Assembly: GCA_964017235.1 (NCBI GenBank)
Contig: OZ024933.1
Span: forward strand, 61,114,255-61,178,254
DNA length: 64,000 nt
Direction of reading: 5' to 3'
Source: Sabellastarte sp. h YS-2021
Lineage: Eukaryota > Annelida > Polychaeta > Sabellida > Sabellidae
Part shown: in pieces, positions 1 to 64,000 of the stretch
Layout of the letters: every line of letters begins with the position of its first letter
Position numbering within the stretch: position 1 is the first letter of the stretch
Made by a program: the position numbers and the translations under genes
The notes under the pieces: model-generated
Databases searched by the model: none
What the model was told of the DNA's origin: nothing
What the model saw: only the letters and a program-made list of their open reading frames with translations

Positions 1-485
1 GAAATTGTGGTTTCAAAAGAAGCCTTTTACACAATTTTCTAACAGTGTTTTCTGGTTGCTCGGCAACAGACAACAAGATCATACGACATACAAAAGAAAA
101 AAATAGTTGACCAAATGTCTTCTTTGTATTCAGCCAAGAAACTGCTTGTAAATACAAACTTGGAACTTGGTCTCAGCTCAGACCAAATCTCAAATCTAAG
201 AAAATCCCGTGTGTCAGACTAAAGATCTTTTTGAGAACATGATCTCACAATAGGTATTATTGGTGGCAAACTATAAATAATTCTGGACTATTTTATATTT
301 TCACTTTATTTATTTAATGAGAACAGCTCACAGAGCCAAGAGAGACTTTCATCCAAATTTTTCCAAAGACTTGTATTCATGCCATGCAGGTTTATACATA
401 AACAAACCAAACTTGCCATCTCCAAATATAACCATTTTTATGATTTTCGTATTTAGAACCTGATGTGGATGATTAAATAAAAAAC

Positions 486-640
486 ATACAAGAACACTCG
501 GAGATCACAGACCTCCACCAAAGCATGTAATAATCAGTAAACGGGAAAATCCGGATTAATTTTTCTATACAGATAGTGATCCAGATTACTCTTATATTTA
601 ACGGGAGCTAAGCTGGACCAAGACCCATCTGATGATGTTT
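486..640 (-). repeat. dispersed repeat R1, copy 1
   Basis: The stretch with ACAAGAACACTCGGAGA, then AATCCGGATTA, then GATCCAGATTAC recurs in related form at 3640-3765, and on the other strand near 5455-5530 and 6375-6520. A further possible relative is at 8275-8410. It has no coding content. It looks like a short interspersed element or the tail of a larger one, but I cannot name the family. Confidence 0.5.
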
Positions 641-1651
641 TTTTCATGATGAAATCCCAACCAGTAGTATTTGTGTAATCCTGCTAAACAGCATACAAAT
701 ATAAAAAATGACACCTCCTTGTCATGAAAATAACACCCTCCTGACTGAGGTAATACTGCTGTACAATATATTCATTCCCAAAAGTTCCAACTCTACACAG
801 AAGAAATTAACTATGTAAACAGTTCTGTTGCTGGTTATAAATACTCGAAGATTTTTGGGCATTTCTAGCAGGGGAGATTTGTGATTTGGTGTGCCTTGGT
901 TTTTCCAGAAAGTTGTGGTTATATGCTATATTCATTCGGGGATGAGGTATTGGAAATCTCATGATTGATTCTGCCAAATAAACCGGTATGCCTGGGCATA
1001 CTGATCTACACTTAAGCTACGCTTCTGTCTTATCTCTGGACTATATAAACTGGGCATTCTAAAACAAAATTGTTGGAAATTCTATATCCCCACGAAAGAC
1101 TGGAATTTTTTTTAATTATGAGATTATACTTCTTACATTAAAAATTTAAACAGCTCAGTTGTGTAATCTACAATGATGAATTGCGTAATTTTGGTCATCT
1201 TACAGATAAGCTTTACACAAATTCATATTACAACTAGACTTTAGCTTTGATTTCAGTTTATTGAGTGACAGGATCTTTCGTAAGCTCAGATTAAGATTTT
1301 TTGTGTGAAGGGAAAAAAATTGTAAAACCCTTAAAACAAAAAAAAAGTTTTTTTTTTTTTTTTGTAATTTGCTTAAGAAATATGCCTTAAAGAAATACAG
1401 GAGATATTTCGTTGTACATTATGAATTTCATTACATTATGCATTAACAATGATTATGTTTCTTTTACGTCTAGATTATAGTGATTCAAGGGTACACAGTT
1501 CCTCAAGTCCCAGTCAGAGATTGATCAGTGACCTTAACAAGGGCTAAAGGTCAAACGAGCATTGCGGTTTATAATATTTATTTTAATTCATATTTCATCT
1601 ATACTACTTTATATTTACAAAACATGATACATAACCAATATTTTAACATAT

Positions 1652-1762
1652 TTTAGGGTCACCTTAACTTAAGCAGATTAGGTCTGCTTAAACTCAATTT
1701 ACGACAATTTAAACTACTTTGACAAGCCCTGCAAGAGGACATACTATCAAGGTGACCCAAAA
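1652..1762. repeat. short inverted repeat with GGGTCACCTT ends
   Basis: TTTTAGGGTCACCTTAA on the left faces AAGGTGACCCAAAAC on the right, about 80 bp apart. The arms resemble the AAGGTCACCTT palindromes in the 3' regions of YR elements A and C. It may be a tiny foldback element or a retrotransposon fragment. Confidence 0.4.
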
Positions 1763-2298
1763 CTATAAGAAACTTGGTTTATTAGCCATTTTACATGTGT
1801 ACATAATAACAAAATTGTTGGAAAGATGTTACAATCACCCAAACCCCAATGTAGTTATAGTGATTCAAGGGTACATTCTTTTAACAACTATAATTTGACG
1901 CCATGTCTAAGTTTCCCCATTCTGTCAAGTATCTTTCTCAACAACATGCTGAACCACATTCCCCCAGCCCAGAGACAAAGCACACGGGATCCAACCTTGC
2001 TTCCACTAAGAGACCCACAAGGTCTCACTGCCCTCCACAGTGATTAAGTGTGAAAGTAATCCTGAATATGAGGGCCACAAGGCCTAACCCTGAAGTCTGA
2101 AACTGACATCTAAAGTGATATCCATAGGAAACAGGTTCCCCTGATCTCAAAGGTCAAATCAAGTGCCATAAATCTTCAGAACAGAAATAATGCAACGTTA
2201 ACTTTTATTCCTAGGTTATAAATCCAAGCAAAGCCAGCCCAATCCCACATAGAGATAGAGATTTAATCCCACATAAATATAATACATATTTTATAAAC

Positions 2299-2531
2299 TT
2301 ATTTATTCATTTGGGATTTTAAGTCGCTTTTAACACTGTACAGGTCATATCACGACGGGTAGTTGAAAGGGCAGAGGAAACCAGTACATTCAGTTTGTCA
2401 GGGTTCTGTACTGTAAACTGCCGACTAACCGCAAGCAACTACCAGCTTTCCCACTTTAGGCCATCCTGGGAATCGAAGCCCGGCCTCAGAGGTGGGAGGA
2501 GAGAGTGTTACCACTCTGCCAACGTGGCCCC
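2299..2531 (-). mobile_element. tRNA-derived SINE (family S1), minus strand
   Basis: On the minus strand this begins with a tRNA-like head: GGGGCCACG, then an A box and a B box around GGCTTCGATTCC. A conserved body follows (GTACTGGTTTCCTCTGCCC, CGTGATATGACCTGTACAG). It ends in a short AAATAA-rich tail. The same unit occurs at least seven more times in the window. The pol III boxes and A-rich tail are diagnostic of a SINE, so this is not a tRNA gene. Confidence 0.85.
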
Positions 2532-3639
2532 ATCATAGTTTAAAAACAAACGAGAGTGAATGATTATTATCTGGAACGTCTCTTCTTAGCTCTTTCAACC
2601 TTGATAGTTATGCCTGGCAGTATTGCCATATTATTGATATTAGTTGTTCATTTCCAACATGGTGTGTTCCCTTCAAATTTTGAACAGATTTTATTATATA
2701 GATAATGACCAAGTGGCGCTCCATTATGTAAACTTAATGGCCTGAGGCCCTGAAAGCTGCTCCTTTGATTAAGTTCACAGAAGAATATTGTGAAGTCAGA
2801 TTGTAAAGAAATACAAAGAATTAAAAAATTTCCAACTTTATAAACTGCATTGCTTGTTTAGTATTTGCCAGGAGGTATTTTTTCAAGGTAGCATTTTTTC
2901 CATGAGGTATTTTTCTATGAACGCTGAATGTCATTCAGAATTGAAAAGACTTTGTAAATGTTCCCACTGAACTAATTGATATGAAAGAAGTTGTGAAAAC
3001 ATTTCAATATTGAATGCATTGTGCTGAGGATGACTAGCAAATACTAAGTACCCTTTTGTTCTTGACAGACTGGCCATTGAACTGAATCACAATCCACTAT
3101 TAGAAAATAATGTAGTGTTAACTCTCCATTATGCAAAAATAAGGGAGAGTTGACACAATGGAATGGTCACCCGTCTGGGTTTTATTACCATATATAAACC
3201 CTTCTTGGTCACAAATTTTACTACTATTGGACGAGGCCATTATTTCTGAAGTTAGACATTCTTCTATCTGGTTCTGTGGGCCATATTTATCCTGATCTTA
3301 CCTGCTAAATTATCTGAGTTATAGATGTCATTTCGATTGACATTTTAGGCATTAAAGAACATATTTCTTATATATTTCTTATCTTATAATATTTCTTAGC
3401 AAACTTCTTTAATAGTCTGTTTTATTCCATGGAACACTAAATTATGTTCTACAGAGTGCTGCTGTAAATCAAGATGTTGACTCTAAGCGACCCAAACGCC
3501 GTCACAAGTCTTACATTCCTTCCAACAACTTGGGCTACCTTTAGCCACAGGTTTTTCACTTAAATCTCATCTCACTCAGTGATTTATTCTTTAAACCGTC
3601 ATTTCCTGGTTTATAAAGGTGAATTCAATATTTAACAAG

Positions 3640-3765
3640 AACACTAGGAGAGCACATACTTCAGACAATACACATAATACATAAATGGGAAAATTGGGAT
3701 TATTTTTATTCAGACACTGACCTAGATCACCCTCAAAATTTAATGAGGAGTGCTGGGGAAAATCC
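3640..3765 (-). repeat. dispersed repeat R1, copy 2
   Basis: AAGAACACTAGGAGAGCACA, TGGGAAAATTGGGATTA and CTAGATCACCCTCAAAATTT match the layout of the R1 copy at 486-640 with moderate divergence. Confidence 0.5.
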
Positions 3766-3825
3766 TGATAAACAAACAAACAAACAAACAGCCATGGAAG
3801 TAATATATCCTTGACAGAGATAATA

Positions 3826-3948
3826 ATGAAATTTACAGTTAAAGTAAAAGTTAGAGTTTTACGTCCTGTTCAACAGGACAGCCGTGATGAAGTTTACAGT
3901 TAAAGTAAAGGTTAGAGTTTTACATTCTGTCCAACAGCTGATATTGTG
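3826..3948 (-). repeat. duplicated SINE-tail fragment
   Basis: Two adjacent copies of about 60 bp share TTTACAGTTAAAGTAAA, GTTAGAGTTTTAC and CAACAG. The part GAGTTTTACGTCCTGTTCAACAG is the reverse complement of the 3' end of the S2 SINE type (GTTGAACGCGACGTAAAAC at 55.55 kb). It is probably a truncated SINE end duplicated in tandem. Confidence 0.4.
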
Positions 3949-4319
3949 CAGTTTGTTTATGGCATCCTGTGGGAAACTTACGTTTACCTGTTATTGCAAT
4001 AATACCCTAATTTAAGGTCACATATAATATAAGTACATGTCCTTTCCTGGCCACAGCTCATTGCAATGTACACACAGCTGTAAACAAGTGCAAGGCCTTT
4101 AGTCACATTTCTTTCACAAACATGTCACAGGTTTATTGAAAGGGTGAAGGTTAAATCTCAGTGGCAGTAAGGAGAGTGGATAGTGTGTTAGCAAAAGGAT
4201 TTAGGAGCAATAAATCATGTCACCCAAAGTGTCACAAAGAGCTTGAACACAAAAATCATGTACTCTACTTGATGTACTCAAAGAATTTCCAATTAATTAA
4301 AACCAAATACAATTTCAAA

Positions 4320-4382
4320 ATGAAGCAAGTCCTTGAAGTTTTATCTGTTCTTTTTGTGGTGCCCTGCCTTAGAAGTCTTAAA
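4320..4382 (+). pseudogene. exon-1-like signal peptide sequence (possible decayed copy)
   Basis: TTTCAAAATGAAG, followed by a hydrophobic run (MKQVLEVLSVLFVV), matches the start of the two WAP-gene first exons at 5769 and 27432, which both begin TTTCAAAATGAAG and encode MKxVL. Unlike those exons it has no GTAAG donor after the hydrophobic core and no TATA box 48 bp upstream. It may be a decayed first exon of another family member, or chance. Confidence 0.3.
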
Positions 4383-4820
4383 CTGGATAAATACAATATT
4401 AAAATTTCCAATTTGTGATCTCCTTTTTCATACAAATTATGTAATATGAACTGTAAACCTTATTGATGTATTTGCTCATACACAGCTCAATACTTCATTA
4501 CTGCAGCCCTATTCGCACAAGAGCAACCTGATCTCTCCACTGACTGACATTTCTCTTATACCTAGGCTACAGCTGTTCCGTGTAGCAGTATGTGTACATA
4601 TTCTCGGCTTGCTTCAACCTCATCCTTATGGCTGCAAACAGAGACCTTATATCTTGGTGGTACATGATTGTAGTACAAGCTGCCCTGTATATCCATTCTG
4701 CCCAAATCCCCCTTCATCCCTCCCTCTACTGAAGTAGTCTCAAATGCAAATGTTTCGAACTTGTCCTTCCCAAACATGAATCCTACTGAATCATAGCAAA
4801 GACATCCTACCAAGATATAT

Positions 4821-5017
4821 GGGCCACTGTGGTGAAGTGAGAACACACTTGTTTTCCCACCTCTGACGCTGGAGGTTCAAACCCCGGACCTTATATGGAA
4901 AAACTGGTAGTTACTTGTTGTTGGTCGGCAGTTTACAGTACAGAGCCCTGACCAACTGTATGTACTGCTTTCCTGTGCCCATAAAACTACCCATGGTGAT
5001 ATGACTTGTACATTTAT
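4821..5017 (+). mobile_element. SINE S1, plus strand, diverged
   Basis: The head GGGCCACTGTGGTGAAGTG and B box GGTTCAAACCCC are followed by the S1 body (GTTGGTCGGCAGTTTACAGTACAG). It loses its tail at the junction with the inverted copy that follows directly. Confidence 0.75.
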
Positions 5018-5251
5018 GTTATTTATTTATTTGCAGTGTTATGTTGCTTTCAACTCTGTACAGGTCTTATCACTACGGGTAGTTGGAAGGGCAGAGGAAA
5101 CCAGTACATAGAGTTCGTTAGGGTTCTGTACTGTAAACTGCCAACCAACGGTAAGCAACTACCAGCTTTCCTACTTGAGGCCGTGCCGGGAATCGAACCC
5201 CGGCCTCAGAGGTGGGAGGCGAGAGTGTTACCACTCTGCCACCGTGGCCCC
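5018..5251 (-). mobile_element. SINE S1, minus strand, nearly intact
   Basis: TTATTTATTTATTT tail, S1 body, B box GGGAATCGAACCCC and head ending GTGGCCCC, all in reverse orientation. It abuts the plus-strand copy at 4821-5017 tail to tail, giving a roughly 430-bp inverted pair. Confidence 0.85.
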
Positions 5252-5454
5252 GATATGAGCTGTACAGTATGGAAAGCAAAGTTAAAACCTAAATAAACAA
5301 ATCTCACTAAGATATCAAGCAGACTGTACCACAAGGATCTACAACTGAAAGACAGGTCTGCCAGTGAACCACCATTTTAGGAGTTATCCGTATCACAGCC
5401 TGGATACAAAGAAATATCAAACCTCAGGATTTTCCAATTTACTTATTATTAAGC

Positions 5455-5530
5455 CATTTTATTTTAATCATGTATGCCTTGTTGGGGTGTGTGCTATCCG
5501 AGTGCTCTTGTACTTTATATGTCAAGAAGG
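5455..5530 (+). repeat. dispersed repeat R1, fragment
   Basis: GTGTGTGCTATCCGAGTGCTCTTGTAC is close to the reverse complement of the R1 core at 486-640. Only a fragment is recognisable. Confidence 0.4.
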
Positions 5531-5720
5531 ATTGTTTTTAAGTGATTTGAACTTGTAGTTGTTTTTTGCACAAAAGATAATCTGTTTGGCATGGGAACAA
5601 AAAACCCCACATCCATATGCCAAAGAGAAAACATAGTATAACTGATGGCATGTCATATTGAATCATAAGCTTCAGTCACCTCAATGAAAACAAGAAAATC
5701 AATCTTCCCACTCTGTGTGA

Positions 5721-5728
5721 TATATAAA
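5721..5728 (+). promoter_or_regulatory. TATA box of WAP gene 1
   Basis: TATATAAA lies exactly 48 bp upstream of the ATG at 5769. The paralogue has TATATAA 48 bp upstream of its ATG at 27432. The equal spacing in two diverged copies supports a real core promoter. Transcription would start about 30 bp downstream of the box. Confidence 0.7.
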
Positions 5729-5768
5729 TGAAGGGGTTTGAAGGTTAGAACAACAGCAGAGTTTCAAA

Positions 5769-5823
5769 ATGAAGGAAGTGCTGGCGATAATATTCTTCAT
5801 GTGGACAGTCTCCACCAGTGCTA
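5769..5823 (+). CDS. WAP gene 1, exon 1 (signal peptide)
   Basis: ATG lies in the context TTTCAAAATGAAG shared with the paralogue. The exon encodes a Lys-Glu start and a hydrophobic core ending STSA, then one base before the donor GTAAGA at 5824 (phase 1). Together with the TATA box this fixes the start. Confidence 0.8.
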
Positions 5824-8800
5824 GTAAGATGCCTAGCTAAATTTTGTAGATATTTTTTTCTATACATAAGCTTTTCATATAATAAAACTTTCATAAATTG
5901 CAATAGTTTCAAATGTATTTATAATATTTGTATGGATTTATTCTGCATGTGGTGTTTCTTAAATAAAAACTTCTTTTCCTTAAAACCCTCCTGGACTACC
6001 CAGGGGCTATCTTTTCCTAGTGGTTATTGTTGACAGGAGACTGATATCTAATCTTATTCTAAGCTTGATATGATGAGGAGGGTCTGCAAAATGCTTCATA
6101 CACAATAAATCTTTTTAGGTAGATATAGCCCGAGGACTAAAATCCATAGTCCTGCCACCAAAAGTAAAATACATGAATATGATGTTTTCAAGAACAATGT
6201 TGTTTGTACTGATTTATGTATTGGAAAACTGCAAACCAAGGTGACAAGTTTCGCATCTTACTTGATTGATTACCTGATCACTTGATTGCCAAGGAGGTAT
6301 TATTTTCATGAGCATATGTTTGACTGGCTGTCACTTCATGAATAGATCGGAAGATCGGTCCTGGTTCAACTTAGATCCCATTAAATCATGAAATTTTGAG
6401 AGTGATCTGGACGACTATCTGAAAGCAAAATATAATCCGGATATTCCATTGATTTATTGTTACGTGCCTTGGTGGAGTTCTGTGCTCTCTGAGTGTTCTT
6501 ATTACATATTGAAATTGTTGATCAACCAAGAACTGTTCACCATGCTAAGTATCTGAAGCTGTCTTAGCCAACAACTTAATGGAGTAATGGTTTGTGTAAT
6601 GTACATTTTCAAGATTGTAGACAATACCTTACGAATGATTTTACAGCCCAAATTAAGATATCACCCAGGGTATTGCCCTTTCAGAGATCCGACGAACAAT
6701 AAGAATTGTACATAATCCAGATATCTGTATTAATCAGTGTGAAGTCTATCTGACCATCAATCTGAAAACCCAAGCCAATCAAATGCTTCCGCAGTTTGCT
6801 TTAAAATGTAACATGGGGTGTAATGTATGGTGGTAAACGTTAAAGGGGTGTCAAAGACATTTGCTTGCTTTCTAAAATCTATTCTACTTCTGAAGTGATA
6901 ACAGAAGGAAAATAAGACGGCATCGGTAAATGCATCATCTGAAGTATGCAAAAATTTGTACTGTTTCCCGCCCTAACTTGGCATATCTCTTAACGTGGCA
7001 CTTGGCCGGATACCAAAAAAAAAAAAAAAAACAATAATCAGTAGTGGGATGTCATGGACCCTGCCCTTATGTGATTCAAATCAAATTCAAAGCAGTAGAT
7101 TAGAAGGGGATAGGCGGGACGTCACGGTCAACTGTTTAGGCATTCCTGTGAGTGTATCAACGATGTAAGGTGAAAAAGATGACAGCCAGTGATGAACATA
7201 AATTGTCTTTATGGATTTCTGTGACCATTTTTAGAACTAAGTGCCGAGTTTGGGTACTGTTTTAAGCAGAATTATGAAGGTTGAAACAAGAACAAGTAAT
7301 GAATTTGTGACCAAGTTTTGGGAAAATAATTACGGAATTCCAGAATTCGTGTTAGACAAACATTGAAAACTATTGCATGGTTGTTTGGGTAATATGGCCA
7401 AATATCAATAATTAGAGTAAGAAATCTAAAATTCGCCACATATCTGAAATTCGCCACATGTGAAAATACTAATAAAATAAATGAATTGTGGTGAGATTTG
7501 TTGACTGTATAGTAAATTAAGGCTTCTTGAACTGAAAAATACCAATTTTTGGACAAAAACATCATTTTCTTCATAAAATTAACTAAGGTTTTAGAGGTGG
7601 CGAATTTTAGATTCCTGGCGAATTTTAGATTCCTGGCGAATTTTAGATTTCTTACTATAACATCCAAAGTAATGAGGCAAACTGCAATATATTAGCACAT
7701 TTCAGCCTCACGTCCACTTGTATGAGTAATATTAATTATATTGATTTTCCTGTTCTTTGTACTTTCTACCCTTGCAGAAAGTACTATAAAATTTATAAGA
7801 TTTCGTCTAGCATAGAACATATTTATTTTTGTATTTTCCATATGCTTTCCAGTTCCAGATCTCTTTTCAATGTGTGTTGTTCCGATTGTTTTCCTTTTAC
7901 ATATGCGTGACACAGGTAGTATTTTAAGCCATAACTTTATCAATCGATTCTTTGACATTGTGCAATCAAAACAGGTGCAGGTGACAGTGGTAAACCAATC
8001 CTCAGTACATTTTTACACAGTATTAATCTATTGCCAGACATGTACAATAAATACCAGTCAAAACTAAAGTTGTTAAGGTCTGAGGCAATCCAGTCAAAAT
8101 CAAAAACAAATAAATCTCAATAAGCAAAGAGTCCATATGACATTACTAAGCTAGTAAATATAACAAGAAACATACTTGCATCCATTGTAAAGAAAAATAA
8201 ACCAATTCTTCCTTTTACTAAAATCTGGAAATTTACACATGTAGAGATATAAATAAGATCACTAAGGGGGCATATAAAAAATCTTCAAATAATTCCTACA
8301 TCCGGAAATCCAAATCACCATCAAAATAAAATCACTGTTCCTTTTGCCATTGTCGTCATCTCCCGAAAATTTCATCAAAATCCGTTCACTAATTACCATA
8401 TTTTGGAAACAGAAAAAAAACACTACCATAGACATAACCTCTTTGCAGATTTGCAGAGTTAATAACGTTGGTCACTGTTAGCAAGATTTTGATATTTGAA
8501 ATTTTCTTTTACTTCACCTCATGTCACACATGCAGGATAACTAGACCACAGTAATCAATTTACATATTATTTACAGAAAAACCAGGCATATGTCCAGTGC
8601 AAGATAATGTTGCTTGGTAGAAACATGTGGCCATCAATGCACTGAGCCAGGTAAAGTTCCTTGTTATCCACTTCCGCTGATAATATAATTTATACAAAGC
8701 CTATGCTAGTCTTTTACTCAAAGACTAAATTATTTCTAACTACAACATGTCATAGTTCTGGTTGACATTCTTTACAACGGCTAAAAGTCGTGTAATATGC

Positions 8801-11800
8801 GAGAACGTCAGCAAATATCCTTAACCTGGACTCAAATGATGACAGACATGAATGCCAGGTTTAGCAGATGTTCCAAACGTCTTAAACACCAAGTCTCTGT
8901 AGCATTCATTTAGTCGGTCATGTTACAGCTTTTTCATTACAGTAAAACAGTGTGTAGGTTAATAAGCATCATACACTTCAAACGACAATCAGCAGCTCAA
9001 AACTCAAACCTTCAACACTCCACAGAAGAGATAAGAGTTAAACACATGACTACAAGTGGTCAAGTAAGAGGTGTGTTACTCACAACAGTTGTAAACCATA
9101 CAATGAATTTAAGGATATAGATTAAAATGTCTTCTCTTTTATATACAGTATATTTTGATATAATTGAAATATAGCGTTTTGTTTAACACTGAATTGTCTT
9201 TGTTTTTATAAGTCAAGGAAGGATCTTGGCCAGTACCTACAGGACCGGGCATTTGTGTTGAAACTTGTAAGAACGATTTTGACTGCCCTGGCGATACAAA
9301 ATGTTGCTCCAACGGATGTGGACATGTTTGCACTGACCCTGGTAAGAATGCTCTTAGGACATACATTAAAAGCTAAGTTTTTACAAAAATTCAGATAGTA
9401 TGACAAAGCTTATGGTAGGTCTATAGATGAGCTAAACCAACATAAATCCATCTCCGAATATTTTAATATGTTCTTTAACAAAAATAGGTGTATCAAAATG
9501 GAAACAGATATCAACTTAATTCAACAATTATGAGCCATTGCCTCATGTTCCAAGTATGAATGAAAAACAGGGGTGGGGTAAAATATATATTTATTTACAA
9601 TTTATACACTAGTAAACTATTATTTATTTACAATCCAGTAAAGTTGTAAAATTCATAATTTAATATTTTAATATATATATGAATATTTAATCAGAACATA
9701 TAAAGAACTCTAAGTTTATGGGAAAATAAGGGAACCTTAAATGTGGGAATCTGATGCCATTGCTCATAGATGATGAACATAAGGTCAACTTAACCAAAGC
9801 AGTTTAAGACATACTTAACATAAGGGTGACCATAAGGTCACCTTAAACCTAATGAAATTTGCAAGAGAATAGTATGAGCTGAGCATCAGGTTCCAAATTT
9901 AAGGTGGCCTTAAGTGAATAATTATGAATATTATTTGAGTTACAGTTAAAATTTAAGGTGAACTTATTTTACTAGTTGATTTGAATGGGCATAAACAATT
10001 TTAAAGTCTATAAATGAAGGAAAGAAGTGCCCATCCATGCATAATCACCTTCCATAGAAATTATGGCAACACGATAGACAATAATGTTAAACTAATAAGA
10101 AAACTTAAAATTAAAAATACTGTCCAAACATACAGAGCTGAGTAGAAGACTGTAACGTAACCTAAGTTAGCGATGTTATTATCGTTACTTCTATAAATAT
10201 TTGTTATCACAACAGACTAAGACAATAATAACTAAAAGAGTGGGTTGCATTGTGATCAGTACATGCCAAATTACTTTAAATTTTTTACCTAATGTTGAGT
10301 TACAGTAAGATGCATAACTGCGTATCCATACATATAGGTTACTTGATGGTTACTATGTGTACACAACTTCTGTGTATGGTAAGTAGTAGAAACCATGACT
10401 AATGTAAACTGAGTACATTATGTACAACCTGTACAAGATAGTTAATTCAACATTTCATTTTTAAAATTCTAGAAGTACTGGACACTTGCTTTACAATAAT
10501 ACATCTTTTAAAAGCATAGCTTGGATAAAATATTTACTATTATAAAACAACTTTTCAACGGTACAAAGTGACTGATTAAACTTCAATCCAAAAATATGAA
10601 TTATGGGAAGATATCTACAACACTTTTGCTGTACAAGTGGAAGGGGTAAACACGAACCCCTTACTTTAAAAAAAAATTTTTCCATATAACAATTAGAAAG
10701 TGCTAACATACCATGTGAATTTTGTATACAATCAAATAAGCTTGATAGCTATATAATTCAACAACCTAAATTTTTATTTTTAACCACATACGCATGTTAA
10801 AACTATTACAATGTACGAGTACTGAGGCATACATAGAGTCAAATGACTTGAGTATTTAATTAAAGTAGCAAAATGCCCCCTAGTTATGATACATAGCAAT
10901 TATAAACTAATTCCAGCACCAGTAAACGCTGGGCTAGCTAACTTCCAACGAAATAGCAATAAACTGTTACAGTTACACACTAAAACTGTCAAGTGGAGTT
11001 AACCTGACCTGTCAGGTACATATATGGTTAAAGACTTAAAAGAAAATGAATTAAAATACTGACACAGTGTAAAATTTACCTGACATAGTAAATGTGTACT
11101 TAAACTTGACCCTTTATGACAGTCATCTGACCACTTTGACCCAGTTGACCCATAAGTTAACCATGACATCAAAGTGCACAAACTATATCAATCATATACA
11201 CAGAAGCAGGCAGCCTTTTGCTATGCCATCCATTACTTTGAAATAATATACATTAAGCAGTCAGGCTGCCCTTAAAAACAGACATACTTAAAATTTATGA
11301 ACAAATGTGGGCAACCACCATGGTACATTAACAAAACATCCATTTGACATGATTTTACATTGTATAACCTATCACAAATCAACAATGTACTCTTTAAATT
11401 GAATGTTATAATTTCAACCACCATGATCGAACACCACATGTGACTCTTGGAGAGGGAAGTCGAGCACTGTTTAAATTCTTAAGTTACAATATTTTTAGGC
11501 ATATGGCTATGAATGAAAATTACCAAGACTGCAATGCCACATTAGAGTTAAAGGCGTAGGTGGCACCTGAACGCCGGAAGGCGTGAAAGGTAAGGTTGGA
11601 CTCATGGAGATTAAATTTTTTCAGGATCAGGTGAAAATGACGCCTTACCTGTGTGTCAGTAAGAGGGGCCCAACCTTTAAGGGTTTTATATTGGAACAAA
11701 GGGTCATTTTTTGATCCAGGTGTTATTGAAAGTACATTTTTTATAGCAGTTACGGGGCAAATGGGGTTTGCACCCAATTTTGGAATTTTTAAAATCTTTA

Positions 11801-14800
11801 CCATATTTCTCGCCTGAATAGTTTTAGACCACTTAATAAGTACGTGCATACCTGGAGCAGCCGCAATTATATATCCTCTTGCTAAATGATACAGAGGCGA
11901 GAAAGCCTGGGTATTGTGAGGTACCAGATTTGACAATCTTAGAAAAGAGAAGAAAGCCAAAGTATAGACTGCTTTAAACACTTGACCCATGTAAGTGGAG
12001 TTGCAGGTTCGAATTATCAGGTGTAGGGTATCTATGTCTATGACTTTTTTCAGCTGTACCTTGAATGGTCTATGAAGTATCATAGCTTTTTGGAAATACT
12101 TTATTCTAGGGTCCTGAAATGGCTGAATTGAAACACCCAACAGTGACAGTTTTGCTTTTATAGCCGATAGATGGTTGGACATGGATGAACTGGATGTATT
12201 GTTACTTTCCAGAAACTGTAGGTATGCAAGAATAATAAGGGGTGTGAGTTGGAAGACGTTGAGTTTCATGAATATTGTAAAGGCTAAAAATAATCTAAAC
12301 ATACTGGTGTAATTTCTGTCTGTTGATGGTCTGAAGGCCATGGAGGTCTTCTGTATACCCAGTTGTATCAGTTTTTTCATAGACGGGTGATGGCCTACCA
12401 AAATAAGGTAATTATATGGACCAATCTATCATAATGTGACTGTCATTTATAGGTACCCATTTGTATGAAGGCAATAATTGACTTAGGGTAGCATTTGGAT
12501 TAGTTCGAGTGTTCCATCTGGACAAGAGGTCAGCTATGACATTGACTTTACCTGGAATATGCCTGACTTTTAACTCTACATTCATTATTGCAATTTGAAA
12601 TTGTATATTGCGGGCTATGGCAGCTAAAGTTAGGTCCTTGGTCTTACCAGAATTTAAGACCTGTACTACAGCTAAATTATCACATGCTATGGCAATTTTA
12701 CTATTTCTCCAAGGCTCGTGCCACACCCTAAGAGCAGCTAAAATATTGAGCATCTCCAGATGCACTATCTGTAGATTCATGTAACCTAGGGGAATTGTAA
12801 GAGTGTAAACTTCAGAGCCCCACCATGCTCCCATTCCCTGCAGACTAGCATCTAATTCAATAGAATGGGCAATGGGTTTTTGGTCAAAAAATGTGACTCC
12901 ATTATAGATGGATATGAACTTAACAAACCAATTGATGTCCCTTTTAGCTTCCATAGTAATTTTTTTCTGATCTTTGTCTTCCATAGACCTTAAAACGTCC
13001 AGTAATCTATTAAGAAAGAATCTGGATGATCTGACGCATTTACTAACATATAGAAGGCTACCTAGAAGAGATTGCAATTGTTTTTTTATTGCAATAACAT
13101 TTTTTCTGCCACTGGCAGCACTTTTCCCAAATTTCTTTTAATTTTACAGGGGGTATAGACATGGTAAAAGTCTCTGTGTCTACTACTATGCCTTAGCAAT
13201 TTAAGCAGTTTGTGGGACTTTCCAGTTTTTTCTCAGAGACTTGTAAACCGAGGTCTTGTAATAGTTGACGCAAAGCGTCAAAAGAGGCATCAATCTGACT
13301 GGGTAAACCGATCCCAAGAATATCATCAATATAATTTATTACGTCATAATGACGTTGACGCATGATATGACGCACAGCATCACTTAGGCGCTGAAACAGC
13401 GCACTTCCGTTTCTATACCCGAAGGGCAGGCACGTCACTTAGGCGCTGAAACAGCGCACTTCCGTTTCTATACCCGAAGGGCAGGCACGTATCGACGTAA
13501 TAACGGTCGTGACGTAATCCCAAGAGATCATATTCTTTGGGATCTAACTTAACATGTCGAAAGGCTCGACTGATGTCGACTTTGTAAAGCTTGCAACCCC
13601 TACCTAAGACTTTAATCTGTTCAGTAATTGTGTCAACTGTAGGAAGCTTTAAAATAAAAGGGGTACCCAAGTATTGATCCCTGGGGATACCAGCATTAAC
13701 AGATTGACCCTGGGGGAAGCTCAAATCTATAATGACCTTACGATGGGTAGCATTAGGCTTTTCCCTAGTCATCATAGGGGATATGTGCAAGTTTTTAATG
13801 GGCTTGTCCTTAAAAGGTCCCAATATTGCTTTATGTTGACTTTCCTCATCTAAGTATGCTTGGATGTCCTGTGGGAATTCTGTAGCCGAAGCATGATTGG
13901 TTTCCTGACTTCTCAAAGCACCCTCCCTGTTATAATCCAAGGGGAAGCCAAACCTTATAAGTAAGGGTAATTGCTTATCCCAATAGTCATGAAGATATTG
14001 ATCCCATATATCTGGACTTAACTGGGACTTTAAATTGATCTGATTTTACATGAAATTATATTCTTTAGATTCTACCATGCAATTATGCAATGCTAATGGG
14101 TTTGCATCAACATCAATTGGATTCAAATGATCTGGCATAAGCTGGCTTCCTAAGGGGATGAAGCCAATCTTAAACTTGTTTTGAACATCCCATAACCGGA
14201 GGGTTGGACATGATGGCAAGACCTGTTTGTAGGTAATAGATCTATTTTTTATTCTAAGGGGTAGGTCATATTTGCTACTGCTATCTGGATAGCTTTCTTT
14301 GCTTAAGGGCATATCTAGTGAGCTTTGAGTGAAGGCGTCATTGTTTGACGCTTTACAAAGTTTCTGAGGGCTTGTACTAACGCTTACTTTACTTTCATGA
14401 GCCCTGCCATCAGTTGTATTTATGCACACTACATTTTTTCCCCTAGCAGAATTGCTATCAGACACGACGCCGTCAGCTGACAAAGGGGTAAACCTATTTG
14501 TACACTGAATCTCATTTTTAACAGTATTTTGGTGGTTTACCTTTGACTGACCTTTTGTGTATCTGACCTTGACCTTGTAACCCTCCTGACTGGAATTACA
14601 CCCATTAGGTGCTTTTTTGACTGAATTGTACAGGTGGCTACCTATTACATTTTTATGTTTTTAGTAGTATCTCTGACTTTTGCATTTATGCTATTATCTG
14701 TTTTAGTCTCTGCAGATTTGCGTTTTACAGCTATTTTTAGCACCTGAGCATAAGACATATTGTTGGCTTTGTATAAGTCCAACTTCCAGTTAGTACTTTC

Positions 14801-17800
14801 ACTGACATTAATACTAGCATTGTAAACAACTCTGGTTTTGAACCCATGTCTTACAACTTTATCTTTTACAGTAGTATTTGCATTATTTTTTGATCCAACT
14901 TTCGAAATGGGCACTGCAGTTCTGCAGTGACCTATTCGTTTTATGCGTCCTGTTGACGCTTGTTTCTACAGTCCTTCAATGGGTGTGCAAATTTTTTGCC
15001 TAAACTGAAGCAATGAGTACAAATGTGCTTATATAACTGGCCATTTGTAGTATGGTCATTTTTATGACTACATTTCATGGATTGGTAAAACTTACACGGT
15101 ACCCCTTGAGCCTCAGCTTTATTTTTTGCGGGATGTGAGTTACCTCCCGTACTTGTCACAATTTTTTGAGCATGTGCTCTTCTCAAGCGATCCAGTTTAT
15201 CCGAGCTCAACCAATCAACTTTACCTTCCTCCATGCGACAGAGGATAAGGGCATGGGCCCCTTTAGCCGTAGCCCAGCCAAAATCTTGGGCATCTTCCAT
15301 GATATCAGTCATGTACTCAAGCATGGCATTTTTGATTTTTACATTTTTTTCCTCTCTAATTATAGCACTAAAACCTGCCATCCATTGAAAAGTGGATAAA
15401 CTATCATATGTGACTCTCGATTTGGAAGTACCTGCCAGAATATAGTTCTGAGGCCAGGGTATTTGCTGTTTTACAGTGACCTGATCATTATTGCCTCTCT
15501 GTGACTTGAACTTACCTTGCTCATTTAGCTTGGCCAGTTCTTGGAGCCTGATGTCTACTGCATCTTGTATACTCTTGGAGGTTTTGAGAAACTTTGTAGA
15601 TGGGATGACGACGTCGTCCCCAGCGTCACTTTCCTCTCCCACATCCTGTAAGGGTGTGCTGCTCGCGTTCAGGGAACCGGCTATGTCGGAACCAGTCTTC
15701 ACATGACCCTGAAGTTGTTCCTCGGTTCTGTCTATCCGTTGCTCAATAGCCGACAGCCTACAACTAACAGCATTAAGTGCACTGAGAATTTGCGAATTAG
15801 TACTGTCATCCACATTGTCATCCCTAAGAGTAGCGGAAGTACTTGCAGTACTTTCTACATATAGCTGACATTTGCTACCCACAGGCCTCCTGTGTTCCTC
15901 CCCACATTTAGAGCAGTGAAATAATTTAGGCATACTGTCAAACCCGCATGAAAACAAACAAAGTTTTCATATAACACAGGGCCCGGTAGTATGTAAGACA
16001 AAGTATCACAGAGTTGACAGGAGAATAATATTAACGTTTATACTGTATTAAATACATTAGGCATATCAACAAACCCACGTGAAAAGACACAGATTTTTAC
16101 ACACAGGGCCCGGCAGTATGCAAGATAAAATATCACAGATTTGACAGGAGAATAGTATCAACGTTTATACTGTATTAAGTACCTTAAGCATATCATATGA
16201 CACAGGGCCTGGTAGTATGCAAGACAAAGTATCACAGAGTTGACAGGAAACTAGTGTTAACGCTTCTACTGAATTTAAATTATGTATATATAGTCAAAAT
16301 GTGAATAGAAAAAACCCGTCAACTCACCCGTCACAACATGTTAAAACAACAACAGTATAATACCATATTATATACGCTACAGGACGCCTGATGCAATATA
16401 CTAAAATAATTTAAAATAAAACTTGTAAAATACTTCTAAGATATCACTTAACAATCAACACATGAAAATTTTTTGCACGTGCTACATAAAGTAGTTAAAA
16501 TGGCGTCCTTGCAGTTCGACGTCCCTGTCAAGAGTGAGGAAAGTAAGGTTTTAGCGGGAAATATTTAATTTAAAGGTCAAAGGTCACCCAATTAACATTA
16601 ACCAAGACAAACAAGAAGTAACTTTTAACTAGGAACTGGAGCAATGAAATGTGTGGCGTCTTTACCCCCCACCCCCAGTATAACGATATTTGTCAAATGT
16701 GGACAGTTGTACATCTATAAAATAAGAGAAATAAAGCCCCCTCCTCGAATTAAAAGAAACAGTCAAATTTCAGGGTGCTACAGGGAATTTCAAACAACTT
16801 AAAATGTAAGTAATAACTTTTGTCTCTACTCTTAAAGTAGGGTGTTACTACAATTCATTAAGCAATGTGATATTGTTTCAGACTTTTAAAGGCCGGAATG
16901 TGGCTACATTTGAGTATCATTATTGAAAAGGGTGTAATAGGCTTAATAGGTTAAATACACTTCCAACTCTCATCTTGTAATATCTCAGCAAATGTAGCAG
17001 CCACTCAAGTACAAGGAAACTTCGACAACCAAACGTACTGGACTAATTACATTTAGGGATTGTGCCCATTAAAAGTTTTGAGCAGTTTATTTATTTAACA
17101 TACAATCATACACATAGTACAGTTATAAAAGAACATTAATGGAGATGCATGCAAAGGATATACACAAATACAGATACACAAATTTTGTTATAGCTCTGAA
17201 AGCTAACCTATCAAACACTTTTATTAAAACTTACTGAAAAGTAGTGTCATGCTGGGAGACTTTAAAGTCCAAGTTTTTGTCAAGTGTGAATCGGGTATAA
17301 GATTGTTGCATATTGCTTTGAACATGTTCTTTTATGCAGGTTTGGTAATGACACAATTACGCACAATTGCCATGCTTATAACATTTGCTTTTATGATAGT
17401 ATTGGCAAAGAAATAATATTAATGTTTATAACATATGCTTTCGTGAATGTATTAGCAGTTATCTTGCTTGCAGAATCTGTTTTTATGATTGATCAGCACA
17501 GACACAGTTACAATGCTTAGAACATATACTATTGCGAATGTATTGGAATATGATTGGTCAGGAAATACTTTAGATTAAATTCAGACAAAGGGCTATATTT
17601 TGAATTGCTTGATGTTTTTCTAAACACACATATGCAGGGTCTGATTTGAGTGGTTTGTCTTTCTTTCTGATATGTAATTTAATCATAGGCAAATTCTTTG
17701 TTATCAGCAATAATAGTTTATATAGAAGTTGGCTTTGATCAGAAATCAGCTGTCATCTAACAGGATTTTTTATAGAAGTTGCCTTTGTTCAGAATTCAGC

Positions 17801-18900
17801 AGTCACATATCAAATGGTTTCAGTAATCAACTCTCCCAAAACATATGATTCACAAATGAGCTCTGTGTAACATAAGGAAACAACCCTCCCAAAACATATG
17901 ATTCACAAATGAGCTCTCTGTAACATAAGGAAACAACCCTCCCAAAACATATGATTCACAAATGAGCTCTGTGTAACATAAGGAAACAACCCTCCCAAAA
18001 CATATGATTCACAAATGAGCTCTGTGTAACATAAGGAAACAACCCTCCCAAAAGATATTATTCACAAATGAGGTCTGTGAAATATAAGGGCACTTTAATA
18101 ATCAAGAAAGAAATGCCTCAAACTGATTGGTTAATGTGACAACATTATGCCAGTGCTAATCACCAAATTAACATTTCATTGCTTGAAGCAAGGAACTATG
18201 GTCCGGTGAAGGTCTTTAACCTAAGACATATGTTCGGAAACAGTTCAAACGTATAGCCAGTGAGGCCATTTATATCAGGAACTATGTGTTTGTTACACAT
18301 AAAAAAAGCTTGTTTTGTGCTTCAGATATGGACACAATGGAATTTTTGTGAGCTTATACACATGTCACTAAAGTTTATTAAAATAATATTGTTATTAAAG
18401 TTACTATTAAATAAATGTCACTTATCCATCAGTCTTTATTTCATGCTGCCAGTTTTAATATTTTCCAGGGGGGCCACGGTGGCAGAGTGGTAACACTCTC
18501 GCCTCCCACCTCTGAGGCCGGGGTTCGATCCCCGCACGGTCTCAAGTGGGAAAGCTGGTAGTTCCTTCCTGTTGGTCGGCAGTTTACAGTACAGAACCCT
18601 AACGAACTGTATGTACTGGTTTCCTCTGCCCTTCCAACTACCCGTCATGATATGACCTGTACAGTGTTGAAAGCGACGTAAAACCCCAAATAAATAAATA
18701 AATAATATTTTCCAGAAAATACTTGTATGGATGACCCTTCATTCAAAAGAACATTCACGGTAAATAAGAACGGGAAGAAGTTCAAATGCAAGAAGTGTTC
18801 CTGTGGGGATATTGGTCAGGGAAATAAAATATTAAAGAAGGCATTTTGTCAGAAAAAGTTACATAATAGGAAATGCTGTGCCACTTGCAAGGATGTCTAA
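5769..18900 (+). CDS. secreted WAP-domain protein with lysine/cysteine-rich C-terminal module (3 exons)
   Basis: Join of 5769-5823, 9213-9341 and 18716-18900; all introns are phase 1 with GT/AG borders, and the joined length (369 nt) is a multiple of three, giving 122 residues. Residues 1-18 are a signal peptide, about 19-61 a WAP four-disulfide-core domain, and 62-122 a basic module with eight cysteines ending CCATC, reminiscent of PLAC-type ends. WAP proteins of this size are typically secreted protease inhibitors, antimicrobial factors or shell-matrix proteins; which applies here is unknown. The WAP domain has Trp where the first of eight cysteines is expected. Intron 2 (9.4 kb) contains an antisense YR retrotransposon, a minisatellite and a SINE. 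The gene looks intact but expression is unproven. Confidence 0.8.
6375..6520 (+). repeat. dispersed repeat R1, copy 3
   Basis: GAAATTTTGAGAGTGATCTGG, ATAATCCGGAT and GTTCTGTGCTCTCTGAGTGTTC read as the opposite-strand counterpart of the R1 copies at 486-640 and 3640-3765. Confidence 0.5.
7413..7660. mobile_element. MITE with inner tandem repeats
   Basis: The terminal inverted repeats are perfect over 23 bp (7416-7438 against 7634-7656), with AGTAAGAAATC / GATTTCTTACT outermost and one mismatch if extended to 27 bp. The inner part of the right arm is an 18-bp unit (TGGCGAATTTTAGATTCC) present three times. There is no transposase inside. The length of about 250 bp and TIRs fit a non-autonomous DNA transposon. 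Confidence 0.75.
8275..8410. repeat. R1-like or related repeat
   Basis: ACATCCGGAAATCC, AATCACCATCAAAAT and CGAAAATTTCATCAAAATCC resemble parts of R1 and look like a dispersed non-coding repeat. The assignment is tentative. Confidence 0.3.
9213..9341 (+). CDS. WAP gene 1, exon 2 (WAP domain)
   Basis: The acceptor is TTGTTTTTATAAG and the donor GTAAGAATG. The 42 full codons start [10 protein letters not shown] and contain the spacing C-x3-C-x5-C-x5-CC-x3-C-x3-C followed by TDP. That is cysteines 2-8 of a WAP domain (GDTKCC...CGHVC). Position 1, normally the Cys of KxGxCP, is Trp. In WAP folds Cys1 pairs with Cys6, so Cys6 would be unpaired here. Confidence 0.88.
9833..9845. promoter_or_regulatory. 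palindrome TAAGGTCACCTTA in element A 3' region
   Basis: A perfect 13-bp palindrome, part of a cluster of variants (AAGGTCAACTTA, AAGGTGGCCTTAAG, AAGGTGAACTTA). Two perfect copies sit at the matching place in element C. The function is unknown. Confidence 0.5.
10060..11515. other. unexplained insertion/replacement between YR gene and 3' region of element A
   Basis: In sister element C the recombinase C-terminus and the 3' region are contiguous (39466 joins 39450). In A they are separated by this AT-rich block, and the last 30 or so recombinase codons are missing. No domain, tRNA-like head or terminal repeat was recognised in it. It may be another insertion plus a deletion. Confidence 0.5.
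11520..12394 (-). pseudogene. tyrosine recombinase of element A, C-terminally truncated
   Basis: The N-terminal SAM-like part ([20 protein letters not shown]) and the catalytic domain start are present, with the first catalytic Arg in [10 protein letters not shown] and the HxxR box [12 protein letters not shown]. The frame then ends after NVALQ. Element C continues through SHGTW and the nucleophile Tyr of VWRYI, so A lacks the second His/Trp and the Tyr and cannot be active. A splice-acceptor-like TTTTGGTAG at 12395 precedes the frame. Confidence 0.85.
12394..12411 (-). promoter_or_regulatory. splice-acceptor-like site between pol stop and YR (element A)
   Basis: After the pol stop (12412-12414) come 17 nt, TTACCTTATTTTGGTAG, ending in AG at 12396-12395. 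Two nucleotides later the YR frame reads as full codons. The same phase occurs in elements B, C, D and E. Confidence 0.5.
12412..13077 (-). CDS. RNase H region of element A pol
   Basis: This 221-residue frame contains the RT connection ([14 protein letters not shown]) and a DIRS-type RNase H with its four acidic positions: Asp in [10 protein letters not shown], Glu in [11 protein letters not shown], Asp in IACDNLAVV and Asp in VIADLLSRW. It is open, but upstream RT is disrupted, so it is a domain remnant and not a free-standing gene. Confidence 0.8.
   Translation of the reverse strand: MQSLLGSLLYVSKCVRSSRFFLNRLLDVLRSMEDKDQKKITMEAKRDINWFVKFISIYNGVTFFDQKPIAHSIELDASLQGMGAWWGSEVYTLTIPLGYMNLQIVHLEMLNILAALRVWHEPWRNSKIAIACDNLAVVQVLNSGKTKDLTLAAIARNIQFQIAIMNVELKVRHIPGKVNVIADLLSRWNTRTNPNATLSQLLPSYKWVPINDSHIMIDWSI
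13078..14483 (-). pseudogene. reverse transcriptase of element A, multiply broken
   Basis: RT motifs are clear: [13 protein letters not shown] (motif A Asp), [13 protein letters not shown], and NYIDDILG (YIDD active site). The lesions, judged against element C, are an in-frame TAA at 14046-14048 where C has Gln, an exact 55-bp tandem duplication (13381-13490) that shifts the frame inside LPFGYRNG, a stop at 13193 where C has Leu, and a further shift in an A run before 13077. The N-terminal linker (14046-14483) matches C. Confidence 0.85.
13381..13490. repeat. exact 55-bp tandem duplication in RT
   Basis: Units 13381-13435 and 13436-13490 are identical by eye. Element C has one copy. Fifty-five is not a multiple of three, so the RT frame is shifted. 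The unit contains a GGCGCTGAAACAGCGC stem-loop. Confidence 0.95.
14645..15933 (-). pseudogene. gag-like protein of element A, split by stop
   Basis: I start at ATG 15933 ([10 protein letters not shown]), the Met shared with element C. An N-terminal knuckle C-x2-C-x3-H-x7-C is followed by a coiled-coil-like stretch ([17 protein letters not shown]), a core domain ([17 protein letters not shown]) and a second Cys/His motif ([14 protein letters not shown]...HICTHC...HPLKDC). The frame stops at 14941; element C reads on through KKRIGHCRF. The downstream part survives at 14645-14914. Such proteins are presumed capsid/nucleic-acid-binding proteins. Confidence 0.8.
15877..15880 (-). promoter_or_regulatory. 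splice-donor-like site in codon 19 of gag (element A)
   Basis: GTGG|GTAGCA after the first base of gag codon 19 (phase 1). The element C equivalent is GTAG|GTAGTA at 43960. It is phase-compatible with the acceptor at 12395. Confidence 0.35.
15975..16290. repeat. triplicated 5' leader repeat of element A
   Basis: Three copies start CACAGGGCCCGG or CACAGGGCCTGG at 15975, 16102 and 16201. Each continues with AGTATGCAAGAC, AGTATCACAGA and TTGACAGGA. Element C has a single copy near 44060. The unit lies just upstream of the gag ATG. Confidence 0.75.
16677..17830. other. intronic non-coding stretch with degenerate repeats
   Basis: No exon recognised. Between about 17340 and 17560 there are diverged repeats containing TTATAACATTTGCTTT and GTATTGG-like blocks; near 17705-17790 TTTATATAGAAGTTGGCTTTG recurs as TTTTTATAGAAGTTGCCTTTG. 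Confidence 0.5.
17831..18090. repeat. 53-bp minisatellite
   Basis: The unit CTCCCAAAACATATGATTC ... ATAAGGAAACAAC is repeated head to tail about 4.5 times, with one or two changes per copy. The last copy is more diverged. It lies in intron 2 of WAP gene 1. Confidence 0.9.
18456..18715 (+). mobile_element. SINE S1 with 13-bp target duplication across a splice acceptor
   Basis: The SINE body is 18469-18702: head GGGGCCACGG, B box GGTTCGATCCC, AAATAAATA tail. It is flanked by TAATATTTTCCAG at 18456-18468 and 18703-18715. The duplicated target is the 3' splice site of the terminal exon, so the AG next to the exon is a TSD copy and a second AG stands upstream of the SINE. Confidence 0.93.
18716..18900 (+). 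CDS. WAP gene 1, terminal exon (Lys/Cys-rich module)
   Basis: It enters in phase 1 after TTTTCCAG. Sixty codons plus TAA encode eight cysteines: [20 protein letters not shown] and [10 protein letters not shown]. The ending FC-x7-CC-x2-C recalls PLAC-type C-termini, but spacing upstream differs, so the family is uncertain. Eleven Lys/Arg in the last 30 residues make it strongly basic. A relic of the same exon lies near 35.1 kb. Confidence 0.8.
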
Positions 18901-18935
18901 CCATATCATATGTGTGTTATGTTGTCTGATGATTA

Positions 18936-18941
18936 AATAAA
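18936..18941 (+). terminator. polyadenylation signal of WAP gene 1
   Basis: AATAAA sits 36 bp after the stop codon in GATTAAATAAATTG. Its position suits the end of this short 3' UTR. Confidence 0.6.
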
Positions 18942-19110
18942 TTGATTTTAGACACGTCACCTTGTTACTACTATTATAATAACACCATTAATGCTTCTTT
19001 TGCTTGATTTCATGAGTTTTAATATCACTTATGACTCAGTAACTGACATGATCTCCTAACCTTGGATTAAAACACTCAGATTTTGGTATCAAGCCTGCCA
19101 GGTCATACCT

Positions 19111-19186
19111 GTGCCCTTCCAACTACCTGTCGTGATACGACTTTACAGTGTTGAAAGTGACATAAAACCCCAAATAAATAAATCAA
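19111..19186 (+). mobile_element. SINE S1, 3' fragment
   Basis: GTGCCCTTCCAACTACCTGT, CGTGATACGA and GTTGAAAGTGACATAAAACCCC with an AAATAAATAAA tail match the S1 3' half. The tRNA head is missing. Confidence 0.75.
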
Positions 19187-20099
19187 AGGTACACAAAATT
19201 GAAAGAAGATTTATTTTTACCCTGTGGGGTCCCTTGTAAAGAGCCCTTTTTGCTAATTCACATCTCATTTGGCAACCAGTAACCTTCAACTTTTAACTGC
19301 CTCTTTAAACAGGGAGTCACATTCACATTTCAAATCTCTACCACCTTTTACCTACAAATCGTGTAATGTTGTCAGTAACAATATGTTACCAAGTGGTATG
19401 GAATGGACACACATACTCTCTTATCTTCTTCCAATCTCGGGAAATATTATGCAGTTTCCCACTTTTTCAGTCCCTCAGATTGTGACCTTTGCCTGACCTT
19501 TGTTCACATGAATTTTGTGACCTTCCCCATTTTGACCTGGTAGTATGTATACTTTCCTTCTATTTCACTTGGTTTGGAATCATAATGGCTTAAATTCTAA
19601 TATTGTGCAAAGCCAGAAAAGGTCAGCAGAGTTTGAATCACTTGAATCGACATTTTTACTTTCTTCAAATTTAACTATGTTATAGCCAGCCAACTTAATC
19701 ACGCTGCATTTAGAATATGTTATAAGTCAATGGACCTTAAATTAAAAAGTTATATTGCGGGATGGCATTTGGGTGCCATCTAGTTCATTTTTTGCGACCT
19801 TATACTTTGCAACCAGTTTTACACCTTATTTGCATACTACTGGCCATTGGTCAAGCGTGGGACCTCTCTGATTTTAACCCCATATGCCACCACTTACATG
19901 CTGGACACACGAGGAGAAACATCAATTTAGCTTTTGAAGTGATGATCACTGCACACGTGGGAACATTACTGTATGGTTTTCTTTCTCTGTTTATTTTATA
20001 CTGTCATTTATATTTTAGTATTACTTGTCTTTTATAAAGTACTTTTACATGTTTTAACTGTGTGTCATTGTCATGTATCATTTATTCTAGTCATTAGTA
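19187..20099 (+). other. unassigned sequence and 5' leader of element B
   Basis: No host gene. The last few hundred bases before 20106 probably form the 5' leader of element B. A small GATGGCA/TGCCATC stem is at 19761-19780. The exact left end of B could not be set because there is no sister copy in the window. Confidence 0.45.
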
Positions 20100-20105
20100 T
20101 TGAAT

Positions 20106-21264
20106 ATGTATAATCTGCGTTCTGGCAAGCGACAGACAATAGAATTACCCGTTGAAATTCAGTTAGCAAAAGACAAACAATTTATTGAAACAGTATTGAA
20201 ATATAATACTGTGTCGGATATTGATACAAACATGTCAGATTCGGAATCATCTGCCAGTGATTTAAACTGTAGTGCTTTGATAAATGATTCGGATAATGAT
20301 TCCTCTGTGTTGACAAATGAGAAAAATATTGCTGGAACGTCACAAGCTTCAGGCATTGAAAAATCTTCGGATCCGGATATACAAACATTGATTAATACTA
20401 GGATACTGGATCAGTTGAACAAAATTGAACAAAGATTGGATAAAATTGAAAATAAAACTTGCAAGAAAACTTCGGATAAGTCGAAAATTAAAAGTTCTGT
20501 CCAAAAAGCTTCTAAAACAAAGAAAGCAGCGACTAAAGGCAGCTCGTCTGTAAAAACACCAGACTTTCCCACTTCTATGACGGAGGAAGCACTCCTTCAA
20601 CTTAAGGTTGATCAAAGGCTGCAAGAACTATCGGATCTGGCAAAATCAGGTATTCCCAATTCTAAATTTAAGTCCCAGAGAGGTGGGAATGTTGATGTTG
20701 TGATCAAAAATAGAGTAAGATGGCCTCATGAATATGTTTTGTCGGGTGTTAATAAGGAAAGAGTGTCATATGACCAGCTGAACGTGACTCAGTGGGTGGC
20801 TGGCTTTGGCCGTACCATGTGTGATGAATCGGATCCGGACATCAGGCAACACATGCTAGATTATTTAATAGCATTAATGGATGATGCCAACGACTTTTCA
20901 TGGACTTCGGCCAAAGCCAGCCACGCTGTTCTGTTATGTCGGATGGAACAGGGGGAGGTCAAAGATTTTTCAGATGTTTTTTTCTATAGAACGGATCCGG
21001 CGAGCAAATGCTCAGAAACATGTACAACCTTCATCCAATACTTCCGGGTCGGCACAGGGACATAAAAAATTTTCAAAAATCACAAAATCAATGCCCTGTA
21101 CATATTTCAATCAGAATTCCTGTATGCAAACCAAATCCCATGAGACAAGGGGTGTGCTTTACAAACACATCTGTGCTGCTTGCTTTGCAAATAATGGCAA
21201 GACATTCCCACATGCTGAGGTTGATTGTAAAAGCAAAAACAGGTGTTTACCAAAAAACGAATAG
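20106..21264 (+). pseudogene. gag-like protein of element B, one frameshift
   Basis: It starts at ATG 20106 (MYNLRSGKRQ). The N-terminal knuckle of A/C is absent. An acidic, Ser-rich stretch and a coiled-coil-like segment (LDQLNKIEQRLDKIENK) precede the core (RVSYDQLNVTQWVAGFGRT). After ALLCRMEQ-like sequence the frame shifts in a T run near 20975-20985. It continues with IERIRRANAQKH and the Cys/His motif CTYFNQNSC...HICAACF...HAEVDC in another frame up to 21264. Confidence 0.8.
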
Positions 21265-22013
21265 CAAGGGATAGGTGTAGACCTATCCATAGATCTAGGG
21301 TTTTTTACAATGCCAATGTCAACAAAAGCACTGCTTTGAAAGAATTTCAAGTTGACCATAACACAAGATCTTTCTGGTTAGCTCGGGCAAAGTCTTATAA
21401 CCAGCTTGATCACCGTTCATATGCAACTGTGGTTCATAATGGTAAGGCAGTAGTCCAAACATCGCAACTCCCTGCTAGTAAGAAACATGTTTTCAGCAGA
21501 CACAAGGTTTCTTCCTTGGATACAGCGAAGAAGGTCACAAAAGTTAATTTTTCTCCACAGCATACTTGTGAAACTGTCCAAAAGCAAATATGTCCAAGCA
21601 AGTTGCACCCTCAGGAGTTTTCAATACCCTTGACCAATCGGTTTGAAGCGTTGCAAGAAGCAATGCTCAGTGATGAACATGAGGTGACAACTTCTTCTCA
21701 CATTGCCACTGCTAAACATTTCACATCAAGGGGCAATAAAAACGGAAATGGGCAAACATTGGGCATAGCAGGGCAACAACAACAACAAACTAATGTAGTG
21801 GATCTATCATTTGATTCTTGTTTCAAGGGCAATAAAAACAAAAATGGGCACAAATTGGGCCAGTCCACTGATGAGAAAGTTCAATCATGTTCACATATAA
21901 CTGTTTCGAATACAGAAACATCACATTGTCCTATGCATGCAGATTTCACATTCTTGGGCAATAAAAAACGGAACTGGGTCCAAATTGGGAAGCATGCAGG
22001 TTCAAACCTGTGA
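21243..22013 (+). CDS. gag C-terminal/linker frame of element B
   Basis: It begins FTKKRIARDRCRP, matching the KKRIGHCRF continuation of gag in element C, so it is the next part of the same polyprotein after a frame change. It contains a Tyr/Val stretch (SYNQLDHRSYATVV) that matches [11 protein letters not shown] in A/C. It also carries three of four copies of a GNKNGNGxxLG motif. It is out of frame with pol because copy 3 has one extra A. Confidence 0.6.
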   Translation: MFTKKRIARDRCRPIHRSRVFYNANVNKSTALKEFQVDHNTRSFWLARAKSYNQLDHRSYATVVHNGKAVVQTSQLPASKKHVFSRHKVSSLDTAKKVTKVNFSPQHTCETVQKQICPSKLHPQEFSIPLTNRFEALQEAMLSDEHEVTTSSHIATAKHFTSRGNKNGNGQTLGIAGQQQQQTNVVDLSFDSCFKGNKNKNGHKLGQSTDEKVQSCSHITVSNTETSHCPMHADFTFLGNKKRNWVQIGKHAGSNL

Positions 22014-22124
22014 TTACTTACAAAGCATTGCTACAACTGATAGCAATAGCAATGACAAACAGCTACGTACTACTGATGCTATTCAATTCTTGGGCAATAA
22101 AAACGGAAATGGGACCAAATTGGG
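21731..22124 (+). repeat. four dispersed copies of a 33-bp motif (GNKNGNGxxLG)
   Basis: GGGCAATAAAAACGGAAATGGG plus AAATTGGG-like 3' parts occur at 21731-21764, 21827-21860, 21956-21989 and 22092-22124. The first two read in the linker frame and the fourth in the pol frame. Copy 3 has an extra A in its A run at the point where the frames part. Confidence 0.85.
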
Positions 22125-24030
22125 TACTATGTCAGTAGTAGGTTCAGATAATATCTCTGCAAGCAATGCCCCCAATCAGTTACAGATATTGCGTCTTCCT
22201 GATGGTAATGTTGAGGATGCCATTCAAACAAACTGTAGAAGTAGGCGAATACCTCCTCACATATATAAGGCTAGATATCGGTCTGTTGATTATAAAAATT
22301 GTTTATATCAAAATGACAAAAAATTCGGATTTCTTCCATTGAATGATCTCATGGTATATACTGGTCATGATGTCATCTGGGGAAATATTCCAAACATCTT
22401 ACAGGCTCACGATACTGTAAAGAAGTCAGGACTCCCTAATTTTATGTGTTGTAGAATTCCTGTACAAACGCAGCTTAAGGTCCAGGCCTGGAAGAAATAT
22501 TTACAATCTTATTGGGATAACCAATTGGTTGATCTCATACAATTTGGTTTCCCCTTAGATTTCAACAGAAGTATCGAACTGCAATCCACAGAAATTAATC
22601 ATACCTCTGCACTAACATATCCTGATCATTTATCCAAATACATACTGGAAGAAATACAATATGGGGCCATATGGGGACCTTTCAAAGAGTTACCTTTTCA
22701 GTGTCACGTATCCCCCTTTCTTACAAGGGAAAAGCCTAACTCCACCAGTAGAAGGGTGATCTTGGACCTTAGCTTTCCCGCGGGTCATTCTGTTAATGAT
22801 GGGGTAGACAAGGATAAATATTTAGGTTCTTATTTTGAACTTAAGTATCCATCTGTGGATGACATTGTACAAAGTCTTAAGCAACTTGGTCCTGATGCTC
22901 TATTGTATAAAATAGACATAAGTCGTGCTTTTAGACATATAAGGATAGACCCTGGGGACTTAGACCTATTAGGTCTTAAGCATGGGGATTATTTCATTGA
23001 TGGGACCCTTCCCTTCGGATTTCGGCATGGCTCGGTTTTCTTTCAGCGTTTTAGAGATGCAGTACGGTATATAATGAAAGAAAAGTTCACTTATCCGAAC
23101 TTATACAATTATATTGATGATTTAATATATACTGGTTTGCCAGGAGATATATATCATTCATATAACACATTAATACAATTGTTACATGAATTAGGCCTGG
23201 ATTTAATTATTTCCAAGCTTATTGAACCCACAACAGTAGCCATATGCCTAGGTATTGAAATCAATACGGTGAACAGAACCTTGAAAATACCTATTGATAA
23301 ACTGAACCAAATCCAACAAATATGTCGGGAATATGTCGGTAAACATAAGGTCACCAAGACTCAGTATCAGTCTCTCTTAGGTTCATTGTTATATATCACA
23401 AAATGCGTTAAGCCTGCTAGATATTTCCTGAACCATATGTTAACATTGTTGAGAAAAAATTTACATACCAATTTCATTAGGCTTGATGCAGAATTTCATA
23501 GAGACCTTAACTGGTTCAATACCTTTTTGTTACAATATAACGGTATTACTTTCTATGACAATGCTCCTATACAGGCTACTGTCTTCCTTGATGCTTCATT
23601 GCAAGGATTGGGTGGAGTTTTTAAAAATGTGATATATACGTTGCCTTTGCCTAAAGGTTTTAAAGGTTATTCTATTGTACACCTTGAGATCCTAAATATT
23701 GTTGTAGCACTTAAGTTATGGGCCCCATTCTGGAAGGATCAAACCATTGAGATCAAGTGTGATAACATGGCTGTAGTTGAAGTCTTGAATACAGGACGGG
23801 CTAGGGACGCCATACTGGCTACATGTGCAAGGAACATATGGCTTTTGGCCTCAATGTATAATGTCCATATGGTTATTAACCATATTCCTGGAGTTTCTAA
23901 TCTCATTGCAGATCTGTTGTCCAGGTGGCAAGGTACTGCCGTAAATATGGAAAAATTGTATAATTTGCTACCCACTTTTCAGTGGGTCCCGGTTCATATA
24001 GATCATACAAAGTTAAATGAAGATATTTAG
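21937..24030 (+). CDS. reverse transcriptase - RNase H of element B
   Basis: This open frame of 697 codons is the longest in the window. RT motif A is [14 protein letters not shown] and the substrate motif LPFGFRHGSVFFQRF. The active site is NYIDDLIY. The RNase H acids are Asp in VFLDASLQGLG, Glu in HLEILNIVVAL, Asp in IKCDNMAVVEV and Asp in LIADLLSRW. All catalytic residues are present, so this polymerase could be functional. The frame ends TAG at 24028-24030, directly before the recombinase in the same reading frame. Confidence 0.88.
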   Translation: MQISHSWAIKNGTGSKLGSMQVQTCDYLQSIATTDSNSNDKQLRTTDAIQFLGNKNGNGTKLGTMSVVGSDNISASNAPNQLQILRLPDGNVEDAIQTNCRSRRIPPHIYKARYRSVDYKNCLYQNDKKFGFLPLNDLMVYTGHDVIWGNIPNILQAHDTVKKSGLPNFMCCRIPVQTQLKVQAWKKYLQSYWDNQLVDLIQFGFPLDFNRSIELQSTEINHTSALTYPDHLSKYILEEIQYGAIWGPFKELPFQCHVSPFLTREKPNSTSRRVILDLSFPAGHSVNDGVDKDKYLGSYFELKYPSVDDIVQSLKQLGPDALLYKIDISRAFRHIRIDPGDLDLLGLKHGDYFIDGTLPFGFRHGSVFFQRFRDAVRYIMKEKFTYPNLYNYIDDLIYTGLPGDIYHSYNTLIQLLHELGLDLIISKLIEPTTVAICLGIEINTVNRTLKIPIDKLNQIQQICREYVGKHKVTKTQYQSLLGSLLYITKCVKPARYFLNHMLTLLRKNLHTNFIRLDAEFHRDLNWFNTFLLQYNGITFYDNAPIQATVFLDASLQGLGGVFKNVIYTLPLPKGFKGYSIVHLEILNIVVALKLWAPFWKDQTIEIKCDNMAVVEVLNTGRARDAILATCARNIWLLASMYNVHMVINHIPGVSNLIADLLSRWQGTAVNMEKLYNLLPTFQWVPVHIDHTKLNEDI

Positions 24031-24050
24031 ACATGTTTTTATGTTGCAGA
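24031..24050 (+). promoter_or_regulatory. splice-acceptor-like site between pol stop and YR (element B)
   Basis: ACATGTTTTTATGTTGCAG follows the pol stop and ends in AG at 24048-24049. The YR codons begin 2 nt later. No ATG opens the YR frame near here, so splicing or stop read-through would be needed to express it. Confidence 0.5.
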
Positions 24051-25127
24051 TATACCAGGCACTACAGTTGCACTGGCTCACACTGCCCTCTCTAGATTGC
24101 ACTTTGGCTTCCGCCCAGCCACAAGTAGTCAATACAACAGAATGTTCCGGGAATTCCTGTGTTTTCTGGAAATTTCCCAGGTTTCAACACTTCAGGTGAA
24201 TACTGTTGTCATTCTTGCCTTCATGGAGTTCCTTACTCAAAAGGGCCTCTCGCACGCTAATATCTCCAATCATTTGGCTGCCATTAGGGCTTCCTTTATC
24301 ATGTATGGTTTGAACACGATACCATTCAGAGATGAGAGGCTTCCTTTGTTTCTTAAGGCATTAAAGATAAATGCACCATTGTCCTTCAAATCTCAGAAAA
24401 TTATTACCACTGATGTTTTGCAATGCATTCTTCTTATGTGTGATGCCTTACAGGAACCAGTCATTTTTAAAGCATTATATTTGTTTACCTTCTTTGCTTC
24501 TTAAGAATGTCTAATATACTTCCCCACATTGTCGCCAAGTTTGATGTAACCAGGCACCTGGCCAGAGGTGATCTCATATTTTTAGGTCAGCAATATACAG
24601 TGATCATTAAATGGTCCAAAACTTTACAAGATAGGAAACAGAGTCATATGATCTCAATTCCATACCTTGGTGCCTCCACCCTTTGTCCAATCACAGCCTT
24701 ACAGACCATGTTTCAAAAATTTCCGGCTTCAAAAAATCAACCATTGTTCTTGCTACATAGACATGGCCACCTCACCCCCTTGACAGATTCTGTAGCCAGA
24801 AAACATCTAAAACAAGTCTCCACTATGTTACAAATTCACCCTCCTGTAACCTTTCACATGTTTAGAAAATCAGCCACCACATGGGCTTTCCAGAGGGGTT
24901 TACCAATGCAAGATATAATGCACCACGGCACATTGTCGTCGGCTGCAGTTTGGAGGTATATTCACTCCTCGCCCTTCAGAGGTTTCCAGTACTTTTCGTC
25001 ATTTTCTTCACCTTTAGCTTGGGGTTTGGCAGACATTTCTTTCACGTTTCTTTCTCACATACTAGAATTTTACAAATATATACATATAAAAAGTCAAATA
25101 AAGCCGTGCAACTTTAATTACATGTAA
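24050..25127 (+). pseudogene. tyrosine recombinase of element B, one frameshift
   Basis: The N-terminal domain (FGFRPATSSQYNRMFREFL) and catalytic domain are complete: Arg in LRMSNILPH, HxxR in HMFRKSATTWAF, His in HHGTL and nucleophile Tyr in VWRYIHS. A one-base loss near 24500 turns the expected FFAFLRMSN into a TAA (about 24502-24504), splitting the protein just before its first catalytic Arg. Apart from that it is intact. These recombinases insert circular cDNA without target duplication. Confidence 0.85.
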
Positions 25128-25255
25128 ATTATGTAATAGGACATTATGAATTTTCAATAATTTCTGTTGCAAATGGCTTGCTTTGTCACCTTTAGGATTG
25201 GTGGTTATTTCTTATATAAATTGCTATAATATTGCATACTATTGCGTAATTCTTC

Positions 25256-25289
25256 CTTCAGGGCAGTAAACTTGTTTACTGCCCTGAAG
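25256..25289. repeat. perfect 16-bp stem hairpin with 2-nt loop
   Basis: CTTCAGGGCAGTAAAC, TT, then GTTTACTGCCCTGAAG. It is about 130 bp past the element B recombinase. Candidates are an element end, a recombination site or a structured RNA 3' end. Confidence 0.8.
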
Positions 25290-25646
25290 TTGAGGGTCTT
25301 TCATAATTTTCATTCATCATTCACGTAAGCTTTGTTTTCTTGTGTATCAGGTGACAAGGTTATGAACTTATTGCTATGCTTTACTTGTATGATTTGTTGC
25401 AAAGATGTGTTAAGAATTAATAAAAAATATTTTAAACCCATATTATTTCTTATTGTCTTTGGTGGGGTCGCAGGGAAATGTACACAGGTAAATAGAATAC
25501 TGCTGAAGTTTGAATAGACACTTTTAAATTCTGAAAGTTTTAACTACTAGTGTTATAGCTATTTTACAATGTTAACTGTGCTATATACACATATGTTATG
25601 AATCAATAAATAGTTTAAATCCCAATCTGTCTATTTTGTTCCCTGG

Positions 25647-25695
25647 GAAGGTGCTTGATTTCATGATTTTGTAATATCACTTATGACACATCTAG
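25647..25695 (+). repeat. duplicate of sequence downstream of WAP gene 1
   Basis: GCTTGATTTCATGA ... AATATCACTTATGAC closely matches 18997-19035, 100 bp beyond the gene 1 poly(A) site. It may mark the end of a decayed gene copy between genes 1 and 2. Confidence 0.5.
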
Positions 25696-25879
25696 TTTTA
25701 TTCAATTCAACACCCATAAAATTACCACACTAGTATAATTAACCAATTTACGGTTGACGCAGTTAATTTCTGAAACAACTGTACCAGCAAACAGTGAATG
25801 ATGATGGGAGTATATTTGAAGTCTGAGTAGGTTGAATATGCTAATGACAGGACGTAGAGTTCCTCGGAGGCCTAGTTTA

Positions 25880-25998
25880 TAGCACGTTTGGCATTTGAAC
25901 AGTCACCACTGTATTGGTTCGAGTCCAACAAGTGACATAGGAGGGGACCTGACCAAATATGTCCCTGGCTATTGAACCGGATGTAAAACCCCAACTTT
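25880..25998 (+). mobile_element. SINE S2, diverged
   Basis: B-box-like GGTTCGAGTCC, then GTCCCTGGCTATTGAACCGGATGTAAAACCCC, matches the 3' end of the SINE at 55385-55586. Confidence 0.55.
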
Positions 25999-26044
25999 GA
26001 CTTTGTAACAGCAAGTACTTGGTTGCCTTGTGGTTAGGAATTCT

Positions 26045-26316
26045 GGACCCAGTTTCACAAAGGCCTACTATCTCCTTAGTAGGCTGCTGAGTCCAAGTAG
26101 TCTACTAAGCCTATATTATCTGTTTCACTGAGATGGTTTTTACTACAGTAATTGGTATTCTTTCCTCACTAGAAACCCTGCTGTTGCAGGAACTTGATAG
26201 GTCCCAAGTATCAGCTCCGTGGAACACTTTTGTAGTGGCAACTAAGGGCCTATTAAAATCTAGCTTCAATGGCATGCTATCTTCTATATTTAGTAGGCCT
26301 TTGTGAAACTGGGCCC
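26045..26316. mobile_element. MITE with 23-bp perfect terminal inverted repeats
   Basis: 26048-26070 and 26291-26313 are perfect reverse complements (CCCAGTTTCACAAAGG outermost), or 26 bp with one mismatch. There is no transposase. The flanks join into a tRNA-like SINE (GCCTTGTGGTTAGG ... GGGTTCGACTCCC), so the MITE landed in a SINE. I could not identify a clear target duplication. Confidence 0.8.
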
Positions 26317-27383
26317 TGGCATCTAAACCCTGGCTGTCACCTCTGTGTGGGTTCGACTCCCACAAGGTTCAGAATTCATAACCGTCTGGGCTGGTAGGTA
26401 TACACAGTTACATTCTCAGCAGTATGGCTGACCCTCGGGTACTGATGTATAATGTGCTGGTAGATCACCTTATGATACATATGGGTGTATTGTCATATGA
26501 TGGTGTAACTTTTAGCCCTGTTATGGTATTTATGTCGAACTGTATTGAAGTTGTGTGTCTGGTCAAGGGTTTTGTAATTTAGGTGTATTTGTTGGATTAA
26601 CTTCTGACAGTACATATAAATCACGATATGTTGAAACCAATATTTGACGGACCTAAAATTTGCAGTTCCTGCCCTTGTGTTAGACTATTCTTCTGTCCAG
26701 TAACGCATCAAAAGTGACCTACTTCGAAGTAGGTCAAATTTTTAAAGAAAAAAACAAAACAAAATAATTTATTTCCCTATTCACAATAATAATTCTTACC
26801 AAAAATATGTGTTAATATACGGTACTTGCATAAATTAATTTTCGTAATTTCATTTTCCCCTTACTCTTGGCGGAGTTTCAAGATGAATGGTAAGCAAATC
26901 GGGGTATGATATCAGACACTGTACTGATTAAAACACAAATGTAACATTACAATACAGAATAAAATATACATTGTAGAGTACTGTTAATTCTCTAAAAGTA
27001 TTGAAACTAACTACTTAAAATAACTACATAACAATAACAATATTGACTTGTCTGGCTCACATTTTAGCCCCAAAGATATTGTAATAAAGCAGAATAATTT
27101 TATACATAAAAGTAAAAAAGTCACTTTTGCAATGGCTAGCAACAATTTTACAAGACATACGATGTGAAGGACTGCTGTTACACATGTTAGTTTTTGGAAT
27201 GAATCATGACTTATACGGCTTATATGTCTGACACATGCACTGGAGATAAACTATAAACCATGACACTTCAAATGGAGTAAACAGGGGCTGACATATGTCC
27301 TGGTGATAAATGGACTGTAAAATCATGGCACTTCAAGCGGAATCAACAGCCTCTGCGCAGCAGAAGTCTTCTGCTTTATGTAA

Positions 27384-27390
27384 TATATAA
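27384..27390 (+). promoter_or_regulatory. TATA box of WAP gene 2
   Basis: TATATAA is 48 bp before the ATG, the same spacing as in gene 1. The leader segment CAGAGTTTCAAA before the ATG is also shared. Confidence 0.65.
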
Positions 27391-27431
27391 CTCGGGATTT
27401 TTACACGTGAGCAAGACATCAGAGTTTCAAA

Positions 27432-27486
27432 ATGAAGACAGTGCTCATATTATTGCTTTTCGTATTGGCTGGCCACATTAGTGCAG
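27432..27486 (+). CDS. WAP gene 2, exon 1 (signal peptide)
   Basis: It encodes MKTVLILLLFVLAGHISA, a textbook signal peptide, plus one base before donor GTAAGA (phase 1). Length (55 nt), phase and leader are identical in design to gene 1. The rest of this gene is damaged, so the transcript is probably non-productive. Confidence 0.7.
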
Positions 27487-27549
27487 GTAAGATCTTATTT
27501 GTAAATTCTGTATATGCCTTTTAAACTTAAAATGATTTTCCATTGCAGT

Positions 27550-27850
27550 TCCTCCACTTGTACTCTAATTGTAGTGCGTCGAAGTTATCCGAGAGCTTTA
27601 TTCCAACCCATAATTTTAACGAGTTACAAGATATTTGTAGTCACTACAGGTCTCCACCTGTATTCTAATTGTAACGGTTCGAAGTAATTTGAAAGTTTAA
27701 TTCCAGTGCTGAATTATAATGAATAACACGATATGTGTAATCATTGTAGGTCTTTGCATGTATTCCGACTGTAATGCTTCAATGTAATCTGAAAGCTTTA
27801 TTCCAGCCCATATTTAAAATGTGTAGCAAAACATTTGTTAAATTGCTTTG
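27550..27850. repeat. three tandem copies of a ~101-bp unit in intron 1 of WAP gene 2
   Basis: Units start CCTCCACTTGTACTC (27551), TCTCCACCTGTATTC (27651) and TCTTTGCATGTATTC (27751). Each has GAAAGCTTTATTCCA-like and CACGATATGTG-like blocks. The divergence among units suggests an old duplication. Confidence 0.75.
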
Positions 27851-28304
27851 ACTGGGCTGGCTTGTTCTTAGAGACATACAGATCATTTTAGATAATCAAA
27901 GGTTCATATTCCCTGCATTTGTGCTGACTCTTCCAAACATTGAAATCAGGACCAACATTACACCATTCGTACATGTCAGGAAGCAAAATTGTGAAGTTCA
28001 GTGGTATGAACTCATCATCTCCAATCAGCACTGAGTGCTCATTTGCTTAGACTTTAAAGTAATATTTAAAAAACCAAACAACAAATAGCGGCACCTAAAA
28101 TCAAGATGCACAACAGAAGTCATCATTTTGTGATGAATTAGCCCCCAAGGAGTCACGATAAATAAAATAAATAAAAGACAAGCATTGCTTTAAAAGGTTT
28201 ATTTTGTATCTTCTTCTTTTACCGCATGGACATGGTAATGTTTTCTTTGATTTTTCTCATTTTTAAGTTCTTTATTTTCTGTTAGCAAGTTTGGCATCCA
28301 ATCA

Positions 28305-28385
28305 CAGACTGTCACCTCTGTGTGGGCTCGACTCACAAGTGGCAAAGGGAAGAGCCTATCCCTGTTGAAAGAGACATTAAACCCT
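28305..28385 (+). mobile_element. SINE S2 3' fragment
   Basis: CACCTCTGTGTGGGCTCGACTC with CCCTGTTGAAAGAGACATTAAACCC matches the tRNA-like B box and end of related SINEs. It is short and diverged. Confidence 0.45.
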
Positions 28386-31300
28386 GAATTTAAGGTTTGA
28401 ACTCTTTATTTTCCAACACTTAATTTACACTGACTATGATATAATTTTTAGCTTTTGCACAAGTTTGCATATCATTCCCCCATCCCTACCAACATATAAA
28501 GATGACTTGTGATTAAAATATTTTATTAAAACAGTAACAGATAAGATGATACAAGCCTTATAATAATCTCTTTATCAACATTAAAACTTGCTTTACAAAT
28601 TAACCCGGTAGCCAGGAGACACCAGTTCACATTCATCTCAGCACATCCTGGAGATCCAGTTCCAATCAGAAGCCAGAGGCAAATTAGATAAGATTCACCG
28701 AAAGTACCAGGTTCACAAGCGAACTGCGCCGACAGCCAACCCATAGCTAACCCATAGTAATTCTGTTATGAATTAATAATAAGCTTGAAATGATTTGTCC
28801 TACTAAAGAAATACATAGGAGGCATGTTTAATGATTTATTAAATTATTTAAGCCCACCAATCTGCAAAGGTGGATGAGGCAGTGAAACGTGATATTTCTG
28901 ACATTCAGTGTTTAACCACTAGCCCCTAGTAAGTTTATCTATCATAAGGGAATATTTAATAGACTAGTAGTGAGACATATTGCAAAGCAATGTAACTTTT
29001 TCCAAAATATGGGGTAACCTGCACTATAAATGAAACAAAAGCCCCCGGGCTGATAGATCACGCTCAGCTGTCCAAGTTATGATAAACTAGTTCAAATTTT
29101 GATTGCACTAATGTCCATTGTACAGGTCATCAGATCGAAAAGAGATAATGTCATCAGATCTCAGATCACAACAATAGTACAATGAGAGGCTGTAAAGAAG
29201 CCAATTTAGCACAATAAAAGTCAAACATAAAACAGTATTATCATACATATACATGATATCACAGCAATTATAATTTTGGGTCTACATCTAACAACAGCTC
29301 ACACCCACAACAGGGGAGCGTAGGATATCTAGCTACAATAAATAAGTACAAAATGATTGATATGACCTCCCTAGATCTCAATCTGGAACAACTTTACCCC
29401 CCTAGCCCGGCAAGCCATAGTGAATGTCCATCTGTTAAGTACTAACATCCATGGTCACGGGAATCCTACTACCTGACCAGAGAGGCATAACCTCAAGCTA
29501 AAGGCCATTGTCTAGATCATATTATCTAAACCAGGTAGAAGGATATGATGACAAACAACATTCCTCGAACAACATACACCAACTTCTGATAACCAAGCCA
29601 ACCAAGTGGCGCCATATCTTCTCTCCTTGTCAGCCATCATGTGCCAAAGCAATTCCTGGCAACCAAGTGTCTGTCAACCATGTGACAATTATAAAAAGCA
29701 CAAGCCAACCACAAGCAGCAAAAGGCTAAGCAACCAAGTGCTAACAAACAATAACATATACTGGCAACCAAGTGCCTATTAAACATGTGATCAATCCCCA
29801 AGCACCAGGAATCTAACCACTAGCCATCGGTGACCTCAATTTATATGTCATCATTATTAGTGCACAAGAGACACAACTGACACCAGTCTGCCATGCACCC
29901 GTATCACTGACAGCACCTGCAACTACAAGATAAAATTAGTTTACATTAGTATATACATACGAACATATCCCATTGGGCGGTAAGGGGTGGGTGTCTTGAC
30001 ATGTGTCCCCTTGGACTTCCAAAGTCAGAAAGAACGATTTAACCATGAGTTATTGACTACTGAACTACTCAACCAATCAGAGCCCCCTTTGAAAGGTCAT
30101 ACAAAACATGACCAAACATACCTATAAACTAGGGTAGGGCACAGAGGAATGAATTTCCTGACACCTAGATATCAGTCCATAAATTTTATCTCACATGTCA
30201 AACTAAGGTCACAAGGAATTTGTCCCAGTTCGTGGTATTCAAAATGACCTTGGAAAGGTCAAAGATCATGATCATGGTAACAATAAGGACGATGGCCAAA
30301 AGGTACAAGTGAGACTGAAAGCCTTCAGAGAAAATAAGCCCCTTCAAACACTGATATAGTCAATGTGGTTATATTCAGGTCTATTCTTTCACTTTCTAAT
30401 CTAATTGGACTTTTTTCGTGCTTAATCTCCCCTATTCAAAGGGGATTCTAAGATGCAACAGAAAACATCAGGGCAGACAGGACTACCCAAGATGGTAGTT
30501 GGGAAATATGCTTTCAACTTATCCCTCTGTCTTTTTGAAACAAATACAATAAACTCAGTCTTATATGGATTCACTTTGAGTTTATTAGCTTACATCCACT
30601 CCTTTACACATCATCTAGGCCCAAACGTAGATCCTCGACAGATCTACTTGAAAAGGAGAGGAATTGAATTTTCAGAAGTAAGAATAGAAGGTAGCAGACA
30701 GAATAAATGCTCTTTTTTTTCTTTGGGGGGGGGGGGGGAGTGGTGGGGGAATCTTGGATAAAATCAGGACATAAAGTAGAAATTTTGATTTTTTTTGGAC
30801 AATTTTTCACCCGTTTGGGACACTATGATCTTCTGGTAAATCAGTACCTCAGAACCATAAAAACTCGAGAGTCCAGACCAAGGCTTAAATTGAAATGCTT
30901 TCTTGAATTAAATTTAAACAGTTCAAGGCAAAAAAAGGAAACTGAATGGGAAATACAGTATGGTGGTGATGACTAAATTTGCAAGACTTGAATTTCCAAG
31001 TACCTAACTTTTACACATCAACAGGATTTTTATATTTATGACACTATTCTAAATTTTTTACAAGAGATCCTCGAGGTAGTGAATGTAACATGTTTTTATA
31101 AAGTTTAAAGTGATTTCAAACAGACGACGGAATATGTTAATTAAACTGCAAACATGTGATTCAAATTCTCTTATCACATTATTTTTCATCATATAGCCCC
31201 TTTTATATAATGATGATTTGGATTTTTGAATTTTGTTTATAAAAAGTTTACATTTACAATATAGCCAGACAAAAGCGGATGATCTTTGTGTATTTTGAAT

Positions 31301-32070
31301 CCAAATAAACTGTGCTGCTTTCAACAACATATCAGTGAAAATGCTTGCAGTAGTGACTGATAACTTAATAAAACTTTTTAAAAACATAAAAGAAAGTGAC
31401 AATTTTTACAATTTTAGTCAATATAAATGAAATCAATTACCATCTTGACTTCCAAAACGGACATCAAACATATTTTCACTGCCATATCTAAATAATCAAT
31501 GGAGATTCCAATTTCACATTAAAACTTTTCAGAGTCGGCATTTATTACAGTCACAGAACATATCAAAAGTTTGCTTCATAGATATCTCAGAAAAAAAAAT
31601 TCAAAATTTTTTATTTATTTTCAATTTTATTAGCTTTATTTAAATGAAATATCACAAAATTCTTAATGTTTAGAATTTTCACAAGTTACATTTTTGTCTC
31701 AAATTAAGTGAATTTTAGTAAGATATTCAGCACAATTAGTAAGGCTCCACCATAGCTGAAACTACATTCACTTGCACTTGTTTTGTTCATTTTTGCTCTG
31801 TTAAAAATTAATGAAATACAGAATAAAAATTTCCATATTGTTATGTATACTGCTTTCTTACTTTAGCCAGATAATAACACTAAATCTGAGAAATTATGTG
31901 TGAACGTCTTGTTTCAATGAAAAAAAGTTTAATCAGTGATCCATAGTTTTTTTCCACTTTTCTGTATATGAAACATCACGGATAAAGTTACTATCACACT
32001 TTGTTGAAATTATTAATGTTAAAACTGTTTAGTAGTAATTGTCCTTTTATGATGATACATGGTACAAAAT
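28386..32070. other. intron 1 of WAP gene 2, non-coding
   Basis: Nothing coding is recognised. CAACCAAGTG recurs four times between 29590 and 29780. A 14-base G run is at about 30724-30738. The rest is AT-rich. Confidence 0.5.
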
Positions 32071-32170
32071 TCGAGGTTTTTTGGGTTTCTTTACGGCCCC
32101 GCTCAACAGCCAGGGTGATACTGGGACAGGTCCTCAGTGGTGTCAAACATGCTAACCCATTAGGTTGTGA
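32071..32170 (-). mobile_element. SINE S2 3' end, minus strand
   Basis: GGGTTTCTTTACGGCCCCGCTCAACAGCCAGGGTGATACTGGGACAGG is the reverse complement of the S2 end (CCTGTCGCAATATGACCCTGGCTGTTGAACGCGACGTAAAA at 55.53 kb), with divergence. (Only key parts compared by eye.). Confidence 0.5.
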
Positions 32171-32233
32171 ACCAACTTAAAATGTTTGAACTTACTTTTT
32201 GTGTGTGACGGAATTGTCTATTTTTAATACTAG

Positions 32234-32862
32234 GCGAGGGAGAGTTTTGTATGGAAGCCCATAAGTAACATAAATTCTGAGAAAAAATTTAGAAGTTTGT
32301 TTCCCATTTCTAAATTTTCGCTATCTCATTATTTTGAGATAGCAATTTTGCTTCCTGTTTCTAAATTTTTGCTATCTCATTATTATGAGATAATAAGTTT
32401 GTTTCCCGTTTCTATTTTTTCGCTATCTCATTATTTTGAGATAGCATATTTGTTTCCCGTTTCTAAATTTTCGCTATCTCGTAATTATGAGATAAGACGT
32501 TTGTTTTCCGTTTCTAAATTTTTGCTATCTCGTTATTTTGAGATAGCATATTTGTTTCCCATTTTTAGCAAAAATTTAGAAATGGGAAAACAAACTTGTG
32601 ATGTCATAATAATGAGATATCAAAAATTTAGAAACGGGAAACAAACTTGTGATCTCATAATTACGAGATAGCAAAAAAATAGAAGCGGGAAACAAACTTC
32701 TATTTTTTTCCTCACAATTCATGTTACTAATGGACTTCCATAGTTTTGTCCTCCTCCTACCGGGCTAGTCATTTGCCATGAACAATGCAGCGACGATAGT
32801 GAATGCCCTGACAGAGAAAAATGTTGTTTTAATGGATGTGGACATCATTGTATTCAGATATT
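32234..32862 (+). pseudogene. WAP gene 2, exon 2 (WAP domain) interrupted by foldback transposon
   Basis: The acceptor AATACTAG at 32233 is followed by 17 nt (EGEFC) up to 32250. The 491-bp element follows, and the exon resumes at 32750 with CCTCCTCCT and runs to 32862, donor GTAAGA. Removing the element and one copy of the 8-bp duplication leaves one continuous WAP frame with all eight cysteines, including Cys1 that gene 1 lacks. With the element present, translation stops five codons into it (TAA). The 3' end is also one base longer than in gene 1, which shifts the downstream phase. Confidence 0.85.
32251..32741. mobile_element. foldback/MITE element, 8-bp TSD AGTTTTGT
   Basis: The ends ATGGAAGCCCATAAGTAACAT and (reverse complement of the right end) ATGGAAGTCCATTAGTAACAT differ at two positions. 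They are flanked by AGTTTTGT at 32243-32250 and 32742-32749. Inside are about five copies of a 51-bp unit, each with a CTATCTCATTATTTTGAGATAG palindrome, followed by inverted copies. The 8-bp duplication suits a non-autonomous hAT element, though the ends are not a classic hAT sequence. A hAT transposase relic lies at 63 kb. Confidence 0.88.
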
Positions 32863-33242
32863 GTAAGAGCTCGATTAAGACATACACATACATTTAAAGT
32901 TAATTTTTAGCTAGAATCATGTAGTATGCTGACACTAATGGTAATGTTGACACTTTTGTGGAACAACTGATTTAAATAATCTCCGGTTGAACAGTTTGAT
33001 ATTTATGAAGCTCCGATATAATGTTCTAAATGTTCCAAATGCTACTTATAATGCAGGTGCTATAAAACTGACAAGTGAACAATCTTATGTCAACTTGTAA
33101 AAATGTAAGTTATCATGATGCCAGCTATTTGCAGTTGTATATACACGAACTAAGTGTAAATCATGTCTTTTATTAGTTCAAAATGCATTGCCTGCCCTAT
33201 ACTATCTTTTGTAGATAGATTCTACCACCTTGAATTGATTCA

Positions 33243-33472
33243 TTTATTTATTTAGTGTTTTAGGTCACTCTTAGTTCCTTATCAGTTATATTGTGACAGG
33301 TAGTTGGCAGGGTCAGAAGAAAACAGTACAGTTGGTCAAGGTTTTTTGTACTGTAAACTGCCGACCAAAGGTAAGAAACTCCCAGCATTCCCACATGAAG
33401 TCAGATCGAGGTTAGAACTTTGATATCAGAGGTGGTAGGCAGGTGTATTACCTGTGCCCCGCCATGGCCCCC
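33243..33472 (-). mobile_element. SINE S1, minus strand, diverged
   Basis: A TTTATTTATTTAGTG tail, GACAGGTAGTTGGCAGGG and TACTGTAAACTGCCGACCAA identify S1. The tRNA head is worn. Confidence 0.7.
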
Positions 33473-33680
33473 TCACCTTGATTTGAATAGTACAATGATG
33501 CTAAACCTGTGAATGAAGTATTTCCTGAAGTAATATGGCTTAACATATACTTAATGCTGATCAAACAATCTTTTATAAAATGTTTTGATATTATTGACCA
33601 ATCAAGAACTTTCTAAAGCTAGATATTATAAATGAAATGTTAGATGTTAGATTTGGTTTTATCACATATGCTGGACTTAT

Positions 33681-33850
33681 AAAGGCAATACAGTGGCGGA
33701 GTGGTAACACTCTAGTCTTGCACCTGTCAGATCGGAGTTCGAATACCAGCCTGACCTCAAGTGGGAAAGCTGGTAGTTGCTTGCCGTTGGTCGGCAGTTT
33801 ATGACCTATACAATGTACAAAGTGACGTTAAAACCCAAATAAATAAATAT
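33681..33850 (+). mobile_element. SINE S1 with internal deletion
   Basis: Head AGTGGCGGAGTGGTAACACTC, B box GAGTTCGAATACC and CGTTGGTCGGCAGTTTA are followed directly by the end AGTGACGTTAAAACCC and an AAATAAATA tail. The middle third is missing. Confidence 0.75.
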
Positions 33851-34827
33851 AAAGGAAATACCAAATGAATGGAAACACATGATTAATCTTGGTATACCTA
33901 AAACTTATTTCACAGTAGAGTTTAAAATATACATTAGGAATAAGTAATTGCTACAAAAGAGAAAAGCACCTGTGTGGAAAAACAATCTAGTAAAATAATA
34001 TCTGTAACTATATTTTTATCCATGGTTTTGTAAAGCATTTTTTTCCCAAGTACATAGCAATAATCTCTCTCTGTTTGAATTTAATAAAGTGGCAATTTTT
34101 AATTCTATGTAATGACTAACAATATAGTTTCTAAATTTCACAACTCTTTCTGTGCCATATATAAAATTTATAATGTAGAAAATGATTGGTTTCACATTCA
34201 TTCATTGTAGACCTGTATGGCAGTTTCTGGGAAGAAATATCAGAATGGCTTCGATCACTAATCAATTTAATATTTTCTGGGTAGAGGATCTATATATACA
34301 CCATTACCACTGAATATAAATGACAAAATTTTATTTAAATATCAAACAATTGTATAACAAATATTACGTAAATAAATGCAGATTGCAGTGTGAAGTGGTT
34401 GTACTGAATAATTTCAACTCTACTTTTACAAATAATTAGAAGTATAAAAATGTATATTCAGGGAAATGTAAATTAAACATATTTGGCTATATACCTTAAA
34501 ACCAATTCTGTGTTTTCCTTTTTATTCTTTCACCTTTTGTTTTATGTTATTGTTTAAAAATATGATTTGCACAGACAAAGCGCTGTGTAAATAATTAATG
34601 GATCAATATGGTAGTTAAATATTTATTTTATATCTGGATGGAAACAGAGTTGACTTCATAGAGCTATGTGATATGGTAGCAAAGAGAGATGGTTGGAAAT
34701 GTGGATACATAAGGATGTCTTACTGTGCCCAAATATGGTACAAGGTTTAACATCGAGTTGCATGTAACTCTGGAACTAAAATGTGTAGGGCAAAGCCATG
34801 GGAAAACACAAACATGGCTCACATTTG

Positions 34828-34828
<1 letters not shown>

Positions 34829-34854
<26 letters not shown>
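34829..34854. repeat. (TA)n microsatellite
   Basis: An uninterrupted TATATA run of about 26 bp. Confidence 0.9.
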
Positions 34855-34858
<4 letters not shown>

Positions 34859-35067
34859 AGTTATGTGCATGTACAAACAGACAACTCGGGTCAAGGGTTT
34901 AAAATAACAGAGAATACAAAGACAACAACAACGAAATCAATATCAAATGAATTGTCACTTCTGAGTGCAATATGTATACAGTATTAATGTAAAATAAGGA
35001 GAATTTCTGGAGAAGTTAAAATGTAGGAAGTATTTGATGAGTTTGGTTAAACAAATGAAGTGTTGAG

Positions 35068-35130
35068 TGCATTTTGTGATACAGTTACAAGAAATGTTGC
35101 GTCACTTGCAAGGATTTTGAAATCTGTGTC
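35068..35130 (+). pseudogene. relic of WAP terminal exon
   Basis: GTGCATTTTGTGATACAGTTACAAG then AAATGTTGCGTCACTTGCAAGGAT aligns with the end of the gene 1 terminal exon ([17 protein letters not shown]), lacking three bases. The first two thirds of the exon and the stop codon are gone. Similarity goes on into the 3' flank (TTTTAG..TTAGACAT). It is probably the original 3' end of gene 2. Confidence 0.65.
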
Positions 35131-35481
35131 ACATTTGCTTTTAGTATTTAGACATACCAGATTATTATAGTTATAGGAAAACATAATTAAAAATCTTTAC
35201 TGGTTTAATTTGGGTTTTCACTTTGAATACATCTAATGCAGTCTTATCCGAACTTAATAACCATTTAATCTTCTTATTAGTGAATTTTGAGATGGAATGC
35301 CAGGACAGTCAACTTAATGTTGAAACAGTGTTTGGCCAAGAAGTTGGCAAAGGCATTGGGAACCACTCACTGGCAGAAGGATTACATTTGAAGTCTGACA
35401 GCATGGGTTGATATCACGACAGGCCACTAGTGCATACCACATGCGGCCGTGACTCTTTACCCTCACCCCCTAAAGAGGGGT

Positions 35482-35631
35482 GGGGGACACGGTGGTAGAG
35501 TGGTAACACTCTCGCCTCCCACCTCTGAGGTCAGGGTTCGGTTCTCGGCCCTAGCTCAAGTGGGAAAGCTGGTAGTTGCTTGCTGCTGGTCGGCAGTTTA
35601 CAGTACAGAACCTTGACCAACTGTATGTACT
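35482..35631 (+). mobile_element. SINE S1, 3'-truncated
   Basis: GGGGACACGGTGGTAGAGTGG, CTCGCCTCCCACCTCTGAGG and GTCGGCAGTTTACAGTACAG match S1. The sequence breaks off after CTGTATGTACTG. Confidence 0.8.
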
Positions 35632-36164
35632 GAGATGGAAGCCAACTGACTGGTGAATTTGTTTTTAACCAGATGGATCAACTGGAAAGCACCAAATATA
35701 AAGAATACAATTTTAAGTTAAAACATGTACATATATTATTGTGCATATGCTGTGGCTTAATAATTACTACTGGTCAGAGTTGGAGTTTTATATCCTTTTC
35801 AACAGCCTAGATTATATCAGCACAAATCCTCCTGAAGCCCATAGTGATTAAATACCAAACAATTTGAACAAGTGAGCCCCCACAAATTAAATCCTTTATC
35901 AAATAATATGGGTATACTAACGAATCATCATTATTTTGTTCAGTTTTCAAATGAGATAAGCCATATGCAAACTGAATATGAACTTAATTTATAGTTTCTT
36001 AAATTTTCTCGTCCTTCCACAAAAACTGACAACGTTCCAAGTACCCATTACTGCTGATTTTTATATCAATTCCAAGTTGATAAACAGTATTAACATGAAA
36101 TTAACTTTTGTGGGTATAAATATTACAAGAAACTACAGACGAATTTGAAAGATAACTGATTTAC

Positions 36165-36250
36165 TTACATGGTTATATTTCTGGCTATAGCTGCTAGTGT
36201 GAGGTCCTTAGTAGCTCCAGTTGTTAGTACTGAGAACATGTTTTGGATTG
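36165..36250 (-). pseudogene. RNase H scrap of an A/C-type YR element
   Basis: GGCTATAGCTGCTAGTGTGAGGTCCTTAG on the + strand aligns with 12611-12650 and 40677-40715 (the AIARNIQF / TLAA region). It is an isolated fragment of under 100 bp. Confidence 0.5.
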
Positions 36251-36842
36251 CCAGCTTGCAACATATGATTTGTAATAATACTTTTATTATCCACCATATC
36301 TTTTACTAGGATATTTTTCTTGACAACTGATAATCAGAGAGTCAGATGTTTACTTTGAAAACAGTTTTGAATCCATGTGATATATTCGTTTGAAGAGGTT
36401 ACATTGAAGATGTATTATTACCTTAGAAAAACTAAAACATCGACAAGAAAGAGTACATAAATTGATTCCATACTTCATGAAACAACAAATCATTAAATCT
36501 TATCATGCAGTGAGTTTTCATGACCGATCAATAAAATTAATAGCAACTGTAAATTTCATTAGTTATAATCTTATTTCTTCCCCTTCCACAAACAATAGTC
36601 AATTAAAGATTTTTCACATTTTCTTGCCATATTGTATCAGATTAATGAAGTCATATCAAAAAGGTACAAATGGAAGCATAACTTGTGATCAAAATTTCTG
36701 TAAATATGGTTACATTATAAGTAAAATTTTGAAACTGAATCATATGAATCCATCTATATTTGTATAAACTGTTAGTGAAAATTTATTATATATTTATGTC
36801 AAATAACCAAACGGCAAAAAACCTGGGCCTGTCTTTTTCCAG

Positions 36843-36944
36843 TTGGAACTGGACCTTGTATTAAACTTCGTTGTGATGACAATGATTGCCAAGGAAATTG
36901 GAAATGTGGTTTCACCGGATGTGGTCATGTATGCATGGATTCTG
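36843..36944 (+). CDS. WAP-like exon lacking Cys1 and Cys6 (third copy)
   Basis: Acceptor GTCTTTTTCCAG and donor GTAATAAAG; phase 1 at both ends. It encodes VGTGPCIKLRCDDNDCQGNW then KCGFTGCGHVCMDS. Against gene 1 it lacks the first ten or so residues including Cys1, and KCC has become KCG, so Cys6 is gone too. The intron sequence after the donor resembles those after the other two WAP exons. It lies downstream of the terminal-exon relic, so it belongs to a third copy or a rearranged gene 2. No exon 1 or 3 was found for it. Confidence 0.65.
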
Positions 36945-38899
36945 GTAATAAAGACATTAAATTAAAGTCTCATTTTATGTAAACCCTATTTTTCCAATAA
37001 GCAATAAAATTTTACTTCTATGGTGATTTATATTTACAAAACCTTGCTATAACTGGTAAACTACAGGAAAGTTACACCTTTATGGTGCAATTTTTTTTTT
37101 AATATTTAACACAGGATGAAACAAATGAATGTAATCTGAGTCTGAAGGACAAGCATTTGTGATTTGTTTTCTCGAGTGATCAAATGTTAGAATATACCAC
37201 CACGGGGGATGTTTTAGTTTGATTATCCACCACTGGGGTTTAATGGGGAGTACAATACCCACACGGTCTGTAATGTACTGTGGGGTTAAACATGCGCCAA
37301 AAATACTCAGTAGTGGTGCACTTGGTAAAAAAAACCCGTCAATCTTGTGTGCTTTTAGTAAATGGAAAAAAATTCTCATTTTCTCTTCAACAAAATGTAT
37401 CCATAGAAAGGGAAGCTGAGGAAGAAAAAATATTACCCAGTCTTTATTTTCATATAGGTCAAATAAATAGCATGGCGGGCGATAAAGTCATATTTCCAAA
37501 TCAAGTTGATGGACACTTTTTTAAAGCATCACTATCTTACTTTTACAGTATAACTAACCGTCTTGCCAGAATTGTGGCTGATACGACAAAGTACTCACAT
37601 ATTACTCCTGTTAAAAAAGAGTCTTCGTTGATTGCTTATCAAGCATTGCTCTGTTTTCAAGACGATGTACAAATTTCTACATAGTGGTTATCCAAAACAC
37701 TTTGAACCTCTCCTTAAACCCAGACACAGTGTGTACAGAAGTCAATCTGATGGTGTGCTGCTCGAGGTCCCACACTTTGCATCAATATATAAGTCTAAAA
37801 AAGTCATTTTGACCTCAGCTTTGCATATGATGCTCCAAGGACTTTTTGATTTGCCTGATGATGTACGCTCACATGGGGAAAAATATTTACGTTACAGTCT
37901 GAAATATGACAAAATCTGCTTTTATTTGATGGGTCATTTTGATGGGTCATAATATCAGTAGATTTAGTTTGAATGATCAATATATTTTATAACTTTTGTA
38001 AAGTTTACATAAGTCACTAATCTAATGTCACTAATATTTCTATATTTGGTGCTATGAATGAAGGTAATTGTGGATAGAAATTTTGGAAAACAACAATGTG
38101 GTAAAGATTGATGACCTAGTTGGGTCAAATGCTGTCCAAGGTCAAGTCTAATGTCAACTTATAAAATTGTATAAAATCCAAGATGTGACATTTGATCATA
38201 ATGGTAAAAAGGAAAAGATTTGTTTGTATCATAAAATATATAAAAACACACTGAGCATAGATGAACTAAGATAATGAATCAAATGGACTTTGTGATCAGT
38301 TTCATCCAGCACTTTATTTGAACCTTACTTGACCAAATAATATGGCCCCTAAATAACAAAAACAGCTGAACTCACATGCAAAAACGTACTGGCCAAATGA
38401 TTCAAAATTAAAATTAACAGCCATAGAAGTTTGTATTAAAGTATTAAGTATTAATAAAGTCCATTATAAAGAATAAATTGACTGACTTGTGTAGGGTTTC
38501 ATAAGACCCTGCTTTACACTGTCTTACATGGTCATGTACAGGTTTGATAAGGGTGTTAAAGTAAAAGATAAAGTCAACGTACGTTATAAAATATGACTAT
38601 CATGCAAAATCAGCTACTGATAGATTGATACAATGTATATAGAATTTGCTTTGTCACTTGATAGTCAGATGTATTTTAAACAATCTTGTCATAGTAACAG
38701 TTCCGGTATTATTGAGAGATATATATACACATGATGTACAAGTCTAAGCTAAGAGTGCATGATAAAGCAGAACCATAAAAAGACATGTTAATATTATAAT
38801 ACTTGAAAGGAGAGTACTTAAGGCACAAGGCCAACAGATTACTTGAATGGTGTATTATTGTACTATTTATCATATAGTAAAATTAAGCATAATAATGAA
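36945..38899. other. non-coding stretch with LINE fragment
   Basis: Apart from the LINE scrap at 37548-37952 no feature was recognised. Confidence 0.5.
37548..37952 (+). pseudogene. LINE reverse transcriptase C-terminal fragment, frameshifted
   Basis: NRLARIVADTTKYSHITPVKKE, ALLCFKTMYKFLHSGYPKHF and FDLPDDVRS, across two frames, parallel the fragment at 60330-60757 (ARIVTNHRKYTHFTPILKK, LVYKFLHSGSPSYF, ELPHDVPN). This pattern is the C-terminal end of CR1/Jockey-like LINE reverse transcriptases. Confidence 0.65.
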
Positions 38900-38957
38900 A
38901 ACACAATAGTTAGATATCATAAAATGCTGATGAGCCTTAAAATGTGTCTATACGGTA
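38900..38957. repeat. 58-bp repeat X, left of element C
   Basis: Identical to 44549-44606, right of the element. See the entries for 44519-44634. Confidence 0.95.
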
Positions 38958-39211
38958 CATTGCCTCATGTTCCGAGCATAAATAAGAAGCAGGGGTGGGG
39001 TAAAATATATATTTTATTTACAATTTATACACTAATATACCAAAGATTATTTACAGTCCAAGTAAAACTTTGTAAAATGATATTTAATACATTAGATTAA
39101 TATTTCAACTTTTAATACTATAATAATTTAATGTATTTAAAATTTTATGTAACAATAAAGGACACCTTAAAAATTGGCAACCTGAATGCTAGAAATGATG
39201 GAAGGTGAACA

Positions 39212-39279
39212 TAAGGTCACCTTACCAGAATGAAATTTAAGGCAAACTTAACAAAAGGGGTGGCCCTAAGGTCACCTTA
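39212..39279. promoter_or_regulatory. two TAAGGTCACCTTA palindromes in element C 3' region
   Basis: Perfect 13-bp palindromes at 39212-39224 and 39267-39279, at the equivalent place to the one in element A. Confidence 0.5.
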
Positions 39280-39465
39280 AATTAGAAGAAAAATAGTTAT
39301 GAGATGAGCATGAGGTTGACTATCATTTAAGGTGGCCTTAAGTGAATTACTAATATTATAAAGATTAAGAATATAACTTTAAGATAAAGTGATTAAACTC
39401 GTATTTTTGAATGGACATAAACAGTTTTAGAGTGTGTGAATAAAGGAAAAGCGCCCAAACCCCAG

Positions 39466-40443
39466 CTAGTAGGAGGTAGGGACATAAAGGTGTTTTTGAA
39501 AAGCAAGGGAGACTTGATCAGAAGCCTGATGATCCAATGTAATGTATCTCCAAACGCATTCCGACGTCCAGGTGCCATGACTTTGGATGTCCTGCAATGC
39601 CACATTAGAGTTGAAGGCGTAGGTGGCACCTGAACGACGGAAGGCGTGAAAAGTAATGTTGGAATTATGAAGATTTAATTTTTGAAGGACTGTCTGAAAG
39701 TGACGCCTTACCTGTGTATCAGTAAGAGGGGCCCAACCTTTAGGATGTTTATATTGGAACAATGGATCATTTTTAGAGCCAGGGGTGATGGCCAGTAAAT
39801 TTTTGATGGCAGTTACTGGACATATGGGATTTGCACCCAACATAGGGATTTTTAGAATTTTTACGGTATTCCTAGACTGCAAGGTTTTGGACCATTTGAT
39901 TAATATGTGTAAACCTGGCTTTGCAAGAATAATGTCTCCTCTTGCTAAATGATACAAAACCGAGTACTGATGTACACTATGGGGAACTAGATTCGACAAT
40001 CTGAGGAAGGAAAAGAAGGCAAGCGTGTAGACTGCTTTAAAAACTTGCCCCATATATGTGGAGTCACAGGTTCTAACAATAAGATGTAACGTGTCAATAT
40101 CTATGATTTTTTTCAACTTAACTTTGAATGGTCTATGAAGGACCATGGCTTTTTGGAAATATTTTATCCTAGGATCAAGGAAAGCTTGGATTGAAACGCC
40201 TAGCATTGAGAGCTTTGCTTTGATAGCTGATAAGTGATTGGCCATGGCTGAAGCAGACGTGTTATTGCTTTCCAAAAATTGTAAATAGGCAATTATCATC
40301 AGGGGAGTTAAGCAGGAGATATTAAGCTTCATAAAAACTGTGAAAGCTAGAAACAGTCTGAACATACTGGTGTAATTTCTTGAGGTTGATGGTCTGAAGG
40401 CCATGGAAGTCTTCTGAAGACCCCTTTGTACCAATTTGGCCAT
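39466..40443 (-). CDS. tyrosine recombinase of element C, intact
   Basis: 325 residues from ATG 40443. The N-terminal domain has [17 protein letters not shown]. The catalytic set is complete: Arg in [10 protein letters not shown], HxxR in [12 protein letters not shown], His in SHGTWTS, Tyr in VWRYITL. It acts by integrating circular cDNA through a covalent tyrosine-DNA intermediate. A CAG acceptor-like site precedes it at 40458. Confidence 0.92.
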   Translation of the reverse strand: MAKLVQRGLQKTSMAFRPSTSRNYTSMFRLFLAFTVFMKLNISCLTPLMIIAYLQFLESNNTSASAMANHLSAIKAKLSMLGVSIQAFLDPRIKYFQKAMVLHRPFKVKLKKIIDIDTLHLIVRTCDSTYMGQVFKAVYTLAFFSFLRLSNLVPHSVHQYSVLYHLARGDIILAKPGLHILIKWSKTLQSRNTVKILKIPMLGANPICPVTAIKNLLAITPGSKNDPLFQYKHPKGWAPLTDTQVRRHFQTVLQKLNLHNSNITFHAFRRSGATYAFNSNVALQDIQSHGTWTSECVWRYITLDHQASDQVSLAFQKHLYVPTSY

Positions 40444-40456
40444 GGTCGGTGGGAAG

Positions 40457-40474
40457 CCTGATAAAATAATGTAT
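40457..40474 (-). promoter_or_regulatory. splice-acceptor-like site between pol stop and YR (element C)
   Basis: After the pol stop (40475-40477) ATACATTATTTTATCAG ends at 40458. Two bases later the YR frame reads on, with its ATG 14 bases after the AG. Confidence 0.5.
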
Positions 40475-41268
40475 TTATATGGACCAATCTAACATAATGT
40501 GACTTTCATTTATGGGCACCCAGTGGTGCAAAGGCAATAACTGACGTAACATTATATGTGGGTTGGGTCGACTATTCCATCTAGACAAAAGGTCAGCTAT
40601 CACATTGACCTTGCCTGGGATGTGGTTGACCTTTAACTCTACATTCATTGTGGCTATTTGAAACTGTATATTGCGAGCTATGGCAGCTAGTGTCAAATCT
40701 CTGGTGTGGCCAGAGTTAAGGACTTGAACAACTGCTAAGTTATCACATGCTATAGCTATTTTAGTATTCTTCCATGATTCCTGCCACACCCTAAGGGCGG
40801 CTAAGATGTTCAACATCTCTAAGTGTACTATTGTAGATTCAGATACCCTAGGGGAATTTTTAAAGCGTAAACTTCAGAACCCCACCTAGCTCCCAAGCCT
40901 TGAAGGCTGGCATCTAATTCTATAGAATGAGCAATTGGCTTCTGGTCAAAAAACGTGACACCATTATACACTGAGATAAACTTTGCAAACCAGTTAATAT
41001 CTCGTTTAGCTTCAGTAGAAATTTTTGTGTACTTTTTGTCCTCCATAGATCTTAAAGCATCTAACAATCTATTAAGGAAGAACCTAGAAGATCTGACGCA
41101 TTTACTAACATACAAGAGGCTGCCTAGGAGAGACTGCAATTGTTTTTTGTTGCAATAGCATTTTTTTGCCACTGGTAGCATTTGTCCAATATTTCTCTCA
41201 ATTTTTGAGGTGGTATGGACATAGTGAAGGTTTTTGTGTTTATTAAGATACCCAAGCAGTTTAGGCAT
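40475..41268 (-). pseudogene. RNase H region of element C pol, one frameshift
   Basis: The frame from 41268 covers the RT connection and the first acidic site ([11 protein letters not shown]) to GYLNLQ at 40828. A one-base change then shifts the frame, and [20 protein letters not shown] and VIADLLSRW continue in 40475-40816. Element A is open here, which shows what the shift is. Confidence 0.85.
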
Positions 41269-42507
41269 GTAGTAGGGCTTTCCAGTTTCTTTTCCGAGAC
41301 ATTTAAGCCTAATTCTTGTAAGATTTGACGCAAGGCGTCAAATGAGGCGTCAATTTGACTGGGTAAGCCTATTCCAAGAATATCATCTATATAGTTTATT
41401 ACGTCAAAGTGACGTTGATGCATAATGTGACGCACAGCGTCGCTTAAATGCTGGAACAGCACACTTCCGTTCCTGTACCCGAACGGCAGGCTCGTATCGA
41501 CGTAATAACGCTCGTGACATAATCCCAAAAGATCATATTCTTTGGGGTCTAGCTTGACATGTCGAAACGCCCGACTAATATCAACCTTGTACAGCTTACA
41601 GCCCCTACCTAAGGTTTTTATGTGTTCAGTAATAGTGTCTACTGTAGGTAGCTTCAAAATAAATGGGGTGCCCAAGTATTGGTCCTTGGGGATACCTGCA
41701 TTAACAGAATTACCCTGATGAAAGCTAAGATCTATGATAACCCTACGGTGGGGGCCATTTGGCTTCTCCCGGGTCATCATAGGAGATATGTGTAAGTTTT
41801 TAATGGGGATCTTCTTAAAAGGGCCCAATATTGCTTTATGATGACCTTCCTCATCTAAGTAAGCTTGGATATCATCTGGATACTCTATAGCTGAGGCATG
41901 GTTAGTTTGTTGACTTGCGAGTATACCATCCCTATTATAATCCAGAGGGAAACCAAACCTAATAAGTAAAGGTAGTTGTTTGTCCCAATAGCCATGCAGA
42001 TATTGGTCCCATACATCTGGATTCAATTGGGATTTTAGGTTTATTTGATTTTGCAAATAATTATATTCTCTAGCATCAACCATGATCTTATGCAGGGTTA
42101 TAGGATCTGCATCAACATCAATTGGATTCAAATGTTCTGGCATGAGCTGGCTTCCCAGAGGAATGAAGCCAAACTTAAATTTATTTTGAGCATCCCAATG
42201 CTGAAGAGTTGGACAAGAGGGCAAAACATGTTTGTATGTAATGTTCTTGTTTTTTATCCTCAGGGGCAAGTCATATTTACTACTACTTTCAGTACTTGTA
42301 TCTCTGTGAACTCTGTGAAGAGGGAACTGGTGAACTTTGGATCAAGGTGTCATTATTTGACGCTTTACTAAATTTGTCAGGGCAACCACTGCCTTGTGCC
42401 TTGTTTCGTGGGACCAAGTCACCAGACTTGCTACTGGAAGAATCATTATTTGAAGCCTTGCAAGATTTTTTAGGGGAAGTGTTACAGTTTAGTTTATTTT
42501 TGTGCAC
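41124..42507 (-). CDS. reverse transcriptase of element C
   Basis: The long frame 41124-42269 starts MPLRIKNKNITYKHVLPSCP. It contains the motif A Asp in [23 protein letters not shown] and the YIDD active site in [10 protein letters not shown]. It ends out of frame (ATKNNCSLS) because the A run that reads AIKKQLQSL in element A is one base shorter here. The linker 42289-42507 joins it to gag in another frame. Confidence 0.88.
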
Positions 42508-44015
42508 ACGACATAGTTACCACTAGCAGTGTCCATATCACCAAGTACTTCCTCAACTGATAGGGGGGCAAACCTATTTTCGCACTGAGTGTAATTTCTG
42601 TCAGATTGTTGGTGGTTTACCTCAGCTTGAGCTTTAGAGAACTTGACCTTTTTGTCATGACCTTCATGTTTGTAATCATGACCTGTGAATACCTTGTTAA
42701 CAGTTCGACGCATGTGAGTACCAGTAACACTCTCATTGTTGTTACCAACCTTGCCAGTATTAATATTTTTGCTGGCATTTGTCTTGGCTTCAGCCGCTTT
42801 TCTATTTACAGTTATTTTTAGCACTTGTGCATAAGACATGTTGTTAGACTTATATAGGTCTAACTTCCAATTTGCACTTTCACCAGAGTGGATACTAGAA
42901 TTATAAACAGTTCTGGTTTTGAACCCAGGTCCTATAACCGGACCTTTGACAGTAGTATTTGCTTTATTGCTAAATGCAACTTTAGAAATGGGCACTGCAA
43001 ATCTGCAGTGCCCTATTCGTTTTTTTGCATCTTGTTGACGCTTGTTTCTACATTCCTTGACTGGGTGTGGGAATTTTTTACCTAAACTAAAGCAGTGAGA
43101 GCAAATATGTTTATATAACTGGCCACTTGTCGTGTGGTCATTTTTATGACTACATTTGGCAGATTGGTAAAATTTACAAGGAACTCCTTGAGCCTCAATC
43201 CTATTTTTTGAGGAATTTGAGCTACTTCCGGTATTTGTAACAATTTTTTGAGCATGTGCTCTTCTCAAACGATCTAGCTTTTCAGAGCTCAGCCAGTCAA
43301 CTTTACCCTCCTCCATACGACAGAGGATCAGGGCATGAGCCCCTTTTGCCGTAGCCCAACCAAAATCTTGGGCATCTTCCATGATATCGCTCATGTAGTC
43401 CAGCATGGCATTTTTAATTTTTACATTTTTTTCCTCTCTAATAATAGCACTGAAACCTGCCATCCACTGGAAACTCGACAAGCTATCATATGTGACCCTT
43501 GATTTGGAAGTACCTGCCAAAATGTAATTCTGAGGCCATGGTATTTGTTGTTTTACAGTAACTTGATCATTGTTACCTCTCTGAGATCTGAACTTACCTT
43601 GTTCATTTAGCTTGGCAAGTTCCTGTAATCTGACATCTACTGCATCCTGAATATTTTTGGAAGATTTAAGGAACTTTGTAGATGGAATGACGACGTCGTC
43701 CCCAGCGTCACTATCCTCATCCATATCCTGAAAGGGTGTGCTGCTCGAACCCAGGGAACCGGCTATGTCGGAACCAGTCTTAACATGATCCTGGAGTTGT
43801 TCCTCGGTTCTGTCTATCCGCTGCTCAATAGCCGACAGCCTACAAGAAACAGCATTAAGTGCACTGAGAATTTGAGCATTAGCACTGTCATCCGCATTTT
43901 GACTACTAACAGTAGTGGAAGTACTTGAAGTACTTTGTACATAGAGTTGACATTTACTACCTACTGGTCGCCTGTGTTCCTCCCCACATTTAGAACAATT
44001 AAACAATTTAGGCAT
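42489..44015 (-). CDS. gag-like protein of element C
   Basis: 508 residues from ATG 44015 ([14 protein letters not shown]). N-terminal knuckle C-x2-C-x3-H-x7-C, a coiled-coil-like segment ([15 protein letters not shown]), a conserved core with [14 protein letters not shown] and [19 protein letters not shown], and a second motif CKFYQSAKCSHKND ... HICSHC ... HPVKEC. It stays open through KKRIGHCRF and [11 protein letters not shown], regions that are cut off in element A. Confidence 0.85.
   Translation of the reverse strand: MPKLFNCSKCGEEHRRPVGSKCQLYVQSTSSTSTTVSSQNADDSANAQILSALNAVSCRLSAIEQRIDRTEEQLQDHVKTGSDIAGSLGSSSTPFQDMDEDSDAGDDVVIPSTKFLKSSKNIQDAVDVRLQELAKLNEQGKFRSQRGNNDQVTVKQQIPWPQNYILAGTSKSRVTYDSLSSFQWMAGFSAIIREEKNVKIKNAMLDYMSDIMEDAQDFGWATAKGAHALILCRMEEGKVDWLSSEKLDRLRRAHAQKIVTNTGSSSNSSKNRIEAQGVPCKFYQSAKCSHKNDHTTSGQLYKHICSHCFSLGKKFPHPVKECRNKRQQDAKKRIGHCRFAVPISKVAFSNKANTTVKGPVIGPGFKTRTVYNSSIHSGESANWKLDLYKSNNMSYAQVLKITVNRKAAEAKTNASKNINTGKVGNNNESVTGTHMRRTVNKVFTGHDYKHEGHDKKVKFSKAQAEVNHQQSDRNYTQCENRFAPLSVEEVLGDMDTASGNYVVCTKIN
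43959..43962 (-). promoter_or_regulatory. splice-donor-like site in codon 19 of gag (element C)
   Basis: GTAG|GTAGTA after the first base of codon 19. Exon length from the ATG would be 55 nt, phase 1, compatible with the acceptor at 40458. Confidence 0.35.
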
Positions 44016-44518
44016 ATTCAATACCACGCATGAATACAAGGAAGAAAATACTATAGTACTAGGCCACACAGTATGCAAGATAAAGTATCACAGAGTTGAC
44101 AGTAAACAAGACTTTACTATGTAATATAAAATTTATATGAAAAATTTAACAATATGAAATCTGTCAACTCACCCGTCGCCAATTAAAACAGAACGGTATA
44201 ATACCATGCTATGTACACATTAGGACGCCAGATATAACTCTAAAATAACATAAAATGAACCTTTGTTAATAAAACTTTAAAAGAAAACTTCAAAATTACC
44301 ACTTTACCAACATGAAAATTTTTAAACACATGTTACATAAAGCAATAAAATGGCGTCCTTGCAGTTTAACTTCCCTCTCAAGAGTGAGGAAAGTAGTGTT
44401 CTAGCGGGAAATTTTTAATTAAAAGGTCATCCAATGAAATTAAACAGGGCAAACAAGAAGTACTTTTTAACTAGGAACTGGAGCAATGAAATGTGTGGCG
44501 TTTTTACTCCCCACCCCC

Positions 44519-44634
44519 ATTAACCAGTTAATTAAAAACACCTTCTCCAACACAATAGTTAGATATCATAAAATGCTGATGAGCCTTAAAATGTGTCTAT
44601 ACGGTATTAACCAGTTAATTAAAAACACCTTCTC
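44519..44634. repeat. Y-X-Y repeat right of element C (internal empty site)
   Basis: Y (29 bp, starts ATTAACCAGTTAATT) at 44519-44547, X (58 bp) at 44549-44606, Y again at 44606-44634. Together with X at 38900-38957 the locus reads X [element] Y X Y. The second X-Y join (CTATACGGTATTAACC) is the uninterrupted form of the target. Confidence 0.93.
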
Positions 44635-45932
44635 TACCAGATCACTCAAGAGCCGTGCACAATAACTCCGGACATCACGTGAATTATACATCAATCAAAC
44701 AGTGACAAGTCCAGCAACTAAGCTTTACTTCTACTCTCTTACATCTTATTCAAGAGGGGGGGGGGGATTTAATATTAGCATCCACATTGAAAACATCTAA
44801 ATTTTCTTTGGCTCAACCTAAATTTCTACATTCAAAACTGACACTTTGGAATCATTAAAATTCCGACTATTTTATTTGGCTTTTATTTTATGAAACTCAT
44901 TTGGCTATTAATTCGATTTTATTAATTAAAAATATGTATTTAATACTGGATGTTTGTGTTATTTCAGTGAACATGATTGACGAATATATTTGATGTGAAA
45001 TACTAGTGATTGATGAACATTATTTTTGTGAACTGAAAATATTACTAAGAACCAATACACATGATACTTTAATACAATAAAAGGATATCCAGGACTACAT
45101 TTGTGTCTTCATTGATGTCAATCTTCAGACTACAATAAGATCCCATTATCTTACGGTGTAACATTGAAAGACTAGCTTCTACAGAACTAGTTTATTCTAC
45201 TAGGTGGAAATGGTGACTGAGTCATAACTCATGTACAAGTGTTTATATATACTGACTCAGTATTACTGAGACCAGGATGTGTCTCTTAACATAACACCCA
45301 TAGTCCAAATTTTTATAGTAATAACGGTAATTTAATACCTCTGGTATACCATCAAACTGATTTTAGACCAAAATGAGGTATTTGTACAAAAGTAATGATT
45401 AGATCATATTAATAAGATAAAATTACTGGCATTTAGCAAATAAACATGGAAATTGTTTCCACAGGAGGAGATGAAGGCCAACAAGTGGATAATACCCAAA
45501 CTCATGCAAGCCAGTTCTCGAGAAATGACATGGTGCTGTAGCCCATTTGATTAATTTCTGACCTTGATAATTTAAAAAAACAAAGATATGGTAGAGCAAC
45601 ATGTCTCTCTGCATGAGAAACTCCTATACATAAATACGTCTGAGTGTGTTAGCATGGCCAATTAGGGGCTCTGCTGATCAAGCCAGGAGTTGTTGACCAG
45701 TACTTTAGTCTCTCACCAGGATGGGCTGTAGATTTAGCTGCCCACCTTAATTTTATTTACATGTTCTCAGCACTCACATGACCCCTTTGGCGGTCTTTGT
45801 TGTTTATGTGTTTCCTTTGGATGGTACAAACGTGTTTACTGGTGAATTTTCTGTGTATGTTTAGTGTTATTTTAGTTAATTTGTTATTAGGATTATTCTG
45901 TGTTTTAAACCTGGTAAACTTCGGCATGGTGT
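44635..45932. other. unassigned sequence and leader of element D
   Basis: No gene recognised. A G run lies at 44755-44766. The last part before 45933 is likely the 5' leader of element D. Confidence 0.45.
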
Positions 45933-47574
45933 ATGGAACATTTCTGCAGCAAGTGTGAAATACCACATATTAGACCAGTGGCCAGGCATCGCTATAGTTC
46001 AGGTATGACGACAAACATTGTTTCTACACAGGTCACAGTGGCCCCTAATGCCTTCTTCACCCAGCAGCTTAATAGTGGATTCACCAGCCCCATACTGTCC
46101 TGTCACTCTGGTAGTTCGGTTAACAGAAGTGCTTCAAAATCCACCAGTACTACCACTAGTGCAAACATACACCAAGGACAACTTAGAACTGATGAATTGA
46201 TACTGGCCGAATTGCAAAAGTTATCAACCAGAATGACACAAATAGAACAAGAGTTACAGGCAGAAACTTTCACCTCTACCCCCAGGAAAAGCAAAAGGAT
46301 GAGAGCAGGGATGCAAGGTGAGGACAGTTCCTTATTTGCCACAGTAAATAGAACAGATGGGTACATATCTCTGGATGACAGTGCAGCTTTATGCAGACAG
46401 CCAGAGACTGTCCGGATCCCTGTAAGCACACACTCCAATACTAGTACAACCACTTCAACTGTGTCCAGTCTGTTCACACACGGTGGGCAGAGGGTCAAAC
46501 AACATACAGCTACAAATGTGAACCAACTGAGTCATACTGAAACAGTGTTTTCTGCATGTCAGAATGTACACCAGGGTCAACACATATGAACCAGCCACCA
46601 AGGACCTGTCAAAGCTGTACAAACACAACAATCTTCCCAGCATACAGGCCAACCTCAGCACTCAAGGATGGCTGCCCCTCAAGCAGGTGGGGGTAATGGC
46701 ACTCCACAGTATCATGGCTTCAATCAGTGCACAAGGGATGGGGTTTAACCCTGTAGCAATGAGTGCTCAGTTGCCCAAGCAGACTTCACTTCCACTACCA
46801 AAGGTTCCTATACTACACTGCAGCTACAACAACAGCAACCAAGCCTCATAACTCAGAACATTATGGCGCCTGTACCCAATGCTGAACAACGCATAATCCC
46901 CAGCATTCAGGCTTTATGTACTACAACGGTGGACCAGAACCGAGTGCAGCAGAGTCTGGAGCAGCTTAACCATACAGCCACCCAAGCAACCAGCAAACTT
47001 AAAAGTAAGAAAGAAAAAGTCAAAGTGGTCTGGCCCCAAGACTGTGCTTTTGTTGGACACCTTAAGGCATGAGTGAGTTATGAACAGCTTACACCTGGCA
47101 CAGTCTGTGTTGGGCTTTCTGCAATCAGTGCAAGAGGAAACTGACATGTATATCAGTGCTAATATGGTAGAATACTTGACTGAACTTTTTCAAAACATGT
47201 GTGACCACTGCTGGTCAGCAGCAAAAGGTGCTCACTTAGTCATGTTAACTGGAATGGAAGACGGGCTCATCACCTGGAGTGACCTCAAGAGGGTCAATAT
47301 AGTATGTAAGACTTACATTAATTGTAGTAGCAGCTCACATGGCAGTCAAGTGGACAATGGCAGTGTACGGCACAACAAGAAAGGGCCCAGGAAACAGAGT
47401 ACTGTGCCATGTGAGGGTAGGGGTAGCAAGACCTCAGACCATGACCAGGGCCTAATTACACATAAACATGTTTGCACATATTGTCTATACACCTATAGTC
47501 ATCTCTACAACCACACAGAAAGTCAATATAACAACAAAAGAAGGAAGAACGGCAATGTAGTGTCAAAACAGTGA
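45933..47574 (+). pseudogene. gag-like protein of element D, fragmented
   Basis: It starts MEHFCSKCEIPHIRP, the knuckle counterpart of [11 protein letters not shown] in A/C. A long Ser/Thr-rich part follows. After several breaks the core is seen at 47022-47330: VVWPQDCAFVGHLKA, then VSYEQL, and WSAAKGAHLVMLTGMEDG ([21 protein letters not shown]). The Cys/His end HKHVCTYC is partly worn. Confidence 0.75.
46001..46005 (+). promoter_or_regulatory. splice-donor-like site in gag start (element D)
   Basis: TCAG|GTATGA after 70 nt of gag (phase 1). Phase-compatible with the acceptor at 49104. Confidence 0.4.
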
Positions 47575-47643
47575 CTCAGTGGTCAGTTAACATCTCATAC
47601 CACTACAGATACTGCAACTGATATTTCTTGTGAAAAAACTAAT

Positions 47644-48671
47644 TTGTGTATGTGTGACAAAAGTTCTGATATCCGAAATGTTGATTTGATACAGAAAGAT
47701 GGTTCTGGTTTTCCACCTGTAACACGTGACCAGGGATTGAATGACCTAAACTACATGTGTGACAGGCTCTCCCATATAGGCATTGAAGTGAAAGATCTGG
47801 GCCAACACAATTTGGCTTCTGTTTCTAAACAACAATTAACACAAATTGATATACGATTACTTGACAACAAGTGTCAGAATCTGGTACAGTTTGTGACACA
47901 ACAGCAGTCTCACACAGGCTTTATTCCCCTGTACCCCTTGCAGTTTGTGGATATAAAAATTTTAAAAAGTGTGTTGTGGACTCCAAGCTATGCAGGGATC
48001 CTGTGAAGTTGTCTTATCATGTAAGCAGTTTCAAATGCCCCAACTCTCTAGGGGCTCGTGTTCAGGTGAATTTTCATATTAATTTTGATTTGCTTGAGGA
48101 ACTTGCCAGGGATTACTGGGGCAGGCAACTTCTTCTTTTTCTACGTTATGGGTTCCCCATGGATTTCAAAGGAAACTATGGGGATTTCATCAATGCCACT
48201 GTGAGTCACGCATTCGCTCGCCTCTTCCCAGAGCATGTGTCAGCATATTTACAGGATGAGATCCGATATAAGGCAATTTATGGCCCTTTCTAAACCAAGC
48301 CTTTTGGTAACAAAGCACACATCTCTCCTTTTATGACACAAACAAAGCAAGATAGCGACAAAAGGAGAGTAATTATTAACCTCTCTTGGCAGGCAGGAGC
48401 TAGTGTCAACCACTTTACAGATAGCAATATATACATGGGCACAGCCTTTAAACTCAGTTACCCTTCTATTGACACTTTTACTGACAGACTCAGGTCCCTT
48501 GGAGGGGGTGCATTAATGCTAAAAATTGAAGTTTCAAGAGTTTTTTATCAACTTAAGGTCAACCCAGCTGATTTTCCTCTATTGTGCTTATATTGGAATG
48601 ATGCATTTTATGTTGATGAAGCCTACGCGTTCAGCCACTGTTTATCAGGCCTGGGTGGTCAGTTCAACTAG
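47644..48671 (+). pseudogene. reverse transcriptase of element D, inactivated
   Basis: The thumb-side N-terminal part (YWGRQLLLFLRYGFPMDF) and fingers (KRRVIINLSWQAGASVNHF) are readable over several frames. Motif A reads LKIEVSRVFYQ, so the catalytic Asp of KVDISRAF is Glu. After AYAFSHCLSG the sequence jumps to RNase H, which removes the YIDD motif. Confidence 0.8.
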
Positions 48672-48719
48672 TGTGTGTATGCTTATCAGTTTAAGGTCAA
48701 CGAAGCCCTTTCAATGTTT

Positions 48720-49078
48720 ACAATAGTACACTTTGAAATGGGAACATTTTACTAGCTCTGAGACTTTGGGGTGCCCTGTGGAAAAGCAAATGTGTAATAT
48801 TGAGATGTGATAATATAGCTGTTGTGTCAGTTGTTAACACAGGTTTTACCAGAGATGATGGTTTGGCAGCCATAGGGCGGAATATTTGGCTGGAAACAGC
48901 CTCAAAAGACATTCACCTTAAGGTTGTCCATGTTAAGGGCAGAGATAACGAGTGTGCTGACCTCTTGTCACGCTGGCATTTAGTAGATAATAATGTGGAA
49001 AAATTAACAACTATTATTGAACATCCAGTCTGGTGTCATGTAAATAGCAGTTCGCTAAGTATTAACCTGGATATATAA
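48720..49078 (+). pseudogene. RNase H C-terminal part of element D
   Basis: VHFEM, LRCDNIAVVSVVNTG and CADLLSRW keep the last three acidic positions. The first (DASLQG) is lost with the upstream deletion. It ends NLDI and TAA at 49076-49078. Confidence 0.8.
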
Positions 49079-49104
49079 CCTAGTATACATGTTTAATTTT
49101 TCAG
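49079..49104 (+). promoter_or_regulatory. splice-acceptor-like site between pol stop and YR (element D)
   Basis: CTAGTATACATGTTTAATTTTTCAG ends in AG at 49103-49104, followed by 2 nt and the YR codons (ATPAFQALLDL). Confidence 0.5.
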
Positions 49105-50028
49105 ATGCCACCCCAGCCTTTCAGGCTCTGCTTGACCTGGCAGGTTCCAGACTTGCATCGGCTTACAGACCCAAGACTCTTAAAGCCCATTACTCCCACT
49201 TTACCTTGTTTCTTCAGTTCTTACAGTTCAGTAATCTAGATATCCTAGATGTCTCCTATTCCTTTATTCTGGCTTTCATTGAATTCCTCTCCTTCAATAA
49301 TATCTCTCTCCCGAGCATTCAGGCCTACTTATCCTCCCTTAGGTCAAAATTTAAGTCATTGTCCCGTCCACTCACCCTTCTGTTCCGCTTGCCCTCTGCA
49401 GCATTGCCATCAATGTTCCCACTATTAGGTGGGTCAAAGGTATTTTTGATATCCAGTCTCTGTATTCCATAGTGTCCCTCTGTTCCTCCCTCCCCATTGG
49501 CTATATTTATGAACCCCTCTTCCTCACGGCCTATTTGGTTTTTTATCAGGCTCTCTAATTTGGTTCCCCTCTGTCTCCACTCCCCCCCCCCTTACCAACC
49601 TTTGTAGGGGTGGCTTCATTCCCCATCAAGGGTTCGCCACTTTGATTATCAAGTGGTCCAAAACTCTTCAGAAACAATCCCAGTTTGCCACTATTCAAAT
49701 CCCTGTCCTTTTTCCCTCTCCTATTTGTCCAGTCTCTGCCCTTCAGTCTATGATCAATGCATTTCCCCTTCCCCCTGATACTCCCCTCTTTGCCATACCC
49801 TAGGGTTGCTCCTTTGTCTCTCTCACTGAATCTAAAGTTAGAAAAACTCTTGCTTCCATTGCATCATTCCTTGGTATGGACCCCTAGGCAATTACCTTCC
49901 ATTCATTTCGTATCCAGAAACATGGTACCTGGTCCTCAGACTCTGTCTGGTCTTATATAGTCACCAATCCCCATTCTCAGGGCTCTGTCTCCCTTGCTTT
50001 TAAAAAATTACTACAACCCCATTTTTAA
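49105..50028 (+). pseudogene. tyrosine recombinase of element D, decayed
   Basis: The N-terminal domain (LASAYRPKTLKAHYSHF) is open to 49472. IIKWSKTLQ, ICPVSALQS, HSFR and KHGTWSSDSVWSYI can then be followed through stops. The region between HxxR and HGTW is deleted. Confidence 0.75.
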
Positions 50029-51280
50029 CTACCCCTATTTGGTATTTGGGCTTAGTTCCCTCTCACCACTAACTAATATCACTGTACCCATCACAACCAC
50101 AATCCCACTTTATAGTAATCTCTTACTCCAACCTTAGTTCCCCTTAGTTCCCCCCCTGTGGAAAAAATATTTATTACTTATTCTTAATCTTTAATCATTC
50201 TTAATGGTTGGTAACTTCTTGTTTCAGTAACTTGTAAACATCTCTATATTAATGTTAGTGTTAGTAATTCTTAGCTATTTTAATTGTTACTGCTAGTAAT
50301 TCTTAGCTGTTTTAGTGGTTTACTCTTCTGGTTGAAATGTACTAATTTATGGAAGTAAAATGTTTAGTAGCCGTTAGTGATTACTAGCTTAGTAATTTTT
50401 AGTAATCCTTGTGTGTCTAATTTTAGTAAATGTTAGTAAATGTTACTATTTGTATTTTTTGCAGTATGTGTTTGTACTAATAAATAATTTTATCCCATCC
50501 TGGCTTACTCCTTGGCTTGTAATCATTAATCTCTCTTTGCTCCATGCGACAGAAACACAACATGGCTGGCTTTTATTGTTTGTCATGAAACATCTGGAGT
50601 TCATTCTTCAGGTCACCCAGCATTGGCCAGGGGAATATAATGTGAATTACAGCTTATGGGAACTGCTTGCAACAATCCTTTACCAATCATTTCAGGAATG
50701 ATCAATGCAACAGCTGAAGGCCCTTGTGAACACAAAGATTGTCACAAAAGTACCCAAAACTCTGAAGAAAGGATAATAGAACCTTGTATTTAAAATTTTC
50801 TCTGAAAAGGGATGGTTATTGCTTTTGCACTTGGTTTTCAGATGGCCTATACTGCTCCTGTAGTCTTTTGTACCTTGAATATCACTCTATCAAAATATGT
50901 TTTGGCAGTTATCGTCTACAGGCATGAGCAAAGTTTTGGAGGTATGATTAGACCTTTCCAACTTATCTGCAGCTTAAGTGACATGACCAAAACCTTTTTT
51001 GATAATTTTTCTACAAATAACATATAAACAAAGCACAAAACAAAATGTAATAACTTAAAGTGTAATCAAATGAACTACTGTAACTTTTTATTATAATTCA
51101 TTAACAAATCTTATTTACTCACACAATTATTTAAACAATGTTCCCAAATTTTTTATTAAATTTTTATCCTAATTTGTTGAAGTTTGACAGGTGCTTTTGT
51201 TTTAAAAAATTTCTAATTTCTCCCTGTTGAATATAAATGTTTAATCAAATATTTTCTTATTATCCCGATATATGTTATCA
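50029..51280. other. 3' part of element D and unassigned sequence
   Basis: 50200-50460 is rich in TTAGTAAT / TAGTAATTCTTAGC motifs (about a dozen). The remainder shows no gene. Confidence 0.45.
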
Positions 51281-51485
51281 GTTGCCTGACTTGGAACTGA
51301 GGATGCATTTCAGAGTTCAGTTGTTACACCATTATAGATGGGTCATGATACCTCAAGGGGTCAAACAAGAGGTCAAAGGTCATGAAAAAGGCATTTTCTG
51401 TTTGGGCAATTTTTATTTACATATTAGTAGATTAGAGCAATGAGATTTTTTAAAAATATTACTTGTAAGATTTTAAGAAGGCACC
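51281..51485 (-). repeat. split direct repeat B2 of element E
   Basis: Matches 52301-52503 closely, for example ACTTGGAACTGAGGATGC, CAGAGTTCAGTTGTTACAC and TTACTTGTAAGATTTTAAGA. Confidence 0.85.
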
Positions 51486-51773
51486 AATGGGCAATATAAT
51501 AACACATAAAAATAAAATATACCATACTGGTTAAAAGAAAATGTACCTTCAGGTTACTCTGATACCATGTGGTAAAACTATAATTAATGTGTAAATTATA
51601 AGTCAAGGGATTGTTAGTCTGTCATATTTGGTGGGGGAATACAGTGTCCTCAGGGTCCAGCCATATGAGCCCTAATATCATGACAGGGTATGTCAGAACC
51701 TGCCCTAAAGGGGGCAAATCCAATAGGGGTCCAGCTTATCAGTCAAAACCAAAACAACCCATAATAGAAGGAG

Positions 51774-52046
51774 GAGCCACATCAATCCGAAGAGACCTCA
51801 CTCTAGGGGGGTCAAGCTCGACCTTGGACTAAGCGACTGTAGAGAGGGGGGTACCCAGGTCAGCCGGGTCCTGCCTTATTCTATGAAGTAAAACTCTAAA
51901 TTTAATAGTTGAGCCACATCAATCCGAGGAGACCTCGCTACAGGGGGGTCAGACCTGTAGGGGTCAAGCTCAACCATGAAATTGAAACCTAGGAATCCTA
52001 GAGTCAAGTCGGTAGGGGGTTACCCGGGTCAGCCAGGTCCTGCCTA
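51774..52046. repeat. pair of direct repeats between B2 and A2
   Basis: GAGCCACATCAATCCGA, AGAGACCTC, GGGGGGTCA and GGGTCAGCC..GGTCCTGCCT occur at about 51775-51880 and again at 51912-52046. Confidence 0.75.
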
Positions 52047-52117
52047 AATACAGAACCACTAAGGTCTATCAAGTATCAGATCATGCCACAATCTTGCTTC
52101 AAGAGGTGGGTAGAGGG

Positions 52118-52176
52118 TGAAATTTTTCATGTGAATCAAATGCCTTCCAATTTAAAAGTGACCCCACTGACTGTGA
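52118..52176 (-). repeat. split direct repeat A2 of element E
   Basis: TGAAATTTTTCATGTGAATC, CTTCCAATTTAAAAGTGACC and CCACTGA.TGTG match A1 at 57945-58003 with a few differences. Confidence 0.85.
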
Positions 52177-52300
52177 TTGGGGTTTCAAAGGGATTGGCTG
52201 GCCAGTGACATAACTAGAAAGAGGTTTATACAGGTAGGTTAAATTTTAAGGTAGTGTGCAACTGATGAGGCAGGCCACAAACTGGGCCATGCCCTGAACA

Positions 52301-52503
52301 GTCGCTTGACTTGGAACTGAGGATGCCTTTCAGAGTTCAGTTGTTACACGTTAAAGATGGGTCATGCTACCTCGAGGGGTCAAACAAGAGGTCAAAGGTT
52401 ATGAGAAAGACATTTTCTGTTTGGGCATTTTTTATTTACATGTTAGTAGACTAGAGCAATGGGATTTTTAAAATATTACTTGTAAGATTTTAAGAAGGCT
52501 CCC
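52301..52503 (-). repeat. split direct repeat B1 of element E
   Basis: Direct copy of B2. The end of the YR frame (LLKILQVIF) lies within it, and the same residues can be read in B2. Confidence 0.85.
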
Positions 52504-53373
52504 AAGCCCAGCTAAAAGGTAGGCGGTATGGGGGAGGTAGGCGAATGTGGAAGGGATGATGGAAGGGGTTTGTGATGTGTTTTGCAAGTATGTCCATACT
52601 GAGGAACTCCTCCAGAGCGCATGGGCCATAATGTCTTGAACCTGGACGTTATTATCAAAAGCCAGTGTGGCTCCAGAGCATCTGAATGTGTGGAAGCCTT
52701 GACCTCTGAGTGGTATATTTCTATGGATCAAAATCTTCTCCAGTGCATCCCTAACATGAGTGTCAATAATTTGGCTATACGGGTAGAAGTTGGTTGTAAA
52801 GAATGGCGCCAGAGGAAGGAGAGGTCTAGTCTCTAGGAGGGACTTCAAAGCTCTTACTGGGCAGAGGAAATGATTCTTAATGGTTGGAAGTTGGATCCAA
52901 TGGTGTGCTTTATGATCCTGTAGGGTTTTTGTCCATTTTAAGAGGTGAGCACCTGGGTGAGCAAAAATGAGGTTTTGCCTAAGAAAATACCAATTTTTGT
53001 CAAATTTTTTGGCACTATGTGGGGCCATGTTCGACATGCGAAGAAAACCAAAGAAGGTTGTGAAGAAAATAGCCCTGTATAGTATGGGATCAGAGAGGAT
53101 GTCACATGACACAGAAATATTATATAAGGTTTGCAAATCAAAAACCCCTCTGGGGGTGGGGTTGAAGCGTGAGTTGATGGTGATACTGCGTATATATCGC
53201 CGAACAGAGAGATGGTGAATGGCTGAGTTGTCCCAGTTGTACAGCCTAGCTTTGGTTTGGATGGAGGAGAGGTATGTTGAGATGACCTTAAGGGAAATGT
53301 TGTTCTGGTACAAGCATATTATGAATAGAAATCAGAATAGGCAAGTCCATAAATATCATACGCCAAGAATGTT
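52468..53373 (-). pseudogene. tyrosine recombinase of element E, N-terminus shortened and frameshifted
   Basis: The catalytic domain (52468-53313) is open and complete: Arg in FLRMSNMAPH, HxxR in HTFRCSGATLAF, His in MAHALW, Tyr in VWTYLQN. The segment between the acceptor-like AG at 53374 and NNISLKV is much shorter than in other families and one base out of frame. The N-terminal domain is therefore largely deleted. Confidence 0.8.
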
Positions 53374-53388
53374 CTGAGGTGAAGAAGG
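53373..53388 (-). promoter_or_regulatory. splice-acceptor-like site between pol stop and YR (element E)
   Basis: After the pol stop TAA (53389-53391) comes CCTTCTTCACCTCAG, a strong pyrimidine tract and CAG ending at 53374. Confidence 0.55.
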
Positions 53389-53861
53389 TTATTTTATGCC
53401 ATGTACAAATGTCTCATGATCATGATCTATGGGTTTATCTGAGCAAACTCTGGAAAGCATGTCTGCTATTATATTGTGAGACCTTTTGATATGTTCAACC
53501 TTTAAGTGATATATCATGTGCAGCCAAGATAAGCCAAATGTTTCTTAAATCCAGAGCTAGCCACTCGTCCTTGGTTCTGCCAGTGTTAACCACTTGAACA
53601 ACAGCTAGATTGTCACAATAGAACTTGACTGTACAGTGAGCCCATTTCGGTGCCCAAAGTTTGAGAGCAATGACCAAATTGAGCATTTCGAGGTGTACAA
53701 GTTAAAAGTAGGGGTAGCATAAACTTCCTGAATGATGGTAGGAAGTTGAGAAACCAACCTATGTCTGGTGGAATTCTGGTGTTAAAATATTTTCTTAGCT
53801 CCTGTATTGGCTCTAAATAGTGCCAGCATTCTATTGATGAAAATACGAGCTGGGCATCCAC
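53389..53861 (-). pseudogene. RNase H region of element E
   Basis: [33 protein letters not shown] and HNIIADMLSRV can be read with frame breaks near 53500 and 53690. The first acidic site is not clear. Confidence 0.75.
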
Positions 53862-54367
53862 ACTTATGGATGCATAACAGTTTGCCTAAAAGCGACTGAA
53901 ATGCTGTCCAACTAAGATGACGCTTTTTACTAGTAGCCAGGTAGTCTGCATAGATCAAAAGTAATTAACTTCCTGTTTATGCTACGGACAGGTAAATAAA
54001 ATATAATTTGCTTTATATAATTAACTCTGTGTTAATTGTATTTCGAGTGTTCTATCACAGGTGCAGTCTCATCAGAGGCTATGATTTATGATCAACTGGA
54101 CTCCCTGAAGTACTTTTGGGGTTGGTGGGTTGAACCCCTGTTTGAACCTGCTCTGAACCAGCCCTGAACCGGTTTTATGTAGGTTGAGCAGGTACAGGTG
54201 GAATTGACCTTATAAACTATATGTTTAGTGGAGTTGTTGGATCCAGGTATATTTAGGTGTATTAAAGTCTGTTATTGTATTATTATTGATCCATTATATT
54301 TGACCAGTAATAATATATAGGCAAATGCACATTCTATCCCTTAATAAAGAAAATCAAGTCAGTACAA

Positions 54368-54736
54368 TGTAACTTCACCAAAAAGTCATTTCAACTTGAT
54401 GGCTTACCAAAAAATATTACCTGCGAGCTCAGTAATGTCATATACTTAATTTCTTGCAAGAAATACCACAAACAATATGTTGGTGAAACCAGCAGGGCAT
54501 TCAGGAAAAGAATGTATGAGCACAAATTCTCAGTACAAAAAGAAGGACAGATTACACCAGTCTCCCATCACTTTAAACGTGAAGGGCATAATCACAAAGA
54601 TATGTTGTTCTCAGTGTTAGAGTGGTGTACACCAAAATTTAAACACACATGAACATCCAGGCGCAGAAGGCTTTAGTTAGCATGGATTTTCAAATTACTC
54701 TCTCTAACCCCCATTGGCATTGACCAATTTGTTTGA
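54368..54736 (+). pseudogene. Penelope-like element fragment (GIY-YIG endonuclease end)
   Basis: One + strand frame without ATG reads CELSNVIYLISCKKYHKQYV, then GETSRAFRKRMYEHKFSV, PVSHHFKREGH and, after two stops, LTPIGINQF. Motif order VIYLISC..YVGET..R..EH..PVS.HF...GH..IG fits the GIY-YIG domain of Penelope-like retroelements, whose endonuclease lies C-terminal to RT. It sits antisense inside element E, between RT and RNase H. No RT part of it remains. Confidence 0.8.
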
Positions 54737-54808
54737 GTCATGTCGGTATGATCCGACTACCTGGCACTCAGTAGTCACTCTCTTATCTCTTCAGTCTGCA
54801 TATATGCT

Positions 54809-55231
54809 TTAAAGTTTGGCCGGGTGAGTGCTCATTGTGTTGTTGTCAAGGTCAAATCTGATTCCCAAACATGTCAAGCTCCTGCAAGTTGAGGTTTGTT
54901 TGTCAGGATTGCTAGGCAGTCCTATTTCTGACAAAAGTGACACCAGACGTCGAAAGTGACCATCAGCAGTAGTTCTTGGAGATACCAGTATGTAGTCGTC
55001 AATATAAGCAAACATTCTGATGCCGTGCTTGGCCATGATGAATGTGATGGCGTCGCTGATGCGCTGGAATGCTGTGCTTCCTTGGACCCAGCCGTACATG
55101 ACAGAAACGTCAATGAAAGCATCATTTTTCCATTTTATACCTAATTTTAAGGTGTAAGCTGGGTCCACATGAAGATTTCTGAATGCTCTTGCAACGTCAT
55201 TACCCTTTAGGAAATGAGAGATCATGTACAA
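54809..55231 (-). pseudogene. reverse transcriptase core of element E
   Basis: Motif A Asp in GNDVARAFRNLHV, substrate motif YGWVQGSTAFQ and the YIDD site in FAYIDDYILVS are all present in one open frame. The N-terminal part is cut off by the SINE and frame breaks upstream, and the C-terminal part by the Penelope insertion. Confidence 0.82.
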
Positions 55232-55369
55232 TCCTACGCTTATCTATGTCCTTGGGGTGAGTTAATACAGGTGAGAAATGTATATTGATCAATAATGACC
55301 CCTTCAGGTAATTCTTTTGCCAAGTACTGGTCAATTGCAAGTGGAAACTGAAGAGCTGAATAATGGTTC

Positions 55370-55601
55370 TTAATATTCTGATTAGGGGGCTCGGTGGTGT
55401 AGCGGTTAGAGTTCAACGCCAGTTCGAATCTCGGGCCGGGCGCTTCATGTTGGAAAGTTGGTAGTTACTTGCCGATGCCTGGTGGTTTACAGTGCAGTAT
55501 GCACTGGTTTCCTCCAACTGTAAACTACCTGTCGCAATATGACCCTGGCTGTTGAACGCGACGTAAAACAACAAATAAATCTAAATTTAATATTCTGATT
55601 A
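55370..55601 (+). mobile_element. SINE S2 with 15-bp target duplication
   Basis: SINE 55385-55586: head GGGGGCTCGGTGGTGTAGCGG, B box AGTTCGAATCTC, and end CTGGCTGTTGAACGCGACG plus an A-rich tail. Flanked by TTAATATTCTGATTA at 55370-55384 and 55587-55601. It is inserted in element E RT sequence. Confidence 0.93.
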
Positions 55602-55642
55602 TTCAAGATTTTGTGATTCTGAAGGGAAAAGAGGAAGCCATA

Positions 55643-56277
55643 CTACAAATATTGAAGCAACATCTTATCAGGGTAATCATGGAGATGGGCCTTCCAAACT
55701 TCAATGTTCAAACCAGATTTCAAAGGAATGCGTATCTGCTTATATTTGGGCAGGCCAGATTGCCTAATTATTCTTGCCATTCTTAGATATTTATTTACAT
55801 ATGAGGTGTCCCCTGTCTGCCTACCAGGGCCAATGAATGAAAAATCAGTGGGTTGTAATCCTATGTAGCCCTTGGTTTTGGATGGATCATTAATATCAGA
55901 CACCACTTTATTATGACCCATCCGAGTTGTGCCTTGGTCAATATTAAGGTTTATAGCGCCATTACATAAAACCCTTGAATGGTCCATTGTCTGGCTGTCA
56001 GGGGTGTTGATTAATAAGTGACTTGTCTCATTGTAGCATGTGTTAGGGCTGTTGCAAGACAAAGATTGCATAATTAAAAATGATCAATGACCTTAGTCAT
56101 AAAAGTACGATAAAGCATGCCATGATATTTAAAAATAAAACAATCTTGAATGAAATTGCTATAAACTCGTCTGGCCTCCTGTCTAGGACTATCAGTAATT
56201 GTACCCCTTATGGGAAAAATATGTGCAATTGCAGGGTGGCCATAACCCAGATGGGGGCCATGGGATGACATAAACAT
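55643..56277 (-). pseudogene. pol N-terminal/gag linker of element E
   Basis: 55643-56071 reads GYIGLQPTDFSFIG and SGLPKYKQIRIPLKSGLNIE, which parallels SGLPNFMCCRIPVQTQLKVQ in element B pol. 56074-56277 continues upstream in another frame. Confidence 0.65.
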
Positions 56278-56804
56278 TCCAACAACGCCATTTCATCAGA
56301 AACTCAATAAATTTTCAACATATAGAATCCTCCCTGATTCGTGCGAGGATTTGTGTAAACATAAACATAGTAATGATCTGAATCATCAGAATTTCCATAA
56401 AAATAAATGTTCATTACATCAATCGTGTACAAATCAGTATCATGTAATTGTGAGAAAACTAAATGTGGTGTTTCCACACAAGCGATCTGACCATTTCTAT
56501 CAGATTGGATGTCATCTCATGGGACATACATATAATTATTTTCAAATACATTTTGGTATTTAGTACTATAAACATTATTTACAAAATTATGTCTTGCAAC
56601 AATGTTCATGAAAAGGTAACACTGAGAAATCGACTCTGTGGTTCACCAAATCACTAATATGAACACTACGACAGACATTTTATTTCAGTAGAGATTTTTT
56701 TTGGAATTTATATGTGATTCAATGTCTACAAATTCATTAACCAAACTACTATTATGTCCTTGGTTGACCTCCTTTAACCTATGTTCAATTGGTTTTATTA
56801 ATTC

Positions 56805-57894
56805 CTAATTACTGTTCTGCTGTGTTCTATTACTATGTCTCTGTTTGGCGTTGCACTTGTGCTCTGGGTGGGTGAATTGCTTCTCTTGTTTATAACAATG
56901 CGAGCAAATATGAGAGTAAGCTCCATGGTGACTTTCATGGGAGCATGAAGCTTCATTGGAGTACTTGCAGGGCCTTTTCGTGGTTGAAGAAGCTGTGGAT
57001 AGTTGAGGCTGTGCCAGTGATGCCTGAGAGGCAATTAACCTATTGATCGTCCATTGTGTGGAATCCGCCCATGTCAACAAACCCTCTTCCACCTCATGCA
57101 TAGAGGAGGCCCATGCCGACTTGACTGCTGCCCATGGGAGTGATGCTGCATCACACATTACCAGGGTAATCTGGAGTATGGCTTGTTTTACTAATATGGG
57201 GTCAGACATTGCATACATATTGGTGAATTGGCTAGCTACCCACTGGGGAAGACCCTCATAAGATGTTAGTAGGTTTTTCACAGCATCTGACACTGTCGCA
57301 TTTGAGCTGAGAGTCTGGAGATTCGGAATGACGGCGTCACGCCTGTCCAGGCGAGATCTGAGAGTGTCCTGGATCTGTGAAGGAGCCGTTGTGGTGGCTC
57401 TTGGTTTCTGGGCACCTTGATGCAGCTTGCGTATGGGAGGGTGTACTGGTGCATTAAGGAGTTGTCCGTGGTCCTGACAGTGATTCCTAATCCCTAATTT
57501 GAGTGACTGGATCCATGTTGTTTGTATTCGGCTGAGGAGAGCCCATCTCTGATGAGTGTGATGGTAAGTTAGACATATGTGACTGAGGATTAAGTGGTGT
57601 GGCATCCCTAGTTGACGTTTGTTCAACTTTATCCAATCTCTGGGCTAAGGCAGCATTGGATTCTTTAATTTCATGTAGCATACTCATGATAGCGTCATTT
57701 GTTGATGGTGCAGAGGGCCAATGACTGGATCAGCAGTGCTTAATGTACTTACAGTTCTCTTGGTTACCCTTTCTAAGTATGAACCTGTGGAGCTGTAAAG
57801 AATCTTTCTTAGTTTTCCTTACTGACACTCTAGCCCTTGCTGACGCGATAACTCTTTTCCTAGCATTTGGTAACATTTTCTTACTAGAAGGCAT
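56805..57894 (-). pseudogene. gag-like protein of element E
   Basis: ATG 57894 opens a short basic N-terminus (MPSSKKMLPNARKRV). The main frame 56805-57626 has a core (SLPWAAVKSAWASSMHEVEEG, matching [19 protein letters not shown] in position). It ends in the Cys/His motif CKYSNEASCSHESH ... HICSHCY ... HPEHKC. A stop or frame break separates the two parts. Confidence 0.72.
57883..57886 (-). promoter_or_regulatory. splice-donor-like site in gag start (element E)
   Basis: ATGCCTTCTA|GTAAGA: a consensus donor after the first base of gag codon 4 (phase 1), compatible with the acceptor at 53374. Confidence 0.45.
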
Positions 57895-57944
57895 CGTTAA
57901 AATGCACTAAATTAACCTTTAAAATCAAATAATCAGACACAATT

Positions 57945-58003
57945 CTGAAATTTTTCATGTGAATCTAATGGCTTCCAATTTAAAAGTGACCCCACTGATT
58001 GTG
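57945..58003 (-). repeat. split direct repeat A1 of element E
   Basis: Direct copy of A2 (52118-52176), just upstream of gag. Confidence 0.85.
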
Positions 58004-58140
58004 GAAAATCTCCCCCTGTTTGTGTTATTATTCTAGCCACAGACGACTGGGGATTTTTAAAGAAATAGCCCTCTAGTAATGTGTAACTCAGTTTTCGGAA
58101 TATTTGCATCAAATCAGTAACTTTCTCTCTGTATGTCACT

Positions 58141-59755
58141 AATAAAAAGTAAAATGAAAATACTATAAATTATATTTGTATGTTAGTCACTGTTGCCCCT
58201 CTGGCAATTTCTTGTTTAAAAAGAGTGAATGAACTGGTTTATGGACAAGCAAAAGGAATATTGGCATTGTAAAAGTACATTGATACATAGACTTTTTAAC
58301 GTTTTATGCAAGCCTGACGTTGTGTTATGCTAATATTTAATTGCAGCTGGTGCTGACAATGATTATCAAAATCTGAAGCCTTTGTTGAAGGTCTTTTTGT
58401 TCATTTCAGAGAACAATTGAAGAAAAGGTAACACAATTCTTGGAAGGAAAAGATCTTTTGTACCCAGTATTTTCAAGTTTTGAATTGTTTTGTGATTGAG
58501 TCATAAACCATTTCAAAGTGACCAGTGTTTCAAATAAAATACAACACGCACACTGTATGAATGCCAGCTATTGAAACTATTCAGATCTTGCAATATTTTT
58601 GCTCTGCTTTCACTTAAACTTAAGTGAACATTTCAAAATATACACACAGCATATATCTCACTGTTTGAGCATTTAATATATTGTTTCGTTTACAATGTTA
58701 TGATTAAATTAGTAGTGCTGTTAAAGCTTTAAGTCCTGATATATAGTGATACTTGTTTTCGTTAGTTTCCAAATGCTCTTGCTTAGTTCCTAACTCACGT
58801 GTTTGTGCACTTAAGACACTGAATGGATATTCCAATTAGGAAAAAATAATCATTCTACATATGTGTTAGAAGACTTTTCAGGAGCTTATGCAACAACAAT
58901 TTATGACTTGCTTTGAAAACATCAGATTCTATAAGAGTTCAGGACCTTCTTTTGTTGAAACACACACAAGTTTAAAAGGCATTGCAAACTTCTTAGAAAG
59001 ATCTGTAAGGAGAACATCATAATGTGTTCCATGTTCAAAGTATTACTAGGATTTGCTGTATGCCTGGCATTCCCATGTGGTTTGTAATTTTGTAATGCAG
59101 TAATAAGTAATTTATAAGAAGCCACCGCAGATATATAACTGATATATAACTGATATTCATTGTGTATTTCAATAATGCTTAATTGAGTTAATTTATTTTT
59201 CAAGAACTAAATCAGTAGAAATCAGAATTAGCGTTTCGTAGATCTATGGGAGAAATTTCATTACACGTAGAAAATAAACAGCCATATACTGTACCAAAAT
59301 AAAACAATCAATCCTTTACATTTCCATCTGATCTTGAGGTCAAAATAACGTTAATAATAGAGTTTAAAGCCCAGCCAAACCAGGTGATATAGTAAAGTTG
59401 GAAAAAAACCTGACGCCAGCAAAAGCTCAGGTACAAAAATTAAATACATTTTTAAAACAATTACAACAAATACAAATAAATACAATTTAAAACCCCAGAA
59501 ATGTTCACAGTTCCAGGCTGAAAATACTATTCCATGCCAGCGACCCACGTCAAAGTCATAAGAGGTCAGATCCTAGCTAAGTGAACCATCATGACATATA
59601 GACTCAAGATGTTGGTATGTAAAAAAGAACCCAATTGTCCATATTTATCATATCATCATATCATATTTATACATTTATTTTGTAGAATTATTTATTAGAA
59701 TGATGTATGTGCTCTTAGAAGGAGTAAAACATAACCACCCAACCCCTGTAGGAAA
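58141..59755. other. AT-rich non-coding stretch
   Basis: No gene or repeat recognised, apart from GTGCTCTTAGAAGGAGTA at 59709, which recurs as GTGCTCCTCGAAGGAGTA near 59829. Confidence 0.5.
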
Positions 59756-59925
59756 AACACCCCTTATATAATTTTTAGTGAATGTGAATTACCTTCCCAC
59801 ACATGCAATTGCAAGAATAAGGAATGTGCTCCTCGAAGGAGTAGTCTAATCTAATGTGAACTTTTATAGCACTTAATCTCTATCACCTATGGACTCTAAG
59901 GCGCATCTGTACATAAAGTAATGCC

Positions 59926-60256
59926 ACTGTGGCCTAGCAGGTAACACACTTGTCTAGGAACTCAGAGGACGTGGGTTCAATCCCAGGTACAGGCAGATAC
60001 ATAGTGGCTCGGATGACCACTTAAAATGGCGGTCCTCTGTCATTGGGTCCTATCCCCAGTGGCAGGTTAAAGAACCTCAAGGACGTTGATAAATGGTCAT
60101 CCTTGAGCCTCTATCTTCCAGTTAGGGGAATGTCAGTTACTTGTGAGTTGGGGTTGTACCTGTACAGTCGGATTGGTTAAATAGCGCTTTGAGTCCTGTA
60201 GTATATGGAGATATTGCGCTGAGTATAAATACATAATAATAATAATAATAATAAAA
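59926..60256 (+). mobile_element. SINE S3 (tRNA-derived, AATAATA tail)
   Basis: Head GCCACTGTGGCCTAGCAGG, B box GGGTTCAATCCC, a long body and end TTAAATAGCGCTTTGAGTC ... GCGCTGAGTATAAATACA, then (AAT)n. It differs from S1 and S2 in body and tail. Confidence 0.75.
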
Positions 60257-60329
60257 AAGTAAGGCAGATAACGTTAATCAGAGGACATAGTCAGGTCATA
60301 CCAAAGAGACACAGGGGTGACAGGGGAGG

Positions 60330-60757
60330 CTATGGTGGGTAGGCTGTTGCAAACAGGTAAGTTTTGAGCTTCTCTCTGAAGGAGGACACTGATGCTACAT
60401 TGGGCACATCATGAGGGAGTTCATTACAGATCTTAGGAGCATCAAAGGTAAAACTAAGGCCAAATTGTTTGACTGACTTAAAGACTGATGAGCGAAAAGG
60501 AGGAACTGTAAGGTATTGGTGATCTGGGTGACTACGCCTGGTACTATAGGAACAACTGCTGAGAGACAAGAACAGTTGAAAATAGGAAGGCGAACCACTA
60601 TGTAAAAATTTATAAACTAGTGTTGAAGTTTTGAACATACATCGGTACTTAACAGGCAACCAGTGGAGTTTCTTTAGTATGGGTGTAAAATGAGTATACT
60701 TTCTATGATTTGTAACAATACGGGCAAGGGTAACACGCAACAACCTAACACAAGTAC
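60330..60757 (-). pseudogene. LINE reverse transcriptase C-terminus
   Basis: LARIVTNHRKYTHFTPILKK, LHWLPVKYRCMFK, LVYKFLHSGSPSYF, FTFDAPKICNELPHDVPN and FREKLKTYLF follow the usual order at the C-terminal end of CR1/Jockey-like LINE polymerases. The open frame is complete to its stop, but the rest of the protein is missing through 5' truncation. Confidence 0.8.
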
Positions 60758-60837
60758 GAAACACCCCTTACATAATTTTTCAGTGAATGTGGTAGTTTTG
60801 AAGAAAAACGATGATTTAAAGTGTGAGGTGACCCCAT

Positions 60838-61283
60838 TCATCCAAACACACACCACACAGGAGTAATGTAGATGGAGCAAGAGCATGTCAGTCTATGTAC
60901 TGCCATCATGCAATCTGAGGCCCACGTGCCTTGTGTTTTTATAGCAGCCAGCAGAAGTCCATGCTCATATGTGCAGGAGGCCCCTGATCTCCTAAATGCA
61001 GGAGATAGACTCAAAATTGTGCAAGTCAAGGAGCATCAATATCTATTTAATTGTATTTCAATATAGTTACAGGACATAGTGAAACCAGGCAGAAATGGAA
61101 TCTCAATATGAGGTGTTTTGATCCAGAATCTGTTAGTTTTGGATGATTTAACCAACAAGCTGGCATCCCTTTGTAAAAAATGACGTCACTTCTAGCCAAG
61201 TGCCTAGTATAATTTTTTTGCATGTCAAAACCATATTTGACAATCTCAAAAGAGAGAAGAAAAAGATAAGTGTGTTTTCGCAA
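60838..61283 (-). pseudogene. tyrosine recombinase relic
   Basis: HLARSDVIF and CPVTILK (61047-61283) and AFRRSGASCTYEHG plus KTQGTWASDCM (60838-61029) match [27 protein letters not shown] and SHGTWTSECV of element C. Frames are broken and the Tyr region is lost. Confidence 0.7.
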
Positions 61284-63069
61284 GAATTAATGACCTATTT
61301 AATTTCAGTGATTTGTCAAACATCTGAATTTCTCTCATCCTTAAACAACAGAATTGGCAAATCACAGGAATCTCTCAAAGCTGTCATGTAATTACTTCTT
61401 GTGGCTACCTTACAAGCATTATTGTGCAAATATTTAATAAATGTTACAAAGATGGAGCTTTGTGTAGCTTTTGTGTAGCTGGTTTAAACTTGAACAGATG
61501 TGAAAAGGCCCTATTAGTCAGCTGAACTGTGAAAATAGTGAGACCTACGACTGTATACAACTATATTAGACCAAGCAAGAAGCAGGATCAAATTGATTTC
61601 TGGACAAAAAATCAGCAGCTTGGTTAATCTTATGTCTCTGTTCTACTAAAGGATTAAGCCCAGATTGGGACAGCCGGGAACTTGTGGGGTCTCCTGGGGC
61701 CTCCTCAGGGTTCCTGAGGCCGATCTGAACTTAATCCCAGGCTTTAATACCGATTTAGTATTCCCGCCCATTTTACCTTTTTTTCACTGACTGTCCACAA
61801 TTAAGGGTCGCGGACAGGATCAGGACTTAGTCCTCAATAAAATTTATTAGATTTTATTGCATCTTAGCATTTATAAGACTACTGACATGTATATTTACTA
61901 CATTAGAAGTCAATAGCAGATCAATAAACTAAGCTTGCATAGCCATAGAGCGTATATTTCATGTATTACTTTACTAGTCTATGTCAATTATATGTATAGG
62001 TCACATAATACTGATGTTGAAGGTGTTACGTTGTACTAATCATTGTTAAAGTTGTTATTAAGGTCATTTAGTGCGATCTGAGCACTGTTAGTAAAGTTTA
62101 ACATTTTATTGTATTTTAGTATTTTATAATGCATATACTTTACATTAACAGTTAATATCACATCAACATAAATTAAGCTCGATAATTACAGATCTCCTAT
62201 GTCATGTAGTATATGTCAATTGTTGTTTTGCATGTAATATTATTATTTATGTGTTGCATGGTATTAATTATTAATAAACTTGTTACTAATACTCTTGCAA
62301 TTTGAGGTGTCACTCCACCACTAAGGTTTTTAGTTTTTTATTTAGCTTTAAGGCGGCTGCATTGCACGAGCTACTTAAAGTGTCTTATTTAGAGCTAGGT
62401 GGGTGAGAGCCCCTCAGATCGACATTAAAATCAATCAATCAATCTTTTATTGTCTTTTATTCTTTTTATTAACTACTGTTGCCATGTAACCTCTCTTTAT
62501 CATATTTTATTGCATATCTCTGACCTTCAGAGGACATACGTGTATCTTATATTTCTTATATTTTCTTTTAATAGTACAATTATGGGGTATCTCCTATATT
62601 TACCCTTCGTAATTAGAATAACATTAAATGGCTAGAACATAATTACCTAGAGTAAACTTTTACACAAACATACAACTAGTTGTTGCCCAACCTCAATTTA
62701 TGCTGACATTAAACTCCTGCAAAACTCCACCTTAAGGCCAACCTTAAGGTTTTCTTCCTCCCTCATATTCATCTTTGACTGTCAACCTTTGAGGTTGGGC
62801 CACAGCTAAGGCCACCTTAACTTTCACATGTATAAACTATCTTAAGTTCAGTAAATTAGGTAACTTGTTCAGGTGGCTTCTTTGTTAGATAGAATGTTAA
62901 TATTTTAGTAATTGTTATTGTAGAATAAAAAATAGTAATCCCCAACCTCAGTCTGTTAATTCTTGACCTTCTTTGGGCAATGTAACCCTAAACCCCAAAA
63001 TTCAGGCTTAGGATTAAGACAAGCCTCAGCATTGGTGGGGAAACTGATATGAAATGGAACAGATAGCCA
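61284..63069. other. AT-rich stretch with diverged tandem repeat
   Basis: 61853-61995 and 62104-62230 share ATTTTATTG, TTACATTA, TCAATAAACTAAGC-like and TATGTCAATT blocks, an old duplication of about 250-bp period. An (ATCA)n tail at about 62428 suggests the end of a retroelement. YR-type CACCTTAAGG motifs occur at 62728-62830. No gene. Confidence 0.45.
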
Positions 63070-63480
63070 ATGAGTGCAGCCAAGAGTGACCAAATTACCA
63101 GAAGTTTGGCACTTATGTGTACATTGGATACACGCCCACTTAGCATTGTAGAAGGGGCTGGATTAGGAAATTTTGTGAGGACACTGCACCCAGATTGCAA
63201 GCTACTAGGCAGAACCACAGTAACAAAGTACCTCCACAAAATATCTTTGGATGCAAGATCGAGGTTTTAGGTGAAATTAAAGGAAAGCCTATGTCCCTGA
63301 CAAATGATATCTGGACAACATGTGCTTTGGATGGTTACATATCAGTATTACTGGCCACTTTATTGATGGCAACTGGGCACTGAAAACCATACATGAGTGC
63401 CATACAGGTGTTCATATTGCAAAAGCTATTCTGGATGTGACAACTGATTTTAAGGTAGATCCAAAAAAACATCTCCTGTC
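63070..63480 (+). pseudogene. hAT-superfamily transposase fragment, frameshifted
   Basis: Across three frames it reads LDTRPLSIVEGAGLGNFVRT, GRTTVTKYLHK, MSLTNDIWTTCALDGYISV, TGHFIDGNWALKTI and HTGVHIAKAIL. The order RPLSIVE..F..F, T.T..I, SLT.DIWTS..GYI.VT.HFID..W.L and HTG..IA is typical of ZBED/hAT transposases ahead of and within the catalytic domain. At least two frameshifts and the missing C-terminus make it inactive. Confidence 0.75.
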
Positions 63481-64000
63481 TAGTTACTGTCAATGCAACA
63501 AACATGCATGCAGCATCCAGGGAAGGACATTGTCCCTATTCCAGTACAAAAGAACTGCCAAAGGAAAAATCTCCAACTGGTAGCTAAGTCAATGTCCTGT
63601 TACATAACCTTGTGAGAAATTTAGAAACCAGTGAGTTAGATTCAGGTGTGGCACAGAAACTTAAAATATAAAATAAGAGATGGCTTCAGTAAGAGGTTTG
63701 AGATACCAAATGATGGCAAACCAACCTGAAGTAATAGTTCAAAATTCTGTTTCAATTCTTTCAATTGTGGCAATGGCCTGAGACGCAAGATATATAGGAA
63801 CATTATCAAACAAAACAAATGCATAAAATAGATGAGACAGATAGGAACCATGTTGCTGATTTCATCCCAGAAAATAAAATCAAACAGCAAAGGACAGAGG
63901 ATGATGAATCTGAAGTTAAACGGGTAAAAACCACAGAATGTTTGATGGAGTAATGGTGATTGACATCACACATAACACTTCAGTTGAACAAGAAATTATA
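63481..64000. other. end of window, possible hAT continuation
   Basis: AGAGATGGCTTCAGTAAGAGGTTTGAG may continue the transposase, but no frame is maintained. Nothing else seen. Confidence 0.3.

Follow-up and report, generated by a model that had tools for sequence, protein, structure and literature searches.

Candidate gag-to-recombinase introns in Ngaro-like tyrosine-recombinase retrotransposons

Elements in the window and their relatives

The window, by which we mean the whole 64,000-nt stretch of DNA analysed here, holds five copies (A–E) of tyrosine-recombinase (YR) retrotransposons, with gag, reverse transcriptase/RNase H and tyrosine recombinase genes among them (Table 1). Pfam Phage_integrase and SAM-like domains were matched in the window YRs, some below the curated cut-off, and RVT_1, RT_RNaseH and RVT_3, also below the curated cut-off, place a reverse transcriptase and RNase H upstream of YR in the pol of element B. 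In the pol of element B, scanned whole, the Pfam matches with E values of up to 1 include no methyltransferase domain. Relatives were searched for in the window's own assembly (1.79 Gb, 647 contigs), and B-, C-, D- and E-type copies are named after the window element to which they were similar.

As judged from the order gag, pol, YR and from their repeats, the elements are Ngaro-like. Split direct repeats in the order A1 ... B1 A2 B2, as described for Ngaro-like elements in the portions of PMC9210276 and PMC8547959 available to us, are present in the B-type copy L016 and in element E, and mark these elements as Ngaro-like. In L016 a 183-bp repeat stands at the 5′ end and recurs close to the 3′ end, where it is flanked by two 459-bp repeats; element E has the same repeat order with lengths of 58 and 204 nt, element C has the 58-nt A-type pair only, and a search for the full set in elements A, B and D found none. 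The terminal repeats of L016 and element E are direct, and not inverted as in DIRS1-like elements. Three copies of an 86-nt unit lie just upstream of the element A gag (15967–16278), and one weaker copy lies upstream of the element C gag at 44049.

Four B-type copies (L013, L014, L016 and L018) have gag, pol and YR all open, and the other three match L016 at 98.8–99.8% identity across more than 6 kb, so the B family has recently been active. In these young copies gag is open at 1834–3015 and pol at 2985–5792 (element orientation); the two overlap in different frames and the open pol frame has no Met before codon 258, which makes ribosomal frameshifting from gag the probable route to pol.

Table 1. 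Features of elements A–E, in window positions
Feature	Position	Strand	Basis
Element A predicted first exon (418 nt), gag start codon to donor	15516..15933	-	open, 3n+1
Element A candidate donor GT in AAG/GTAAGT	15514..15515	-	gag homology
Element A predicted phase-1 intron, 3121 nt	12395..15515	-	donor to acceptor
Element A candidate acceptor AG	12395..12396	-	register with YR
Element A YR exon	11520..12394	-	ORF and Pfam
Element B predicted first exon (544 nt), gag start codon to donor	20106..20649	+	open, 3n+1
Element B candidate donor GT in CAG/GTATTC	20650..20651	+	gag homology
Element B predicted phase-1 intron, 3400 nt	20650..24049	+	donor to acceptor
Element B candidate acceptor AG	24048..24049	+	register with YR
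Element B YR exon, frame broken in window copy	24050..25127	+	ORF and Pfam
Element C predicted first exon (418 nt), gag start codon to donor	43598..44015	-	open, 3n+1
Element C candidate donor GT in AAG/GTAAGT	43596..43597	-	gag homology
Element C predicted phase-1 intron, 3140 nt	40458..43597	-	donor to acceptor
Element C candidate acceptor AG	40458..40459	-	register with YR
Element C YR exon	39466..40457	-	ORF and Pfam
Element C 58-nt direct repeat, 5′ copy	44549..44606	-	repeat comparison
Element C 58-nt direct repeat, 3′ copy, 100% identical to 5′ copy	38900..38957	-	repeat comparison
Element D candidate acceptor AG	49103..49104	+	register with YR
Element D alternative donor GT near gag start, CAG/GTATGA	46003..46004	+	conservation in D-type
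Element E AG of the first-pass annotation	53374..53375	-	at deletion, inside YR coding sequence, not acceptor
Element E GT of the first-pass annotation	57883..57884	-	kept in 6/13 E-type copies, not conserved donor
Element E repeat A1 (58 nt)	57946..58003	-	repeat comparison
Element E repeat B1	52299..52499	-	repeat comparison
Element E repeat A2	52118..52175	-	repeat comparison
Element E repeat B2	51279..51482	-	repeat comparison

An AG in constant register ahead of the recombinase

The first-pass annotation had proposed that, in all five elements, the pol stop is followed by a short spacer ending in AG, after which YR opens in a constant phase. Read from the window, the AG is present at all five positions, and the full arrangement holds in A, B, C and D, in which the AG ends 17, 19, 17 and 26 nt past the pol stop, respectively, and the YR frame opens two bases after the AG. 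It does not hold in E. Relatives of E are about 140 nt longer at the acceptor (flanking blocks lie 184 nt apart in a copy on contig C3 versus 45 nt in element E), and the AG of E falls within a segment whose homologue in the E-type copy L084 encodes YR residues (L-H-F-R-T-F). With this deletion at the acceptor and with its donor region also lost, element E is ruled out as an example of the junction.

Acceptor stretches were fetched for part of the matches to B, C, D and E, the matches listed being the 40 best candidates, and the YR frame was placed by peptide alignment in each fetched copy. Among the matches listed, the AG is in exact phase-1 register in 21/21 B-type, 22/22 C-type and 14/14 D-type copies (57/57 together). 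The AG is therefore more than a chance occurrence. In E-type, 5/8 copies among the matches listed are in register when scored by hand. (The automatic score is 6/8, but in L085 it took another AG.) The exceptions are the degenerate window copy, L082 with AT in place of AG, and L085, which has TTTCAG and a frameshifted YR.

Leaving out element E and L082, the base 5′ of the AG is C or T in all 50 distinct 60-mers, and in 44 of these 50 the preceding 18 nt are free of any other AG, compared with 18–45% for other AGs. The pyrimidine content of those 18 nt is 0.69 in B-type, 0.69 in C-type and 0.72 in D-type copies, against 0.56, 0.51 and 0.52 before other AGs. E-type copies show no such enrichment (0.57 versus a background of 0.56), which counts against the intron reading.

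A glycine codon in gag as the candidate donor

GT donors at the start of gag had been named at 15878 (A), 43960 (C), 46003 (D) and 57884 (E). We scanned aligned gag starts for conserved GTs and then placed the donor codon by protein homology and not by motif. By this procedure the A, C and E sites are not the best available: the GT at 57884 is kept in only 6/13 aligned E-type copies, and that at 15878/43960, although kept in 17/18, scores weakly (mean 1.4 on an approximate position matrix), whereas A and C both have AAG/GTAAGT 363 nt further into gag (the slash marks the predicted exon–intron border). Element B, for which no donor had been named, has a candidate at 20650. The D site fared better: 46003 is strong and belongs to a second phase-1 site, [AC]AG/GTATG[AG] at ATG+70, kept in 9/9 D-type copies, and is a possible alternative donor, although it is not the homologous gag donor, the codon for which is missing from element D.

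The homologous candidate reads AAG/GTAAGT at gag ATG+418 in C-type, CAG/GTA at ATG+553 in B-type (L016), [AC]AG/GTAA[CT] in D-type and AAG/GTAAGC or AAG/GTAAGG in E-type copies, in phase 1 throughout; the E-type site appears as phase 2 on one indel-bearing reference copy, and the gag frame itself gives phase 1. All lie in a Gly codon that is homologous in the four types ('..RLQELSDLAKS-G' in B, '..RLQELNHLALPQxQ-G' in D, '..IHTDIQQ-G' in E and the corresponding C-type peptide) and is followed in the Gag proteins by a basic stretch and then a W-P motif. Among copies retaining the codon it is GGT in 13/14 B-type, 18/18 C-type, 8/8 D-type and 13/13 E-type copies (52/53); the lone departure, AGT in the B-type L010, keeps the GT, which is thus present in 53/53. 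In the E-type L112 the donor reads GTTAGC. Outside this count stand 7/21 B rows (L012, L017, L021, L024, L026 and L028, whose fetched stretches lack the homologous region, and L022, with the codon deleted), 4/22 C rows (the L059/L119 copy, which carries a deletion; L055, which could not be aligned; and L065 and L068, in which gag is absent), 5/13 D rows (L090, L091, L099, L093 and the window copy) and 3/16 E rows (L102, which is the window copy, L106, and L115, unaligned and AAG/GTAAGC by motif). On the approximate matrix, intact B sites score 4.5–5.2, L010 0.4 and D sites 6.4–8.0, weaker than C and E. Further B-type donor candidates, whether in the 5′ leader or at other places in gag, were rejected as less conserved or in the wrong phase.

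Codon usage around the site was compared in copies picked by homology; a version with copies picked by motif was biased at the donor columns and discarded. Among conserved degenerate columns of gag, those using a single codon number 9/44 in C-type (including donor codons −1, 0, +1 and +2), 5/24 in E-type (−1, 0 and +1), 6/37 in D-type (the donor Gly, 0) and 7/22 in B-type copies (−1 and 0). A genome-wide tally of the C-type peptide pattern, with synonymous positions free and one mismatch allowed, returned 51 matches in which the Gly codon is GGT in 34, GGC in 16 and AGT in one, and never GGA or GGG. The codon before it is CAA in 50 and AAA in one, and the codon after it AAG in 49, AAA in one and AAT in one, while neighbouring codons vary (Asn, AAT 36 and AAC 15; Glu, GAA 34, GAG 16 and GAC 1). 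The corresponding E-like pattern reads CAA GGT AAG in 11/11.

The GGC matches come from at least one further family, with 'NEQGKF' at the corresponding gag position. Five of the 16 were fetched, and four read AAG/GCAAGT and one AAG/GCAAAT; AAG/GCAAGT is the consensus donor of GC-AG introns. The sole fetched GGC stretch that covers the junction (L128/L129) has TTTCAG in phase 1 before YR, and the downstream stretches of the remaining four gave no YR match.

Donor and acceptor consensus of the GT-AG or GC-AG kind, in matching phase, are thus kept across families, and the conservation of both sites exceeds what the proteins require. The copies are related by descent, so that the counts overstate independence, and the independent units are about five families (A/C, B, D, the E relatives and the GC-donor family). 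These families support the reading, but they are not the five elements first listed.

Predicted introns and products

Both predicted splice sites are intact in window elements A, B and C, in which an open exon 1 of length 3n+1 would be joined to YR by removal of a phase-1 intron of 3.1–3.4 kb. The sites are, in our view, very probably to be read as those of a spliceosomal intron that makes a Gag–recombinase fusion. The full-length RNA would serve as genome and as mRNA for gag and gag-pol, and the host spliceosome would splice part of it, from the donor within the conserved gag Gly codon to the YAG acceptor shortly past the pol stop, to yield the Gag N terminus fused in frame to the recombinase. 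The Gag part may bring the recombinase into the particle, or splicing may keep the recombinase low relative to Gag. An mRNA joining the first codons of gag to YR had been suggested at the outset: the mechanism remains the best reading, and its acceptor and phase were right for A–D, but the donor Gly had been missed and the exon is longer, the predicted Gag part comprising 139 codons in A and C, 181 in B, about 229 in the E-type L105 and about 375 in the D-type L097.

A conserved intron would account for the frequent absence of a start codon close to the front of the YR frame. In element C, YR could start without Gag, at an in-frame ACCATGG four codons past the AG. The A, C and D gag starts (near 15933, 44015 and 45933) encode a small Cys/His motif, CSKC....H.RPV, at the Gag N terminus, and this motif would also head the predicted Gag–YR fusion.

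Searches of the genome for spliced junctions returned no match to the C or E patterns or to a D pattern with the alternative donor, and a single match to the B pattern (L101), with three mismatches and in unrelated sequence; spliced genomic copies need not exist under the splicing reading. In a scan of IMG/VR with the B-type YR, one stretch fitted a pattern and encoded no relative.

Alternative explanations

YR might instead be translated as an extension of gag-pol, either through another ribosomal frameshift or because ribosomes read through the pol stop. In element B, pol and YR share a frame with a single stop between them, and in the young B copies gag-pol itself probably depends on a frameshift. 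Among the matches listed, however, B-type copies show pol/YR frames 0, 1 and 2 (5, 3 and 13 of 21), as do C-type copies (2, 16 and 4 of 22), and D-type copies show frames 1 and 2 (5 and 9 of 14), whereas the phase of the AG is constant: one-base changes in the spacer shift the pol/YR frame and leave the AG-to-YR distance unaffected. Frameshifting or readthrough cannot therefore serve all copies, given that the frame differs even among close relatives; it also leaves the gag donor codons unexplained, and we regard it as very improbable. Much the same low weight attaches to a start of YR by termination–reinitiation or internal initiation near the end of pol. In five of 14 D-type copies (L069–L072 and L080) the pol stop overlaps an ATG of the YR frame (ATGA), so that reinitiation may be possible in this subset alone, and the ACCATGG of element C would suit internal initiation. 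The YR frame of young B-type copies, however, has its first Met only after about 40 codons, and neither the YAG nor the donor would be explained.

That protein constraint or codon usage alone keeps the gag codons constant, with the AG a leftover of a protein motif and no splicing at all, is equally hard to credit. Every candidate donor does lie within coding sequence, and kinship of the copies inflates the counts; yet synonymous positions are fixed at the donor while neighbouring ones vary, and the only other Gly codon among the 51 matches is GGC, itself a valid donor, with the AGT exception keeping the GT. Somewhat more weight, though still little, goes to splicing from a main donor elsewhere, in the 5′ leader or at the D-type site near the gag start, which would give YR little or no Gag. 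The D-type CAG/GTATGG at ATG+70 is kept in 9/9 copies and B-type leader GTs score up to 5.9 (on the approximate matrix), but the B-type leader site is kept in only 10/14 copies, a B-type YR lacking the gag start codon would begin about 40 codons in, and the homologous gag donor is common to all four types.

Relation to known systems

Retroviral env mRNA is spliced, and in avian leukosis/sarcoma virus env carries the first gag codons. A Gag–recombinase intron would resemble that arrangement in having one promoter and one RNA, spliced from a donor within gag that links gag codons to a gene further downstream. It would differ in that this gene encodes a tyrosine recombinase, that much more of Gag is included and that the element is no retrovirus. 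Some LTR retrotransposons, copia among them, make Gag/protease from a spliced subgenomic RNA; there, too, splicing is used to set protein ratios from one RNA, but the spliced product is Gag/protease and not an integration enzyme fused to Gag.

With Ngaro-like elements, as described in the available portions of PMC9210276 and PMC8547959, the present elements share a gag-like ORF, RT/RNase H and YR in that order, as well as split direct repeats; they differ in the predicted intron: those portions mention neither introns nor splicing ('intron' and 'splic' occur nowhere in the accessible text of PMC9210276). A tyrosine recombinase, a gag-like first ORF and RT/RNase H are also common to DIRS1-like elements, which are set apart by inverted terminal repeats, internal complementary regions, a methyltransferase domain and an often long pol/YR overlap; 'intron' and 'splic' are likewise absent from the available text of the paper describing them (PMC3266345). 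More widely, the accessible portions of PMC3266345, PMC4157794, PMC5633606, PMC8547959, PMC9210276, PMC6681497, PMC12477816 and PMC10294476 contain no description of YR splicing, those of PMC2685390 contain none of the terms looked for, and YR is annotated in the available text as a separate or overlapping ORF with its mode of expression unstated. No report of an intron in a DIRS- or Ngaro-type element stood among the matches listed, as represented by titles and the starts of abstracts, and an earlier mention is possible, for example in the founding papers of Goodwin and Poulter. A recombinase fused to Gag by splicing was thus not found described for such elements in the literature examined, to the extent that its text was available.

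A wider proposition, for which we see the chances as evenly balanced, is that selection has maintained a single spliceosomal intron, ancestral to a large Ngaro-like clade, across deep divergence and through a change of GT-AG into GC-AG in one family; that the integration enzyme is made only as a Gag–recombinase fusion by host splicing; and that splicing efficiency determines how much recombinase is made per Gag and how much spliced RNA per genomic RNA, much as in env-splicing retroviruses. A conserved intron would predict a Gag–YR fusion protein and would extend a retrovirus-like use of host splicing to a class with an unrelated integration enzyme.

Other repeats in the window

Repeats resembling the head of a tRNA-derived SINE (AGTGGTAACACT ... 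GGTTCGA) lie at 18469–18534, 33683–33748 and 35482–35547, with inverted copies near 2299–2531 and 5019–5251. Tandem arrays at 17822–18139 and 32245–32567 have spacings of 53 nt and 51 nt, respectively, the second being followed by a partly complementary stretch at about 32571–32699.
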